Below are positions 1 through 64,000 of a DNA stretch of 64,000 nucleotides, one piece after another. Numbering within the stretch: the first letter of the stretch is position 1; each line of letters begins with the position of its first letter. The position numbers and the translations under genes are program-made. The stretch lies in the NCBI GenBank assembly GCA_963575745.1, contig CAUYUJ010020259.1:288230-352229 (forward strand), in the 5' to 3' direction. This stretch comes from Prorocentrum cordatum (lineage: Eukaryota > Sar > Dinophyceae > Prorocentrales > Prorocentraceae). Under the pieces are notes generated by a model. The model was not told the DNA's origin. It ran no database searches and was given only the letters and a program-made list of their open reading frames with translations.

Positions 1-950
1 CATCAATCCACAACGCGGTAGCTCGCCCCCCGCTCGCCCTGGTTTCCCCTGCCCCTACGAGCTCCCGCTTACCTGTTCTTTCTCTTCCTCGTGCTCCCTG
101 CTTGCCGTCTTCCCTCTGCCGCTCCAGCCTGCCCGCCTCGTCCCGCCAGCCCATGCCTCCCGCCTGCGTGTTCATCGTCCGCCCGCTCATCGTCACCTTT
201 GTCCCCCGCTGTCGCCGTGCAGCACAAGCACATACTGTTGCGCACGCGTGCTTTTGGGATCCATGCCGCTGGGGTGGACCGATGGTGCCCTTTTTTGTTG
301 GTGCACCCGCCCTCGGCAGTCCAGCCGAAGCGCTGCTGGCTCAGGCGCAGGGGCCTCGCCGGGGCGAGCCGCTGTCCAGCAAGCTTAACTACGCTTCTGG
401 CCACCAGGTGTGTCTCAAGCGAAAGCCCTATGCTGAGGAGGTGCCGCCCGCCATCCTTGTAGCCGTTGCACATGCTTGCGTTTGTAGTTCAGCCTGGAGC
501 AGGCTCGGGCGAGAGCCCCGTTTTCACAAGAAGCCGCCCTCCAGCCGTGTCATCTCTGAGCGCGGCGTTTAAGACGAGTGGGCGCGGCGCCACGGCGAGA
601 GCCACATCTCGACAACTATTCGCCGTTCTGTCCGTGTAGCTGATGGACATTTCCACGACGAGTGTGCCTGGCGCAAAGGCGAGAAGCCCGCTCGGAAATG
701 GTCCGCCTTACATCGGAGTAAGTGCTTGAACTGTTCGTAAGCCGCGAGGGGGTTTCCTGCTGCGTAAACACCCAGCCCGCCCCAACGACGCGTTTGATGG
801 CGCGACAGGGGGGAGATATTCCCTACCTAAGCTCTGCCTAGAAGGGTTCTTACCCTGTTAGCTTAAAGGGGCCGGGCAGTGGAACCCGCCTCGGGCGGTT
901 CCTCCAGGATCCGCCCCGCGGTTCCCCCAGTTGCGCCGCCTGGGTTCACC
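1..950. other. No gene seen; degenerate repeat units near 490-700
   Basis: Open frames here are short and show no domain. From about 490 to 700 there are two or three decayed units of the GCGAGAGCCACAT repeat that is abundant at 17.1-17.6 and 23.9-24.3 kb, for example GGCGAGAGCCACAT near 594. The remainder shows no recognisable feature. Confidence 0.6.
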
Positions 951-1490
951 CAGCTTAGCTTAACTTAGCTGAGCTTAGCTTAGCTTATCTCATCTGAGCT
1001 TAGCATAGCTTAGCTTAGCTTAGCTTTAGCTTAGCTTGGCTTAGCGTATCTTATAGTATAGCATCTTAGCTCAGCTTAGCTTAGCCTAGCTCAGCTTAGC
1101 TTAGCATAGCTTAGCTTAGCTTAGCTTGGCTTAGCTTAGCCTAGCCTAGCCTAGCGTAGCTTAGCTTAGCTTAGCTGAGCTTAGCAACGCATAACTTAGC
1201 TTACCTTAGCCTAGCTTAGCTTAGCTTAGTTTAGCTTAGCGCAGCGCAGCATAGCGCAGCGCAGCATTAACACAGCACATCATAGCATAGCATAGCATAA
1301 CCAAGCATCTCATACCATATCATAGCATAGCTCAGCATAGCATACCATAGCATATACAGCATAGCATAGCACAGCGCATCATATCAGATCATAGCATACC
1401 AACTCATAGCATAGCACAGCGCAGCAAATCATACCATAGCACAGCACAGCACAGCATATCATAGCATAACATAGCATATCATAGCGCCAA
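951..1490. repeat. Pentanucleotide satellite (TTAGC)n then (ATAGC)n
   Basis: About 540 bp of 5-bp units. The first half is mainly TTAGC with variants (TGAGC, CTAGC, TTGGC). The second half changes to ATAGC/ACAGC/GCAGC. The unit is not a known telomere repeat: TTTAGGG and TTAGGG are absent. Confidence 0.9.
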
Positions 1491-1496
1491 CACGCA

Positions 1497-1670
1497 GCCT
1501 AGATGTAGGTGTAGGTGTAGATGTGGATGTAGGTGCAGATGTATATGTAGGTGTCGATGTAGGTGTAGATGTAGACGTACATGTGAGTCTCGCTGTTGAT
1601 GTTGATGTAGATGTAGATGCAGATGTATTTGTAAATGTAGCTGTTGGTGTAGATGCAGATGTTGCTTTCC
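1497..1670. repeat. Degenerate hexamer array (GATGTAGGTGTA-type)
   Basis: Tandem 6-bp units of the form GTAGATGTAGGT, with drift to GTTGATGTAGAT. No coding signal. Confidence 0.8.
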
Positions 1671-1719
1671 TAAATGCTCGAACTCCTAGGTAGGGTCGCA
1701 CTGGGATAATTTGCTCAGG

Positions 1720-2400
<681 letters not shown>

Positions 2401-2756
2401 CCGCCTCCTCCCTCCCGACCCTCTACAATTACTCAATATGAATACTACTCTCCCTCTTCCCCTGATGGCGTGCTGGGAGTGGCCGACCCCCCCGCGTACT
2501 GTTTTTTTACACACAGGATTCCCGGGAGTTGGGTTTTCGCCTGCCTTTTTTGTTTGTTCGTATTTTTTTCAAAATGCTGCTCTCGATGAGGCGCCGGCCT
2601 CATTTCTGCTCCCGAATCGTTCCGAATCGTGCTCCCGCTGCAGCGTGGGCCTCATTTTCGGATCGGTGTTTGGCCTCCGTCGTTCAGGATGGCGTTCTCG
2701 CCCCAGCGCGGGCCTCTTTCTCGCGCGCCCATCCGCCCGCCACCACCGCGCCGCCG

Positions 2757-2895
2757 CCGCACCACCACCACCACCACCACCACCACCACCACCACCACCA
2801 CCACCACCACCACCACCACCACCACAACCACCAGCAGCAGCAGCAGCACCACCACCACCACCACCACCACCACCACCACCACCACAACCACGCAC
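2757..2895. repeat. (CAC)n array with a short (CAG)n insert
   Basis: ACC/CAC repeats from about 2757, interrupted by CAG units near 2831-2846, then CAC again to 2893. ACGC units follow. The surrounding 2400-2750 segment is unique DNA without a recognisable gene. Confidence 0.9.
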
Positions 2896-3063
2896 ACACG
2901 CACGCACGCACGCACGCGCACCACCACCCACTACGCACGCGCGCGCGGAGTCACAGGTCCGCTACGACACGCGTCCGCGGATAGAGAAAATCAGCGCCAT
3001 GGTAAGGGATGGGAGGGAGGGGTAGGACGTCACATATGAGGCGAGCGCACCTAGCTTGTCTCC

Positions 3064-3124
3064 CCCTCCTCTCCTCTTCTCACCCTGCTCCTCCTCCTCC
3101 TCCTCCTCCTCCTCCTTCTCCTTC
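3064..3124 (+). repeat. CTC-rich pyrimidine tract
   Basis: Almost pure C/T for about 60 nt, immediately 5' of the spliced-leader relic. It could be a simple repeat, or a polypyrimidine tract of a former trans-splice acceptor (TAG at 3128-3130). Confidence 0.7.
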
Positions 3125-3143
3125 CCGTAGCCTTTGGCTCAAG
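3125..3143 (+). other. Relic of the dinoflagellate spliced leader
   Basis: CCGTAGCCTTTGGCTCAAG matches the published 22-nt dinoflagellate spliced leader (DCCGTAGCCATTTTGGCTCAAG) except for a 2-nt deletion in the central ATTTT. It sits directly after a CTC-rich pyrimidine tract and about 170 bp before the ORF1 start codon, where a trans-spliced mRNA would carry it. The simplest reading is that the element, or an ancestor, was copied from a trans-spliced transcript. Confidence 0.7.
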
Positions 3144-3178
3144 TAAACCATTTCTCGAGGTGGTTTGCAGAGACCAGG

Positions 3179-3228
3179 AGCCTGCCCAGCAGGCTCGGCC
3201 CGCGCATCAGGGGCCTGCTGGGCAAGGC
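3179..3228 (+). promoter_or_regulatory. Inverted repeat in the LINE leader
   Basis: GCCTGCCCAGCAGGC on the left is mirrored by GGCCTGCTGGGCAAGGC on the right across a loop of about 17 nt. The stem would form in RNA between the spliced-leader relic and the ORF1 start. A role in translation or packaging is only inferred. Confidence 0.5.
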
Positions 3229-3311
3229 AGGCGCCCACACAATTTTGCCACGCTCCGAGGAGCCCCCGTACTGTACTGGTCGGGCAGGAGATCTATTCTT
3301 CACGGTCGCGC

Positions 3312-4439
3312 ATGGGGCGCAGGGAGAAGGATGATCAGCAAACTGGAGGCCAGTATGCGAAGTGCAGGGGATGTGGGTATAAGTGGAACTGGACAAACAG
3401 GTCGGAGTGCTACAAGTGCAAGAGAGGTCTGCAGCCAGCCACCTCTCAAGAGCGAGCCCCGCAGGGCGCCTGGGGCCCCAACGGCGCCTCTTCGCGGCGC
3501 CGCAGTCGGCCGTCAGTCAGGCCGAGCCGTGAGGAGCTTCTCAAGCAGCTGCGGGCCACCCTCCCAGACGGCGACGCAGAGGCCGCCCAGCACCTCGAGG
3601 CGCTCGCCCGTGTGCAGCCACCAGAGGTGCACCCTGACGTCGCCCTCAACCAGGCCCAGGCGCGGCTCCGCAGGGCTGAAGCAGCGCTCAAGAAGACCAT
3701 CGAGAGCATCGCCGAGGGGGAGCAGTGGCTGCAGGACCAGAAGGAGCAGCGGGAGACCTGGGTCATCGAGGTCGCCGACGCGGAGGCGGCGGTCCAGGCG
3801 GCCTACGCTCGAGCGGCGCCCAAGGTCGCGGCGCCTGTGGAGGAGCCCGCGCCAGCCCTGGACCTCTCGCAGCTGCTCGAAGGGGACCTGGACATCCTCA
3901 GCGTGCGGCCAGGCAAGGCGTTCGACCTGGAGGGGCTCGACATCCCGCCCGAAGAGCATCGCCAGTTCGAGGAGCAGATGGGCCAGTTCGTCAAGCAGGT
4001 CCAGTCGGAGGTCAAGAGGCACTTCGGCCCAGCGGCGGAGGGGCTCGCCGCGATGCGTGCGGACCTCAAGGCCTTCAGCGACAGGCTCAAGAGCAAGAGG
4101 GCTAGGTCGGAGCCTCCCCCACCAGAGGCCGCTGCGGCCCCCGCCTCAGGGGGATCACCAGGCAAGGCGGCAGGCAAAGGCGGCGCATACGGCAAGCAGC
4201 CAGGGGCGGCCGCGGCCAAGGCGGCCCCCACAGCGGGGCCACCAGCCCCTCCCCATGCTGGCGTTGACGGTCCTCGCGACGCTGCTGCAGCCAGCGGAGG
4301 CGGCGCTGCAGGCGCCACAGCTCCTGCGGGGGCCGCAGGCAGGACAAAGCGCGAGCTGGCACAGGACGTCCGAGCCAGGATCCTGGAGCGGGCAGCAGCC
4401 AACCCCTCAGCGGCCGACGGAGACTCCAGCACAGCCTGA
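3312..4439 (+). CDS. LINE ORF1: Zn-finger coiled-coil protein
   Basis: The 375-residue frame is intact. A single four-Cys finger lies at residues 18-36 (CX2C-X11-CX2C, with Trp and Asn inside as in RanBP2-like fingers). It is followed by a basic hinge, then a long Ala/Glu/Gln-rich helical stretch (about residues 75-265) likely to form a coiled coil, and an Ala/Gly/Pro-rich tail. I chose Met at 3312 because the finger starts 17 residues later; upstream codons are open but lie in leader sequence. ORF1 proteins of non-LTR elements bind their own RNA in the ribonucleoprotein particle. The - strand copy at 58.9-61.1 kb has the same finger-plus-coil order fused to the endonuclease, which supports the assignment. 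Confidence 0.7.
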   Translation: MGRREKDDQQTGGQYAKCRGCGYKWNWTNRSECYKCKRGLQPATSQERAPQGAWGPNGASSRRRSRPSVRPSREELLKQLRATLPDGDAEAAQHLEALARVQPPEVHPDVALNQAQARLRRAEAALKKTIESIAEGEQWLQDQKEQRETWVIEVADAEAAVQAAYARAAPKVAAPVEEPAPALDLSQLLEGDLDILSVRPGKAFDLEGLDIPPEEHRQFEEQMGQFVKQVQSEVKRHFGPAAEGLAAMRADLKAFSDRLKSKRARSEPPPPEAAAAPASGGSPGKAAGKGGAYGKQPGAAAAKAAPTAGPPAPPHAGVDGPRDAAAASGGGAAGATAPAGAAGRTKRELAQDVRARILERAAANPSAADGDSSTA

Positions 4440-7400
4440 AGGCTCAGCCCCGCGAGGCTGGCGAAGGTGGCGTCAGCGCCCACGCCGTGGCCGAGGCAAG
4501 ACCGCCGCGCGGAGGCGAAGTGCGCCAGCCTTACCACCTGACATCGACGGGGTCGTGGCGACCCCCACCACATCTACGAGCACCGCCACTACATGGGGGG
4601 CGACTCCTCCGCCCGTCTCGGAGGAGCTGCCCCGATGGGCAAGCGGGCGGAGGCAGCCTGGGCCAAAGCGGGTCGCCTTCGTCGTGGGGACGAGCGTCCA
4701 CGTCCCAGCCATAGAAGAGGGCATCAACATCCTGGGCGGGGACGGCGACAGCTCCTCCTCAAGCACCTGGGCGCGGCGGGCGCTCAGGGGCGCGGGCACG
4801 CTCCGCCGCCAGCTGCTCGCGCCGTGGCTCCGACGGCGGGACAGCAGCAGCTCAGCCTCGAGCACAGCCGCGGACGCCACGGAAGAGGCCCCAGAGACGC
4901 TTGCGTGGAGAGCCGCGGATGCGCGGGTGGCCGATGCCTCTCCCCGTGCGTCCCTCTCGCTGATGCCGCCGACAGGCGGGTGGTCGAAGCCATCAGCGAT
5001 GTGCTCGTGGGGCGGGGGGCCGCAGACGTGCGGGTGGTCGACGCCTCTCCACGCGAGCGCCCCCAGTTCGGCTCCCCTGACGAGGGGGTGGCCGATGCAG
5101 CCAAGCTGGGGAGAGGATTACTGGAGGCCTCGGTCGAGGGGCAGAGGGCGACTCGCCAAGATTGGCATGGGGGTCAGCTCAGCCTCGACTACGGCCACGG
5201 ACGCCTCGGAGGAGGACCCAGTGACGCATGAGTGGAGAGCCGCGGATGCGCGGGTGGCCGTGGCCTCTCCCCACGCGTCCCTCTCGCTGATGCCGCCGAC
5301 AGGCGGGTGGTCGACGCCGTCAGCGATGAGCTCGTGGGACGGAGAGCCGCAGACGTGCGGGTGGTCGAAGCCTCTCGACACGAGCGCCCCCAGCTTGGCT
5401 CCCCCGACGGGGGGGGGGGGGGGTGGCCGACGCAGCCAAGCTGGGGAGAGGAATACTGGAACCCCCCACCGCGAGGCAAGGGCCGCCACGCCAAGCCCGA
5501 CATGGATGTCAACTCAGGCTTGAGCACGGCCACAAGCGCCTCGGAAGAGGCCCCAGTGGCGCATGAGTGGGGAGCCGCGGATGCGCGGGTGGCCGACGCC
5601 CCCCCCCATGCGCCCCTCTCGCTGGTGCCGCCGACAGGCGGGTGGTCGATGCCATCAGCGATGGGCTCGTGGGGCCGAGAGCCGCAGACGTGCGGGCGGT
5701 CGACGCCTCTCGGCACGAGCGCCCCCAGCTCGGCTCCCCCGACGGGGGGGTGGCCGATGCAGCCCAGCTGGGGAGAGGGATACTGGAGGCCCAGAACTAG
5801 AGGCAAGGGACGCCACGCAAAGCCTGGCATGGTGCTCAGAGGCCTCAACTGCAGCGCCTGGGGCACCCTCGTCGACCATCTGGACGAGATGCCGCTGGGC
5901 AGGAACACCATCATGCTGGTCCAGGGGCACCGCCTCACCAGCGACTATGTCGGCGAGATCAGCGCCAGCTGTTTCCAGAGGCACCTCACCGTCGCCCTTG
6001 CTCCCGCGGCAGCGGGGCCAGGTGGCGGCAGAGTGGCAGGGGTGGGGATCGTCGCCCCACGTTGCGTGGGCCTCACCTACCTTGAGGGCGTTGACACCTT
6101 CGACTTCTCGCCGCCAGGATCGCCAGGAAGGCTGGTGGCGGCCTGGACCCCTGGGTTTCTTCGTGGTGGCCTCATGGTCCTCAGCGCCTACTTCTGGGTT
6201 TCAGAGGGCTGGGCAGTTCGCAACCTGTCCATCTTGGACGCCATATGAGAATTAGTGAGGGCCTACGACATCCCGTGGGTCCTCCAGGCGGACTTCAACA
6301 ACACCCCCGACGCGCTCAGGGCCACGGGCTGGGTGGACGACGTCGGGGGCATCATCTTCTCCTCGGCCGCCCCCACCTGCCAAGGCAAGGGAGGCGGGAG
6401 GGTCATCGACTACTTTGTGGTGGACACGCGCATCGCGTCAGCCTTCGGTGCAGCGGAGGTGCTCGACGCGCCCACCGCCCCGCACAGCCCCGTCGCCATT
6501 GCGACGGAGAGGCCACTGCGGGAGCGGCTAGGCTGGAGGCTGGTCAAGCCTCGTGCTTTCCCGACTCGCCTCCCCGTGGGCTGTCGTAGGGAGCCACCAG
6601 CCTGGCCGATCCTCGACAGCGGAGCAAGCTACAGCGACGCCAAGCTGGAGAAGTTGTGGGCGGAGTTCTCGGCGGCGGCCGAGCAAGACCTGCAGGGCAT
6701 CCACGACCTCGTTGGCGAGGCCGACTACACTGGCAGGGGGGGGCCACCCTAGATGGGCCAGGGCCCCGATCGCAGGCCCAGAGGCGCATGCGAGGCCCAG
6801 GGTCACCACGCGCTCCAGGGCATGGCGCTGGGTGGCCAGCCGCGTCGGGGACGTCGTCTGGCTGGCGCAGGCGGCCCGCCAGCGGCGCGACTGGCAACCG
6901 TTCGCCGACCAGTGGCGGCGCCTGCGCAGACGCCTCCACCATGGTGCTGCCCGCTGGTGCGACGCGCTGGGCGACGACGCCAGGGCCGTGCACGTCGAGC
7001 TCCTATCGCTGGGCGACCTCACCTGGGACGGGGGCGCGCTCTGGGAGGACGCTCCCAGGGCGATGGAGCTGCAGCGTCGGGCCACGCAGCAGGCCCACGT
7101 CATCGAGCAGGGCCTCCGAGACCAGAGGGCAAAGGCGTGGCGGCAGAGGCTCAAGGACGGCTCACAAGGAGGAGCAGGTTTTGTCCATCGCATGTCGAAG
7201 TGGCGCCAGGGGGTCGACCCCACGCTCGGGGCCAGAGGGCACACCAATCTGGACATGACCTGCCCACAGGCCGCGGTGGACCTGGAGGCGCTGAAGTGGA
7301 TCGACCTCTGGACCTCCCACGGCGCCCAGAGCCGAGGCGAGCTCCCTCGGCCCTGGGAGGCGGCCACTTTCGAGCATAGCATGGTCGAGCCCACAGCGGA

Positions 7401-10400
7401 CGACATCAGGGCCACATGCATAGCCTTCCCAGAGCACACGGGGGTTGGAGTGGACAACTGGCACCCCAGGTGGTTTGCGAGCTTGGGGGGCGAATGGCTC
7501 GTGTTCCTGGCCGCCTTCGTCGCCTGCGTGTCGCGCACGGCCAGGTGCCCCCCCAGCTGCGCTACGTGATGTATTTTCTGCTGGCCAAGCAGGGTGAGGG
7601 GACTAGGCCCATCGGCCTCCTCACCACTGCAGCGCGGCTGGTGGAGCGCGCGCACTCGCACCAGCTCCACGACTGGGAGCGGGAGATTCGACGGGACTAC
7701 GACTTCGCGGCGCCAGGCGGGGGATCAGAGGAAGCGATATGGCAACAGATGTTGTTCGACGAAGGGGCCCAACCTGGGGAGGTGGGCATGTCACGATGTA
7801 TTTGCTGTGGGCCGAGGCGCCCAAGCATCAGTTTCGTTTGCAGCTTTTGAAGCTCCTGATCTCAATATACACAGCCACGCGCTTTGTTTCGTTCCGCGGA
7901 GTGGTGTCGGTGCACTCGGTCACCACCTTCTCGACAGTCGTTGCTGGCAGCAGCGGGGGCACGAGATGCCTCAAGATTTTGTCAGTTGTAGACGGGTTGG
8001 CGCAAGAGCACCCTGCCATGCAGCTGAAGCTATTTGTCGATGACTTAAGCATGCAGGCGCGAGGTGCGGAGGCGGATGTCTCGGCCTCGTTGCATGCGGC
8101 CACGACCCAGTATATTGATGAAATGGAGGCCCGTGGGATCCCCGTCTCCAGGGCCCGACCAGACAAGCCGAAGGGCAAGGGGTTCATCATGACAGCGCAG
8201 CGCTCCCTGCGGGCCCGCATCAAAGGCTGGGCCCACAGCCTGGGACTGGAGGTCCAGGCCAACAGCACGCAGCTTGGAGTTGATTCGGCGGGAGGAGGAG
8301 TTGTGTCGCTGCGCGCCAGGGCCGATGCCAGGATGGGGGGCGCTCGGCGACGCAGAAGTAAGTTGTCGAGTCTCGGCAAGCAGGGTGCGCGCACTTTTCA
8401 AGTTGCGCGTGTGGGATTTCTCCCCTCTGTGCTGTATGGGGCGGTCTGCCTCGGAATGGACCCGACTCGGCTCACCCGAGCGAGGGCTCTCATGGCTTCA
8501 GCGCTGGGCGGGAACGCAATCGGTAAGGACCGACTGCTGCGCCTGTGGACGCTTCGCTGCGACCCCCTGGTCGACGCTTGCACGAAGCCACTGCTCAAAT
8601 GGGCGGAGGCTATCTTTGCTGGCAGCCATGAGGAGATCATGGCTGCGGGGTGGCGTAGAGCTGTTGCGGCGGCTGCTGCCGCCAAGCCTGGGAGCACCCC
8701 CTGGGGACAGATAAAAGGACCTGCCTCAGCCGTCTGGGCCACGCTCCATCTCCTCTCGTGGACGTGGCCTGCCCCTCACGTTTTCTCCGACCATCTCGGG
8801 CAGCGCTGGGAGCTGCGTAGGACGGCTCCGCAGTGTCTCAAGAAGCTGATCTGGACCCGTTTGGAATTCGCGGTTATGACCTCCTGGGCGGCCTCCAGGG
8901 ACCTCGGGATCACCCGTCCTTTCCTCGAGCCTATTCGGGCTCTCCTTCGGCGAAAGGCTAACCGATCGCCGCAGAGGCGATCGGCTATCCTGGTCTACAT
9001 GGGCCGTGATTTCTGGACCCAGGAAAAGGTCTGGCGCGCGGGCTTCGGGGACGACAGGTCCTGCCAAGCCTGTGGCGCAGAAGTCGGATGTCAGCACCAT
9101 CGTTTCTGTTGCTGCCCAGACCGAGGAGCGGCGAGAGCCACCGTTGCAGAGGCTGAGGGCCTCCAAGGGATCGTGCATCGTGCTGAATCCTCCTCCTCGG
9201 ATTCCCTCCTCTTCTCCCGTGGGCTTCACGAGCACCCCCTGGAGGACCCGCAGTCTGATTGGATTGCTGCCCTGGAGGATGAAAACCCCGATTTTGTGAA
9301 TCCCCCGCTGGTCTCAGGGTGGGCCTACTCTGACGGATCGGCCAGAGGCCCACCAGGGCTCAAGAGCTTCGGTTGGGGCTTCGTCTTCTGGACCAGGACG
9401 GGGGGGCTGTCAAGGCCATGCGGGGTACCCTCCCAGGGCTGCGTATCCTCGCCTCCGTCCTCCGCGCTGAGTTGTATGGATTGCTCAAGTTGCTGTATAG
9501 TGCCCACCCTCCGCTGAGGGTAGGGATCGACAACAGTTCCGTCATTCGAGGCCTCCGTAGAGGACCCCGTTGGTGCTGCAGCCCTCGGAGGCCTCACGCC
9601 GACCTCTGGGGCAGGATTTGGGCCCAGCTCCAGGATAGTTTGAGTCAAGAAGGCGACATCCAGGCCGTCAAGGTATAAGCCCATGCGCGCGGGCCGAAGG
9701 ATGACTCGCACGAAAGTTTTCTCGATTTTCAAGGGAACCAATTGGCAGATAATGAGGCCCGCCTAGGGGCCGACATGCAGGAGGTCCCCCCGTGGAAGGC
9801 CCAGACCTGGACCACCCGCTCGGCGGAGGTCCAGGCTGTGTTGACTCTGGTGGCGGGGGTGACGGGGTTGACTGCGGACTTCGGGGATTCCACGGGGAGG
9901 CCTGCCGCGGGCTCCAGCTGGGCCCGCCGAAGGCGGCAAGGACCGCCCGAGGGGGCCCGAGCTCACGTCCTCCTCTGGAGGAGGGGGGCGTGGCGTTGCT
10001 CGACGTGTGGCCGCAAAGCTTTCTCCACCAAGACCAAGCGCGCGTTGGCGCGCAGACCCTGCCTGGGTAAAATGAGGGTGGATCGTCGTTGGGGAGTCGG
10101 GCTGGGGCGGGGGGTTGGGGAAGGAGACATTTCTCCCGCCCTCCGTGGAGCGGCCCTAGGGCGCGAGCTGCACCGAGTGGGCCAGTATACATTCTGCGAT
10201 CGGTGCGGTGTCTTTTCGAGCGAGAGGGGGTGCAAGCTCCTGGGCGCCTGCGTCGGGGCCCCAGCGAACCGCGCCGCAGAGTGCCGCCTCTCGCTCCTGC
10301 GCCGAGGCAGGAATCCTTACGCAGTGAAGGTCTCCCTCGAAGCGGTACCGCGCTCCCTGGTACAGGAGGAGTGTGACGCTTTCTGGGAGTGCCTCATGGA

Positions 10401-10404
10401 CTGA
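4440..10404 (+). pseudogene. LINE ORF2: endonuclease, RT, RNase H, broken
   Basis: Domains in order: EEP endonuclease (about 5830-6560, with QADFNNTP for the catalytic GDFN and VIDYFVVD near its end); helical linker (6760-7400); RT (7435-8300) with KQGEGTRPIGLL, SSGGTRCLKIL and FVDDL (8032-8046); Cys/His knuckle CQACGAEVGCQHHRFCC (9061-9111); RNase H (YSDGSA, RAELYGLLKLL, GIDNSS, NQLADNEA; 9325-9770); C-terminal Cys-rich domain (9995-10250). Damage seen: frame changes at G runs near 5415, 6735 and 9402, at a C run near 7552 and near 7780; in-frame TGA at 6246-6248 and TAA at 9676-9678. RT motif A lacks its expected Asp (MYLLWAEA where MYLDLAKA is usual). The homopolymer shifts could in part be sequencing errors; the stops and the missing Asp are not explained that way. 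Confidence 0.8.
4868..5830 (+). repeat. Three coding tandem repeats of about 330 bp between ORF1 and endonuclease
   Basis: Units begin near 4870, 5196 and 5533. Each contains GCCGACAGGCGGGTGGTCG and ATGCAGCCAAGCTGGGGAGA or close variants. In the likely reading frame each unit encodes about 110 residues with the motifs PPTGGWS and QPSWGE. A run of 14 G at 5409-5422 in unit 2 shifts the frame, but the same peptide pattern resumes in the next frame. This linker block is unusual for the element class. Confidence 0.75.
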
Positions 10405-10758
10405 GGCAGGACGGGGCGGGAGGCACCCCGTGGCGGAGTGCCCGCCCATCCTCTTTCTCTTGTGGCGAGCTGGGGCGGGGACCGCCAGGCATCGTTCTTG
10501 CAGCAAAAACCTCCTTCTCCTTCTCGGGGCGCCCCCTCCTCGCTCCTCTCTTCCGCCGCCGCCACCGCCGCCCCCGACGCAGCGCCCCTGCTGGTGGCGG
10601 CGCGGTGGAGGGCCCGGCCGTCCAGCGGCGCGGCGGGCACGGGGCCGCAGGAAGGGGCCGAAAGGGGGCGCTAAAGGGCGCCGTGTCGGGGCGGCGGCGG
10701 CGTCCGCGGGGGCGGCAGCGGCGCGGACAAAACGGATGATGATCATGATGATGCTGCT

Positions 10759-10858
10759 NNNNNNNNNNNNNNNNNNNNNNNNNNNNNNNNNNNNNNNNNN
10801 NNNNNNNNNNNNNNNNNNNNNNNNNNNNNNNNNNNNNNNNNNNNNNNNNNNNNNNNNN
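10759..10858. other. Assembly gap (100 N)
   Basis: Exactly 100 N, the conventional size for a gap of unknown length. It lies 3' of the LINE, inside or next to a GAT repeat, so true distances across it are unknown. Confidence 0.99.
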
Positions 10859-10969
10859 CCAAACGTGCCCTCAGCTTAAAAGCCAAACTTTTCGTTAATG
10901 CGATGTGGTTATGCAACGAGCCCGCCGCAGGCGCCGATCTCTTCGCATAAGCAAGGTGGGTGTGTCACG

Positions 10970-11129
10970 GGCTGGGTTGCGGGTGGGTCGCGGGTGGGTC
11001 GCAGGTGGGTCGCGGGCGGGTCGCGGGGTGGGTCGTGGGTGGGTCGTGGGTGGGTCGCGGGGTGGGTCGCGGGGTGGGTCGCGGGTTGGTCGTGGGTGGG
11101 TCGCGGGCCGGGTCGCGGGGGGGGCGACG

Positions 11130-11165
<36 letters not shown>

Positions 11166-11190
11166 CCACCACCAACAACAACAACAATGA
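10970..11190. repeat. GGGTGGGTCGC minisatellite followed by (AAC)n
   Basis: About 14 units of a 10-12 bp G-rich motif (GGGTGGGTCGC) to 11125, then AAC units to about 11186. The G runs on one strand could form quadruplex structures. Confidence 0.85.
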
Positions 11191-11319
11191 TTTTAAGACC
11201 GTTCGCCCTTATATGTTCGAGTGTCCAATAACGCGTATTTCCCAAACCCTCGATACCCGCCCTCTTCGTCTTCGATCGAACCCCTTTTGGGGGGTATACT
11301 TTTCTTCCCTGCAGGCCAG

Positions 11320-11436
11320 GCCCCGGCAAGCGGCGGGGCGGCCGCGGACCGTCGGCCTGGCCAGCGGCAGCGCTGATCGGCGGGGCGGCCGCGGACCGTC
11401 GACCCGACCCCAAGAGGGACGGTCAGGGGACCGACC

Positions 11437-11490
<54 letters not shown>

Positions 11491-11530
11491 TCGAAGACGA
11501 CGGCGACGACGACGACGACGGCAACGACGA
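11320..11530. repeat. Short direct duplication then (GAC)n array
   Basis: GGCGGGGCGGCCGCGGACCG occurs twice about 48 bp apart (near 11331 and 11379). GAC repeats with few interruptions follow at 11437-11525. Confidence 0.8.
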
Positions 11531-11559
11531 GCGAAAGCGAGAGCGAGAGAGAACGACAG

Positions 11560-11800
11560 CAGGGCCACGAAGGGCACGAAGGAGGCCACGAAGGGCGACA
11601 GCGGGAACACGAAAGGAATGCGTATGGGGCCACGAAGAGCGCGATCGAGCGGGGGCCACGAACTGCAGATCATGCGGGGCAACAGAAGGCAACTATGGGG
11701 CCACTGAGGGTAGCAACTGGGCCACGTAGGACAGTGAGGGGGACAGAAATGGCGACAGCGGGGCCACGAAGGGCATGCACATGGGGCCACAACGGACGCG
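11560..11800. repeat. Degenerate GGCCACGAAGGGC repeats
   Basis: At least eight imperfect copies of GGGGCCACGAAGGGC, spaced 20-60 bp apart. No coding signal. Confidence 0.65.
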
Positions 11801-11859
11801 ACTCCTGGGTGCCTCGGTGTCGGGAGCGCGGCGCTTGGGCAAATTGCAGGAAATTCCAA

Positions 11860-12829
11860 CGCAAGGCCATTCTTCATTAGGTTGCAAGCAAGTCTCCAGC
11901 GAGAGCGCGACTCTAGAGCGCCGGGAGAGCGATTCCTTAATAAATCGATTCCTTAATAAAGTGTAAGGAAGTCCAAGCGAGAGCGCGATTCCTGATAAAT
12001 GCGGAGGAAGTCTCGGGGCGGGAGCGGGGTCCGGCTAAACTGTAAGAAGTCCCATAGGCCGGAGCCGTTGCCATTATTTTCTTCTTCATAATAATTATTG
12101 TTGGGACCCCTGGTGCACGACCCCCCCGCCGCGCATAGGCCGCAGCCTCATTTTCATCATTTTCGTGAGGAAGTCTCAGGCAAAACGGGGGAGTCCGGAT
12201 CCGGTTGTGTTGTTACGATCGGTTTTCCCTTGCAAAAAAAGCTAAAGTGGACATTTCTTGTTCTAACATAACCAAACTTCAAGAATCCCTTGCAACAAAT
12301 AAGGTAAAGTGGACATTCGCGCGCGCAAGACGAAATCCTTCCAAAACCTTAGTTTTCGTAGCGATTTTAACATAACAACATCAAACAACCAATGGTTTTT
12401 CAAAACAAAAATGTCAAAATTTCATCCCGCGCGCTCTTGCGGATTTGTAGGAAACCCAACACTTTTTAATCATTTCTGTCAAACGGGCTTTTGCGAGCAA
12501 CTTTTTCGAACTTCTGCAACAACGGTTGCGCACCTGCCAGGGCCATCATCCCTGTCAAATAATACCATGCGGGACACATTCGTTTTTTCTTCGCGCGCGC
12601 ACGCCGTCGTCGTCGGCCGCGGGGCCCTGAATAGTAGCCACGGTCGTCCGCATGCCACGAAGTGAAGTGTCCGAACGTCATAGGGCGGGAAGCTGGGTGT
12701 GGGTGGTGGCGAAGAGTCGTTTGGAAATTTGGTAGAGCTTGAACCGGCCCCCCCACAAAGTGGGGGTATTGCCCGCCTCCTATGAAAACCCTGGCACTGG
12801 TGAGAACGGTGTGTCCCCACGTGCTAGTA

Positions 12830-12888
<59 letters not shown>

Positions 12889-13120
12889 AACCCGGGGGCC
12901 AGGGGCCCAGTTTGAGCATGAAGATTTTCCCTGTCAAAAAACAGGGTGCGAACGTCGAGGGGCACATTTTGATTGAGAGAAAACAGTGTGCACTGGTGGG
13001 GGGGGTCAACAATAATTATTCTTCAGAAGTGAGAATTCAACAGCAACAGCAACAGCAACAACAACATCAGCAGCACAACAACAGCACAACAACAAGCAGA
13101 ATTCGCGCCGCCGGGTCACA
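11860..13120. other. AT-richer intergenic segment with GTT and CAA/CAG arrays
   Basis: No gene is supported. Visible structure: two copies of a GTAAAGTGGACATT-like motif (12240-12320), direct AGGAAGTC motifs at 11960-12050, a (GTT)n run at 12830-12889, and CAA/CAG repeats at 13040-13100. Base composition is clearly less GC-rich than the flanks. Confidence 0.6.
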
Positions 13121-13189
13121 TTTTCAACCATGCACCCAGGGACAGTGTCGGAAAGCTGGGACCGCCGCAGGAATCAGCAGCTTGTCAAG

Positions 13190-13720
13190 CTGTTGTTGGT
13201 CCTCTATGTGTGGGGGCCTTGTGGTGGGGCCTCTCCTGTGCCTCTTTGCGCATCTTGGGGCCTCTCTGGGCGCCTTGGCCGCCCGACACGCTTGCTCGAA
13301 CGCTCCTGTGCCGTTTGTGAGTCGTCATGGGGCCCTCTTGGGATATTTTAGGGCCCTCTTGGGCTGCCTTGGGTCGTCTGGGGGTTTCTTGGCGCGGGAT
13401 TGGGACATCTTGGGGTCCTCCGAGTCTCACACCAAAGAAGTGCTTGCCAGGAATGCCTGGGAAGCCAAACGCGTGTGAAACAAGTCGATGCTCTCCTGCA
13501 TGGTTTCGGCGGTTGGGCCCTCTCTGGGTGTTCTTGGGCCCTTTTGGGGCCTATCTTGGGCGTCTCGTTCGCCCAGTGGGGCCTTCAGGACCTGTCAGAG
13601 GGTGTCTTTGCTTTGAAGCGTGGTTGCCCGCCCTGGAGGCCTCCTGGCGCCCTGTTGGGCCGTCTTGACGGCATGGTGGGGCCCTGCTGGGTGTCACGGG
13701 CCCCCAGGAGCGGGGGGGGG
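13190..13720 (+). repeat. Family E array (GGCC..CTTGGG units)
   Basis: Dozens of imperfect 10-20 bp units of the form GGGGCCNTCTTGGG. The same degenerate array recurs at 19.6-20.2, 28.2-28.4, 33.2-33.5 and 43.7-44.2 kb, and on the opposite strand at 23.3-23.5 and 31.2-31.7 kb. Open frames through it are compositional artefacts. Confidence 0.75.
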
Positions 13721-14030
13721 TTTGGAGAGGGGCGCGCCCACCCACACCTCTCTGACGCCAGAGCCTATGCCCAGTTGCTTGTCGACATTTCGTGGAGGCC
13801 CGGGCTGCTCTAACCCCCAACCTCAGTTGTCAACGCTGCCGCGTCCAGCGAATTTCGGCTGTTCAGCGCACTTCGGTGGCGTGCCGCGGCAGCGCCCGCG
13901 GCGAGGAAGGGTCTCTTCGTCCCCACAAGCGCCTCGGCTCAAGACGCTAGGCCAAGCCCAAAGAAACCACTGGCGCCACGCCATCCTCATATCGGCGGCG
14001 AGCCCAGGGGGGAATCGAGAAGTGGCGGCT

Positions 14031-14165
14031 TAATCCAGCTTAATCCCGCTAAATCCAGCTTAATCCCGCTTAATGCCACTTAATCCGGTTTAATCCTGCT
14101 TGGTCCGAGGCCCACTCCGGCGCAACAGCTCCCAAATGGGGCTTAATCCTCCTTAATCTTTCCGA
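14031..14165. repeat. CTTAATCC(C/A)G tandem units
   Basis: About ten imperfect 10-12 bp units containing CTTAATCC, ending roughly 70 bp before the start codon of the next gene. Confidence 0.75.
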
Positions 14166-14234
14166 CGAGCACCTCCCAGTAGTTGCCTCCGAACCCCCTT
14201 CGCCCGCCGCCGACCCTAGCAGCCGCCGGGCGCC

Positions 14235-14299
14235 ATGACCGCCCTCAGGCTGATCGCGGCCACGGCCCTGGCCCTTGCGGCGGCGGAGCGAGCCGACAG
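14235..14299 (+). CDS. Exon 1 of a secreted protein: signal peptide
   Basis: ATG at 14235 (context GCGCCATGA) starts MTALRLIAATALALAAAERA, a textbook signal peptide: short basic n-region, hydrophobic Leu/Ala core, small residues before the cleavage site. The frame runs into an AG|GT donor at 14299/14300. Removing 14300-14472 joins codon AG|G and continues as Ser-Glu-Ala-Leu-Ala-Arg. The protein's function cannot be told from this exon. Later + strand exons (16.5, 19.1, 20.7 and 21.5 kb) may belong to the same gene, but that link is inferred from strand and spacing only. Confidence 0.55.
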
Positions 14300-14301
14300 G
14301 T

Positions 14302-14466
14302 TTAAGTCGGGCCCGTCCCTCTACAGGGGGGATGTTCAAAAACAGTCCAAAAATAGCCAGGAGGATTAATTTTTGCGTATTTTTGGGATCGTTTTGGGTT
14401 ATGTTTATAGTATTTTTTATGATTTTTCGCCCACAATCCCCCTGTAGGGGGACACGCCCGACTTAA
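14302..14466. mobile_element. Introner-like TIR element forming an intron
   Basis: A 165-bp element with perfect 11-bp terminal inverted repeats (TTAAGTCGGGC / GCCCGACTTAA), which extend imperfectly inward through CTCTACAGGGGG / CCCCCTGTAGGGG. It is flanked by an 8-bp direct duplication CGACAGGT (14294-14301 and 14467-14474). The duplication contains AG|GT: the first copy supplies the 5' splice site and the second the 3' AG. Splicing 14300-14472 would restore the pre-insertion exon exactly. The interior is AT-rich and non-coding. An 8-bp duplication is typical of hAT-type transposition. A related copy lies at 16091-16239. Confidence 0.8.
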
Positions 14467-14472
14467 CGACAG

Positions 14473-14630
14473 GTCCGAGGCCCTGGCGCGGGCGGCGGCC
14501 CGGGCGGCCCGGCGGGCGGAGGCCCGATCGGAGCGAACGCGCGAGCGACACGCCACTGCTGCAGCGGGCCTCCTCGGAGGCCCGCGCAGGCCGCCCGCTG
14601 CCAACGCTGGGCCCCCCCGCCCCCCGCTCC
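14473..14630 (+). CDS. Exon 2 of the secreted protein (partial)
   Basis: In phase with exon 1 after removal of the introner, the frame encodes an Ala/Arg/Glu-rich segment (SEALARAAARAARRAEARSE) and then a Pro-rich stretch that merges into a CTC microsatellite. The true 3' end of the exon is not visible. The composition could be a low-complexity propeptide, or the exon may end soon after 14530. Confidence 0.4.
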
Positions 14631-14880
14631 CCCCTCCTCCTCCTCCTCCTCTCCTCCTCCTCCTCCTCCTCCTCCTCCTCCTCCCTCCTCCTCCACCTCC
14701 TCCTCCCTCCTCCTCCTCCTCCTCCTCCTCCTCCTCTACCTCCTCCTCCTCCTCCTCCTCCTCCTCCTCCTTCCTCCTCCTCTCTCCCTCCTCCTCCTCA
14801 TCATCCCTCCTCCTCCTCCCCTCCTCCCTCCTCCTCCTCCTCCTCCTCCCTCCCTCCTCCCTCCCTCCTCCTCCTGGCGG
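14630..14880. repeat. (CTC)n array
   Basis: About 250 bp of CTC/CCT units with few interruptions: a pure pyrimidine strand. Confidence 0.9.
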
Positions 14881-14993
14881 CGCCTTCGCGGTGCCCTGGT
14901 CCCCGGCGCGCCGGCGCCGCCCCCTGGCACGCCCCGCGCGCGAGGGACCCGGGGCAACGATGCGGGCAACGTTGTAGCCGAGGCGCCGAAGCA

Positions 14994-15143
14994 CAGCCAG
15001 GTCGCACAGGAAGGATGAGCGGCTTGCCGTACCCTTGCATCCCTGCCCCTTCTCCCCATCCTTGGCAACCTTCGCTGGCGGCCAGCCTGGCCCTCCACAG
15101 CCCTTGCATCCTTATCGTGCGTCCCCATTTCGCGCCTTGACTG
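14994..15143. mobile_element. CAGTCAACCCG-family MITE, diverged copy
   Basis: Shares the internal CCTTGCATCCTTATCGTGCG and CCCATCCTTGGC blocks and the order of the 62410-62584 element. The left end CAGCCAGGTCGCACAGGAAG aligns with CAGTCAACCCGCATAGTAAG, and the right end is TTGACTG. The TA flanks are lost. Confidence 0.6.
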
Positions 15144-15175
15144 GAAGGACCGCTTTGGGCTCGAGGAAGGTCTCT

Positions 15176-15390
15176 CCTTCTCTCTCCCTCTCTCTCTCTC
15201 TCTCCCTCTCTCCCTCTCTCCCTCTCTCCCTCTCTCTCTCTCTCTCTCCCTCTCTCCCTCTCTCTCTCTCCCTCTCTCCCTCTCTCTCTCTCTCTCCCTC
15301 ATCCTCTCCCTCTCCCTCTCTCCCTGTCTTTCTCCCTCTCCCTCCTTTCTCTCTCTCTCTCTCTCTTTTTTCCTCTCTCTCTCTCTCTGG
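15176..15390. repeat. (TC)n / TCCC array
   Basis: About 215 bp of TCTC interspersed with TCCC on a pure pyrimidine strand. Confidence 0.9.
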
Positions 15391-15516
15391 CTTTCGGGCC
15401 GTGCCTCGGGTGTCCGGGTCCGGGGGGCCTGCTCGTGGCCGGGGGCCCGCCGTGGCCAGAAAAGAGCTCCTCCGTGCCTGCTGCCGGGCTCCTGCTCGCA
15501 GGCCTGGGAGGGGGTT

Positions 15517-15665
15517 GGCACCTAAACACCGCTTTCGGCGGGGTGCCTCCACCGAGGGAGGACGATCCCGATCTCGGTTCTCTCGCAGGCCTGGAGGGGT
15601 TGGCACCTAAACACCGATTTCGGCGGTGTGCCTCCACCGAGGGAGGACGATCTCCCGATCTCGGT
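15517..15665. repeat. Tandem duplication of about 80 bp
   Basis: GGCACCTAAACACCG, TGCCTCCACCGAGGGAGGAC and GATCTCGG each appear twice in the same order, starting at 15517 and 15600. No gene is evident. Confidence 0.8.
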
Positions 15666-15854
15666 GATTGGTGGTCCCATTCTGGCTTCCAATGGTGGTC
15701 GAAAGATTACCACCGACACCGAACGTCTGGGATCCTCTTCCCCCTCTGGAGGCAATCCCCTGTGTTGGTGTTGGTGCCGATTTCCAGGCCTCCAATCGTT
15801 GTGCTGGCACGATGGCTGGTACGGGGGTGGACGGGCTCAGGGGGATCGCATCGA

Positions 15855-16035
15855 CCCCATCGCCGATCGACTGGGCGATGCGTTGCCGATTCAGGGTCGA
15901 TGTCCGGCCCCACCGAGCCAGTCCGATAGGGGCCCAACAGCCCACCGCGCACAGGAACGTGTGCGGATCCCGCCATCGGGGGCCTATCGCTGGTCAACTG
16001 GCCGATGCGTCGCCGATTCCGGGTCGATGTCCGCC
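15855..16035. repeat. Direct repeat pair around GGGTCGATGTCCG
   Basis: A block of about 55 bp ending GCCGATTCAGGGTCGATGTC is repeated about 125 bp later as GCCGATTCCGGGTCGATGTC. It may be a decayed tandem unit. The rest of 15670-16085 shows no gene. Confidence 0.6.
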
Positions 16036-16090
16036 CCCCCCCCCGCGCCGGGTTCCTTTGTCGCCCCCCCTCAGTCGTTCCTATCGTTAC

Positions 16091-16239
16091 GTCGGGCATG
16101 TCGCTCTACAGGAAGAGTGTTCAACGATAGTCAACAACCAGTCTGGGGACGATGTTTCGACGATGTCTGGCTATTTTTGAGTGTTTTCGTTGTTTTCCAT
16201 TCTTCTTCCAAAATCCGCCTGTAGGAGGACATGCCCGAC
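16091..16239. mobile_element. Second copy of the introner-family TIR element
   Basis: Perfect 12-bp ends GTCGGGCATGTC / GACATGCCCGAC, followed inward by CTCTACAGGAAGAGTGTTCA. This matches CTCTACAGGGGGGATGTTCA of the 14302 element, with a similar AT-rich interior. The element begins with GT and CTAG follows its right end, so it could act as an intron. No clear target duplication survives. Confidence 0.65.
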
Positions 16240-16498
16240 CTAGTCAGATCCTTCCCCCTCGGGAGAGCGGGGTTTGGGGGGAGAGAGGGGCCCAGCGGCG
16301 CCGAGCCCGAGAGGCCCGCGCGGGCGTTCGAGGGCCTGTGCCTGTGCCGCTCTCTGCTCTTCTGTTGATCACCGAGCGCGTCCCGCGACTCGCAGAGTGA
16401 CTGCTCGCAAGAGGTCCTAAGAACAAGCGCCTGCCTCGATTGTAGGATGGATCGCAAGTCCCCCTCGGCGGACCCGGCCCTTTGCGAGCATTTGCTTT

Positions 16499-16660
16499 AT
16501 GCGAGTAGTGGAGCTCGCTCGTCCTGTCGAGGCGGCGAACGGCACTGCGACCGAGGTCGCGCAGGCCGGCACGGGCGAGTTCCCGTACAACGCCGTCACC
16601 GACTTCCTCGGCGACGACTCCAAGGGGCTGGTGAAGGACCCGGCGGCGCCCACATGGTGA
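16499..16660 (+). CDS. Possible exon, unrecognised
   Basis: One frame reads VELARPVEAANGTATEVAQA, then GEFPYNAVTDFLGDDSKG. This is balanced, non-repetitive, protein-like composition in an area otherwise full of repeats. It contains no recognisable family motif. Its exact splice limits are unknown; a GTGATG donor could lie at 16656. It may be an internal exon of the gene starting at 14235. Confidence 0.35.
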   Translation: MRVVELARPVEAANGTATEVAQAGTGEFPYNAVTDFLGDDSKGLVKDPAAPTW

Positions 16661-16756
16661 TGGGCCAGTTTTCCACCACAACTACCATGGATAGGAGAGG
16701 GGGTAGGAGGAGGAGGATGAGGAGGAGGAGGAGGAGGATGAGGAGGAGGAGGACCA

Positions 16757-17163
16757 CTGTAAACCCAAGAGTCATCAACGATATTGGAGTAAACCCTCCC
16801 TCCAAGCTCCCTCTTCATAGGCCCCTACAACGGCTCACTTCCATTGATGGAACTGCCTCGTTGGAAGACACCCGTTTTGAAGACACTGAAGCGTGCCAAC
16901 ACATTGTTCTCGGGATTCTGACGCCACGGATCAACCTGACGGTTGCGTCGTGACGATCCTGAATCGTACCAGAACGCCATTCCTAGGACTTCAACACAGA
17001 GAACCAACGCAATTGTTGCACCCGGTTAATCCAGAATCCTTCCAAAACACACTTTCTGGTACGTGCATGATGGGAACCTTTGAAACTCTTGCAAACTTGT
17101 AGAACGAATCTGCGCCGCGCTAAGGCGAGAGCCACATTTTGAAGAGGAACCGCCCTCAATCAG

Positions 17164-17218
<55 letters not shown>

Positions 17219-17610
17219 TTTTTGCACATTTTCAAAAACGAATGTGCGCGGCGCTACGGCGAGAGCTACTTTTTGAAAAACTTGTTGAAAACGACCCGCC
17301 CTCAATCCGTGAAGCTCTTGAAACGAATGTGCGCTGTGCTGAGGCGAGAGTCACATTTTGTAGTGCAAATACTAAAAACGAATGTGCGCCGCGCCAAGAC
17401 GAGAGCCACATTTTGAAAACCACCCGCCCTCAATCCGTGAAGCTCTTGCACATATTTAAAACGAATGTGCGCTGCGCTAAAGCAAGAACCACATTTTGAA
17501 AACTACCCGCCCTCAATCCGTGCAACTCTTGCAATTTCTGGAAGCGAATGTGCGCCGCGCTAAGGCGAGAGCCACATTTTGAACTATCTGTGAAACTGTT
17601 GTCAGTTTTT
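16757..17610 (+). repeat. Composite repeat D, copy 1: unique 280-bp head plus tandem units
   Basis: The head (16757-17040) shares order and many 10-20 bp blocks with 23562-23850, such as CTCCCTCCAAG and GAAGCGTGCCA. The tail (17100-17600) has about six units of 75-90 bp with the core GAATGTGCGC...GCGAGAGCCACATTTTGAAA and CCGCCCTCAATCCGTGAAG. A (GT)n run of about 26 units is inserted at 17167-17216. Confidence 0.8.
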
Positions 17611-17714
17611 GAGCTTCAGAGTCACTAATTGTGAGGAGGTCTCAGGCGAAACGCCCGACCCGCACTAAAAGCTGGCCTCGGGGTGCGACAGGGAGAAGTT
17701 ATGTATAAGGAAAG

Positions 17715-18085
17715 GAATGGAGGAGTGGGAGGAGGAGGAGGAGGGGGAGGAGGAGGAGGAGAGGAGGAGGAGGAGGAGGAGGAGGGGAGGAGAGGAGGAG
17801 GAGGAGGAGAGGAGGGAGAGGAGGAGGAGGAGGAGGAGGAGGAGGGAGGAGGGAGGAGGAGGAGGAGGAGGAGGAGGAGAGGAGGAGGAGGGAGGAGGAG
17901 AGGAGGAGGAGGAGGAGGAGTAGGAGGAGGAAGGAGGAGGAGGAGGAGGAGGAGGAGGAAGGAGGAGGAGGAGGAGGAGGAGGAGGAGAATGGGGGAGGA
18001 GGAGGGGGAAGAGGAGGAGGAGGAGAAGGAGGTCCTCCCCATCCTCCGTTCTCCCCCGTCCTACGTATGGTGGTGGTGGTGGTGG
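17715..18085. repeat. (GGA)n array followed by (GGT)n
   Basis: About 330 bp of GGA units on a pure purine strand, then a short GGT run at 18067-18087. Confidence 0.9.
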
Positions 18086-18189
18086 TGGGAGATTGGCCCA
18101 TCAGATGGCGCGAGGGGGAGGCGGCCCTCGCCGAGACGGCAGGCGGGGCTGCTCAAGAGGGCCCTGGGGGCTTGCGGAGGAGGCTCCTT

Positions 18190-18510
18190 GGCATCGGCTG
18201 CGCGCAGGAGGGACCTTGCGCAGGAGTGGCCTCTGGTGCGGGCACACTTCGAAGAAGAAAACACGCCATAAGCATAAACTCGTGGCGCTTCGGGCGGATT
18301 TCTTGGATCCGCGCTGGGCCACCCCGACGGCGCCTCCGGCGCCGCCCCTGGAAGGCTCCGCTCGCCAGGGACGGGGGTCCACCGCAGATCCAAGAAATCC
18401 GCGCGGAGCGCCAAACGATCATGTTTATGCAGTTTTTTCTTCTTCTCACACGGAGGGGGGCCAGATGACCGAGAGGGGCGCGATAGCGGCGGCTTGCGCG
18501 GCTCCGGGGC
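18190..18510. mobile_element. Family B element interrupted by a family C element
   Basis: The left arm (18190-18247: GCAGGAGGGACC...GGAGTGGCCTCTGGTGCGGG) matches the left arm of the B element at 18719. Sequence resuming at 18447 (GCGATAGCGGCGGCTTGCGC) matches the interior of the B copies at 18770 and 62655. The 195-bp insert between them is the family C element. CACAC lies on both sides of the insert (18243-18247 and 18447-18451), probably a target duplication. Confidence 0.6.
18251..18445. mobile_element. Family C MITE, copy 1 (long TIRs)
   Basis: Terminal inverted repeats of about 60 bp begin GAAGAAGAAAA, continue through CATAAGCATAAAC and GGCGCT, and reach GATTTCTTGGATC. The right arm is the reverse complement with few mismatches. 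The centre is a GC palindrome (GGCGCCTCCGGCGCC). Two further copies lie at 35691 and 62821. No coding capacity. Confidence 0.8.
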
Positions 18511-18554
18511 TCAAGAGACGGGGGTCGATGCAGACGGGGGCCAGTCCGAGTCCG

Positions 18555-18690
18555 AGCGCTGGATCTTGCAGGATCCTGCAGAGCCAGGGTTGCATTGACC
18601 CGGGCTTGGGTGCAGGGTCCTGCCTGCAGGATCCAGCAGGATCTTGCAGGATCCTGCAAAGCCTGACTGACCCGGGTCTGGGTTGAGCTG
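18555..18690. repeat. GGATCCTGCAG palindromic minisatellite
   Basis: Repeated GGATC(C/T)TGCAG(G/A) motifs, in both orientations because the motif is partly palindromic. A GACCCGGG(T/C)(C/T)TGGG motif appears twice. Confidence 0.75.
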
Positions 18691-18718
18691 GCCTTTGGGG
18701 AGGCTTGTTGGGATCTGC

Positions 18719-18855
18719 TACGCGTAAGAGTGATCCTTCGCCAGAGTGGCCTTTGGTGCGGGCGCACCGGGGGCGGCGGCTTGCGCGGCTCGGTTTTGAC
18801 CACCCCGACGCCGCGCACCAAAGGATACTCTGGCCCAGGGTCACTCCTGCGTGTA
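18719..18855. mobile_element. Family B MITE, complete copy
   Basis: Inverted arms of about 45 bp: the left arm TACGCGTAAGAGTGATCC...GAGTGGCCTTTGGTGCG is mirrored by a right arm ending CAGGGTCACTCCTGCGTGTA. The loop is GC-rich. Related copies lie at 18190 and 62585. The right end directly abuts the CAGTCGG element. Confidence 0.75.
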
Positions 18856-19008
18856 CAGTCGGCCCAGATTAGCAGGTCGACCCTGCCAGATCAAGGGTAC
18901 CCTCGTGTCCTGTGTCTCGCGACCCATGCCTCTTGCATTCCTGTGGCGCTGTGGCCCTCGGAAGGGTCTTGTGTCCTCTCGCGTGTCCTGTCCAATCGAG
19001 TCCGACTG
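18856..19008. mobile_element. TA-flanked CAGTCGG element
   Basis: The element starts CAGTCGGCCCAGATT and ends AATCGAGTCCGACTG, with TA on each side (18854-18855 and 19009-19010). CAGT ends plus a TA duplication are characteristic of Tc1/mariner-type transposons. At 153 bp with no coding frame, it would be a MITE. Confidence 0.6.
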
Positions 19009-19119
19009 TAGTCGATAGAAGGCGGGCGGGCTTTTCAGGAGTCCCCCCTGTGCCGTGTGAGAGGCCCCGCGGCCTTCTCAGCGGGCGACCTCCCTCGCGC
19101 CACCCCCCTGCGGTGGGCG

Positions 19120-19259
19120 CCGCCGGAAGAGGAGGGCGTGGATCTCGCGGCCCACCTCTCGGGCGAGCTCAACACGCACGCGGGCCAGGCCGTGGGGAAG
19201 GCGGACGAGTACGGCGGCCTCCTGAGGCAGCTCCATTCGGCGACTCCAAAGGGTGTGGT
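19120..19259 (+). CDS. Possible exon, unrecognised
   Basis: One frame gives EEEGVDLAAHLSGELNTHAG, then QAVGKADEYGGLLRQLHSAT. The composition is normal protein-like and amphipathic, with no family recognised. The element at 19262 begins immediately after it, so the 3' limit is unclear. It may be part of the gene spanning 14.2-21.7 kb. Confidence 0.35.
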
Positions 19260-19261
19260 TA

Positions 19262-20420
19262 CAGTCGGGGCGCTGAAGAAGAAACCCTTTTCGTTGGGGA
19301 GGGGCTCGGTGTTCCTTGATTGTTATACAGTTTGCCTTGGGTTTTCCTTTTGTTTTCATGGGAAATCAAAAACGAACTTATGGGAACAAGGGGCCTCGTT
19401 CCTTATTGCGAAGGCCTTACGGCCGTTGCCGCCGACCCTGAAGATGACGAAAGACAACACGAGGGGGGGGGCAGGAGGAGGAGGAGGAGGAGGAGGAGGA
19501 GGAGGCGGAAGGGAGTAGGAGGAGGAAGGGTGAAGGTGGAGGAGGAGGAGGCCTTATGGATGTTGGTTGGGATCTCGTGGTTGACCTCTCGGGGGCGTCT
19601 GGAAGGCAACTTGAAGCCTCTTGGGGGCCGTTGTGGGGCCTCTTGGGGCCTCTTTTGGGCCTCTTGGGGCTTCCGGAGGCCGTCTTCGGCGCATCTTGGG
19701 GGCGTCTTGGCGCCGCTCGGGGGCCTCTTGGGGCCTTTTGGGGGCCTCTTGGGGCTTCCCGGGGGCCTCTTAGGGCGGAAGTCTCGAATTCTCGGTTCCT
19801 CGTCCCCCTCTTGGCCGTTTCTTGGGCCCGTCTTGGGGCCCTATTGGGCCGTCTTGGGCGCCTCTTAGGCTGTCCTGGGGCCTTCTTGGGCCGTCTTGGG
19901 GCCCTCTTGTAGGCCTCTTGGGGCGCTCTTGGGGGCCTCTTGGGGGCCTCTTGGGCCGTCTTGGAGTGTCGGAAAGCCGAAAAGGCGAGAAGGCCAAAAT
20001 CCTTCAAAAACCGATGTAAAATTGACGATTTTGGCGCCTGGGGCCCTCTTGGGTGTGCTCTTGGGGCTCTCTTGGAGCGTCTTGAGGGCCTCTTGGGCCG
20101 TCTTCGGGCCGTCTTGGGCGTCTTGGGGCCATCGTTCGTCGAGTCGAGGCCCTCTTGTACCCTTTTGGGGGTGTCTTCTGTCGCTCTTGGCTCGTCTTGA
20201 AGCTTTTCTGAGCTCCGGGACCCCCCGGGGAGGATGCGTATCTGGGTGGCGACCCCCCCCGGGGACCCCCCCCGGCGACCCCCCCCCCCCGGCGGGGAGG
20301 GTAGGGAGGGGCTTCGCCACGACTCAACTACGACGTTGCTCAATGTCGCTTTGGCTCGCGCGCTCAAGGAGACGGGGAACGACGAAGACGACGAGGGACA
20401 ACGGAGACGGAGACGACGAG

Positions 20421-20480
<60 letters not shown>

Positions 20481-20570
20481 GATCCACGCAAGACGACGAC
20501 ACCGGGATGCGTCTTCCACACGCCGACAGGGTCGGCGGATTTAGGGCTCCTTTGGTCAACGCCCCGACTG
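19262..20570. mobile_element. TA-flanked CAGTCGGGGCG element, 1.3 kb
   Basis: The ends are CAGTCGGGGCGCTGA and TCAACGCCCCGACTG, flanked by TA (19260-19261 and 20571-20572). The first 150 bp match the element at 32126 (TCGTTGGGGAGGGGCTCGGT, GGGGCCTCGTTCCTTA). The interior holds a GGA array, a family E array, C runs and a GAC array, and no transposase. It is a non-autonomous element that has accumulated simple repeats. Confidence 0.65.
19600..20225 (+). repeat. Family E array inside the CAGTCGGGGCG element
   Basis: More than 30 units of the GGGGCCNTCTTGGG type. Near 19975-20035 the array is broken by an AT-richer core containing CCTTCAAAAACC. A similar core (CTTTCAAAAACC) interrupts the array at 43.7-44.2 kb. 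Confidence 0.75.
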
Positions 20571-20693
20571 TACGCCGGGGTGTGGCTTGCGATCCGCGTC
20601 ACTGGGGCACGGGGGGCACCGATTACGCCACCCTCGTCGGGCCTCCTCGGGGTGTGGCTGAGAATCTGGTCGAGGTCCTCGGCCGCCCCCCAG

Positions 20694-21231
20694 GGTGCGG
20701 GTTGCAAACCACAACCTGTGCAAGCCACACCCTTCGGAGTCGCCGATCCATGCTGGGAACGACCTGGTCGTGGCGACCGTGCACGACTTCAAGACCGCGG
20801 TGGGTGAGCACGCCAAGGGCAAGCTCCAGGAGTCCGTCTCTGAGGTCAACTCGGCAGCAGAGGGCGGGGGCTCGTCCGTTGGCGTCAAGGAGATCAAGCA
20901 CGAGGAGGTGGTGCCGTCCCAGAAGATGACCTCTGAGGGCGTGGAGGAGTTCGCGGCGACGCAGTTCGGCCTGCAGGCCATCACCTTCAAGGAGGGCACC
21001 GGTGAGCTCAGCGACGAGTCGGAGGCGCGCGTCCTCCGCGAGTTCGTCGAGCCTCTGAAGGCGGCCAAGGGCAAGGCAGGCTCTGGCGCCCAGTTCCTCT
21101 TCTGCATCTTCTACTCGACCACCGCCGGCGCCGACAACGTGAAGGAAGGCCTGATGCAGCAGCGCGGCGAGGGCCTGGAGAAGATCGTCACCAGGCACGC
21201 CGACGAGGTCCTCGGCTCCGGCAGCTACAAG
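20694..21231 (+). CDS. Exon of a possible OmpA-like domain protein
   Basis: The frame is clearly protein-like from 20755 (VVATVHDFKTAVGEHAKGKL). An acidic linker precedes ITFKEGTGELSDESEARVL, then FLFCIFYSTTAGADN and KEGLMQQRGEGLEKIV. The order (strand, helix with E-x3-L, strand, a D/N-rich loop, L-x2-R-x3-V helix) resembles the OmpA/MotB C-terminal fold, but identity is low and I am not certain. The exon ends at AAG|GTTCGA (21231/21232). The 5' limit could be the CAG at 20691-20693 or later. Confidence 0.5.
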
Positions 21232-21544
21232 GTTCGAGGCGTTGCGAAAAAGCTGGGGGGAAATGATCAGACCGCCTCTCGAGTCGTTCGCTGCGCCGTC
21301 GCCCTCCCTGGTCTCAGGGCTAGCGAAGGGTCGTGGGTGGGAAGGAGGGAAGGGGGGAAGGGGAGGGGGGGGTACGAAGACTGCCGCACACGGCTGGCGT
21401 TTCGGCCACGCTGCCCCGTGCGCCCTTGCACACCTGGCCGCTGCCAGCGCCTCCGGACCTGGGTCACCAGCCGCGTGCAGCTGATCCCCTGACTGCCCCC
21501 TCCCCTTGACTCCTCCCCTCTCCTTTTCCTGCCGCATCCGAGAG

Positions 21545-21676
21545 GTCGGTGGCAAGTTCGAGGGGTACGAGTCGGATCGCCTCGGCGCGATAGTTTACAA
21601 GGTCACCAAGGGGGGTCAGGAGGCCGCATGCTCCCCGCAGGACGCCCAGATCGCGGAGTCTGGCAAAGTTGGCTGA
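21545..21676 (+). CDS. Last exon of the OmpA-like candidate
   Basis: A pyrimidine-rich tract and AG precede 21545. Joining in phase to 21231 gives GSGSYK|VGGKFEGYESDRLG, then AIVYKVTKGGQEAACS and a stop TGA at 21674-21676. The DRLGAIVYK segment fits the last strand of an OmpA-like domain. The intron 21232-21544 has GT...AG ends. Confidence 0.5.
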   Translation, partial: VGGKFEGYESDRLGAIVYKVTKGGQEAACSPQDAQIAESGKVG

Positions 21677-21679
21677 GAG

Positions 21680-22725
21680 GCTGCGCACTACCCTCTGCCA
21701 GTTACTTTCGGCGCCGCTTCCTGTGGCCCTCGCACGGCAGAAGTTGCAGGGCTCTGCCGCAGACGTACTCCTCGTCCTCCTGCTCCCCACATCAAGGGTG
21801 GAAAAACCACCCGGGCCCCGGCAATTAGCGTTTACGCAGCGGCCCCGGGCGTTCACCGAACAGCCCTGCCCTGTTTGACTCATTCCTTGGGTGCGTCTGC
21901 TAGACGGCTCGGATTGTCAGGATGCTTGCTATGGGGGTGGATCTTCTGCAGTGGGGGCGGATTTTTGGCCCTCTGCTGCATGAGCAGCGACTGGGGCGGG
22001 GAAGGGGCCCAGGGGAGGAGGGCAGCGACCCCTAATCGCCCGCTCGTGTCGGATCGGGGCCTGGGAGCCCCAACATGGTCAGGGACGTGGGGGCCCCTCG
22101 GATGGCCCTCGCCGATCTATGGGCGACGTGCCGTCGATTCCAGGTCAGCAGCTCCCCTCCCGAGCCGGTCCCCCCGCTTCGGCTCGCGTCATCCCTGCTC
22201 CCGCCAGGCAGCCCCAGGATGCGAAGAGACCGCCCCAGGGCGTTTTGGAGCACTCCCAGGGCATTCAGACTGGCGAAGCGATTGGTGTTATGATGTTCAT
22301 CGGATGGTCGCGCTCGACCTCTCCCGTCTTCCTCCCAAGGAACAGAAAAACTCCCAGGGCATGCAGAGCGCCCTGGAACGGTCGCAGCTCCTTCCACAGT
22401 TCCTTTGAGCCCGCCGGCTTTCGCACGGGCGCTGGCCGAAGTTCTGGCCGATTCCCGCGAGATCGAGATCTGGCTGTCAGCGCTTGGGAGGAGCGGGAAA
22501 GGCCCTAAACCCTCGTTCCCAGCTCGCGCATGTCTGAACAAAGTCGACGTCGAGAGTTTTGGCCCACACGCACACGTGCTCGAGACGTCCTTGTCTGATT
22601 TTGCTCGTTTCGCGTCCTCGGCTTATCCGGCTCCTGCCCCTCCCTTCAGTCCTCGCTCGCGGGCCGTCGACGCGGGCTGCCTCCCGTCACACTTGGGGGA
22701 CGGCGTCGAGTGGGTCCTTCGCCGC
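21680..22725. other. No gene recognised
   Basis: Several short open frames, none with a domain. CTCCCAGGGCAT-type motifs repeat at 22254 and 22351. This is probably downstream non-coding DNA of the preceding gene. Confidence 0.5.
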
Positions 22726-22729
22726 TTGC

Positions 22730-22800
22730 GCGGCCGCCGCCGCAGCCGCCGCCGCCGCGGCCGCCGCCGCCACCGTCGCCGCCGCCACCGTCGTCGTCGT

Positions 22801-22848
<48 letters not shown>

Positions 22849-23055
22849 GGTGGTCGTCGTCGTCGTGGTCGTGGTCGTCGTCGTCGTCGTCGTTGTCGTC
22901 GTTGCCATCGTCTTCGTCGTCGTCGTCGTTATCGTCGTCGTCGTTCTCATCGTCGTCCTCGTCGTCATCGTCATCGTCGTCGTTCTCGTCGTCGTCGTCG
23001 TCGTTCTCGTCGTCGTCGTCGTTCTCGTCGTCGTCGCCGTCGTCCTCGTCGTAGC
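22730..23055. repeat. GCC then GTC trinucleotide array
   Basis: CGCCGC units change at about 22790 into GTCGTC units that run to 23055. The apparent Ala, Val, Ser and Arg homopolymers come from this. Confidence 0.95.
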
Positions 23056-23561
23056 CGTGGTCGTGGAATGATATGTGGACGCCCCCTCATAATTGGCCCC
23101 TGGACCTCTCGTGGATCGCGTTCTGACAAGGATCTCGAGTCGCATCCAGCCGCGGCGACGCCCCTCCCCCTGGAGGCTCAACAAAGGCGAGAAGCGTGAT
23201 TCATCCGCTCCTGCTGCTCCTCCTCCGCATCCTCGCTCTCACTTCTCACCCGAACGCTGGGACCTTGAGGAAGAACTCTGAGCTTTTCCAGGCCTTCCGA
23301 GAGATCCCTAGAGACATCTAAGACGCCTCTGAGATGTGTCTTTCCACCGCCCCACGACGCCTACCAAGACGGCCCAGAGGAACCCGAGATGTCCCAAAAC
23401 GGCTCGAATATTGCCCACCGCGACCACTAAGACGCTAGAACAGGTCAGGGGACCCTTTAGACGGCTCAAACAGGTATCGCAAGGCGCCAAAGGCGAGATT
23501 CGAAGATCGCCCGCAAAGGGCTGGGGGCGGAGGATGGGGCGGAGGAGGCGGAGGAGGTCCA

Positions 23562-24310
23562 GTGTAAACCCAGGACTTATCAGCGATGTTAGAATCTATC
23601 CTCCCTCCAAGATCCCTCTGCGCAGGCCCCTAAAAGGGGTCATTTCCACAGGGAATGTGCCTGTTGGGGGACAACCGTGTGTACATCTTGAAGCGTGCCA
23701 CAACACCCCTCTCAGGACTTCGACGCCACGAGTCAACCTGATTCGTACGTCTTGGCGAGCCTGAATCGTGCCAGGACGCCACTCCTGAGACTTCTACACC
23801 GCGAATTAACGTAACTGTTGCGCCCCGACTATCCTGACACGTTCCAAGCCACCGCTTCTAGACGTTAGCCACGAGAACCTGCACACTTCTGGTAAATTTT
23901 AAAACGAATGTGCGCGGCGCGAGAGCCACATTTTGAAAACGACCCGCTCCCAATCCGTGAAGCATTGGCAGTTTTTAAGCGAATGTGCGCGGCGCTATGG
24001 CGAGAGCCACATCTTGAAGACCACCCGCCTTCCACCAGTGAAACTCTTGCAAAGTGTTTAAAATGATTGTGCGCGGCGCTAAGGCGAGAGCCACATGTTG
24101 AAAACGAGCCGTCCTCAATCCGTGAAGCCCTTGCACATGTTTTGAACGAATTTGCGCGGCGCTAAGGCGAGAGCCACATTTTGACAAAGACCCGCCTTCA
24201 GTCCGTGAAGCCCGTGCGATGTTTGAAAACGAATGTGCGCGGCGCTATGGCGAATGCCACACTTTGAAAACCAAACGCCCTCCATCAGAGAAACAGTTAT
24301 CAGTTTTCCC
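23562..24310 (+). repeat. Composite repeat D, copy 2
   Basis: Same head and tail order as 16757-17610. The head is 23562-23850. Five tandem units of 75-85 bp at 23890-24300 share GAATGTGCGCGGCGC and GCGAGAGCCACAT. A short family E stretch on the opposite strand precedes it (23330-23480). Confidence 0.8.
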
Positions 24311-24419
24311 CACATGTTTCGTGGGTTTCTAGTTCTCTTCCCACCCGCGTCGCACCCGCGTCTTCCTCACCTCCCGCCTCCCCCTTTCTCCTTCTTCTTG
24401 TCGTTCTTCCCTTCACCCA

Positions 24420-24590
24420 CACGCAACACATGCTCTGCACGTGCATCAGACACGCGTCTACATGCAGCCGCACGCATGCACACACTCGCATACACAACAT
24501 ACACCATACAACGCTAGTGCACGCCTGGCGTGTTCATAGCATCATACACCCAATACGTATGCACAACATATTGGGCACCCACATGAGGCA
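24420..24590. repeat. CA/CG-rich ACACGCA-type low-complexity segment
   Basis: Irregular CACACGCA and CATACAC motifs. No gene. Confidence 0.6.
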
Positions 24591-24764
24591 CATGATGAAG
24601 CGCCTTTTTTGGGGGAGGGGGCCCCCTCTCTCCAGATGGGATTACCGGGAGGGGTCTCCCAGGAAACAGCCCTCGTGAGAAGGGAACACCGCTCCTCCAG
24701 CTGGGGAGTCTCTTGGGGCTGTCTTGGGCGCCTTTGGGGCCCTCTTCAGCCATCCCGAGGCCCT

Positions 24765-26493
24765 CTACTCACGGCTCCAGTGCCCCTTCTGCCCGCAAGT
24801 CCGGCAGCGGGATCTCTTCATGCGCTGCTCGATGGTGAGCTGTGGCTTCCGACGTGCTCGGTCGCCGCGATCGCCACGGCCTCTGTCTCCATTCGGCCTC
24901 GACGACGACGGGACCTTGTCCTTCGTCTTCCCCTTGCCACCGCTCTGGCGCCCGCCGAAGTACTCTCGGTCCGTCTTGGCGGCACGCTCGAGCTCCCTGT
25001 TTTCTTTCCAGGAGTGGGCCTCCGGCCCGCACTGCGAATATCTCCAGCGCGTTGTCGATCTGGTCTTCGTAGAGGTCGAGGTCCTCGAGCTCCTCTGGCA
25101 GTGCTGCCTGGTCCATCGCCTGGCTCTCCGTGTCGTCGGCCTGGTCCGAGGAGTCGTCCTCCGAAGCCTCACCACCGTCGAACCTACCCGAGGGGAAGGA
25201 TGAGGAGGAGGGTGGAGGCTGACTGGCGCCCGAGGCTCCCTCGCCGCCGCCTGGCTCTTCGGCGGGCTGGGCGAACATGGAGCCGGAGGGCGCTCGACCA
25301 GGCAGCAAACGTTCCGAGCCTGAGGCATCCATTTGTCGGAGTGCCCAGGCCACATTCTCGTAATCTAGCTTCCTTTGCGTCAACGTCCTCAAGTTCTGTT
25401 GACCCTGTGCCGTGAGTCCGGCCCCTTCCTCCAGGAGTAGTCCCTTGAGCTTCGACGAGAACCACATGTCGTGACCTTCTCTTTCCGTCAGCTGGGCCTC
25501 GCGCCAGATCAGGAACTGCACGAGGGTCTCCTTCTGCTCATGAGCTGCTTCGAACAGCGCTTTGCGCCCTGCTCTACGGAGATCATCTCCTTCGCGTTCT
25601 CCAGCCATGACGTCCATGCGCTGGAGTATCGCGGTCAGCCAGCCCGAGCCGACCAAGACATTCTCGGGAATATCCTCGAACTTTGCCTGGAAGCTCCATT
25701 CGAACATCTTGAGTAGCTTCTCAGCGCGGCGCCAGACTGCCACGTGCGTGTTCGTTTTCCATCTCTCTACTGCTCGCTGCCACTGTCTGTAGTGGGCCCA
25801 GCCGGGCCAAGACGGTGGGTCTGAGAAGTCGCCTCTGGCGCCGCCTCCGCCGTTACCGGACGCCCAGCCCTGCTGCCAGTCGGAGGCTCCCCCGCCTCCG
25901 CGCCAGCTTCCCCGGGCCAGCTCGCCGCTCGGCTCGGCGTCGCCCTTGCTCCTGCTGCCTTGCCAGCCCTCGCCTGCGCACCAGCGCCGGCTGGAGAAGG
26001 AGGGTCACTCCTCCCATGTTCGGGGGAGCGTAAGACCCGGGTTTGCAGGGACTCGGGTTCGCCATCGTTTTTTGACGACCGCGCCTCGGATTTTGACGAG
26101 GAGGAGTTTCGTGGGATGTCTGCAGCGGGAGGCCTCGTCAAAATGCAGGCTCGGCCTCGTCATTTTTTTGACGACCTCGTCGGGGATTTCCGAGTCCCCC
26201 GTGCCCGGGTCGTACGTCTCCCCGAATGTGTCCCAGCCGTTGGGCTCGGTGGCTACCGCCTTGGTCTGAGAATCCTGCTGCCAAGGGTCTGGGATCGCGC
26301 CCGCCGCGGGCGCCTCTGCTCTGCTGGTCGCGCCAAGAGTCTCCCTGACTGCACCGGCGATCCAGCCGCGCAGCTGCTCCGCAATGACGCCCGCTGCCGT
26401 CTGTGCTCGCGCGAGCTCCGACTCGCGCTCCTCCTGACCGGCAGCACTGGGCTCTGTTTTTTCCTCCTCTCCTGCCATGCCGTGGAATGCCAC
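24765..26493 (-). pseudogene. copia-like gag, frameshifted, ends at zinc knuckle
   Basis: Starts at 26493 (MAFHGMAGEEEKTEPSAAGQ). The central helical capsid-like part reads YRQWQRAVERWKTNTHVAVW then RRAEKLLKMFEWSFQAKFED (about 25810-25700), a dinoflagellate copia gag pattern. An acidic linker is followed by a basic region and CRTCGQKGHWSRE (24806-24768). The fourth Cys of this CX2CX4HX4C knuckle is replaced by a TAG stop at 24765-24767. Frame changes lie near 26050-25800 and near 25035. Gag packages the element RNA; this copy is non-functional. Confidence 0.7.
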
Positions 26494-26590
26494 GCCAGTC
26501 GGACCTGAAGCGAGGTCCGCGCCCGGAGCTCCAGAGGGACGGAGCCGCGCCTAGAAGCGCCGCCGCCTGTCCCCCACTGGCCGCCCGGCG

Positions 26591-26611
26591 GGGAACCCCG
26601 CTCCGCTACCA
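26591..26611 (-). promoter_or_regulatory. tRNA-iMet primer-binding site
   Basis: The - strand reads TGGTAGCGGAGCGGGGTTCC. It closely resembles the complement of a eukaryotic initiator tRNA-Met 3' end (TGGTAGCAGAG...GGTTTC). Its position 2 nt after the CA of the putative LTR fits copia-type elements. Confidence 0.6.
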
Positions 26612-26613
26612 AC

Positions 26614-26724
26614 TGTGGCGGTAACCTCCTTTCCAAAAGGGTTTTGTTGGCTTGAGCCACAACACGACACGAGCATCTCTCTCGCTGCTGGACCTGTCAA
26701 TCGAACAATTCGCATGCTGCCACA
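26614..26724 (-). repeat. Putative 111-bp LTR
   Basis: On the - strand it begins TGTGGCAGCATG and ends TTACCGCCACA: TG...CA termini within an 8-bp imperfect inverted repeat. It stops 2 nt before the primer-binding site. Only one copy is in the window, so the outer limit is inferred from the termini alone. Confidence 0.5.
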
Positions 26725-26762
26725 AGGATCCCCGTCCTGGGCCAGGCGGTCCCGCCCTTCCT

Positions 26763-26810
26763 GGTGCGTGTGATGATGCTGATGCTGATACTGATGCTGC
26801 TGCTGCTGTT

Positions 26811-26841
<31 letters not shown>

Positions 26842-26938
26842 CTGATGATGATGCTGATGCTGATGCTGATGCTGATGCTGATGCTGATGATGATGCTGAT
26901 GATGATGCTGATGCTGATGCTGATGCTGATGCTGATGC

Positions 26939-26982
<44 letters not shown>

Positions 26983-27124
26983 CTGATGCTGATGCTGATG
27001 CTGATGCTGATGCTGATGAGGATGGTGCTGCTGCTGATGCTGATGCTGATGCTGATGCTGCTGATGATGATGAGGAGGAGGATGAGGATGAGGATGAGGA
27101 GGAGGAATAAAATGAGGATGATGC

Positions 27125-27219
<95 letters not shown>

Positions 27220-27280
27220 CTGATGATGATGATGATGATGATGATGAGGAGGAGGAGGAGGAGGAGGAGGAGGAGGAGGA
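26763..27280. repeat. GATGCT hexamer / GAT / GGA compound array
   Basis: About 515 bp. TGATGC-rich at 26770-27065, GAGGAT at 27070-27110, an uninterrupted ATG/GAT run at 27125-27248, then GGA to 27280. It ends about 145 bp upstream of the QSOX start codon. Confidence 0.95.
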
Positions 27281-27425
27281 GGCAAGGGTTGCAGGGGGAG
27301 GGGCACCAGACCCCGATCGAGTGCACCTCTGGCTCGCTGGGCGTCCTCGGTGCCTACCTCCTCCCGCCGCACAGCCTCTCTGTCCCGAGGCTGTTTTGGG
27401 CCGCGCCCCCCCCCCGAATGTAGCC

Positions 27426-28001
27426 ATGGTCGCTCCCGGGCGCGCTGCACTGGCCGCCCTCTTGGCGGCGCGCCCGCTCCTGGCCTCGGCTGCTCGCCTG
27501 GGTGCCGCGGGCGGTAGGGAGCCGGCCGCGTCGTGGTTCGAGTCTCTCACCGCGTTCAACTTCCCGCACGTCTACTCGCTCGCCCTGACCAGGGAGAATC
27601 TTAAGTCCGAGCTGCAGAGGTACTCGTCCGAGTTCGCGCTCGTGGAGCTCTACATGCCCTGGTGCCCCCACTGCCAGCACTTCGCGCCCGAGATGGAGAG
27701 GATAGGCCTCGCCATCAGCCAGTACGGCCAGACGGGCCAGCGTAACATTACCTTCTCTGCGACGGCGGCCTTCCAGAAGCCTCCCTTCAAGAAGGATCCG
27801 CTGCTTGTCACCGGCACAGTGGACTGCATGCGCTCCGCGGCCCTGTGTAACGCCTTCGGCAGCGCTGGCTTCCCGAGGCTGATGTGGGGCCGCCGCGAGG
27901 ACTGGGTAGCTGGGCGCATGGGGAAGATACATTTGCGCTGCCGCGTCCAGCCGCCACCGCACCTGGGCAAGAGAGAGGCGCTGCAGCGCTGGGCAAGGTA
28001 C
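27426..28001 (+). CDS. QSOX: Quiescin sulfhydryl oxidase (QSOX), exon 1: signal peptide and thioredoxin domain
   Basis: QSOX enzymes oxidise thiols to disulfides in the secretory pathway, passing electrons from a thioredoxin CXXC through an Erv/ALR FAD site to O2. This exon has a signal peptide (Met1 to about Ala22) and a thioredoxin domain with active-site WCPHC (Cys80, Cys83). The preceding strand is ALVELYMPW, followed by TGTVDCMRSAALCNAFGSAG and FPRLMWG with the cis-Pro loop. The Met at 27426 (AGCCATGG) is chosen because the hydrophobic leader follows directly. Two GT donors are possible: CAAG|GTACGT after 27997, or TAC|GTAGCA after 28001. The latter leaves phase 0, which matches exon 2. 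Confidence 0.85.
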
Positions 28002-28189
28002 GTAGCAACGCTGCAGCGTGGCGAGGCGGCGGTGGCGTCCCATGATTGTCGCGACGCCTCGGGTGGGGCCTTTGTGCGGTGAAGAACTTTGGCTTAGCGC
28101 GTCGCACCGCGAGTGCTGGCCCAGCAAGCAGGGCATCGCGTGTCGTGAGGGCCGCCGCCGCGACACGCTAAGCAACAGTTCCTGACCGT

Positions 28190-28380
28190 AGGGCTTCTTG
28201 GCGGTTTCTTGGGGGCCTCTCGTGAGGCCTCTGGGGCTCTTGGGGTCCCTGGTCGGGAAATATTTTGCTCTTGTGTGCGTCCTCGAGCCCTCTAGCAGGG
28301 TCTCGGGATCGTCTTGGGCTTGCCTTTGGGCCGCCTTGGGCCAGTCTTGGATCATCTCGGGGCTGTCTTGGTCTGGCCGT
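28190..28380 (+). repeat. Family E array
   Basis: GGGGCCTCT...CTTGGG-type units, as at 13.2 and 19.6 kb. Confidence 0.7.
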
Positions 28381-28569
28381 ACTGCCGTAGGGCATCATGC
28401 TGTGGAGCCTGGAAGCAGTTCCAGGGAATCTCCGAGACCAGGTTGGCACTGGTGGATGTGGATGTGGGCTGCTGGGGAGCCTGCCTTCTGCCCCCGGCCT
28501 GGCCCCGTACCATCTTCGGGGGGCCTCGCCTGTCCCGAAAATTGGTGTCTTTTCTTGTGCCCGACGTGG

Positions 28570-28690
28570 GCTCGATGCGGACTCGACGCAGATTTGGCGG
28601 GGATCCGGCGCGGATCCGACACGGATTCCACACGGATCCGACGAGTCCGACATGGACTCGACACGGATTCGACGCGGATAGGGCCGCGAC
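28570..28690. repeat. CGGATCCGACA-type minisatellite
   Basis: About ten 11-13 bp units such as CACGGATCCGACG, GACTCGACACGG and GATTCGACGCGG. No coding meaning evident. Confidence 0.75.
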
Positions 28691-28859
28691 GGGGCAGACA
28701 AGGGCCTCTGGGGATGCCACATGAACCTGGACCCCGTCCCCCGACCCGAGGGGCGAGAAGAAGGGGGTGCTCCGCGGCGAGACGGGGGGCGGGAAGCCCC
28801 CCGAGGGGGAGCCCACTTCCATGTCCCACCACAGCGGACCTCCCCCCCCCCCCAGAGAA

Positions 28860-28965
28860 ACGCTCCTCCTCCTCGTCGTCCTCCTCCTCCTCCTCCTCCT
28901 CCCTCTTCTCCTCCATTCCCTCCTCCCCCTCCTCCTCCTCTTCCTCTTCCTCCGCCCCACCCCGT
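28860..28965. repeat. (CTC)n array
   Basis: CTC/TCC units on a pyrimidine strand inside the QSOX intron. Confidence 0.9.
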
Positions 28966-29159
28966 CTCCCCCCGTTCCGACAGCGGAGTCGAGGGAGGGA
29001 AACACGGAAACGAGAGGAAGGCGAACTGCACCAGTACGCGCACACTTTTCGCGTCAGCGACTCAATGGGACCCAGTCGAGCGGTCCAAATTCAGGTTACC
29101 CAGCTGACACGAGACGATATGCCACAGAGACTCCCAGAGCACCAACGGTCGTGAGTGAA

Positions 29160-30300
29160 GAGGCACGTGACTGAACCCAAGTAAATTCGGCCGCCCAATC
29201 GCGGAAAACAATATGCGCAGACGGTCAAGTCGCAAAGACCCTGAACACACATTGCATGTTAGCTGCCTGATGAGGCACCAACTGGGCCAGATGCAGAAGT
29301 CAGATGCAGCTGGCGGCGATTAAGTCACTGAGACCTGGTGGGGACAGCCGGTCGTAAGTGATGAGGCACGGGCCTCGTACACGCACGCACACACACACAC
29401 GCGCACACATTCACCCACATGCGGCAGCACACCACGCAAGATACGAGCGGCAGACGTGGCACGCGGCATGTACGCCCACACACAGACACGCAAACGTCGT
29501 GGCTCGCTTGACCCGTCAAGACACCACGATGCGCCATTCTCTGAGAGACATCGCCCCGCCTGCCCCCGCAGGTCGAACATAGGTAGCAAGGCGTCTTGTC
29601 GACAGGGCACAAAGGCCTCCACAATGCAGCACAATGCAGTATTTCAGCGCAGGGTGGGGCGATTCGAGTGCGACCCCGTGACGACTGGCAGGTGCGCTGA
29701 CGTCTCGGTGCCCCCGGGCTTCCCCCCCCGACCCTCCTCTCCACCGCGGACATTTGACCGCTACCGCCGCTGTGATCCCATCTTTGGAGGTTTTTTTTTC
29801 AGTTGGCGGATCCAACACAAATGTGAAGACCACGTATGCGTATTGGAACATCTGTTGCACGCCATCGCCTTCAGCTGCGATTGGGCCGTGGATGCAGGAC
29901 AGGTGGGCGTTGCCGCATGAGGCAGCGAGAACAGCAACCTGGTGTTACAAACGGTACGGACAGCATATGATACAGCACATGTATCTAGTCCTATGTGCTC
30001 GAGTTCTACGTTGAGGCTCTTCGCCCCGGCTCCCGAGCCACGTGCTTAAGGGTTCAGACCAGGGTCTGGTTGTGCATATGACGGCGTTGTGGGCACCGTA
30101 CGTGGTAGGGGCTCGCAGGCAGGGTTTTCTGGCCGCAGTAGTGGATATGGATATTTCTTGGGGGTCTTCCCTTCGTTTTCATCCATGTCCACTGCTGGCT
30201 GCTTGGGTGGGCTTGCCTGTGAGAACTCGCGCCCTGGCCTGGCGTTCTGGCTCGTTGGGCGGCCCCTCAGATGGTCTGCGGCGTCGCGGGCGTGGGGCAA
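29160..30300. other. Intron DNA, no gene seen; CA-rich at 29375-29500
   Basis: Mixed-composition DNA with an ACACGCAC low-complexity stretch. The short open frames have no recognisable motifs. Confidence 0.55.
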
Positions 30301-30304
30301 ATGA

Positions 30305-30505
30305 TCGAAGGATTGCAAAAAAACGAAGGATTGCAAAAAAACGAAGGATTGCAAAAAAAAACGAAGGATTGCAAAAAAGCGAAGGATTGCAAAAAACGAA
30401 GGATTGCAAAAAAACGAAGGATTGCAACAAAAACGAAGGATTTTGCAATCCTTCGTTCTTTTTGCAATCCTTTTTTTGCAATCCTTCGTTGCAATCCTTC
30501 GTTCA
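30305..30505. repeat. CGAAGGATTGCAAAAAA direct repeats folding onto inverted copies
   Basis: Eight direct copies of an 18-bp unit (CGAAGGATTGCAAAAAAA, A-run length varies) at 30306-30444 are followed at once by about four inverted copies (GCAATCCTTCGTT) to 30504. A stem of about 60 bp can form, with surplus direct copies left over. Confidence 0.9.
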
Positions 30506-30726
30506 AGCGGCGCACCCATCTCAAAACGAGGCCGTTCGAAGGCATTGCCGAGGTCGTCAGGCTCGGCGGCTCCGAACCGCAGCGGTCGCGGTGCACTCGG
30601 GCACAGCCACCCCGCTGCTGGGGGCCTCCGCCTTGGGAATGCGGACGAGGGGGCTGCTGCTCGGCCACGTCTTGCCGGCCCTGGGGCTTTTAACCGCTCC
30701 GGTCGTCTCGCACAGCAGGGGACAAG

Positions 30727-30932
30727 CAGTCCTGCTGCTCGGGGAGGCCGGATGTGGCCTTCTTCCCTTGCCCCCCGCTCCATGCCAGGCAGCCCGAGAA
30801 CTGAAAGAGGTTGGGAGAGCACGCCCGTCAGTCCTGCTGCTCGGGGAGGCTGGATAGGGCATCCTTCCCTCGCCCCACGCTCCATGCCAGGCAGCCCGAG
30901 AACTTAAAGGAGGTTGGGAGAGCACGCCCGTT
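30727..30932. repeat. Tandem duplication, 102-bp unit
   Basis: Two copies, from about 30728 and 30830, each holding GTCCTGCTGCTCGGGGAGG, CTCCATGCCAGGCAGCCCG and GGTTGGGAGAGCACGCCCGT, with about 10 differences. Confidence 0.85.
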
Positions 30933-31169
30933 GGCAACACACTACGCCAGACATTATAAAACCAAATTGGCACACACTGTCCGAACAAAAAAGCTGGCAG
31001 ACACCATGCTCTGCCGCAGTTTCGCTGGAGGAGCCGAAGAGACCCAACGTTTTGATTTCTATTCGGTTTTATAAAGGTGGTGGCATTCTCGCCCCTTCAC
31101 GCATCATCCTGTGTAAGTCCGCCGAGGAGGTCTCTAAGACAGACGCTCTCTGGGAGGGCCCGTCGACGG

Positions 31170-31660
31170 CCCAAGACGGCATGAAGGCGGCGCCACGGCG
31201 GCCCTAAGAAGCCGTGCGGAAGGCGAAACAAAAAGCCCCCCAAGCGCTCAAGAGAGCCCGAAGACGGCCCAAGAGGACCCATAGTTCAAGGGACCTCCAG
31301 GGCTGCTCCGCAGGAGCCCAGGGAAACCGCGGGATGGCCCAAACGAGCTCGCAGAAGTGAAGTGACAGCGTTCCTTTTACTTCTCATCCTGCCCACCAGC
31401 ATCAGCAGCATCCTCATCGTCAGCACCATCATCGTTCTCATTTTCCTGCTCGTCATCATCGTCGATATTGTCGTTTTCGTTGTCGTCGTCATCACCATTC
31501 GAATGTCCCCTCCTCGGCCTCGTCATCTTCGTCGCTCTGGAGGCCCCTGGAAGCTCCAGCTGTTTCCAGAAGCTTTCAAGGCCTCCAAGATCACCCCAAG
31601 ACGTCTTGTTAGGCCCATGAGTGGCCCAAGACGGCCCAACAGACCTCCAACATCGCCGTA
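31170..31660 (-). repeat. Family E units on the opposite strand, CAT/CGT array between
   Basis: CCCAAGACGGCCC-type motifs at 31165-31330 and 31590-31650 are the reverse complement of family E. A degenerate CATCATCGT array lies at 31385-31500. Confidence 0.65.
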
Positions 31661-31734
31661 AACGCTGTGCGGCACCCGCTCACGCCACATTCATTAGCTT
31701 GACAGTGTGCTCCCTGTTCTCATCTTCGCGTGTT

Positions 31735-31945
31735 CACCGCCCCCGTCTCTCTCTTTCTCTCTCGCTCTGTCTCTCTCTGTCCCTCCCTCTCCCTCTCTTT
31801 CTGTCCCGCTACTCTGTTTACGGTTGCCGCCAGATTATTTGCGCACTCCATTGTCTAACACATAGTTACTCTCTACTCTCTCTCTCTCTCTCTGCTCCAC
31901 TCTTCTTTGTGCTCTCTGGCAAATACTTTTTTCTCTCTACAATCC
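31735..31945. repeat. (TC)n low-complexity tracts
   Basis: CTCTCT runs near 31745-31805 and 31875-31897. No gene. Confidence 0.85.
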
Positions 31946-32125
31946 ATTATCTCATTCTGACCGCGGTTGCAAAGCCTCGGGGACCTTGTGCTCTCGAACA
32001 CCAGCTCCCCACTCTTCTCTGGTCGACTCAACTCCCTGACCCTGCTAGCTTTTGCAGTGGAAGCCCGGAGGGATCTGGCCACAGCCAACACCTCCTGACC
32101 CCCGGGAGCCTGACAGTGCCAGGTA

Positions 32126-32480
32126 CAGTCGGGGCGCTGCAGAAGGAACCCTTCTCGTTGGGGAGGGGCTCGGTGTTCCTTCATTGTGTCGCAGCTTGCT
32201 TTCGGCTTCCTTTGATTCTTCTGATTGGGTAGTCGAAGTTTAACTGTTGACAAAAAGGGGCCTCGTTCCTTACAGCCGGACCGAGGTATAAGATCGAGGT
32301 CGGTTCGGGGAGGGTACCCTGGTGTTCTTCGTGTTTGTTGGGCGTTCTTTTGCATCCTGGGGAGGGGGCCCTTGTTTGTCCTGTTTGGTTTGGCCAGCGG
32401 GGGGTCTCATGTTCTTGAAGGAGGGTCTTCTGGCCTAGTTTCGACTGTACTTGGGGTTCCCTGGGGTCAACGCCCCGACG
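32126..32480. mobile_element. CAGTCGGGGCG element, compact copy
   Basis: The left end TA|CAGTCGGGGCGCTG and first 150 bp match the 19262 element. The right end GTCAACGCCCCGAC matches that element's right end but has lost the final CTGTA (reads CGGTC). At 355 bp with no array inside, it approximates the ancestral non-autonomous form. Confidence 0.65.
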
Positions 32481-32659
32481 GTCTTCCGGAACGGGGAGCC
32501 CCCGGGAGCCCCCGGGGAGCCCCCGGGAGCCTCTCCGCCGACCGACGCCCGACCCCCTTCGGAGACGCCGGAGCCGAAGGCGCCGAGCACCGGCCGGGGT
32601 GAAGCGCGGCGAGGCGCGCGCACGCAGGGCCGGGCGACAGCGATCGGGGCCTCGTGCCC

Positions 32660-32832
32660 CCAGGCTCCTCCTCCTCCTCCTCCTCCTCCTCCTCCTCCTC
32701 CTCCTCCTCGTCCTCCTCGTCCTCGTCCTCCTCTCCTCCTCGTCCTCCTCGTCCTCGTCCTCCTCGTCCTCGTCCTCCTCCTCCTCCTCCTCCTCCTCCT
32801 CCTCGTCGTCGTCCTCCTCTCCTCCTCCTGTG
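32660..32832. repeat. (CTC)n with CGT interruptions
   Basis: CTCCTC broken by CTCGTC, on a strand poor in A. CCCCGGGAGCC units precede it at 32498-32530. Confidence 0.9.
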
Positions 32833-33194
32833 CCCCCCGTCCGACTCGGCAGTCCGTGTGAGCGCCCTCGCGTGTCCAAGTGCCACCGCGTGTCGGCGAC
32901 GCCAGTCTTTGGGCGTTGCGTGCAGGCGCGCGACGGCGCGGCGGAGTCTTTCAGGCGAGGGCGCTGGGAGGGTGGTGCGGCGGCCGCGATGGGGCACTCC
33001 GACGGCCCAGGGGGAACGCGCAGGGCTCACCCAGAGGGAACCTTTGCGCACGAAGTCTCACGTGGGGGGCAGCCGACAGAGGGGGACGAAAGGGGAGCGA
33101 CAGGGGGAACACAGGATGAGGGACAGCAAGGTACTCGAGCGCACGGGAACCCGCGAACTCGCACCATCAGCATAACACACAGCATCTGGGGTGA

Positions 33195-33470
33195 GTCTTT
33201 TGCTGTGGGGTGAGTCCTGGGGCCGACTTGGAGGGTCTCAGGGCTGTCTTGGGCTCGTCTTTGGGCCTCCTTGGGCCAGTATTGGATTATCTAGGGGCCG
33301 TCTTGGGTTAGTCCTGGGGCATTCTTGGTGAGTGCGACGGCAGGATCGGATAATATGTAAGACCGTATTGAAACGGCCATGGCCCGTCTTGGCCGTTCGT
33401 GCGTCGTCTCGGGGCCTTTGGACGCCTTCCTCAGGGGGTCCTCGGGGGCCTGATGGGCCGCTGAGAGTCC
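33195..33470 (+). repeat. Family E array
   Basis: GGGCCGTCTTGGG-type units with an AT-richer core near 33330-33375. It ends about 165 bp before the QSOX middle exon. Confidence 0.7.
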
Positions 33471-33635
33471 CAGCAACGTCCTGGTAAGGCAGCAGCGTCG
33501 GGATCCGAAACCCAAAGACGCGGAGTCTTGGTGCTCAAAGCAACCCTTTCTTGGGATTGAGTGCCGTAGTTGGTAATCGACGCGTTGAAACGGCCTGGAG
33601 GACGTATACCGCGGCAAGCGTGGTGGCGGATCCAG

Positions 33636-34035
33636 GAGGTCAACCTAGAAGATGGCACCGCGGAGGCACTCGCCAAGGTCATCAATGTGCGGCTCAATGC
33701 CCACCTAGACCCTTCGAAGACTTCGAGGGAGCAAATCATGCCGCTGATGTATCTCAAGGATGGGAAGCCGATGAAGCCTGCGACTGGGCTGGTTCTTTCA
33801 CCCAAATCGGCAGACACTTGGGATATGCAGCTGGCGGTGGCTCTGTTCATCCGCGGCGCCATGTCGCGGAACACCTTCGCTCCTTCGGGCAGGCAACCGC
33901 CATGGTTGAGGCTCGACGGCGGCAACAAGCAGGCCCTCGTGAATTTCGTTGGAGTGCTTGCCGAGCGTTTCCCCGAGGCGTCAGCAGCCAGGGGCTCGCC
34001 CTGCAAGGCGTCCCTCAAGGCCTTGCACCAGAGGA
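33636..34035 (+). CDS. QSOX: QSOX, middle exon: helix-rich region
   Basis: After an AG at 33634-33635 the frame reads EVNLEDGTAEALAKVINVRL, later WDMQLAVALFIRGAMSRNTF, then LDGGNKQALVNFVGVLAERF and PCKASLKALHQ. This matches the helix-rich region of QSOX: an Asp/Glu-Ala pair opening the first helix, then AL-x2-FV-x2-LA-x2-FP. It lies between the thioredoxin and Erv exons on the same strand, as the family order demands. The downstream donor is not obvious; dinoflagellate introns may use GC or GA donors. A small extra exon between 28.0 and 33.6 kb cannot be excluded. Confidence 0.75.
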
Positions 34036-34340
34036 GGGCGGCGCGCAGAAAGGGGGGGTGGAGCGAGGGGTGGTGGCCTTCTGCAGAAGGCAGAGGGCCT
34101 TCTCAGAAGCCATCCGACCTTCTGTCAAGCCTCGTTGGATTCGAAGTACCCACAGCGGCATAGACATAATTTCTCGGAGGTCCGCGCGGACCTCCGATAC
34201 ATTATGCTTGTGCCATCTTTGTGTTTCCCTGCGGAACTCTCCGAGCCCTTGTGAGAGTCCCCGAGCCCTTGTGAGAGTCCACGTGCTCTCTCACAAGGTC
34301 ACCTCCTTTGCGCCCCCCCCCTCTGCGCGCTGCCGTCGAG

Positions 34341-34983
34341 GATGCTCACGGACTTCAACTCCCTGGGGCGCTGGGACAAGGACGGCGTGGGCACCAAAAT
34401 CTTCAAGCTCGATCCCGACAAGCTGGAGAAAGAGTGGCAGCTCTGCGGCACGAACTGGGCGGACTATTCGAAGGGATGGAGCAGCTGCCGCGGCACGTGG
34501 CCAGGCAAGCGCGGCTTCACCTGTGGGCTTTGGAGCACTTTCCACTCCGTCGCGGCGCGCTCGGACGACAAGTCCGCCGCGCACGATACCGAGGCGCTGC
34601 GGCAGGCGGTCCTGAAGTTCTTCGACTGCGACGACTGCCGGCACCACTTCTCCACCATCGCGGTCAAGCCCAAGGACACGGCGACCAAGGCCGCGGCGCA
34701 GCTCTGGTGGTGGCAGGCGCACAACAACGTGAACATGCGCGTGCTCGGTATCGAGCAGCGCTACCAGGACGGCGACCCGAGCTTCCCCAAGGTGCAGTGG
34801 CCGACTCAGGCGCAGTGCCCAGGGTGCTGGCTTCAGGCATCTCCTGGCAGTCTGCTCTCCGTCTCGCGCCGAGGCGCTGGCGCGCAGGCCACCCTCGCCA
34901 CGACAGATGCGCCCGCTTCGGGCGAGGCCTGGGTGTGGAACGCCAACGAGGTGACGGGCTTCTTGGAGCGCTTCTACGGCTGA
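34341..34983 (+). CDS. QSOX: QSOX, last exon: Erv/ALR FAD-dependent oxidase domain
   Basis: Preceded by a C-rich tract and AG at 34339-34340. Counted from the Met at 34342, the domain shows RGFTCGLWSTFHSVA (residues 57-71), active-site CDDC at 96-99, the FAD-contacting WWWQAHNNVN (122-131) and the second CPGC at 159-162. These are all hallmark residues of Erv/ALR oxidases. Stop TGA is at 34981-34983. No transmembrane helix follows, unlike animal QSOX1 long forms, so the enzyme should be soluble in the secretory pathway or secreted. The frame is open and undamaged. Confidence 0.85.
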
Positions 34984-35131
34984 CTTCTCCCGTGTGCCTA
35001 GACATGCTGTTGTGCATGCCTAGGCATGCTGCAGTCGATGCTTAGGCTGATGCCTCCTCCTATCAGGCGCACCGTCTGAGTCGAGGTCAGAGTTTCTCGC
35101 TCCTTCCCATTTCGCCGTTCGCGCCTCCCGC

Positions 35132-35260
35132 ATGCCGCTGCCACCAACGACGGCGGCGGCGGCGGCGACGACGACGACGTCGGCCGCTCTCGGGGAGGAG
35201 TTCAAGCCCGACCCAGAGGTCGCGCGCTTCGCCGTCATGAGGCTCGTCCCCCAGCGACCC
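35132..35260 (+). CDS. Possible first exon, unrecognised
   Basis: ATG at 35132 opens a frame with an Ala/Thr tract encoded by GCG/ACG repeats, then SAALGEEFKPDPEVARFAVM and RLVPQRPFW. Protein-like composition after the repeat. No family recognised, and the 3' limit is unknown. Confidence 0.3.
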
Positions 35261-35519
35261 TTCTGGCTATGCTGGGCGGCGGCGGCGACGGCAGCGGCGA
35301 CGACGGCGATCGAGACCTCTAGCGACCCGAAAAGTAGTACCAGACTTTTTCCCGCCAGTTTTCAGTTCCTGGGTCTTGTTCCTGGGCCCCTCCGCCAACA
35401 ACAGCCGAGAAAAAATCCCAGCCCCTGGGAAGGGGTTGCGAGCTTCAGGGGGGTAAAGGGCTCCAGAGGCGAGCGAGTGGAACAAACAGAGCCGTCGGAA
35501 GTCCAGGGAAGGTTGGGAC

Positions 35520-35543
35520 GACGATGTCGACGATGACGACGAT

Positions 35544-35616
<73 letters not shown>

Positions 35617-35680
35617 CGGGGACGGCGGTGGCGGCGGGTATGGCGGTGGCGGCGGCAGCGACGGCGGCGGCGGAGGTGGC
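35520..35680. repeat. GAC / GGC trinucleotide array
   Basis: GACGAC units change to GGCGGC near 35588 and end just before the family C element. Confidence 0.9.
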
Positions 35681-35690
35681 CGCAGCGCTC

Positions 35691-35884
35691 GAAGAACAAA
35701 CAACGGCATAAGCATAAACTTTAATTGGCGCTCCGCGCGGGTTTCTTGGATCTGCGCTGGGGACCCCTGGCGGCGCCTCCGGCGCCGCCCCTGGCGCGCT
35801 CCGCGCCCCAGGGAGGTGGGCCCTGCTCAGATCCAAGACATCCGCGCGGGCCTCCAAACGTTTATGCCTATGCCGTGCTTCTTC
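35691..35884. mobile_element. Family C MITE, copy 2
   Basis: Starts GAAGAACAAACAACGGCATA and ends TATGCCGTGCTTCTTC. The arms of about 58 bp are reverse complements with few mismatches, and the interior is GC-palindromic like copy 1 at 18251. Confidence 0.85.
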
Positions 35885-35901
35885 CTCTGGCCCCGCAGGC
35901 C

Positions 35902-35996
35902 CCGCCCTGTGACCCTGCCGGAGCTCCTGTCATGCCTGGAGCCCTGGCGAGCGGCCAAGTTCATTCAGGCTGCGCGCGGCTCTTTCTGCATTCCGG
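35902..35996 (+). CDS. Possible exon before a strong GTGAGC donor
   Basis: CCCCGCAG lies before 35902 and ATTCCG|GTGAGCAC at 35996/35997. One frame reads PVTLPELLSCLEPWRAAKFI then QAARGSFCIP. The splice signals are good; the domain is not recognised. It may precede the FAH-like exon at 36123. Confidence 0.4.
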
Positions 35997-36122
35997 TGAG
36001 CACGTGGTGGGCGCGGCCGCTGCGGTCGGCGTTCCGGGGGAGCCCGCTTGCTCCGGCCAGAGTTGGGGCCCCAGAGAGGCCCCCCAAAACCTCGCGTGAC
36101 CCGCTTTCGTCTACGTGTGCAG

Positions 36123-36260
36123 CCCCGGCGTCAAGAGTTTGGAAACTTTGCTGTAGGATTTGGTGTCGCTGTCAATCTTCGCCTTCGCAAGGAGCTCCAG
36201 TGTTCCAAGGGACTCCCTTGGACCATCGGGGAAGACAATTCCGTTAGACCCCCGCTGTGA
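36123..36260 (+). CDS. Fumarylacetoacetate hydrolase-family-like exon (partial)
   Basis: After CGTGTGCAG the frame reads EFGNFAVGFGVAVNLRLRKE, LQCSKGLPWTIGEDNS and a stop at 36258. The spacing and the KGLPWTI block match FAHD1-type acylpyruvate hydrolases, where a YV-x-GY-x-L-x-D-x-T-A-R strand precedes KKGLPWT-x-AK. The usual catalytic-site Asp and the TAR triplet are replaced (Asn, RLR), and the chain stops early. This is either a fragment or an exon whose donor lies just after KGLPWTI. Confidence 0.45.
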   Translation, partial: PRRQEFGNFAVGFGVAVNLRLRKELQCSKGLPWTIGEDNSVRPPL

Positions 36261-36544
36261 AACTATTTTTTGTGCGTGTTGTAGCATGGTATCATTTGGA
36301 CTAGGAGGAGCAGAACGGCGAGGAGGGTTGTCATGGGTGGCGATGAGTAGGCAGGATGAAAGTGCTTGTCAGCGTGTCAGCAGTGAGTTCGTGCATCGGT
36401 GTGCGCAATTTATGGGACGCAATCTACGTCTACTTGGTGCAATCGATGTCCAGTAAGTGAAGTTGAGTATTACCGCATCCGCGCATGACCACCTCCAATG
36501 CTCGTTGAAGCATCCAGCCTACCCACAAGTTGTTGGCAAAACAT

Positions 36545-37141
36545 CAGCTGGGCACGATGGTCGGAACGATGTCGACGACGCCGATGGTGATGGTGATGGC
36601 ACTGATGGTGATGACAATGAAGGTGGCAACCATGACGCTGGCGATGATTCTGATTATGTTAACGATGGTGCTGACGCTGATGATGATGATCCTGCTGCAG
36701 ATGACGACGATGCTGCTGCTGATGATGATGATGATGGTGATGATGATGACGACGATGACGATGACGATGACGATGGTGACGATGATGATAACGACGACGA
36801 TGACGATGAGGATGATGATGATGACGATGATGATGCTGCTGCTGATGATGATGATGATGGTGATGGCCATGATGCTGATGATGATGACGACGACGGCGAT
36901 GGCAATGGCGACGATGATCATGGGGATGATTATTATGATGGCAATGCTGATGATGACGATGATGATGATGACAGTGCTGATGCTGCTGATGATAGTGCAT
37001 GTTGTTGGGTATCTCATACTTGTAAATCAGGCTGATGACGGTGATGGAGACGAGGATGATGATGATGCTGCTCATGATGATGATGCTGCTACTAGTGATG
37101 ACGGTAATGATGATTCGGATGATGCTGATGATTGTGACGAC

Positions 37142-37220
<79 letters not shown>

Positions 37221-37274
37221 CGGATGATGATGATGATGATGATGATGATGAGGATGAGGATGAGGATGAGGATG

Positions 37275-37331
<57 letters not shown>

Positions 37332-37375
37332 TTGCTGCTGATGATGATGATGATCATCATGGTGATGATGATGGT
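36545..37375. repeat. GAT/GAC/GCT array, about 830 bp
   Basis: Imperfect GATGATGAC to 37130, a nearly pure (GAT)n at 37140-37220, then GAGGAT and GAT to 37330. Asp-rich and Met-rich open frames follow from this and are not evidence of a gene. Confidence 0.95.
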
Positions 37376-37469
37376 GACAGCCTCCGCGCGATCGAGCCTT
37401 TTCAGCGACGGCACGGGGGCGAGGACAGCTGCAGGAGAGAGCCATGTGCGTCCCGGGCCACGCTGAAGG

Positions 37470-40429
37470 CGGGCCTCACGGGTGTGGCGAGAGGCATGGC
37501 GCCGTCTCATCTTCTGCGGCTGGTGGGCTTCAACCCGCTCTTCGCATCCACGGCCTTGCGCCTGTCGGAGCTCGCCCTTGCAGCTCCAAACACGGACGGG
37601 CTGATCTTAGTGGGTACGAATGCAGCGAGTAGGAGTGGAAATGGGATTCTTAGACAAAGAGTGGAAGGCAGACTCGTGGTGGAGGCAGGAATCCAGCCAG
37701 GACATTTCGCAAATCGACATGCAGACTGCAGCATCATGCTGGGCAATGGGGGTTCAAGACGAACACATGCGCAGGACGTGGGCATCACCGAAAGGAGCAG
37801 AGGAGCGAGCGCTGGCGATCAGGGTAAAGAAGGGCTGCCTTGACGTAGTCTACGGAGCGATGTACTTCCCAGTTCAGCCTACGGACAGTGTTAAGACGGG
37901 GGCCTACAACAAATGTGCCAAGGTGTTGACACACTGGTGGGGACAGGTGTTACGAGATATTCCACAGCGCGCTCTGCCATACTTCTTCGCGGACAGCAGC
38001 GACGGGATCGGACCTTCGAAGTTGGATGGCGTATGGCAGCAGATGCATTCAGAAGGACTGGGTGATATAGTGACAAGGGAGCGGCGCAGGGGGGGTGCAG
38101 GGGAACTTATCAGGCAGGTGCTAGACGAGCAGTAGTTGGCGGTGCCCACACCATTTGGGAACCGAGAGGAACCGACTTTCTATGCGAGTGGCAAGGGCGG
38201 CCGACCAGGAGGGTCCTGTACGACCGACTACTTCTATGTGCCGCAGGGATATCTAGAGAGAGCTAAACAGGCGCATGTGTTTCGGGATATGTGGAGACGC
38301 GTCCAGGCCATCAAGGGCACACCACCACGAGACCACTTGCCGATACTTTTGGAGATAATTTGCGAGAAACATGCGGGCGAGAAGAACATCGCCCAGGACA
38401 GACGAAGGTGCGACGCTACGGCGATGATGAACGCTATTACTCATGGAATTGGGAAGACTGAGTTTGTTGCAGATGTGGCCGCTGAGTTCGCAGCGAGGGA
38501 GGATCAATTTCAACAACACATTGCAGAAAGGGTCACCCGATCACTATTTCGAGCTGATCGAGGACACGCTGTTCAAAGTAGGCTACAAACACTCCTCGGT
38601 TACAGGGGAGCGCAGGGACAGGAGGGATGGAGGGGCAGGCGGGAGACCAGATGCTGTTCAAAAACGTGCTATTCCATGGTATCTTACTGATGAGAAGAAC
38701 TAACTTGGCACCTCTGTACTGGCACAGAAGCAAGGCGGTGGGATTAGACAAGCAAAATGGAAAGGCGGCAGCAGCAGGACGACGTGTTATCCATTGTCTG
38801 GCCAGTATTGGGGAAGCTTTCTGCTCGAAGAAAGTAACTTCCACTGCGTTGCCGCAGGACTACGGATTCGTGCGCGGACGACGGCGAGAGGGAGCGATCA
38901 TGGCATCTCAGGTGCTCAGTTGGCGTCCGGAGCATGGGGGATGGAGCTTTGCGGTCGCGATGAACGACCTCCCGAATCCTTTCGCCTCGGTGAGTCGGCA
39001 GGCGATGGACAAGTCAGCTGAGGAGAACACGGACATGCAGGGTGAGGACTTGTGCAAGCAGAGGCACATAGACATGGTCGTAGACTTGCCTGCGCCAGAG
39101 GGGGCCCGCGCAGTTGAGATCGGCGACGGCTTGATGATGGGCGGCCCCTTCAGTGTGGACTCATTCGCCGCCTCCTTTTGCGGAGCCTACGGAGCGATGG
39201 GCCACCCGACTACGAGAGACACAACCGGCGGCGAACCTCCTGGTTTGCAAGTGGGAAGTTATGCCGAACATCGATCTCGGGCTTCACCAGTATGCGGGCG
39301 ACCTCAGCAGGCACCACCTCGTGGCCATAGGGGCGGCGATGAGAGACATGGTGGGCGCGCTGAGGGCGGCTGATGACGAGCTCGACACGGCGCTCGGGGC
39401 AGTGGGCATGAGGCAGAACAGGGAGAAGCAGGTCACGGGCGTATTTCTACAGGGGACGGGCTCCACGGATTGCACGAAGCGGTTGAAGCTGACGGGCCAG
39501 GGCTTGCACGGCATCCAGGGCGAGCTCAACGACGCCGCGAGGTACCTGGGCCCCCATGCCACCCCTATGTGCACGGCAGAGTTCGAGATCCCGAGGCGGT
39601 GTGAGGCGGCAAGGGCAGCTTTCTAATGCATGGGCGCGTCCTGGAGCTTATCTACACCATGGCGCTGGAAGAGAGTTGTATTTTCAAGGAGCAGTGATGG
39701 GGGCAATCCTGTCGGGCATGGAGTGCTTCGTACTCTCTGAGGCTCAACGCCGGCGGCTCGACCTTTGCCTTGCAAAGCGTGGGCGAATTGCGATGGCAGG
39801 CGGCGCCGCTAGGTGGCTCGACGACGGCAGCGTGAAGAGCATGGCGACGGAGCAGGTGCTGGCGCACTGGGGACTGGCGGACACGAAGACGGAGTTACTG
39901 GTGCGCAGGCTGAGGTGGTAGGCTTGACGGCCATGGCATCATGCGCAGCTGCTCCCCACGCTATTCGCGGATCTACCTGGCACCAACGCGGCCGCGCCTT
40001 GCACTGTCGAGGGGCTGTCGCAGTCGGCATCTCCATTGGCAGTTCGGATTGGGACGGCCATCTTGGAGGCGGTCAATTCGATGGAGGACGGCGCTGGCAT
40101 TCTCGAGGAGATCGGCAGGGCACCGTGGAAGCTTGAGGCCGACTGAGACTTGGCTAAACAGTTCGTGGGTCTGGATTTCGCCAGGGTGCGCGCGAGCAGA
40201 ACTGCAGTGCCCGCCCCACCTGCTGGAGCTCAGCAGGCAGAACAGCGGGCGGAACAAACGGGTACCGATTGCGACGGACGATGACCTGAACAACATTTTC
40301 GTGTGCGGAGTCAGGCACGAGGACGGCAGCGTTTGCAAGGGGCGGTTCCCGACGCGAAGGCATTTGCTTCACAGCCAGCGTGGTGCGCGTGACGTTCGTA
40401 ACCTTTGCCATGAACTGGCCAGCAACTGA
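37470..40429 (+). pseudogene. Second-clade LINE ORF2: endonuclease, RT and C-terminal finger, frameshifted
   Basis: Pieces in order: endonuclease N-part (LFASTALRLSELALAAPNTD, 37535-37595); core (LAIRVKKGCLDVVYGAMYFP; ALPYFFADSSDGIG); its end (SCTTDYFYV and RDHLPILLEI, 38215-38350); RT fingers (LYWHRSKAVGLDKQNGKA, 38717-38770); YGFVRGRRREGAIM; DDL-region NIDLGLHQYAGDLS (39257-39298, active YADD altered to YAGD); post-RT segment WGLADTKTELLVRRLRW (39867-39917); and C-terminal finger FVCGVRHEDGSVCKGRF (40299-40349). At least five frame changes make it a pseudogene. It belongs to a different LINE type from the 3.1 kb element, because it lacks RNase H. Confidence 0.8.
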
Positions 40430-40836
40430 CCAGCGTATTGTCTGCGATCGGGTATTCGCGGGTCAGAGATCAGCAGCGAAGCACCTGGAGAGGAGTGTGC
40501 AGAGGGGGTGGCGCGGACGGTGCGAGAGCAGAGCTATTCGGGCACTGTGAGTTCCTGTTTCGTTTTCGTGCGACTTATGCGAGTTTGAGGGCGAGAGCTG
40601 GGGCGACTTGAGGAGGCGCTCAGGCTCGAGCCATCTCCCTTGGCAAGTCACTGTGGATAGACCTGGACAGCTGCGCGATGGCGGACGGCATCGGGGTGTC
40701 AGGCTGGTCGAGGCGAGGTGCGGACCCGACGTCGGCCCTTGGATCGGGGGCGCAGCCGCCCTAGGAGAAGAAGCCGAAGGGCAGGGGTGGCGGCGACGGC
40801 GGGAATCATGGAGGTTGAGGCAAGTGCGCGGGAGGC

Positions 40837-41484
40837 ATGGCCGACCTGTGCAGGGCGACGGCGAAGCTCTCCAGGGCGACGGCGAGGCAGGTGGCGGCGC
40901 TGGAGGCGTGCGTCTACGACGGCGCGGCAGTCAGCGAGGCCGTGGGCATGCTGGGCGAGGAGCTGGTGCAAGGAGGACAAGAGTACGATGCGGAGAGCAA
41001 AGGGGTGAAGGCCAGGCAGACCAAGGGCGGGGCAGTGGACTTCAAGACGCGAGGCAGCCCACGCATCCGTCTCTACTGCAAGGCGCTCCTCTGGGCGATC
41101 AAGCGGACGGGGCCACAAGGGGGGCAGGCCGCCCAGAACGCGACGGTGCACATTATGCCCATTCAGTCCTGGAAGGAGCAAGTGATGGCGAGGTCCCCCA
41201 AGCAGCTGGAGAGCGACTGCCTCCAGTTCCGCTACCGCGAGAGCAGGGCGGGCGAGGGTGAGGAGGAGAAGCGCGGCGTGATGTCGATGGCCTTCGCGAA
41301 GCAGGGCGCGGGCTCAGTGGCGGGGCCGACCTTGTGGACCTGCGCGAGGACCTGGAGGCGGACGAGGTGCTCGCGGGCGCGGCTCCAAGGGGGCCGCGCG
41401 AACGAGAGACGTCGAGGTGCCTGGCGGCGGTGGCGGGAAAGGCAAAGGCCTGAGCGGACTGGAGTGCAGAGCGAGGCTGCGTGA
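40837..41484 (+). CDS. LINE ORF1-like protein
   Basis: MADLCRATAKLSRATARQVA then ALEACVYDGAAVSEAVGMLG resembles the helical start of dinoflagellate LINE ORF1 proteins paired with the RT type at 37.5-40.4 kb (a KLA-x-A/R-x-L pattern). The Lys/Arg-rich end would suit RNA binding. It lies downstream of that ORF2, not upstream, so it is more likely the start of another copy inserted head-to-tail. In-frame stops precede 40837, so the N-terminus may be lost. Confidence 0.4.
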   Translation: MADLCRATAKLSRATARQVAALEACVYDGAAVSEAVGMLGEELVQGGQEYDAESKGVKARQTKGGAVDFKTRGSPRIRLYCKALLWAIKRTGPQGGQAAQNATVHIMPIQSWKEQVMARSPKQLESDCLQFRYRESRAGEGEEEKRGVMSMAFAKQGAGSVAGPTLWTCARTWRRTRCSRARLQGGRANERRRGAWRRWRERQRPERTGVQSEAA

Positions 41485-41980
41485 TTTGATTGAGCGGGGG
41501 TTTGCCCCGCCGGGTGCGCTGCCGCGCTGCCTGGAAGTGCGGGAGGGCGGGGTCGCAGTCGGAATGGTCGTGGTCGTGGGAGGGCGGGGAAAGGGCAAGG
41601 CGAGGGCCGGCCAGGGCAGGAGTGGCTTGGGTCACCTCGCAGGGGCTGTGGGCGGGAGCTGCTGGGCGGATGCCGTTCGGGGCCCGACTATCAACGCCTG
41701 CCCGAGGCCGCGGTGAGGTGAGCTGAGCTATGAGTTTCGGAGGGCGGTCCTCCGAAGTGGGGCGCCCACCTGGCTGCGTGCCGACACTGGTGGGCCGCCC
41801 TGCATGGAGACAGCGCGGGCCTGGGCCCGAGTGGCCAGGCCTCGGGGAAAATTAAAAAAAAACAAATAAGCAACAACAGCATTTTTCCGTCCGCTCGCGA
41901 AAAGCGATGCTCCGAGGCCCTGGTATTCCAGGAGCCCCCCTCTAGAAGACCGCCTCCTGTGGAGCTATTCGGTTCGATTC
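41485..41980. other. No gene seen
   Basis: GC-rich DNA without domain-bearing frames, ending in a short A-rich segment at 41850-41885. The A-rich segment could be a 3' tail of the element to its left. Confidence 0.4.
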
Positions 41981-42455
41981 GATGATGATGGCGACGGTGA
42001 TATTCTGATGATGATGCTGATGCCGTTGATGATGATGGTGGTGGCGGTGGTGGTGATCATGATGGTAATTCTGATGACGTTGCTGTTGTTATTGCTGCTG
42101 TAGCTGTTCTGTTGTTGTGTTAATTGTGGCTGGTGGTGGTGGTGGCGTTGTTGATGTTGCTTCTGATGATGCTGCTGCTGATGATGATGCTGCTGGCGGT
42201 GCTACCACTGATGATGCTGATGCTGATGATGCTGGTTCGGATGCTGATAATGATGCTGCTGATGATGATAATGATGATGCTGAGGGTGCTATGGGTGATG
42301 AGGACGTGTGCGTTCGCAGAAATTTGGCGAGGGCGACCGCATCGGCGATGACGGTGATGATGATGGCGGTGACGATGACGACCATGGCAGTCAAAACGAT
42401 GGCGGCGACGATGTTAATGATGACGATGCCGACGGGGTACCGATTGCGCTGATGA
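41980..42455. repeat. Degenerate GAT/GCT/GTT array
   Basis: GATGATGCTGATG mixed with GTTGTT and GGTGGT. Less pure than the 36.5 kb array. Confidence 0.9.
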
Positions 42456-42574
42456 GAATGATGTGGAAGTGCGCGCCCGCAGAAATTTGGATTCTCAACC
42501 CTCCTGTGCTGGATTCTCGCTTTGAACCGATCTTTGTGGTATCCATTCCTCTTCCGCCCCCTCCTCCTGCGTCC

Positions 42575-43400
42575 TCCGGCGCTGCTCCCTGGGAGGCTGC
42601 GACCTGCGCGGCCCTCGCCACTCTCGCGGGCCCCTCGAAGGCTAGCGGTGTCGGGGGCCGCGCATGTCCAGCGAGGACCTCGCGGCTCCCTGGGTGGCTG
42701 TCAACTGCGCAACGGTCGCCGCTTTCGTGGGCTCCTGGGAGGTCCAGCGGAACCGGGGGCCACGCAGATCCATTCGAGACTTCGCTCCTCCCTGGGAGGC
42801 TGCGACGTGGGCTCTCGGGAGGTCCCACGGAGTCGGGGGCCACGCGGATCCGTTTTAGACTTCGCTGCTCCCTGGGAGGCTGCGAACTGCGCACGTGGCA
42901 CCTTTTTTATTCGTGGGCTCCTGGGAGGCACGGCGGAGTTCGGGGCCACGCAGATCCATTTGACACTTCGCGGCCCCCTGGGGGGCTGCAAAGTGCGCAA
43001 ATGTCGCCACTTTCGTGGGCTCCTGGGAAGTCCAGCGGAGTCGAGGGCCACGCAGACCAAGCCGATACCTCTCGGCCCCTTGGGTGGCTGCGAAGTGGGT
43101 ACCTGTCGGCACTCGTTTTTTTTTCGTGGGCTCCTGGGAGGCACGGTGGAGGTGAGGGCAGCGCAGATCCATTTGAGACTTTGCGAAGTGCGCACATGTC
43201 GCCACTTTCGTGGGCTCCGCGGCTCCCTGGGATGCTGCGAAGTGGGCAACCGTCGCCAATTTCGTAGGCTCGTGGGAGGCACGACGGAGGTGAGGGCAGC
43301 GCAGATCCATTCGAGACCTTGCGGCTCCCTCGGGGGCTGTGGAAGTGGGCAGCCGTCACCACTTTCGTGGGCTCCTGAGAGGCACGGCGGAGATGGGCGG
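42575..43400 (+). repeat. Minisatellite, about eight units of 85-125 bp
   Basis: Units share GGCTCCCTGGGAGGCTGCGA, CGCCACTTTCGTGGGCTCCT and GGGAGGCACGGCGGAG, then CACGCAGATCCATTTGAGAC. Unit starts lie near 42580, 42684, 42785, 42867, 42979, 43072, 43200 and 43323. Frames of 320 residues stay open in two phases at once, which argues for a non-coding repeat. Confidence 0.8.
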
Positions 43401-43649
43401 CGCAGGTCGCGCATATCTGGCGATGAGTTGTTTGTATGGAGCGTTCATGGAAATATTCGCCTCGCGTGGAGGAGGGATTGGATACTTCTTGGGTAACCTG
43501 GTGCCGTTTTATTGGGACGCCCTGGGGTTTGGTATGTTGACGAGCACCTCTGTGTTGTACTGGTTCGAAATCCAATGGTTTTGGCATGATTTCGACGTGC
43601 GCGCGCGGAGCCGCGCTCTGACCCGCATGGTATCCAGTATCCCGCCACC

Positions 43650-44215
43650 GTGCCTGGTTTATGGGTCAGGGGCCTGTCGGATGCCTGCTGGGGTCTCTTG
43701 GAAGGGCTCTCGGGGGGTTCTCGGAAGCCGCTTTCAGGCCTCTAGAGACGCCTCGAGGGCGCCTGCTGGCGCTCTCGGGTATCCCCTTGGGTTGGTGGGC
43801 TCGGAGTGGCAGGTCGTGCTTCCCTGTTTGGGCTCCTTTTGGGTCCCTCCAGGGGCCGCTTGGGTTGTCTGGGAGTCTTCTTGGGCCGTGTAGGGGGCCT
43901 CTGGGCCGGCTTGGGGCACGCTCCAGGGGCTCCTTGGGCCGTCGCGTGCTTTGGGTGGCCTCTTTGGCCGTCTTGAAGTGGACGGCGGACAAAAAGGCAA
44001 GAGCACGGACATCTTTCAAAAACCATCGGAAGTCCATGATTTGGGCCTCTCCAGGCCCTCTCGGACGACATGTTCTTGGGGCTCTCTTGGGGGGCCTTGG
44101 GGCACCTTGGTTCGTCTTGAGACTGTCGCGCGTGCAATGAAAGCGCTCGTGGACCGTCTTGGGGCTCTCGTGGGCCGTCTTTGTGACTTCTGGGAGCCTC
44201 CAGAGCTGCCATGGG
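43650..44215 (+). repeat. Family E array
   Basis: GGGGCTCTCTTGGG and GGGCCGTCTTG-type units. Interrupted near 43975-44045 by an AT-richer core with CTTTCAAAAACC, as in the 19.6-20.2 kb array. Confidence 0.75.
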
Positions 44216-44754
44216 GAGTCATGGCCCCCACCCCAGCGCCCCGGGAGGAGCCCAGAGGCCTCCTGGGGAGTTCACCTGGCGGATGGGGCCGGGTCTGCGG
44301 GATGGGTCAAATTTCCGGAGTTGGATCTTTGGGGGCGATTAAGGGGGACCAGTCCGACAAGCCTGGAGACCCACAAGGGGTCAGCAGATCTCTTTGGTAT
44401 GTATGTGTGTGTTGTTTGGTGTGATGTACCCTCACCTTCATCCATGCCCGGATGGCTGATGTCCATGGGCGTGCCGCGGAATCCAAAGTGTTTCCTGAGG
44501 GCCCGGCCGCGGTTCCGCCTTGAGCTCCTGCACTCGTAATTACTGTCTCCGCCTCGTCGCCGCGCGCGAGGCCGCTACCGCCAACAAATATGTGCGTGTG
44601 TTGCTTGGTGTGTGCGTGCGTGCTGCTTTGTGCTCTTGCTCATGCCCGTGAGTTCTCGTACCAGATCAGAGTGAGAGGTGCCCAAGCGGTCTGATTATGT
44701 CCTCGCGCGAGCGGCTGTAGCAGAATCTCGACTGGGGGGAGCGGGCGCGTGAAT

Positions 44755-44945
44755 CGGGCACGCTGTTCTGTTCGCGAGCGCTCATCGGGCGCGAACAGAT
44801 GGGGAGACGCGCTCACCGCTCGCGAACAGATGGGGAGAAACCCTCACTCTCTCTCTCTCTCTCTGTCTTTTTCTATCGCTCTCTCTCTCTCTATCTCTCT
44901 TTCTCTCTCGTTCTCTCTCCCTCTCTCTCTCTCTCCCCCTTTGTT
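44755..44945. repeat. Direct repeat CGCGAACAGATGGGGAGA then (TC)n
   Basis: CGCGAACAGATGGGGAGA occurs at about 44791 and 44821, followed by a TC/TCTA tract to 44940. The rest of 44215-45050 shows no gene. Confidence 0.8.
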
Positions 44946-45051
44946 CTAGGTGGTCTGAATGTCTGCCACATTCCATCAATGTGTATAGAGTTAGTACTTG
45001 CCCTCTCCTTCTTAGCTGCAGTTCGACGCTGAACACAAACAGCCTGGTCCG

Positions 45052-46302
45052 ATGTCCGTTGAAGCGCTAGAGGGACCTATGTGTGTGTGTGTGTGTGCGG
45101 TCCATCCACGACAAGATTGGCGCCTCCCCTGCCACGACGGACGCCGACGACACAGCACGCCAGCAACCGTGGCTCAGCCCCGCCCGAGCCCGCAGCCCAC
45201 CGGCCGCCCGCCCCACAGGAGGCAGGCGCCACCGCAGGTGGAGGCACCTCCGGCGGAGCTGGCCCCCTGCGCACGGACCACCGGGACGCACCCGGGAGCG
45301 GGCCCCCCCGGACGCGCCGCCGTGGACTTGCTTCCCGACGCCTCCCCGGCCCTCCCCACTCCGCCACGCAGCGACGACGCCCCCGACGGGAGCCCATCCC
45401 CCGACCCGCGCACACCCGCAAGCCCCGCGCGCCAGGGGGTGGGACACGGCACCGCCCAGCCCCTCGCGGCCCCCCCCCCGTGCAGACGTCGAGCGTCGGG
45501 TCCGCAGCCCAGAAGGGGGGACAGGCGCTGCAGGCAGAGCAGTCCGACGGCGGGCCCACGCCAGCTGAAGCCCCCGACGAGCCTGCCCGCAAGACCCAGC
45601 GGACCGCCGAGCACGCCTCGGCTGCCCCCCCCCCCCACGCCGAGGCACGCGGAGGCTGGCGATTCCCGAGGAAGCGACCGCCTCGCGCACTTACCTGACC
45701 GCTCCCACCGAAGGGCCCACCTACTACCGGGTCTCTATACCCCCCACGGCAACCCAAACGACTTCCTGTACAACAAGCCGCGACCGGCTATCAATTGGCA
45801 CCCAGTCTGGAACTACAGCGACAGAGGGATGGAGTCCTGGCTCAAGGTTGTCAGTCGCCTCAAGCGGGAATGCGGCCCCATGCTAGTCATCGGCTGGAAC
45901 GCCGTCTGCGACCACCAAGCAGGGCGCCAGGGATCCACCCACGACCCAGCTGTCCTGGGGGAACTGGCCTGCGAGGACTTCGTAGGCCAGCTCATCGAGG
46001 CCGACTTCGACGTCCGCAACCTCTGTACGATGGGCATCCAGATTGACTGGCAGCGTGCCTGGGAAAACAGAGGTACAAAGGAGAGACCGCGCTGCCGGGC
46101 TTGGCAAGGGGAAAGGAAACGGTCCCGTGCCCCACGGAAAGGGCAAGAGGCGCGCCGATTCCGCCCGGCCCAGCAAGGACTACTCCAGGCAGCGGTGCCT
46201 GGGATCCTCCAGTCGCTACTAAGCAAAACGGTCTGGCCCGTTCCCAGGCGCGTCCCTCGGCACCGGCTGGCCCCCCCCACCACCCTGCACCATAAGCCTT
46301 GA
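45052..46302 (+). CDS. Unrecognised ORF, Pro/Arg-rich start, ordered centre
   Basis: The first 600 bp are Pro/Arg/Ala-rich and open in several frames. From about 45715 one frame turns into ordered, low-complexity-free protein: NPNDFLYNKPRPAINWHPVW, NYSDRGMESWLKVVSRLKRE, CGPMLVIGWNAVCDHQAG, ACEDFVGQLIEADFDVRNLC. Then comes a basic tail. A run of C at about 45628 could join a different upstream frame. No family recognised; it may be part of an element or a single exon. Confidence 0.35.
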   Translation: MSVEALEGPMCVCVCAVHPRQDWRLPCHDGRRRHSTPATVAQPRPSPQPTGRPPHRRQAPPQVEAPPAELAPCARTTGTHPGAGPPGRAAVDLLPDASPALPTPPRSDDAPDGSPSPDPRTPASPARQGVGHGTAQPLAAPPPCRRRASGPQPRRGDRRCRQSSPTAGPRQLKPPTSLPARPSGPPSTPRLPPPPTPRHAEAGDSRGSDRLAHLPDRSHRRAHLLPGLYTPHGNPNDFLYNKPRPAINWHPVWNYSDRGMESWLKVVSRLKRECGPMLVIGWNAVCDHQAGRQGSTHDPAVLGELACEDFVGQLIEADFDVRNLCTMGIQIDWQRAWENRGTKERPRCRAWQGERKRSRAPRKGQEARRFRPAQQGLLQAAVPGILQSLLSKTVWPVPRRVPRHRLAPPTTLHHKP

Positions 46303-47935
46303 TCCGGGTCCAGCTGCAGCTCCCCGCGTTCACACGCCCCCCCCCCCCCTGGGCCCGTCACCCACTCGGTCGGGCCGTTCGCCTCACTTCAGTGAGCGAG
46401 CTCGGTGCGTCCCCCCCGTCGCCCCGCCTGTGGGCCCGCCCCCCCCCCCCGACCGCCGCGCCCGACACATGCCGGCGCCGAGAGGTCCACCACGCCGTGG
46501 CCCTGCTCGCGCCTGGCCGCTCCTTGTCCGCCCTGCATGGCCCGTCCTTGCTTCACGTCCTGGGCCTCGGGGCGCCCTGGTCCGGGACGGCGGCTGGAAC
46601 CAGCTGCCTCCCCCCAGCCCTCCCCCCTGTGGACCGACTGCTACCGAGCCCTTCTGCCCGGTCCGCGCATGCGGCCCTCCCTGGGCGGGGGCACCTGCGA
46701 GTCCTCCCGCGGCTGCACGTCTTCGCTGCTCCTGCTTCCGGCAGGCCCGCCAGCTGGCTTGCCGGCCGATCGGGGCATCAGGCACTGGGCTGGTCTTGCC
46801 GCCCTCGCCCCGCCCCCTCCGCCACGGGCGCCGCTCGCTGGTGCCACCCTCCTCTTGGTGGGTCCGCTCGCCTTCCCCTCCTCCCCGCCGCTGCCCACCC
46901 CGGGTGCCGCGGGCCACGCCAACCTCTTGGCTGGGGCGCCGTCGCCTCGCTCCCCCTGACCGACGTTCTGCCGCCCTCGCTCGGGGTCGCTGGGCGTCGT
47001 CTTCCGGGGTGCGCCCTGGCCAGGCCACCCGGGATTCGGCTGCCGAGAGGGCCGCTCTATCGTGCCCGTGGCCCTCCCTCGCTGAGGGTCTCTTTGCCTT
47101 GACGCGCACCTGTTCGGTGCCCCCCCCACCGCCTCCTGCCCCGCCGGCCTCTGCGGCCCTCCGCCGTCTTCGCCTGCTTTGGGGCTCCTTTGGCCGTAGC
47201 GCCCGTGCCCCCCTCATCGCCTCTCTCGGCCTTGCCTGGCTTCAGGCCGACCCTCCGTCTCTGGAGGTGGTATGCTTTGGCCGCCGCCCCGTGCCGCCTC
47301 GTAGGTCACGTGTGACCTCGGCTCCCTCGGCGCGGTGGTTCCTCTGCTGTACGGGCACGGGCACGGGCACGGGCACGGGCTCGGTGTCCCTCCCTCGCGG
47401 CCCTCGCTCAGCGTCGGGACCGCCATTGGCCCTCCGGCCACGCCCCCTCCTCGCCCTGGGGCCTGGGCTGGCTCTGCCGCCTGCGCCCCGCCCCGCACGG
47501 CTCTTTGCTTTGCCTGATTTTCAGGCCGACCTTTCACCTCGAGGCGGTCTGGTACTGGTCGCCGCCGGCCCGGGTGCTCACGTGGGGGTCACGTGACCTC
47601 GGCACCCGCTGGCCCTTGGCGCTGCGTGCACACCTTCGCCTGCAGCCTGTGCTGGGCACTGCTCCCCCAGCACAGCCTGCTGCCTGGCAGCCTGCCATTC
47701 CGGCTTCCCCCCCCCCCCAGCTGCCGCCCCGCTGCTGCTGGCCCCTACCCCGGCGCCGCCCCGCCGCGCGCCTGGCCCAGCTCAGAGCGGGCCCGGCCTC
47801 CGCCTCTCTCCCGCCACCGCCAGGCGTCTCTTCTTCCACCCCCCCCCGTGCACCACGGCCTAATTCGCGTTCGTGTGTCCTACCAGCTCCTTATCCGCCA
47901 GCGCAGTCCCTCTGCCTAGCCGTCGACTTAAACAA
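46303..47935. other. C-rich low-complexity DNA, no gene supported
   Basis: Strong strand bias (C runs) keeps several frames open at once. A block of about 85 bp at 47236-47322 (TTCAGGCCGACC...GTCACGTGTGACCTCGGC) recurs at 47519-47603. A (GGGCAC)n patch lies at 47354-47380. Confidence 0.55.
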
Positions 47936-47937
47936 AG

Positions 47938-47956
47938 TGTGTGTGTGTGCGCGCGC

Positions 47957-47998
<42 letters not shown>

Positions 47999-48018
47999 AT
48001 ATATATATATATGTATAA
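47938..48018. repeat. GT, CT and TA dinucleotide runs in series
   Basis: GTGTGT then GCGCGC, (CT)n and (TA)n within 80 bp. Confidence 0.95.
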
Positions 48019-48229
48019 AGGGGCCCCCCTTTCGCAGCTGAGTCAGCCTCGGTTATCTTCGCAATGTCGGAGAATATCCGACTGAATGCGTGGATCCGCT
48101 TCTATGATAGATTGGCGCATGCAGCCTCCTTGCGCAGCATTCCCCACACAGTGCTTGCACCCACTGGTTCTCATTTTGCAGCGTTCAGAAACTTGACGGG
48201 TCCGCAGGCTTGTTTCCACGTTGCCACCC

Positions 48230-48490
48230 TGTGCCGCCTCGTGGGCGCCCCATGCGTTGGGTGGGTCCCCCGAGGTTGCGCCGCGCTGCCGCCCGTGCCG
48301 CCTCGTCGGCGCTCGTTGGCGCCCCGTGCGCCGGGCAAGTCCGTCGAGGTTGCGCCGCGCTGTCGCCGGTGCTGCCTCGTGGGCGCTCGTGGGCGCCCCG
48401 TGCGCTGAGCTTACACCACGTAGCTTGCACCACATGGCCTGCACAATATAGCCTGCACAGCATTGCGTGCGCCACATGGCTTACGGCCAT
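48230..48490. repeat. 68-bp tandem units then GCTTGCACCACAT units
   Basis: Three units with GAGGTTGCGCCGCGCTG and CCGCCTCGTGGGCGC (48232-48410). About five 14-17 bp units of the GC(T/C)TGCACCACATGG type follow. Similar TAGCTTACATCGCA units occur at 49390-49580. Confidence 0.75.
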
Positions 48491-48678
48491 AGCTGAAAGC
48501 ACAGATATCATCTTTTAGTTTACCCCGTCATTTGCGAGTTGGCCGAGCGATTCTGCGGGTGTTTTTTTTGCGAAACCATTCTGATATATGTGTGCCAATA
48601 CACATGTACATTTCTATGTGTACAGATGCATGTCTATTTCCTCATTTTTAGTGTTCTGGCGCCCGGGTCGTCCCGCGC

Positions 48679-48863
48679 CTTATTTGTCACGTATTACTCG
48701 TATCACTCGTCCCATCACTCCTTATTTTTCACATATTAATCGTATCAATCGTAGAAAGAATAAGAGTCTTGAACTTATTTTTTGTTCCCACGAGTGATAT
48801 GAGTAATATGCGAAAAATAAGGAGTGATGGGACGAGTGGTACGAGTAATGCGTGAAAAATAGG
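48679..48863. repeat. Large inverted repeat made of a 42-bp unit
   Basis: The left arm 48679-48753 contains two direct copies of a 42-bp unit (CTTATTTNTCACNTATTACT ... CACTCGTCCCATCACTC). The right arm 48789-48863 is its reverse complement at roughly 90% identity, with a 35-bp loop. AT-rich against a GC-rich background. Confidence 0.85.
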
Positions 48864-49389
48864 GTGGGATGCGCGAGGCGCCTCCGGGGAGGGGTCCCGG
48901 GGCCGTTGGGGGGGCGCTAGACATAACAACATGCAACCGTTTTGGCCGTTTCTTGCGCGGCGCCCGGACGTCGTGGTCGCTGTCAGTCGGCCGCCGCCGA
49001 GGTTCGTCGTAAAAATTCAACAACAAGGTGTCAAGTTTGATTTGCCCCTGTCTGACTCAGTCCGGGGTAAGTCCACGGTTAACGGTGTGATTTTCGTAGT
49101 GATTGAGATGATTCCTCCCTGGTCCTCCCCTCGAACATTTCCCCGTGTACCTCTTCCTTTTTTTTGCGACCCAATCAGTTCGAGGGCAGCCACATGCAGG
49201 GCAACATACCCACAGGCCTCGGAACAAATTAGCGAACAGTCATGCCACATTCATGTGTCAACGGCTCCCCCTCCCCCCAATGTTCAAAGTTGGCGGTGGG
49301 TCTGATGAGATGTACTTCGACAACAGTCTCCCTCGCGCGTGCCAACAGTGAGGTTGGGGGGTGGGGGAGTGTTCAGTAATTGTTTCCCT

Positions 49390-49585
49390 CTACCGTGGCT
49401 TACATTGCATTGCTGCCACCTCCAGCTCACACTTATCACACGCCATAGCTTACATCGCATGCACGCATATATGCTTACATTCTCATGTAGCACCGCGCAT
49501 AGCGTTTATCTTCAGAACTCACGCCGTATAGCTTACGCGTCACAGCTTACATCACGTAACTTGCACCGCAGAGCTTCCACCTTCA
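49390..49585. repeat. Degenerate AGCTTACATCGCA units
   Basis: About eight imperfect units (GCTTACAT, TAGCTTAC, CACGTAACTTGCACCGC) related to those at 48410-48490. The remainder of 48870-50280 contains no recognised gene. Confidence 0.65.
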
Positions 49586-50283
49586 CAGTGCAACAGCTCA
49601 CTGTTTGGGGTCCGTACTGGCCAGCAAGTCACACCTTCATCATTATTGAACGTGTTGTGCTTGGCACGGCTTAGGCCGCCCTGCTCTCGCTACGCTCCCA
49701 CAAGGGTCCCGCTGAATGTAACGCATCGCGCATTTTGTTGGCCCATGTTGTGTCATTGTTGGCAGCTGCTTGTGTTGAGACGTGCCGTGGAAGAGAACGT
49801 AAAGCCAAGAGGGGAGGTACTCGTCAGAGCGTAAAGAAGCAGGATCAGCCCACAGCCCTAAATGATGGCCAACTTGGAGACCTGTTCGAGGCCTTGCCCA
49901 AGCTTCACGATGGAAGCCCGACAACACAAAGAGGCAAGGTCAATGGAACACACTGAGACATCTGTGTGATGCTGAGCCCCTGGGAGGCTCCTGGGAGCAG
50001 CTTGGGACAGCACCTGGAGGCCCCAATATCGCCTGAGAGAAGTCCTAGCAGGGCCCAGGAAGGGCCCAAAACAGACCCAGATTGACGCGCGTGAGCCCCG
50101 CCCCAGGATCGTTGCACATCGTGGCGACAAGGCAAGCCGGACCACCTGTACAAACCTGACGCCATGCCGATCGCAGGATTGCCCCTGGAGGGCCCCTCGG
50201 GTTCCAGGGTCCAGCAGCGCCTGCAAGCGGCCCAACCCCCAGAGCTCCAAGAGGGCCCCAACCAGGAGCTCGCCTCTTCTTTT

Positions 50284-50640
50284 TTTGGGGGGGGGGCCCC
50301 CCACCACAGCCCTCACGTCCGAGGCTCCGCCCGGCAAGGGCCTTCGCGCGTGCCTCGCCCCTCCTCTTCTCCGTGTGGTCGGCCCGGGGCGGCCACCGCG
50401 CGGGGCTGCCGGCCGCATCCCGGTCCACAGGCAAGGGGGGGGGGGGAGACACTGCGCCGCGGAGTACCCTTCTCCGAAGGGGAAGGGGGGGGGGGGTGAA
50501 TGGGAGAGTGAAGTGACGGGGGTGTGAAGGGGGGGTGACGGGGGGGGGGGGAGGGGGGGGGGTTGAAGGGGAGGGGGGAAGTAGTGAGGGGTGGTGGTGA
50601 AGGAGGGGGGTGGGGTGGTGCACCCTTCTCCGAAGGGGAA
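50284..50640. repeat. G-run-rich segment bounded by CCTTCTCCGAAGGGGAA
   Basis: Many G runs of 6-13, with CCTTCTCCGAAGGGGAA at 50469-50485 and again at 50624-50640. One strand could form quadruplexes. Confidence 0.75.
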
Positions 50641-50642
50641 TG

Positions 50643-50816
50643 CAGCCAACCCGTATAGGAAGGACGAGCACCTTTCCAAGATTACCGCCTTGCATCCTGC
50701 CCCTCTGGCCCATCCTTGGCCGCTTTCGCTTTCCGCGCCCCGCCCGACAAGTGGCGACGTGGCCTTCCAAGGCCCTTGCATGTTTCTCGTGCGTCCTTAT
50801 GATACGGGTTGACCTG
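50643..50816. mobile_element. CAGTCAACCCG-family MITE, copy
   Basis: Left end CAGCCAACCCGTATAGGAAG, right end CCTTATGATACGGGTTGACC-TG. The internal blocks GGCCTTCCAAGGCCCTTGCA and GCGTCCTTATGATACGGG are identical to the 62410 element. Terminal mutations and no clear TA flanks: an older copy. Confidence 0.75.
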
Positions 50817-51321
50817 CCGCGGGCCACCACGTCTGCTGGATTCGCGGCCAGAGGGCATGCGGCGTCTACCCGCTTCTCTCTCTCTCTCTCCCTCCCCTTC
50901 CTATCCCCCTCGTGCTGCCTTCCCTCGTCGTCACGCTTTGCGTAGATCAACCGCGGGAGCGACGGAGGGAAATGAGGCATCGATGCCTTCCTCTCCCACA
51001 CTCCCTCGCGCAAGCAGCGCGGTAGATTCGGGGCCTCCTCCCTCCGCGTACTCCCCGACCCGCCCCCTCTGTCCACAAACATGCTGGCTCAAGCCGTCTC
51101 GTCTCAGGGCACGTTCTGATAGACTGTGCCGTCTCCGGGGTTCCAGCGAGCGGGGTGAGTTGCTGTTTCTCCTTCCGCTCCTTCCCCCTCTGTCTCGTCT
51201 TCCTCGAACTTTCCCACCCCTGTCTCCTCCTCTCCGCATTTTCTTCACTTGCCCCGCGTGCAGGATCCCCTGCGACAGCATACGCAGTCCCTCAGTCCAC
51301 CCTGCCCCAGCTCCCGCGGCC

Positions 51322-52649
51322 ATGATGTCCCGTATCGCTGCGCTCCTTCTGCCCTCGCTGGCCCTCGCGGCCGCCGAGGCTGGAGATCGCGCGGAGACCT
51401 GCAGGGGCGGCGTGTGCCACCCAGGAGAGGAGGAAGGCGCCGCTCTTCTGCAGAGCAGGGTGGCGCAGCAGGCGAGCGGAGTGCTGGGTGTCTGCGCTCC
51501 GGGAGCCAATGTGCGGTGCCCGGGGTCCAGCAGCATGTGCGCGGGCGACCAGTGCTGCCCGCCGGCGCTGGGATCCGGGGGCACGTTCCCGTGCCCGTCC
51601 GCGAGCCCCAGCTTCTCGGGGTGCGTCAACAACACGAAGGTCGACGACTGCCTGGCGACGACAACGACGACGACGACGACAACGACGGCGACCACCTGCG
51701 CTCTGGGAGCCAATGTGCGGTGCCCAGGGTCCAGCAGCATGTGCGCGGGCGACCAGTGCTGCCCGCCGGCGCTGGGATCCGGCGGCACGTTCCCGTGCCC
51801 GTCCGCGAGCCCCAGCTTTTCGGGGTGCGTCAACAACACGAAGGTCGACGACTGCCTGGCCACGACAACGACGACGACGACGACAACGACGGCGAACACC
51901 TGCGCTCTGGGAGCCAATGTGCAGTGCCCAGGGTCCAGCAGCATGTGCGCGGGCGACCAGTGCTGCCCGCCTGCGCTGGGATCTGGCGGCACGTTCCCGT
52001 GCCCGTCCGCGAGTCCCAGCTTTTCGGGGTGCGTCAACAACACGAAGGTCGACGACTGCCTGGCTGCCTCCCTGGTGGAGCTGAGCACCTGCGCTCTGGG
52101 AGCCAATGTGCGGTGCCCAGGGTCCAGCAGCATGTGCGCGGGCGACCAGTGCTGCCCGCCGGCGCTGGGATCGGGGGGCACGTTCCCGTGCCCGTCCGCG
52201 AGCCCCAGCTTTTCGGGGTGCGTCAACAACACGAAGGTCGACGACTGCCTGGCCACGACAACGACGACCACGACGACGACGACGGCGAACACCTGCGCTC
52301 TGGGAGCCAATGTGCAGTGCCCAGGGTCCAGCAGCATGTGCGCGGGCGACCAGTGCTGCCCGCCTGCGCTGGGATCCGGCGGCACGTTCCCGTGCCCGTC
52401 CGCGAGTCCCAGCTTTTCGGGGTGCGTCAACAACACGAAGGTCGACGACTGCCTGGCTGCCTCCCTGGTGGAGCTGAGCACCTGCGCTCTGGGAGCCAAT
52501 GTGCGGTGCCCAGGGTCCAGCAGCATGTGCGCGGGCGACCAGTGCTGCCCGCCGGCGCTGGGATCTGGCGGCACGTTCCCGTGCCCGTCCGCGAGCCCCA
52601 GCTTTTCGGGGTGCGTCAACAACACGAAGGTCGACGACTGCCTGGCCAC

Positions 52650-52680
<31 letters not shown>

Positions 52681-54038
52681 AACACCTGCGCTCTGGGAGC
52701 CAATGTGCAGTGCCCAGGGTCCAGCAGCATGTGCGCGGGCGACCAGTGCTGCCCGCCTGCGCTGGGATCTGGCGGCACGTTCCCGTGCCCGTCGCGAGCC
52801 CCAGCTTTTCGGGGTGCGTCAACAACACGAAGGTCGACGACTGCCTGGCTGCCTCCCTGGTGGAGCTGAGCACCTGCGCTCTGGGAGCCAATGTGCAGTG
52901 CCCAGGGTCCAGCAGCATGTGCGCGGGCGACCAGTGCTGCCCGCCGGCGCTGGGATCTGGCGGCACGTTCCCGTGCCCGTCCGCGAGCCCCAGCTTTTCG
53001 GGGTGCGTCAACAACACGAAGGTCGACGACTGCCTGGCCACGACAACGACGACCACGACGACGACGACGACGGCGAACACCTGCGCTCTGGGAGCCAATG
53101 TACAGTGCCCAGGGTCCAGCAGCATGTGCGCGGGCGACCAGTGCTGCCCGCCTGCGCTGGGATCTGGCGGCACGTTCCCGTGCCCGTCTGCCAGCCCCAG
53201 CTTTTCGGGGTGCGTCAACAACACGAAGGTCGACGACTGCCTGGCTGCCTCCCTGGTGGAGCTGAGCACCTGCGCTCTGGGAGCCAATGTGCAGTGCCCA
53301 GGGTCCAGCAGCATGTGCGCGGGCGACCAGTGCTGCCCGCCGGCGCTGGGATCGGGGGGCACGTTCCCGTGCCCGTCCGCGAGCCCCAGCTTCTCGGGGT
53401 GCGTCAACAACACGAAGGTCGACGACTGCCTGGCGACGACAACGACGACGACGACGACAACGACGGCGACCACCTGCGCTCTGGGAGCCAATGTGCAGTG
53501 CCCAGGGTCCAGCAGCATGTGCGCGGGCGACCAGTGCTGCCCGCCGGCGCTGGGATCCGGCGGCACGTTCCCGTGCCCGTCCGCGAGCCCCAGCTTTTCG
53601 GGGTGCGTCAACAACACGAAGGTCGACGACTGCCTGGCCACGACAACAACGACGACAACGACGACGACAACGACTGCGAACACCTGCGCTCCGGGAGCCA
53701 ATGTGCAGTGCCCAGGGTCCAGCAGCATGTGCGCGGGCGACCAGTGCTGCCCGCCTGCGCTGGGATCTGGCGGCACGTTCCCGTGCCCGTCCGCGAGTCC
53801 CAGCTTTTCGGGGTGCGTCAACAACACGAAGGTCGACGACTGCCTGGCTGCCTCCCTGGTGGAGCTGAGCACCTGCGCTCTGGGAGCCAATGTGCAGTGC
53901 CCAGGGTCCAGCAGCATGTGCGCGGGCGACCAGTGCTGCCCGCCGGCGCTGGGATCCGGCGGCACCTTCCCGTGCCCGTCCGCGAGCCCCAGCTTCTCGG
54001 GGTGCGTCAACAACACGAAGGTCGACGACTGCCTGGCC

Positions 54039-54069
<31 letters not shown>

Positions 54070-54272
54070 CGGCGAACACCTGCGCTCCGGGAGCCAATGT
54101 GCAGTGCCCAGGGTCCAGCAGCATGTGCGCGGGCGACCAGTGCTGCCCGCCGGCGTTGGGATCGGGGGGCACGTTCCCGTGCCCGTCTGCGAGCCCCAGC
54201 TTTTCGGGGTGCGTCAACAACACGAAGGTCGACGACTGCCTGGCTGCCTCCCTGGTGGCCGCCACGGCCTGA
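51322..54272 (+). CDS. Secreted cysteine-rich protein of 14 tandem domains (one frameshift)
   Basis: ATG at 51322 opens a signal peptide (MMSRIAALLLPSLALAAAEA) and a short acidic pro-region ending LLQSRVAQQASG. Then come 14 near-identical domains of about 54 residues. Each has eight Cys in the pattern C-x7-C-x6-C-x4-CC-x11-C-x9-C-x8-C, with CPGSSSMCAGDQCCP and the N-glycosylation sequon NNT. Domains are joined either by Thr-rich linkers (ACG repeats) or by AASLVELS. The chain ends AASLVAATA with TGA at 54270. One base (C) is missing near 52793 in domain 7, shifting the frame; both halves are otherwise open. Similar MCAGxQCCP domains occur in predicted dinoflagellate extracellular proteins. 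Their function is unknown to me; a cell-surface or extracellular structural role is inferred. Confidence 0.8.
51490..54250 (+). repeat. 14-unit coding tandem repeat, about 190-210 bp each
   Basis: Unit starts (CTGGGAGCCAATGTG) lie near 51500, 51706, 51907, 52096, 52300, 52489, 52693, 52882, 53088, 53278, 53485, 53694, 53880 and 54088. Linker type runs T,T,A,T,A,T,A,T,A,T,T,A,T,A (T = Thr run, A = AASLVELS), so most of the array is a dimer of about 395 bp. Nucleotide identity is very high, including silent sites. Confidence 0.9.
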
Positions 54273-57240
54273 TCGACGACGGCGGGAACGACGACGGCGG
54301 GACCCCCGCTGGTGGACGAGGCGCAGGGGTGACTGCGCCACGCCACAGGGCCCCCGCGGAGGATGTAATCTCGTCGGGGGGGTGGGGACGCAGAGCGCGG
54401 ATGGAGTACGGTAGGTTTGCGCCGCGTTGACCCGGCGGCGATTTTGGCTTGGGCGTTCATTCTTGGACGCCGCCAATGGCCTGGAATCGTGCGATATCGA
54501 GCGATCTGCGCTATCGGACAGCTGCGATCATTCAAGGTTGATGCAGCGCGGTGTGAGAAGTCAGCGCCGACGTCAGCGTGAAGCGAACTTGGCGTCATTA
54601 GGTCGTGGCCGCGTGTTGGAGGGAGAAATAAGGAGGGGGAGGAGGAGGAGGAGGAGGAGGAGGAGGAGGAGGAGGAGGAGGAGGAGGAGAATGAGGAGGA
54701 GGAGGACAATGGAGGAGGAGCAGGAGGCGAAGGATGAGGAGAGGCTTTCTCGGTTTGAGCGCGGGGCATGGTTGACGTGGGCCATGAGAAAATGAGGTCG
54801 GATGTGCGGCTACATGAAATCGCGGAATGGGCAGTATAGGGATTGGTAAAGAGAACAGCCTCTAGTGGAGCCAAGGATTGGAGGAGAGCCATCTATTTGA
54901 AACGACTTGCCTCCCAATGGTCGCGTTTCGCGTCGTGCGGAGGTGGCGTGTACATTGTCGTGCTGAAGTGGTGGGGTCCGGTTCTGTCATGAGCGTGAAT
55001 CAAACACGTTGTTGCGTTTTGGTGGAAGTGCGGAATGTTTTTTAACAGTTGTCGACTATGTCGCGATAGGTTTGGAGATCGCTTTTCCGTGGGCATGGTC
55101 GAGGGGAGGTAGGGCGGGGTAGTGCGGTGGATACTCGCAGCCGCGGTGGGGCGCTGTAGGTGTTGGCATTTTCCTGGCATCAGTCTGGGATGCCATAGTT
55201 GATCATCGCAGTCGTTTTGGATGACTTTGCACGTGGACCCTGTGAAGTGTGGGCGTCCCAGACGTCGTACTCGTAGTCGTTGAGGTGATCACTGTCTGCA
55301 TCGGCACTGTCTTGGTATGGGGCTCGGGTGTCATAATCGCCATCGTGGTGGAGGTTCCTGCCTGTGACCTTCAGAGTGGTGGTGCTCCACGCCAAGGCTC
55401 GCTGTCGTCCAGGCGCCGTTATCTGCACTGGCATGTCGTGATAAAAAATGGCGCGGGTGCGATGGTAAAATGGTGGCAGTCCATGAGCTCAGACCTCGTG
55501 CCTTGGAGGTGCTGTGTACTGTGCTCGCAGTCGTCGTGGTGGTCCAGTTTGTATCGGGAACGCCGTAATGAATTAATGTCCTGGTCGAGTCGCAGAGGTG
55601 GTCTCAGTATAATGGACCCTGTCCCTGAGTATCAGAGGTTCCGCCTGAGCCACGGGTTGGCAGTAGCGCTACGCTGGCCAGTATCCGCAAGAGTGGGCTC
55701 TTTCACGATGCACGCGACTCAGGAGTTGCACTTCCTGCGCGTCATGATTTGGGGACCAGTCCAGTTCGCTGCTGGTCCATTCATTAGCTCGCGCAGGTAG
55801 TAAACCACGATCGCGTCGAGCTTAGTAGTTTCGGACTAAGAGCTAATCCAGGCTTCCAGTCTCGCGAGGCGTTTCTGCATCACCGTGCCGAGGAACAGCT
55901 CTCGCTTTAAGTCGACAAGGCCCGCGCTCGTGCCAACGCTGCCCCCATCACGCCCCGTGTCTCTCTCGCGACCTGCAGGCGCAGCTCGATCTCAACCACC
56001 TTGTTCCCCGTCACCGTGCACCGTGCTTGCAGGTGTCGTGCATGTGCTCTGGTCGTACCGTGCGCGTCAGGCAACGTCTGCCGACGTCGACGATGAGTTA
56101 TGTTAGAGCCAATGTGCAGTATCAGTCTTGTCTTCGTTACCTACGTTCCGTGCACAGTGCCATTACCTCATGTTCGCATTCATGACATAGTTGCTCGCCT
56201 CCGTATTGGGTAGCGCTTGCTGTGCGTCCAAATCGCGCGGAACACGTCGTTTCCGAAACATGCCATCCGCAATGCAGGGCATGCCAGTCGATGCTCTCTT
56301 GGGGCCCAACCTCGTCGCGCGCTATCAGCAGGGTGTGGGCTGGGTCCGGGTGGAGTTCTTTTGTAGCGGATGGACACGGTCGAGGTCGTTGTCGGTGTAT
56401 GCGCGGCGGCCACTGACGCTTCGTCGGGGCGGGTCGGCGTGGGCATGTGACGCTGCGGGGGCTCCTGTAGACGAACGTCGGTTCAGTGTGGGTACGACCG
56501 AGTCGTGTGCGGACTTGGGTGTGGAAGCACATCTAGGAGAGGACGCGGGCTGACAGTGGTATTGGTACATAGGTAGTGCGATGAACTGGTGGATCGCGAG
56601 GTATCATATGAATCATTAGGTGGGCAGGAAAACAGCCAAACTAGTCAAGGTTGACATCGATCTGTCGGTCTCAGAATCGATCCATTGATATTGATACGGT
56701 TTGATTGATGGGTCAGTGTGTGTGTGTCATTTTGTAGATCGTGGGATCGATGGATTGGTAGATAGTGAGGTCGGTGGGAAGATTGCGAGGCCGATCGGCA
56801 GTTCGGTATATACATTCATTCAAACTCAGAGTGGCAGGTTGACAGTGGGATCGGTAGATAGACAACGTCTTTGCCATATACATGATAACCGTATCGGTCG
56901 ACGCGCATGTATACGTATGTATGTATAAACGTGCTTATATATAACAACAGAGGGACCTTCAGATCGCTGATAAACCACTGCATACGTACATCATCTGGTA
57001 GTCTATATTTTCACATCGTGAGATCGATCGATCGATTGACCGTGATCTCGCCACATAGGTTGGTGTATACATTAGCAGTGCGATCGGTGTATGTACTGCG
57101 ATAGGTCATGAATTCGACAGGTAGATAAACAGATCTCTTGAGCGGAAGGTTTTAAATGTGATCCAGATACACTCGCAACTTCAAAGTTGGACCCATCCCC
57201 CCCTCAATATTCCAGAGGGGTAGAGGCACTGTAGGCCGTC
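54273..57240. other. No gene recognised; (GGA)n at 54628-54712
   Basis: Composition drops to near 50% GC. A 183-codon frame at 55249-55800 has no motif. From 56640 to 57130 the sequence is rich in GATCGAT/GTAGATAG words and short TATA-type runs. Confidence 0.5.
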
Positions 57241-57960
57241 GTAGTGGTGGCTTGGGTCGTAGGGTTTGGAGTTGCTCGCGGCGCGGGTGATGTCATGAAG
57301 GGGCTGGAGAAAGACCTCCAGCTGGTTGCTCGTCGTGAGGAAGAGGCGTGCTCCGGGTCAGGTCGTCGGTTGCCGTGTTCCGCGGGGTGTTCGGACGTCC
57401 TGGCCGTCGCTGAATGGTGGTCGTCGCGGTCGTCGTTGTCGTCGTCGATGCTGGGCCATCGCCGCTGCCGTCGGGGGAGCCCGCGCCGTCGCGCGAGGCA
57501 GCGGGCGCCTCAGCTGCAGCGCGGGGCGCCAGTCGGGGAGAGAAGCGCGCGGCGCGGGCGGGCGCGTCGTCGCGCCGTCGTCGAGAAAAGGCCCGCGCCG
57601 TCAGAGGAGGCAGGAGGCGCGTGAGCCGCGGCGCGGGGAGCCGGTCCCACCACCCAAAGGCTGGGGGTACTGCGCCGACATCAGCTCCTTCTTGCGCGTG
57701 GGCAGCACGCCCGACGCCGTCACCACATTCAGCGGGGCGGCAGTGGCGTCGAGGTCCTCGAGCCAGCCGAGGCGTCGAGGGTGGGTCCCTGCTGGGGCGG
57801 CTTGAAGCGGCTGGCCGACCTGCCGACGTCGTCGGCTGTGACGTACAGGTGCTCGTAGCCCTGCCCGTCCTCCGTCACCGAGGCGTCGGAGGGCCTGCTG
57901 GAGCTCGCCGGGCCGCCGGCGGAGGCTCGAGCCCGCGCCAGTGCCGCTTTCAGTCACCAC
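57241..57960. other. GC-rich segment, uncertain
   Basis: On the - strand one frame reads EDGQGYEHLYVTADDVGRSA and another LNVVTASGVLPTRKKELMSA. Both look protein-like but are short and in different phases. This may be decayed sequence of the element to the right, or an unrelated fragment. Confidence 0.3.
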
Positions 57961-60900
57961 GATACTGCGCCAACAGCGCCACAGGGTCTGCCGCCCTGTC
58001 GTGAACGGCCTGCGCAGCCACCGTGATCTCGGGGTCGACGCTGCCTGGCCCCTTGGCACAGAGGTGGAGCATCGGGGCGCCTTCGGCCAAGTCGGCCCGC
58101 AGGGCACCCCTCCAGGCCGCCCCACTGCAGCGCGCGCCCATGAGTTACTCTCTGCCAAGGCGCTCGGCCGTCGCCGCCAGCACCTTGAGCACCCATGCAT
58201 GCTGCGCCATGCCGAGCCCCGCGACCCAGGCCGCGCCGGCGGCCTCCGCCAGGGCCGCCGGGGGCGGCGCAGCTGAGGCGTACCTTGACGCATCCTTAAA
58301 GGTACGCCTGCGACCAGGCCGCCGCCAAGGCCGCCGGGAACGCCTCTGGGGCTGCTGGGCGCGCCGCCGGGGGGCCCGCGAGGCCCGCGCGCGGGTTGGC
58401 CGAGTTCGGCCAGGCCATTTCCCGCGCGGGCGGCCAGTCCCCCCCCGGCGCGGGGGACCGCCCGCATGCAAGGCCGACGGGAGCGGCTCCGGGGCCGCTG
58501 GTTGCGCCGCCGGGGCCGCCGTCCACCGCCAAGCCGCCCTGGCTGGCCGACTCCGGGTCGGCGTACGGGTCGAGCTCGCCATCGAGGGTGGTCCGAACAG
58601 GTCGGGCCACCAGCTGCGACGGGGCGCCGGCGCCGCGCGGGGCGTCGCGGCGCGGGCCGCGCCGGGGCCGCGCGCGGGCGCGGGCGGCCGGGGCCGAGGC
58701 GGACGGCCACCGGCGGCCTCCGCGGCCCAAGCTGCCAAGCTCGCCTTAATGTCGTCACGCAGGTGGCCGAGGAGCGCGTGCCAGTCGGCCCAGTCGGGCT
58801 GTTTGTCGTAGTGGAACGCAAAGTGTTCACGCTGCTGGAGGGCCTCGCGCAATCGCGCTGGCTCCTTCCTATGCGAAGCAGCAATCAGGCCTGCCAGTGT
58901 GTGCAGCCGACCGCTCAGCCAGCGCGTGCCCGTGCTTGCCCGTGCTTGCCCTTGCCCTGGTGTTCTTGGGCGTGGCCAGCACCGCGTCCAGGGGCTTGTC
59001 GACGAAAGACAAGCCGCCTCCCCAGCAGGCCAGACCCTGCGGCGCCGCGTCGACGACTCCACCAACGTCGAGGCGAGCCGCGCGTAGCCACGCGGCGTGA
59101 GCGCCGTCGACCACGGCCTGCCGCTGCTCCATCGGGAGGGGCTCACCTTGTATTCGCTCGAACGCACCGCGCACAAGCGTGCAGGTGGGCCCCCCAGTCC
59201 GGCGGTTCGGCTCGAGGCCCCATCGGGCGTTCGGATGGCAGCCGCGGAGGCCTGCGCCCAACTCGCACCGTGGGCCAGTCACCATGCCCTTGAGCGGCAG
59301 CTCGACCAGGTCGTGGGTCGGGATAAGGTGCTCGGGCCTAGCGATCGGTCGACCACAAGCGAGTCCCAGAAGCCCGTAGTGGGTCCCTAGGCTGCTGTGG
59401 CACGTGGGTTCCTCGGGAGTAATCGCCTGGATGATGTGGCCCCCGAAACCCGCGTGCGCGGCGGCCTCGTCCGGCCCGAAGTTCCAGTCGCCACCGGCAA
59501 GCCAGGGCAGGTGGTGCCTTTGAGCGTCGCGAGTCAATGTGCGCAGCGAGGTCTCATTGCCAGCGACCCCGACGCCAACCCTCATGTGCGCCGAGTACAA
59601 CGCGAGGGCCCCCGCAGTCGGGAGCCGCGCGAAGGCCGCCGAAATGTGTCCGTCCACGACGCTGCACTCTTGCGGGTCCCACCAGAAGTCCGAATGCCCT
59701 TTGGCCAAAATCGCGACCCCGCCGCTGGGCAACATCTCCGCGAGAATGGCGTCATCACCCGCGAACTTCCAACCTCGCGACTCTGCCGAGGCAGCTGAAT
59801 CAAGTCGCATCTCTACACGAAGCTGGTGCTCCTGAACGAACAACATTGAAAACGCTGCATCGTCCAGATCGTCCAGCAGCTGACTGCACGAACCCCATGA
59901 CGTCGCATTAAGTGTGGCGAAACTGATCGCATCTGGCCGCCTCCCCCTGCTCTGCTGCTCACGGCAAAGCAAATAAGCAAATGCGAGCCAGCTGCTGATG
60001 GCGAAGTCGGGCTGGTAGGCAGGCGAGCCGTCCCTGCAAAACTGCTTGCTCGCCCGCCTCGTCGATCGCCCCCGCCGCGAGCGCTGGGTCATGTTGAGCG
60101 AGCCCAGCGCCTCTGCCAAGGCTCGCTTGGCATCTGGGGATTGGGCTGCTTCGGTAAGCAGGTCGGCAGTGGCGTCGCCGCGCCCAGGGGCAGCCCCGCC
60201 AGGAGCAGCAGGAGGTCCGCCAGGAGCTACCGCTTTGGCCGGCACCTTGCCGAGGAACCCCTCGAGGATGCCCGCCGCCCCTGCGCCCGGCTGCTGCCCC
60301 GCTGGGCTGGCCGCAGTGACCTCGGCGACCAGCTCCTTCTGCTTGGCCTCGTCGGGGAAGCCGGTTGCGCATGCGGGTGCAGGCGGAGGCGGGGCAACCC
60401 TCTGCACCACCTGCTGCACCTCCCGCTCAGCTTCTGCGATGGCCGCGGAGGTGGCGGTGATCTCCGCCACGTGCGCGTCCCTGTCGGCCGTGGCCTCCTC
60501 GAGGGCCTGACGAGCCGTCTCCACCGCAGCCTCCTTGTCCTCCTTGAGCTGCTCGAGCTTGGTGAGCTTGCCACGCAGCCTCTGTAGGCGGGCGTTGATC
60601 GACGTGACCTGGGCCAGCGGCGCCTTGCTCTCCAGGCGCTGCGCGCGCAGTGCTGCGAGGGCCGCCTCAGTCTGTGCGACCAGCGGGCCCTCGTACTTCG
60701 TGCGCTTGAAGCCCGCTAGCGTGGCCTCGAGCGCTTCGATCTGGCCCAGCAAGTTTTTGTCCTCCGAAGGCTGCGAAGCCTCGGGAGCGGGCGGAGCCTT
60801 GTTCTGACTGGCCCCCGTGCCCTTGAAGGCGGAGAGATCCTGGTGCATCTCCTTCCGCAGCGCCTCCACGACCGAGGACAGGTCAGAGGCTCCTCCACCG

Positions 60901-61142
60901 CCCTGCCGGTGGCGATGCTGCTGGCCACCGTGGCCGGCCGCCGCCTTCTCGTCGGCCAAGCGGGCCTTGCGGGCGACATCCCCGGGCGCCTTGGCTCCGC
61001 AGGCGCAGACGATCCTGCTCGCCCAGTTGGCCGTGCGGTCGCAGTGCTTGCAGGACCAAGCGGGGCTTTTGGGCCCGCGGAGCACCACACGGCCGTCGGC
61101 CTTCGGGGGCGCCATGCCGAAACGCGTGAGGCAGATCTGCAC
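57960..61142 (-). mobile_element. Zn-finger LINE, 5' half only
   Basis: On the - strand, an ORF1/endonuclease frame (61115-58869) is followed by a frame change. The linker then reads LHTLAGLIAASHRKEPARLR, ALQQREHFAFHYDKQPDWAD and, after a GC-rich stretch, helical pieces (ALRADLAEGAPMLHLCAKGP near 58110). No RT, RNase H or C-terminal finger follows. Loss of the 3' half is the opposite of the usual 5' truncation of LINEs. Confidence 0.65.
58869..61115 (-). CDS. LINE Zn-finger, coiled-coil and EEP endonuclease protein
   Basis: A continuous frame of 748 residues from the Met at 61115. A Cys finger lies at residues 22-39 (CKHC...CAC). A long coiled-coil-like region (about 95-260) includes LTKLEQLKEDKEAAVETARQ. 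A Pro/Ala linker follows, then an EEP-type endonuclease: FATLNATSWG at its start, SMLFVQEHQLR with the catalytic Glu, SGGVAILAK, GGDWNFGPDE (the GDFN equivalent) and PTHDLVELPL (Asp-His). Endonucleases of this family nick target DNA to prime reverse transcription. It is ORF1 and endonuclease in one frame; in the 3.1 kb copy they are separate. Confidence 0.75.
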   Translation of the reverse strand: MAPPKADGRVVLRGPKSPAWSCKHCDRTANWASRIVCACGAKAPGDVARKARLADEKAAAGHGGQQHRHRQGGGGASDLSSVVEALRKEMHQDLSAFKGTGASQNKAPPAPEASQPSEDKNLLGQIEALEATLAGFKRTKYEGPLVAQTEAALAALRAQRLESKAPLAQVTSINARLQRLRGKLTKLEQLKEDKEAAVETARQALEEATADRDAHVAEITATSAAIAEAEREVQQVVQRVAPPPPAPACATGFPDEAKQKELVAEVTAASPAGQQPGAGAAGILEGFLGKVPAKAVAPGGPPAAPGGAAPGRGDATADLLTEAAQSPDAKRALAEALGSLNMTQRSRRGRSTRRASKQFCRDGSPAYQPDFAISSWLAFAYLLCREQQSRGRRPDAISFATLNATSWGSCSQLLDDLDDAAFSMLFVQEHQLRVEMRLDSAASAESRGWKFAGDDAILAEMLPSGGVAILAKGHSDFWWDPQECSVVDGHISAAFARLPTAGALALYSAHMRVGVGVAGNETSLRTLTRDAQRHHLPWLAGGDWNFGPDEAAAHAGFGGHIIQAITPEEPTCHSSLGTHYGLLGLACGRPIARPEHLIPTHDLVELPLKGMVTGPRCELGAGLRGCHPNARWGLEPNRRTGGPTCTLVRGAFERIQGEPLPMEQRQAVVDGAHAAWLRAARLDVGGVVDAAPQGLACWGGGLSFVDKPLDAVLATPKNTRARASTGKHGHALAERSAAHTGRPDCCFA

Positions 61143-61215
61143 GCTGGTGCACCGCTCCGCTCCTGGGGCGGATCAGGAGTCGCAAAAGCTGTCAGACTGA
61201 GCAGTAAACGGCTAC

Positions 61216-61218
61216 GGA

Positions 61219-61249
<31 letters not shown>

Positions 61250-62168
61250 GAGGAGATGAGGAGGAGGAGGAGGAGGAGGAGGAGGAGGAGGCGGAGGAGT
61301 GGAGGAGAGGAGGAGGAGGATCCCTGCAGCTATCAGGAAACACGAACAGGAACCAGGGAACCCCGGAGGTGGAGGGGAGGAGGAGGAGGAGGAGGAGAGG
61401 ACCCCGAACCAGAGAGAGTAGGAGGAGGAGGAGGGAGGAGGAGGAGGAGGAGGATGGGAGGAGAGGAGGAGGAGGAGGAACCTGGGGGAGGAGGAGCAGG
61501 AGGCGGAACCAGGGGAGGAGGAGGAGGCGGAGGCGGAGGAGGAGGAGTGTTGGAGGAGGAGGGGAGGAGGTAGCAGGCGGAGGCGGAGAGGGAGGCGGAG
61601 GAGGCGGAGGCGGAGGCGGAGCGGAGGCGGAGGAGGAGGAGGAGGAGGAGGAGGAGGCGGAGGAGGAGAGGAGGAGGAGGAGGAAAAGAGGGTGGAGGGA
61701 GGAGGCGAGGAGGAGGAGCCGAGGAGGAGGAGGAGGAGGAGGAGGAGGAGGAGGAGGAGGAGGAGGAGGAGGGGAGGAGGGAGGAGGAGGAGGAGGAGGA
61801 GGAGGAGGAGGAGGAGAGGAGGAGGAGGGAGGAGAGGAGGAGGAGGAGGAGGTGGAGGAGGAGGAGGACGGAGGAGGAGGAGGAGGGAGGAGGAGGAGGG
61901 AGGAGGAGGAGGAGGAGGAGGGAAGGGAGGAGGAGGAGGAGGAGGAGGAAGAGGAGGAGGAGGAGGAGGAGGAGGAGGAGGAGGAGGAGGAGGAGGAGGA
62001 GGAGGTGGAGAGGATGGAACAGGCGGAGGAGGAGGAGGAGGAGGAGGAGGAGGAGGAGGAGGAGGACGGCGGAGGCGGAGGCGGAGGCGGAGGGCGGGAA
62101 GAGGAGGATGGCAGGAGGAAGGAGGTGGAGGAGGGGAGGAGGAGGAGGAGGAGGAGGAGGAGGAAGAC
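61216..62168. repeat. GGA/GGC purine tract, about 950 bp
   Basis: GAGGAG with GCGGAG variants almost without pyrimidines other than scattered C. Interrupted by unique sequence at 61320-61372. The Glu/Gly/Arg and Pro/Leu/Ser frames are artefacts. Confidence 0.95.
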
Positions 62169-62409
62169 GGGAAGGGGACAGCACTTTGGGCCAGCACTCG
62201 GCTATTCCCCTCCCGGCCCGCGCCGGTCCAGGTTGTGCGATCGGCAGAGGGGCGGTGGGCCCTCTCTCCAGGGCCCGCGGCCGTCGCTGCCCGCCGCGCA
62301 TGTTTTCCAATGTTGGCACGGCAGGCTGGCGCCGCGTCGACGCGGCGGCGTCACCTCGCGCGGGCGTTGAAGACTGAACGTCGCGGGTGGCCCAGAGCGA
62401 CTAGACGTA

Positions 62410-62584
62410 CAGTCAACCCGCATAGTAAGGATGGGGGCAATTTTCCCAAGGGTACCCTTGCATCCTTGGCTCCGCGGCCCATCCGTGGCCATTTTTGGTG
62501 GCCGCACCCCGGTCGAAAAGCCTCGAAACGGCCTTCCAAGGCCCTTGCATCCTTATCGTGCGTCCTTATGATACGGGTTGACTG
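62410..62584. mobile_element. TA-flanked CAGTCAACCCG MITE, best copy
   Basis: Perfect 11-bp ends CAGTCAACCCG / CGGGTTGACTG with TA on both sides (62408-62409 and 62585-62586), extended by an imperfect inner inverted repeat (CATAGTAAGG / CCTTATGATA). 175 bp, non-coding. Other copies lie at 14994 and 50643. The ends and TA duplication indicate a Tc1/mariner-like transposase acting in trans. Confidence 0.8.
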
Positions 62585-62757
62585 TAAGAGTGACCTTTCG
62601 CCGGAGTGACCTTTCTGGTGCGGGTCCACGGGCCTCTCGATCGCCGAGTACGGTGCGATAGTGGCGTCTTGCGCGCTTGTGGTTGGTCCCCCCGCGGCGG
62701 CCCCCACAAAGCCGCGCATCGAAGGTCACTCTTACCCAGGGTCACTCTTGCGTGTAG
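62585..62757. mobile_element. Family B MITE, copy 3
   Basis: The left arm TAAGAGTGACCTTTCGCCGG is mirrored by a right arm ending CCAGGGTCACTCTTGCGTGTA. The interior GCGATAGTGGCGTCTTGCGC matches the other B copies. It directly abuts the CAGTCAACCCG element on its left. Confidence 0.7.
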
Positions 62758-62820
62758 CCGACCAGTGTACGGCCGAGATGGGACGACCTGCGCTTTCGGA
62801 AGAGGGCGATCGTTCAAGTC

Positions 62821-63150
62821 GAAGGACAACAAGCTGCATCCATAAAAGCTGTTGGCGGTCCGCGCGGATCCCTTGCATCGGCGCTGCCCCCCCCCCGCGC
62901 GCTTTTTTGTCTTTCTTTTTTTTCTTTTTTTCTTTCTTTTTTTTTCTTTTTCTTTTTTTTTTTTTTTTTCTTTTCTTTTTTTTTTTTTCTTTTTTCTCTT
63001 TTTTTTTTCTGTTTTTCTTCCTTCTTTTTTTTTTTTTTTTCTTTTTTTTGTTTTCTTCTTTTTTCCTCTTTTCTTTTCTTTTTCTTTTTTCTTTTGTCTC
63101 GCCGATCCAAGAAACTCGCGTGGACCACCAACACATTATGTTAATGTAGT
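62821..63150. mobile_element. Family C MITE, copy 3, with inserted T/C tract
   Basis: The left arm GAAGGACAACAAG...GTTGGCGGTCCGCGCGGAT is mirrored by a right arm (GATCCAAGAAACTCGCGTGG ... GTTGTTCG). A tract of about 190 nt, almost only T and C, separates the arms (62905-63098) and replaces the GC centre of the other copies. Confidence 0.7.
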
Positions 63151-63599
63151 TGTTCGTTCCTCCATCCAGGTTGAAGCATCCGCACGGTGCGTCAGGAACC
63201 AGCACCCATGTCGTCGCGACCTGGGCCTGCCAAGTTCGCCGTGGCACTGGGAGGGCGCCAATGAGCGTTCAGTTTTGCGGTGCGTTATAACTGTCTGTTC
63301 ATTTCTCTCTCTCTCTCTTTGTCTCGTCGGCGGGACCGCAGCGACGGCCGTCTGGAGTCATCGGAGGAGCCTCGAAAAAAGGAGCCGCCCCTTCCCCTCC
63401 CCTTCCCCCCTCCGCAACAATTCTAGACGCTTCGCGTAACCCAACCAGCCCGTCCAGAAACGATGCCCGGACGAGTTGCCCTGATCAGGAATGCGGAGGA
63501 GAATGCAGTGGAATAAAGGGCTGGGTAAGACGTCATACACCAGGAGGGAGAGGATGCAGGAGGAATCGGAGGCGGAGCAGGAGGAGGAAGGAGGAGGAA
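63151..63599. other. No gene seen
   Basis: Mixed-composition DNA with a short TC run at 63305-63322. No domain in any frame. Confidence 0.5.
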
Positions 63600-63847
63600 G
63601 GACGAGGAAGGAGGAGGAAGAGGTGGATGAGGATGCTGATGATGATGATGATGCTGATGATGCTGATGATGATGATGCTGATGTTGATGCTGATGCTGCT
63701 GCTGATGATGGTGACGCTGATGATGATGCTGATGATGATGATGAGGAGGATGATGATGCTGATGATGGATGATGGTGATGATGGTGATGATGCTGGGCAT
63801 GATGCTGATGATGATGAGGATGATGCTGATGATGGTGATGCTGCAGC

Positions 63848-63892
<45 letters not shown>

Positions 63893-63965
63893 GGCGGTGG
63901 TGGTGGTGGTGATGATGCTGATGGTGATGCTGCTGATGATGATGAGGAGGAGGAGGAAGAGGAGG
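63600..63965. repeat. GAT/GCT array with GGA flanks
   Basis: GATGATGCTGATG units, a pure GAT run at 63848-63890, and GGA units at both ends. It continues to near the window edge. Confidence 0.95.
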
Positions 63966-64000
63966 AGGAATGCTCATTGCGCACCAGGGTGCGAAAAGGC

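Follow-up and report, generated by a model that had tools for sequence, protein, structure and literature searches.

The window analysed here, that is, the whole stretch of 64,000 nucleotides, corresponds to C19410:288230-352229 in the 4.13-Gb assembly of Prorocentrum cordatum and contains a gene for a secreted-type protein (the host gene), the first exon of which is interrupted by a short element, E1. The positions of the exons, of E1 and of its flanking duplications are presented in Table 1. When compared with protein P0081, exon 1 ends near 14521, with a GC-AG border that is one of 8 equivalent cuts. An earlier sequence-only reading had placed E1 inside a signal-peptide coding exon; such an exon is real, conserved and signal-peptide-like, and it stops short of the CTC microsatellite.

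Table 1 Exons of the host gene and inserted elements in the window
Feature	Position	Strand	Basis or remark
Exon 1, 5' part, MTALRLIAATALALAAAERAD plus AG of codon 22	14235..14299	+	100% identity to P0081/P0082 residues 1-22
Left copy of target-site duplication, CGACAGGT	14294..14301	+	Exact 8 bp; AG|GT is the putative 5' splice site
Putative 5' splice site, in left duplication copy	exon end 14299, intron start 14300	+	Sequence
E1, MITE without coding capacity	14302..14466	+	TIRs, family copies
Right copy of target-site duplication, CGACAGGT	14467..14474	+	AG is the putative 3' splice site; intron end 14472, exon from 14473
Exon 1, 3' part, ending GAG|GC	14473..14521	+	P0081 match; 8 equivalent cuts at this border
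W2, second, more diverged MITE copy	16087..16243	+	Intron 1 of host gene; not mentioned in the sequence-only reading
Next exon, AANGTATEV...GLVK, donor AAG|GA	16532..16636	+	P0081 match
Exon EGVDLAAHL...RQLH	19132..19236	+	P0081 match, genome search
Exon AGNDLVV...GSYK	20752..21231	+	P0081 match, genome search
Last exon, stop TGA	21545..21676	+	P0081 match

The first homologue search, with one exon as the query, gave no match at E<=0.001 among 50 candidates, and a query built from the window exons yielded 10 proteins at E<=1 among 7,996 scored: P0081 (311 aa; from jgi, with a longest contig of 1,146 bases), P0082 (from MMETSP), seven relatives and the public gene model P0090. The last of these spans window positions 16447-21676 with frame-shifted N-terminal exons: its start, at 16447, lies in a different frame, and the exon near 19140 is likewise read out of frame. 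Since P0090 includes neither exon 1 nor E1, it gives the splice no support, and the signal-peptide exon of the host gene has been lost from this public model. Searches of the host protein against phage records and against PDB sequences returned no matches, nor did Pfam for P0081, and the AlphaFold model of the host protein (mean pLDDT 43.7, which is low) gave weak OmpA/MotB-like matches, none of them at E<=0.001.

E1 is 165 bp long and lies between two exact copies of CGACAGGT. Its TIRs, TTAAGTCGGGC, are perfect over 11 bp, and the inverted repeat reaches 34 nt at 85% complementarity. Both copies of the duplication carry AG|GT, and the interval from the GT of the first to the AG of the second (14300-14472, 173 bp, GT...AG) can be taken out seamlessly and in phase, splitting a codon AG|G. 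The sequence-only reading had proposed precisely this arrangement, namely, perfect 11-bp TIRs and an 8-bp flanking duplication that can supply a donor from copy one and an acceptor from copy two, and it was confirmed on each of these points. By eye, no polypyrimidine tract is evident upstream of the acceptor AG.

The structure of E1 is not due to chance. Scanning the window, after low-complexity filtering, for duplications of 8 bp accompanied by TIRs matching at >=10/12 positions yielded 7 pairs, and the six besides E1 sit in short-unit repeats. The inner TIR motif GTCGGGCNYGTCNYYCTACAGG was found 4 times in the window, all exact, against 0.05 occurrences expected with <=3 mismatches allowed, because E1 and W2 hold two each. 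The predicted RNA hairpin of E1 has an energy of -80.9 kcal/mol, compared with -47.1 +/- 4.2 for shuffled sequences (z = -7.97; 0/200 equally stable). The flanks of W2, TCCTATCG and TCAGATCC, agree at 5/8 positions and are devoid of AGGT. The TIR motif had 0 matches in each of the viral_contigs and genome_contigs collections, and Rfam at gathering scores gave 0 matches. In the host gene, inverted ends of introns 1 and 4 were not significant (65/500 and 146/500 shuffles as good, respectively).

Is the insert absent from the products of the gene? P0081 and P0082 start with MTALRLIAATALALAAAERADRSEALARAAARAARRAEAANGT; the window codes for residues 1-22 ahead of E1 and for DRSEALARAAARAARRAEA after it, and both proteins read through the E1 site as AAERADRSEALAR. 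The seven relatives have AERA[D/E]RSE at this site, and in the alignment of nine proteins (P0090 excluded), A-E-R-A-x-R-S-E is invariant save for x. Joining the coding segments of Table 1, from 14235-14299 through to 21545-21673, gives a product of 311 aa, 309 of which are identical to those of P0081, the differences being confined to residues 101-102 (GG for SD). The proposal that splicing restores the uninterrupted exon, with its codon AG|G, is thus supported by comparison at the protein level. P0081 appears to be transcript-derived because its complete frame lies on a 1.1-kb contig, as against a gene of 7.4 kb with five interruptions (including the element E3, see below); P0081 and P0082 are both probably of this origin. 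These transcript-type proteins suggest that E1 is spliced.

The purity of these two sequences deserves attention. P0082 is mixed, with residues 238-307 being 100% identical to a paralogue on contig C15561, and P0081 may be partly mis-assembled, as its residues 101-102 equal those of the paralogue. At codons 101-102 (19200-19236), the genome reads YGGLLRQ against YSDLLRQ in P0081, P0082 and the paralogue; this difference could reflect a mixed assembly, a strain difference or mRNA editing. Residues 101-102 of P0081 lie well away from E1, and the sequences on either side of the E1 junction are specific to this locus.

The search for further genomic copies that the sequence-only reading had called for recovered 39 more, with the same ends and with 8-bp duplications. 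With E1 plus its duplications as the query, 40 places (E1 and the 39) were scored among 3,496 first-look candidates, and the alignments numbered 86 altogether when matches of the inverted arms were counted. The family set comprised 41 copies, that is, the 39 fetched and the two of the window (W1, which is E1, and W2), with none dropped; this sample is biased towards E1, the duplication of which was part of the query. The element ends coincide across the 41 copies, which are 77-93% identical to a consensus of 160 bp. Flank columns -1 to -8 match in 30-37/41 copies and columns -9 to -14 in 7-16/41. The mean agreement between the two flanks is 6.46/8, compared with 2.86 for flanks paired from different copies; the duplication is perfect in 16/41 copies, has 7 or 8 matches in 25/41 and has <=5 in 10/41. 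The family-wide target-site duplication (TSD) is therefore 8 bp. Its target consensus is nnnTAGnn, or in shorter form nnnTAnnn, with T at position 4 in 29/41, A at position 5 in 26.5/41 and G at position 6 in 23/41. In a stretch of 264 kb around the window (including 22,800 N), 4 matches span >=150/160 consensus positions, and 2 of the 4 lie beyond the window itself. The string AGGTTTAAGTCGGGC, in which AGGT directly precedes TTAAGTCGGGC, occurs at 1,080 genomic places, compared with 2 for the reversed control, a count that is no measure of enrichment. Short, non-coding, bounded by TIRs, flanked by a duplication of constant length and present in many copies, E1 is a MITE, a non-autonomous DNA transposon of a high-copy P. 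cordatum family.

Another question concerns the state of the site before insertion. With P0081 as the query, 8 genomic matches reached E<=0.001; they fall on two contigs, that of the window and that of the C15561 paralogue. The latter has a single uninterrupted site, GCCGACAGGTCCGAG, without the element; its sequence GAGGCCGACAGGTCCGAGACG contains one CGACAGGT, and 15 consecutive bases are those of the joined E1 flanks. The paralogue (L075, L069, L070, L074) is spread over ~38 kb, with an apparent intron border a few bases ahead of the position that corresponds to the E1 site. The joined 26-nt flank, with <=3 mismatches allowed, matched 7 genomic places (1 for the reversed control), namely, the E1/exon junction with 2 mismatches and six places with 3. 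Four of the six share one common sequence, which encodes AERSEALA (ADRSEALA in the window), with E where P0081 has D, and may represent related uninterrupted exons. A second exact uninterrupted copy of the E1-bearing exon was not found in the assembly; therefore, within the assembly, the product lacking E1 most likely comes from the window locus.

Taken together, these data make it very likely that insertion of the E1 MITE duplicated CGACAGGT and that the AG|GT pair of the duplication serves the GT-AG removal of a 173-nt insert. A transposase provided in trans would have made a staggered 8-bp cut at this target in the signal-peptide-coding exon, E1 would have been inserted and gap repair would have doubled the 8 bp, a step consistent with the anatomy of the element, the duplications of the family and the paralogous empty site. 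The GT of the left copy would then act as the donor and the AG of the right copy as the acceptor, and the insert (the element and one copy of the duplication) would leave as a canonical GT-AG spliceosomal intron, rebuilding codon AG|G. The spliceosome is the presumed agent of this removal, and the hairpin, which pairs the two splice sites spatially, may be of help to it. An introner is an intron located at an insertion site and absent from the ancestral site: here, transcript-type proteins lack E1, and the paralogous site is empty. The duplication appears to supply both splice sites, with AG|GT present in both copies and no residues added relative to P0081. Intron birth by DNA transposition at one locus, as the sequence-only reading had proposed, is well supported by the paralogous site and the proteins lacking E1 and by the 8-bp duplication found family-wide. 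The origin of introns is usually inferred from distant comparisons; the E1 locus unites the filled site, the element family, the length of the duplication, a paralogous empty site and mRNA-type products without the insert.

It could be argued that E1 is instead a recent, unspliced MITE that disrupts the gene in the strain sequenced, that the transcripts come from strains lacking E1 and that AG|GT is coincidental. The 8/8 duplication of E1 fits a young insertion, and P0081 and P0082 may stem from other strains; they could derive from a strain or from cells with an allele lacking E1. The other members of the family point the same way: a crude codon-position test detected a coding signal at 7/41 copies, W1 among them, and none at 34/41, and AGGT stands in both copies of the duplication in just 3/41 (W1, L010 and L032; in at least one copy, 5/41). 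Nevertheless, E1 kept in the transcript would end translation after 44 aa, yet the remaining exons are open and the joined gene agrees with P0081 at 309/311 residues, and the insert is placed exactly for seamless, in-phase GT-AG removal. We therefore regard an unspliced insertion as improbable. An origin of E1 as an old spliceosomal intron of the ordinary type, merely resembling a transposon, would suit its intron-like size, its GT-AG borders and its position in a multi-intron gene, but the genomic copies with the same ends and 8-bp duplications, together with the paralogue lacking an insert at this position, make such an origin highly improbable. Equally remote is the idea that the true duplication is TTAA, with a TIR from GTCGGGC as in TTAA-specific transposons, and that CGACAGGT is a chance repeat: the TIR does start with palindromic TTAA, but the family flanks agree across 8 bp outside it, and TTAA varies among copies (TTAC, TCAA, GTAA).

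If E1 arose as an intron through its duplication, do other copies make introns as well? The sequence-only reading had asked whether copies lie in genes with AGGT duplications. W1 does; among the 41 copies examined, AGGT on both sides is scarce, and the flanks of L010 and L032 do not look coding. No clear coding sequence was found in the flanks of L010, L018, L032 and L042, and ACCT, the other-strand equivalent of AGGT, was present in the duplications of 0/41 copies. The family is a general MITE family, and E1 is its sole copy shown as an intron. We tentatively suggest, as a possibility we hold to be less probable than its opposite, that the target preference of the transposase, nnnTAGnn (G or C at position 7), tends to create a proto-splice site, AG|G(T), within the duplicated bases, which would make the family a pre-adapted intron maker without splice signals of its own. 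Such a preference would tie the site choice of the transposase to the supply of splice sites, and if it exists, many more unannotated introns of P. cordatum may be found among the genic copies flanked by AGGT.

The mechanism and the kind, that is, introners co-opting splice signals of the target site, are known. Introners for which the duplication or insertion site provides both splice sites have already been published (Gozashti et al. 2022, PMC9860276). As described there, those of Florenciella and others resemble E1 in being transposon-made introns with both splice sites from the duplication or target; compared by that description, E1 differs in belonging to another lineage, in being a TIR MITE with an 8-bp duplication and in having a single copy shown as an intron. 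The introners of Symbiodinium microadriaticum are, like E1, dinoflagellate TIR DNA elements with a donor from the duplication, but according to the same account, their duplication is 4 bp and they bring their own 3' splice site, whereas the 8-bp duplication of E1 supplies both (PMC9860276). Those of Aureococcus share the 8-bp duplication, but they bring both splice sites with them and lengthen the mRNA by 12 nt, where E1 adds nothing (PMC9860276). Introner elements have also been reported in the bloom-forming dinoflagellate P. cordatum itself (PMC10666404), as introns with inverted and direct repeats at their ends; the pattern given there is generic (inverted repeats of 8-20 nt, direct repeats of 3-5 nt) and names no family, and the direct repeat of E1 is 8 bp. 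Introners of the Amoebophrya type are described as having mostly non-canonical borders and direct repeats of 3-5 nt, from which E1 differs in its GT-AG borders and 8-nt repeat; such direct repeats are also noted in some canonical introns (PMC7789003). For Polarella glacialis, 12,253 recent introner introns are attributed to Roy et al. 2023, as cited in PMC11453091. In the introner literature searched, a scope outside which Roy et al. 2023 lies, we found no description of the E1 MITE family.

Among transposons, MITEs of the hAT Buster group, for example, Drosophila Mar, are described as short and non-coding with an 8-bp duplication nnnTAnnn, like E1 (PMC3517528). The Mar TIR, CAG(G/A)GGTAGGC, is unlike that of E1 in a comparison by eye with Mar alone (PMC3517528). 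The E1 family is therefore not filed in the hAT Buster group, the likeness resting on the duplication consensus.

Further elements were observed in the host gene. E3 (19237-20746, 1510 bp) has TIRs of 22 nt (21/22; score unmatched in 500 shuffles) and the duplication TCCAT, and it lies exactly between RQLH and AGND; its exact removal keeps the frame, and GT/GC/GA-AG borders are impossible. The view of E3 as a proven non-canonical intron was withdrawn: P0081 reads across it, but the C15561 paralogue, which has no E3, shares long identical runs with P0081, which may be mixed in this stretch. E2 (16658-18103) has TIRs of 30 nt at 83% and flanks CATGG/GATGG; it was ruled out as an exon-splitting introner, as P0081 puts it within intron 2. 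This intron (16637-19131, GA-AG) has inverted ends CCGGCGGCGCCCA (score unmatched in 500 shuffles) and AGGA at both borders and is perhaps an older introner.

Downstream, at 27426-34983 on the + strand, lies a gene for a QSOX-type sulfhydryl oxidase with a thioredoxin-like exon and an Erv1/Alr domain (Pfam 4.2e-17), the closest relative of which is P0001 (83%). The possibility that the E1-bearing exon is part of this gene was ruled out, as QSOX has its own start near 27426. The ends of the second QSOX intron (34034-34340, GA-AG) are inverted and in part of low complexity. A long tandem array occupies 51474-54325, its + strand encoding repeats such as CPGSSSMCAGDQCCPP, and a segment of 179 bp at 62408-62586 has 24-nt inverted ends (87.5%), TACAGTCAACCCGCATAGTAAGGA, without a clear duplication.
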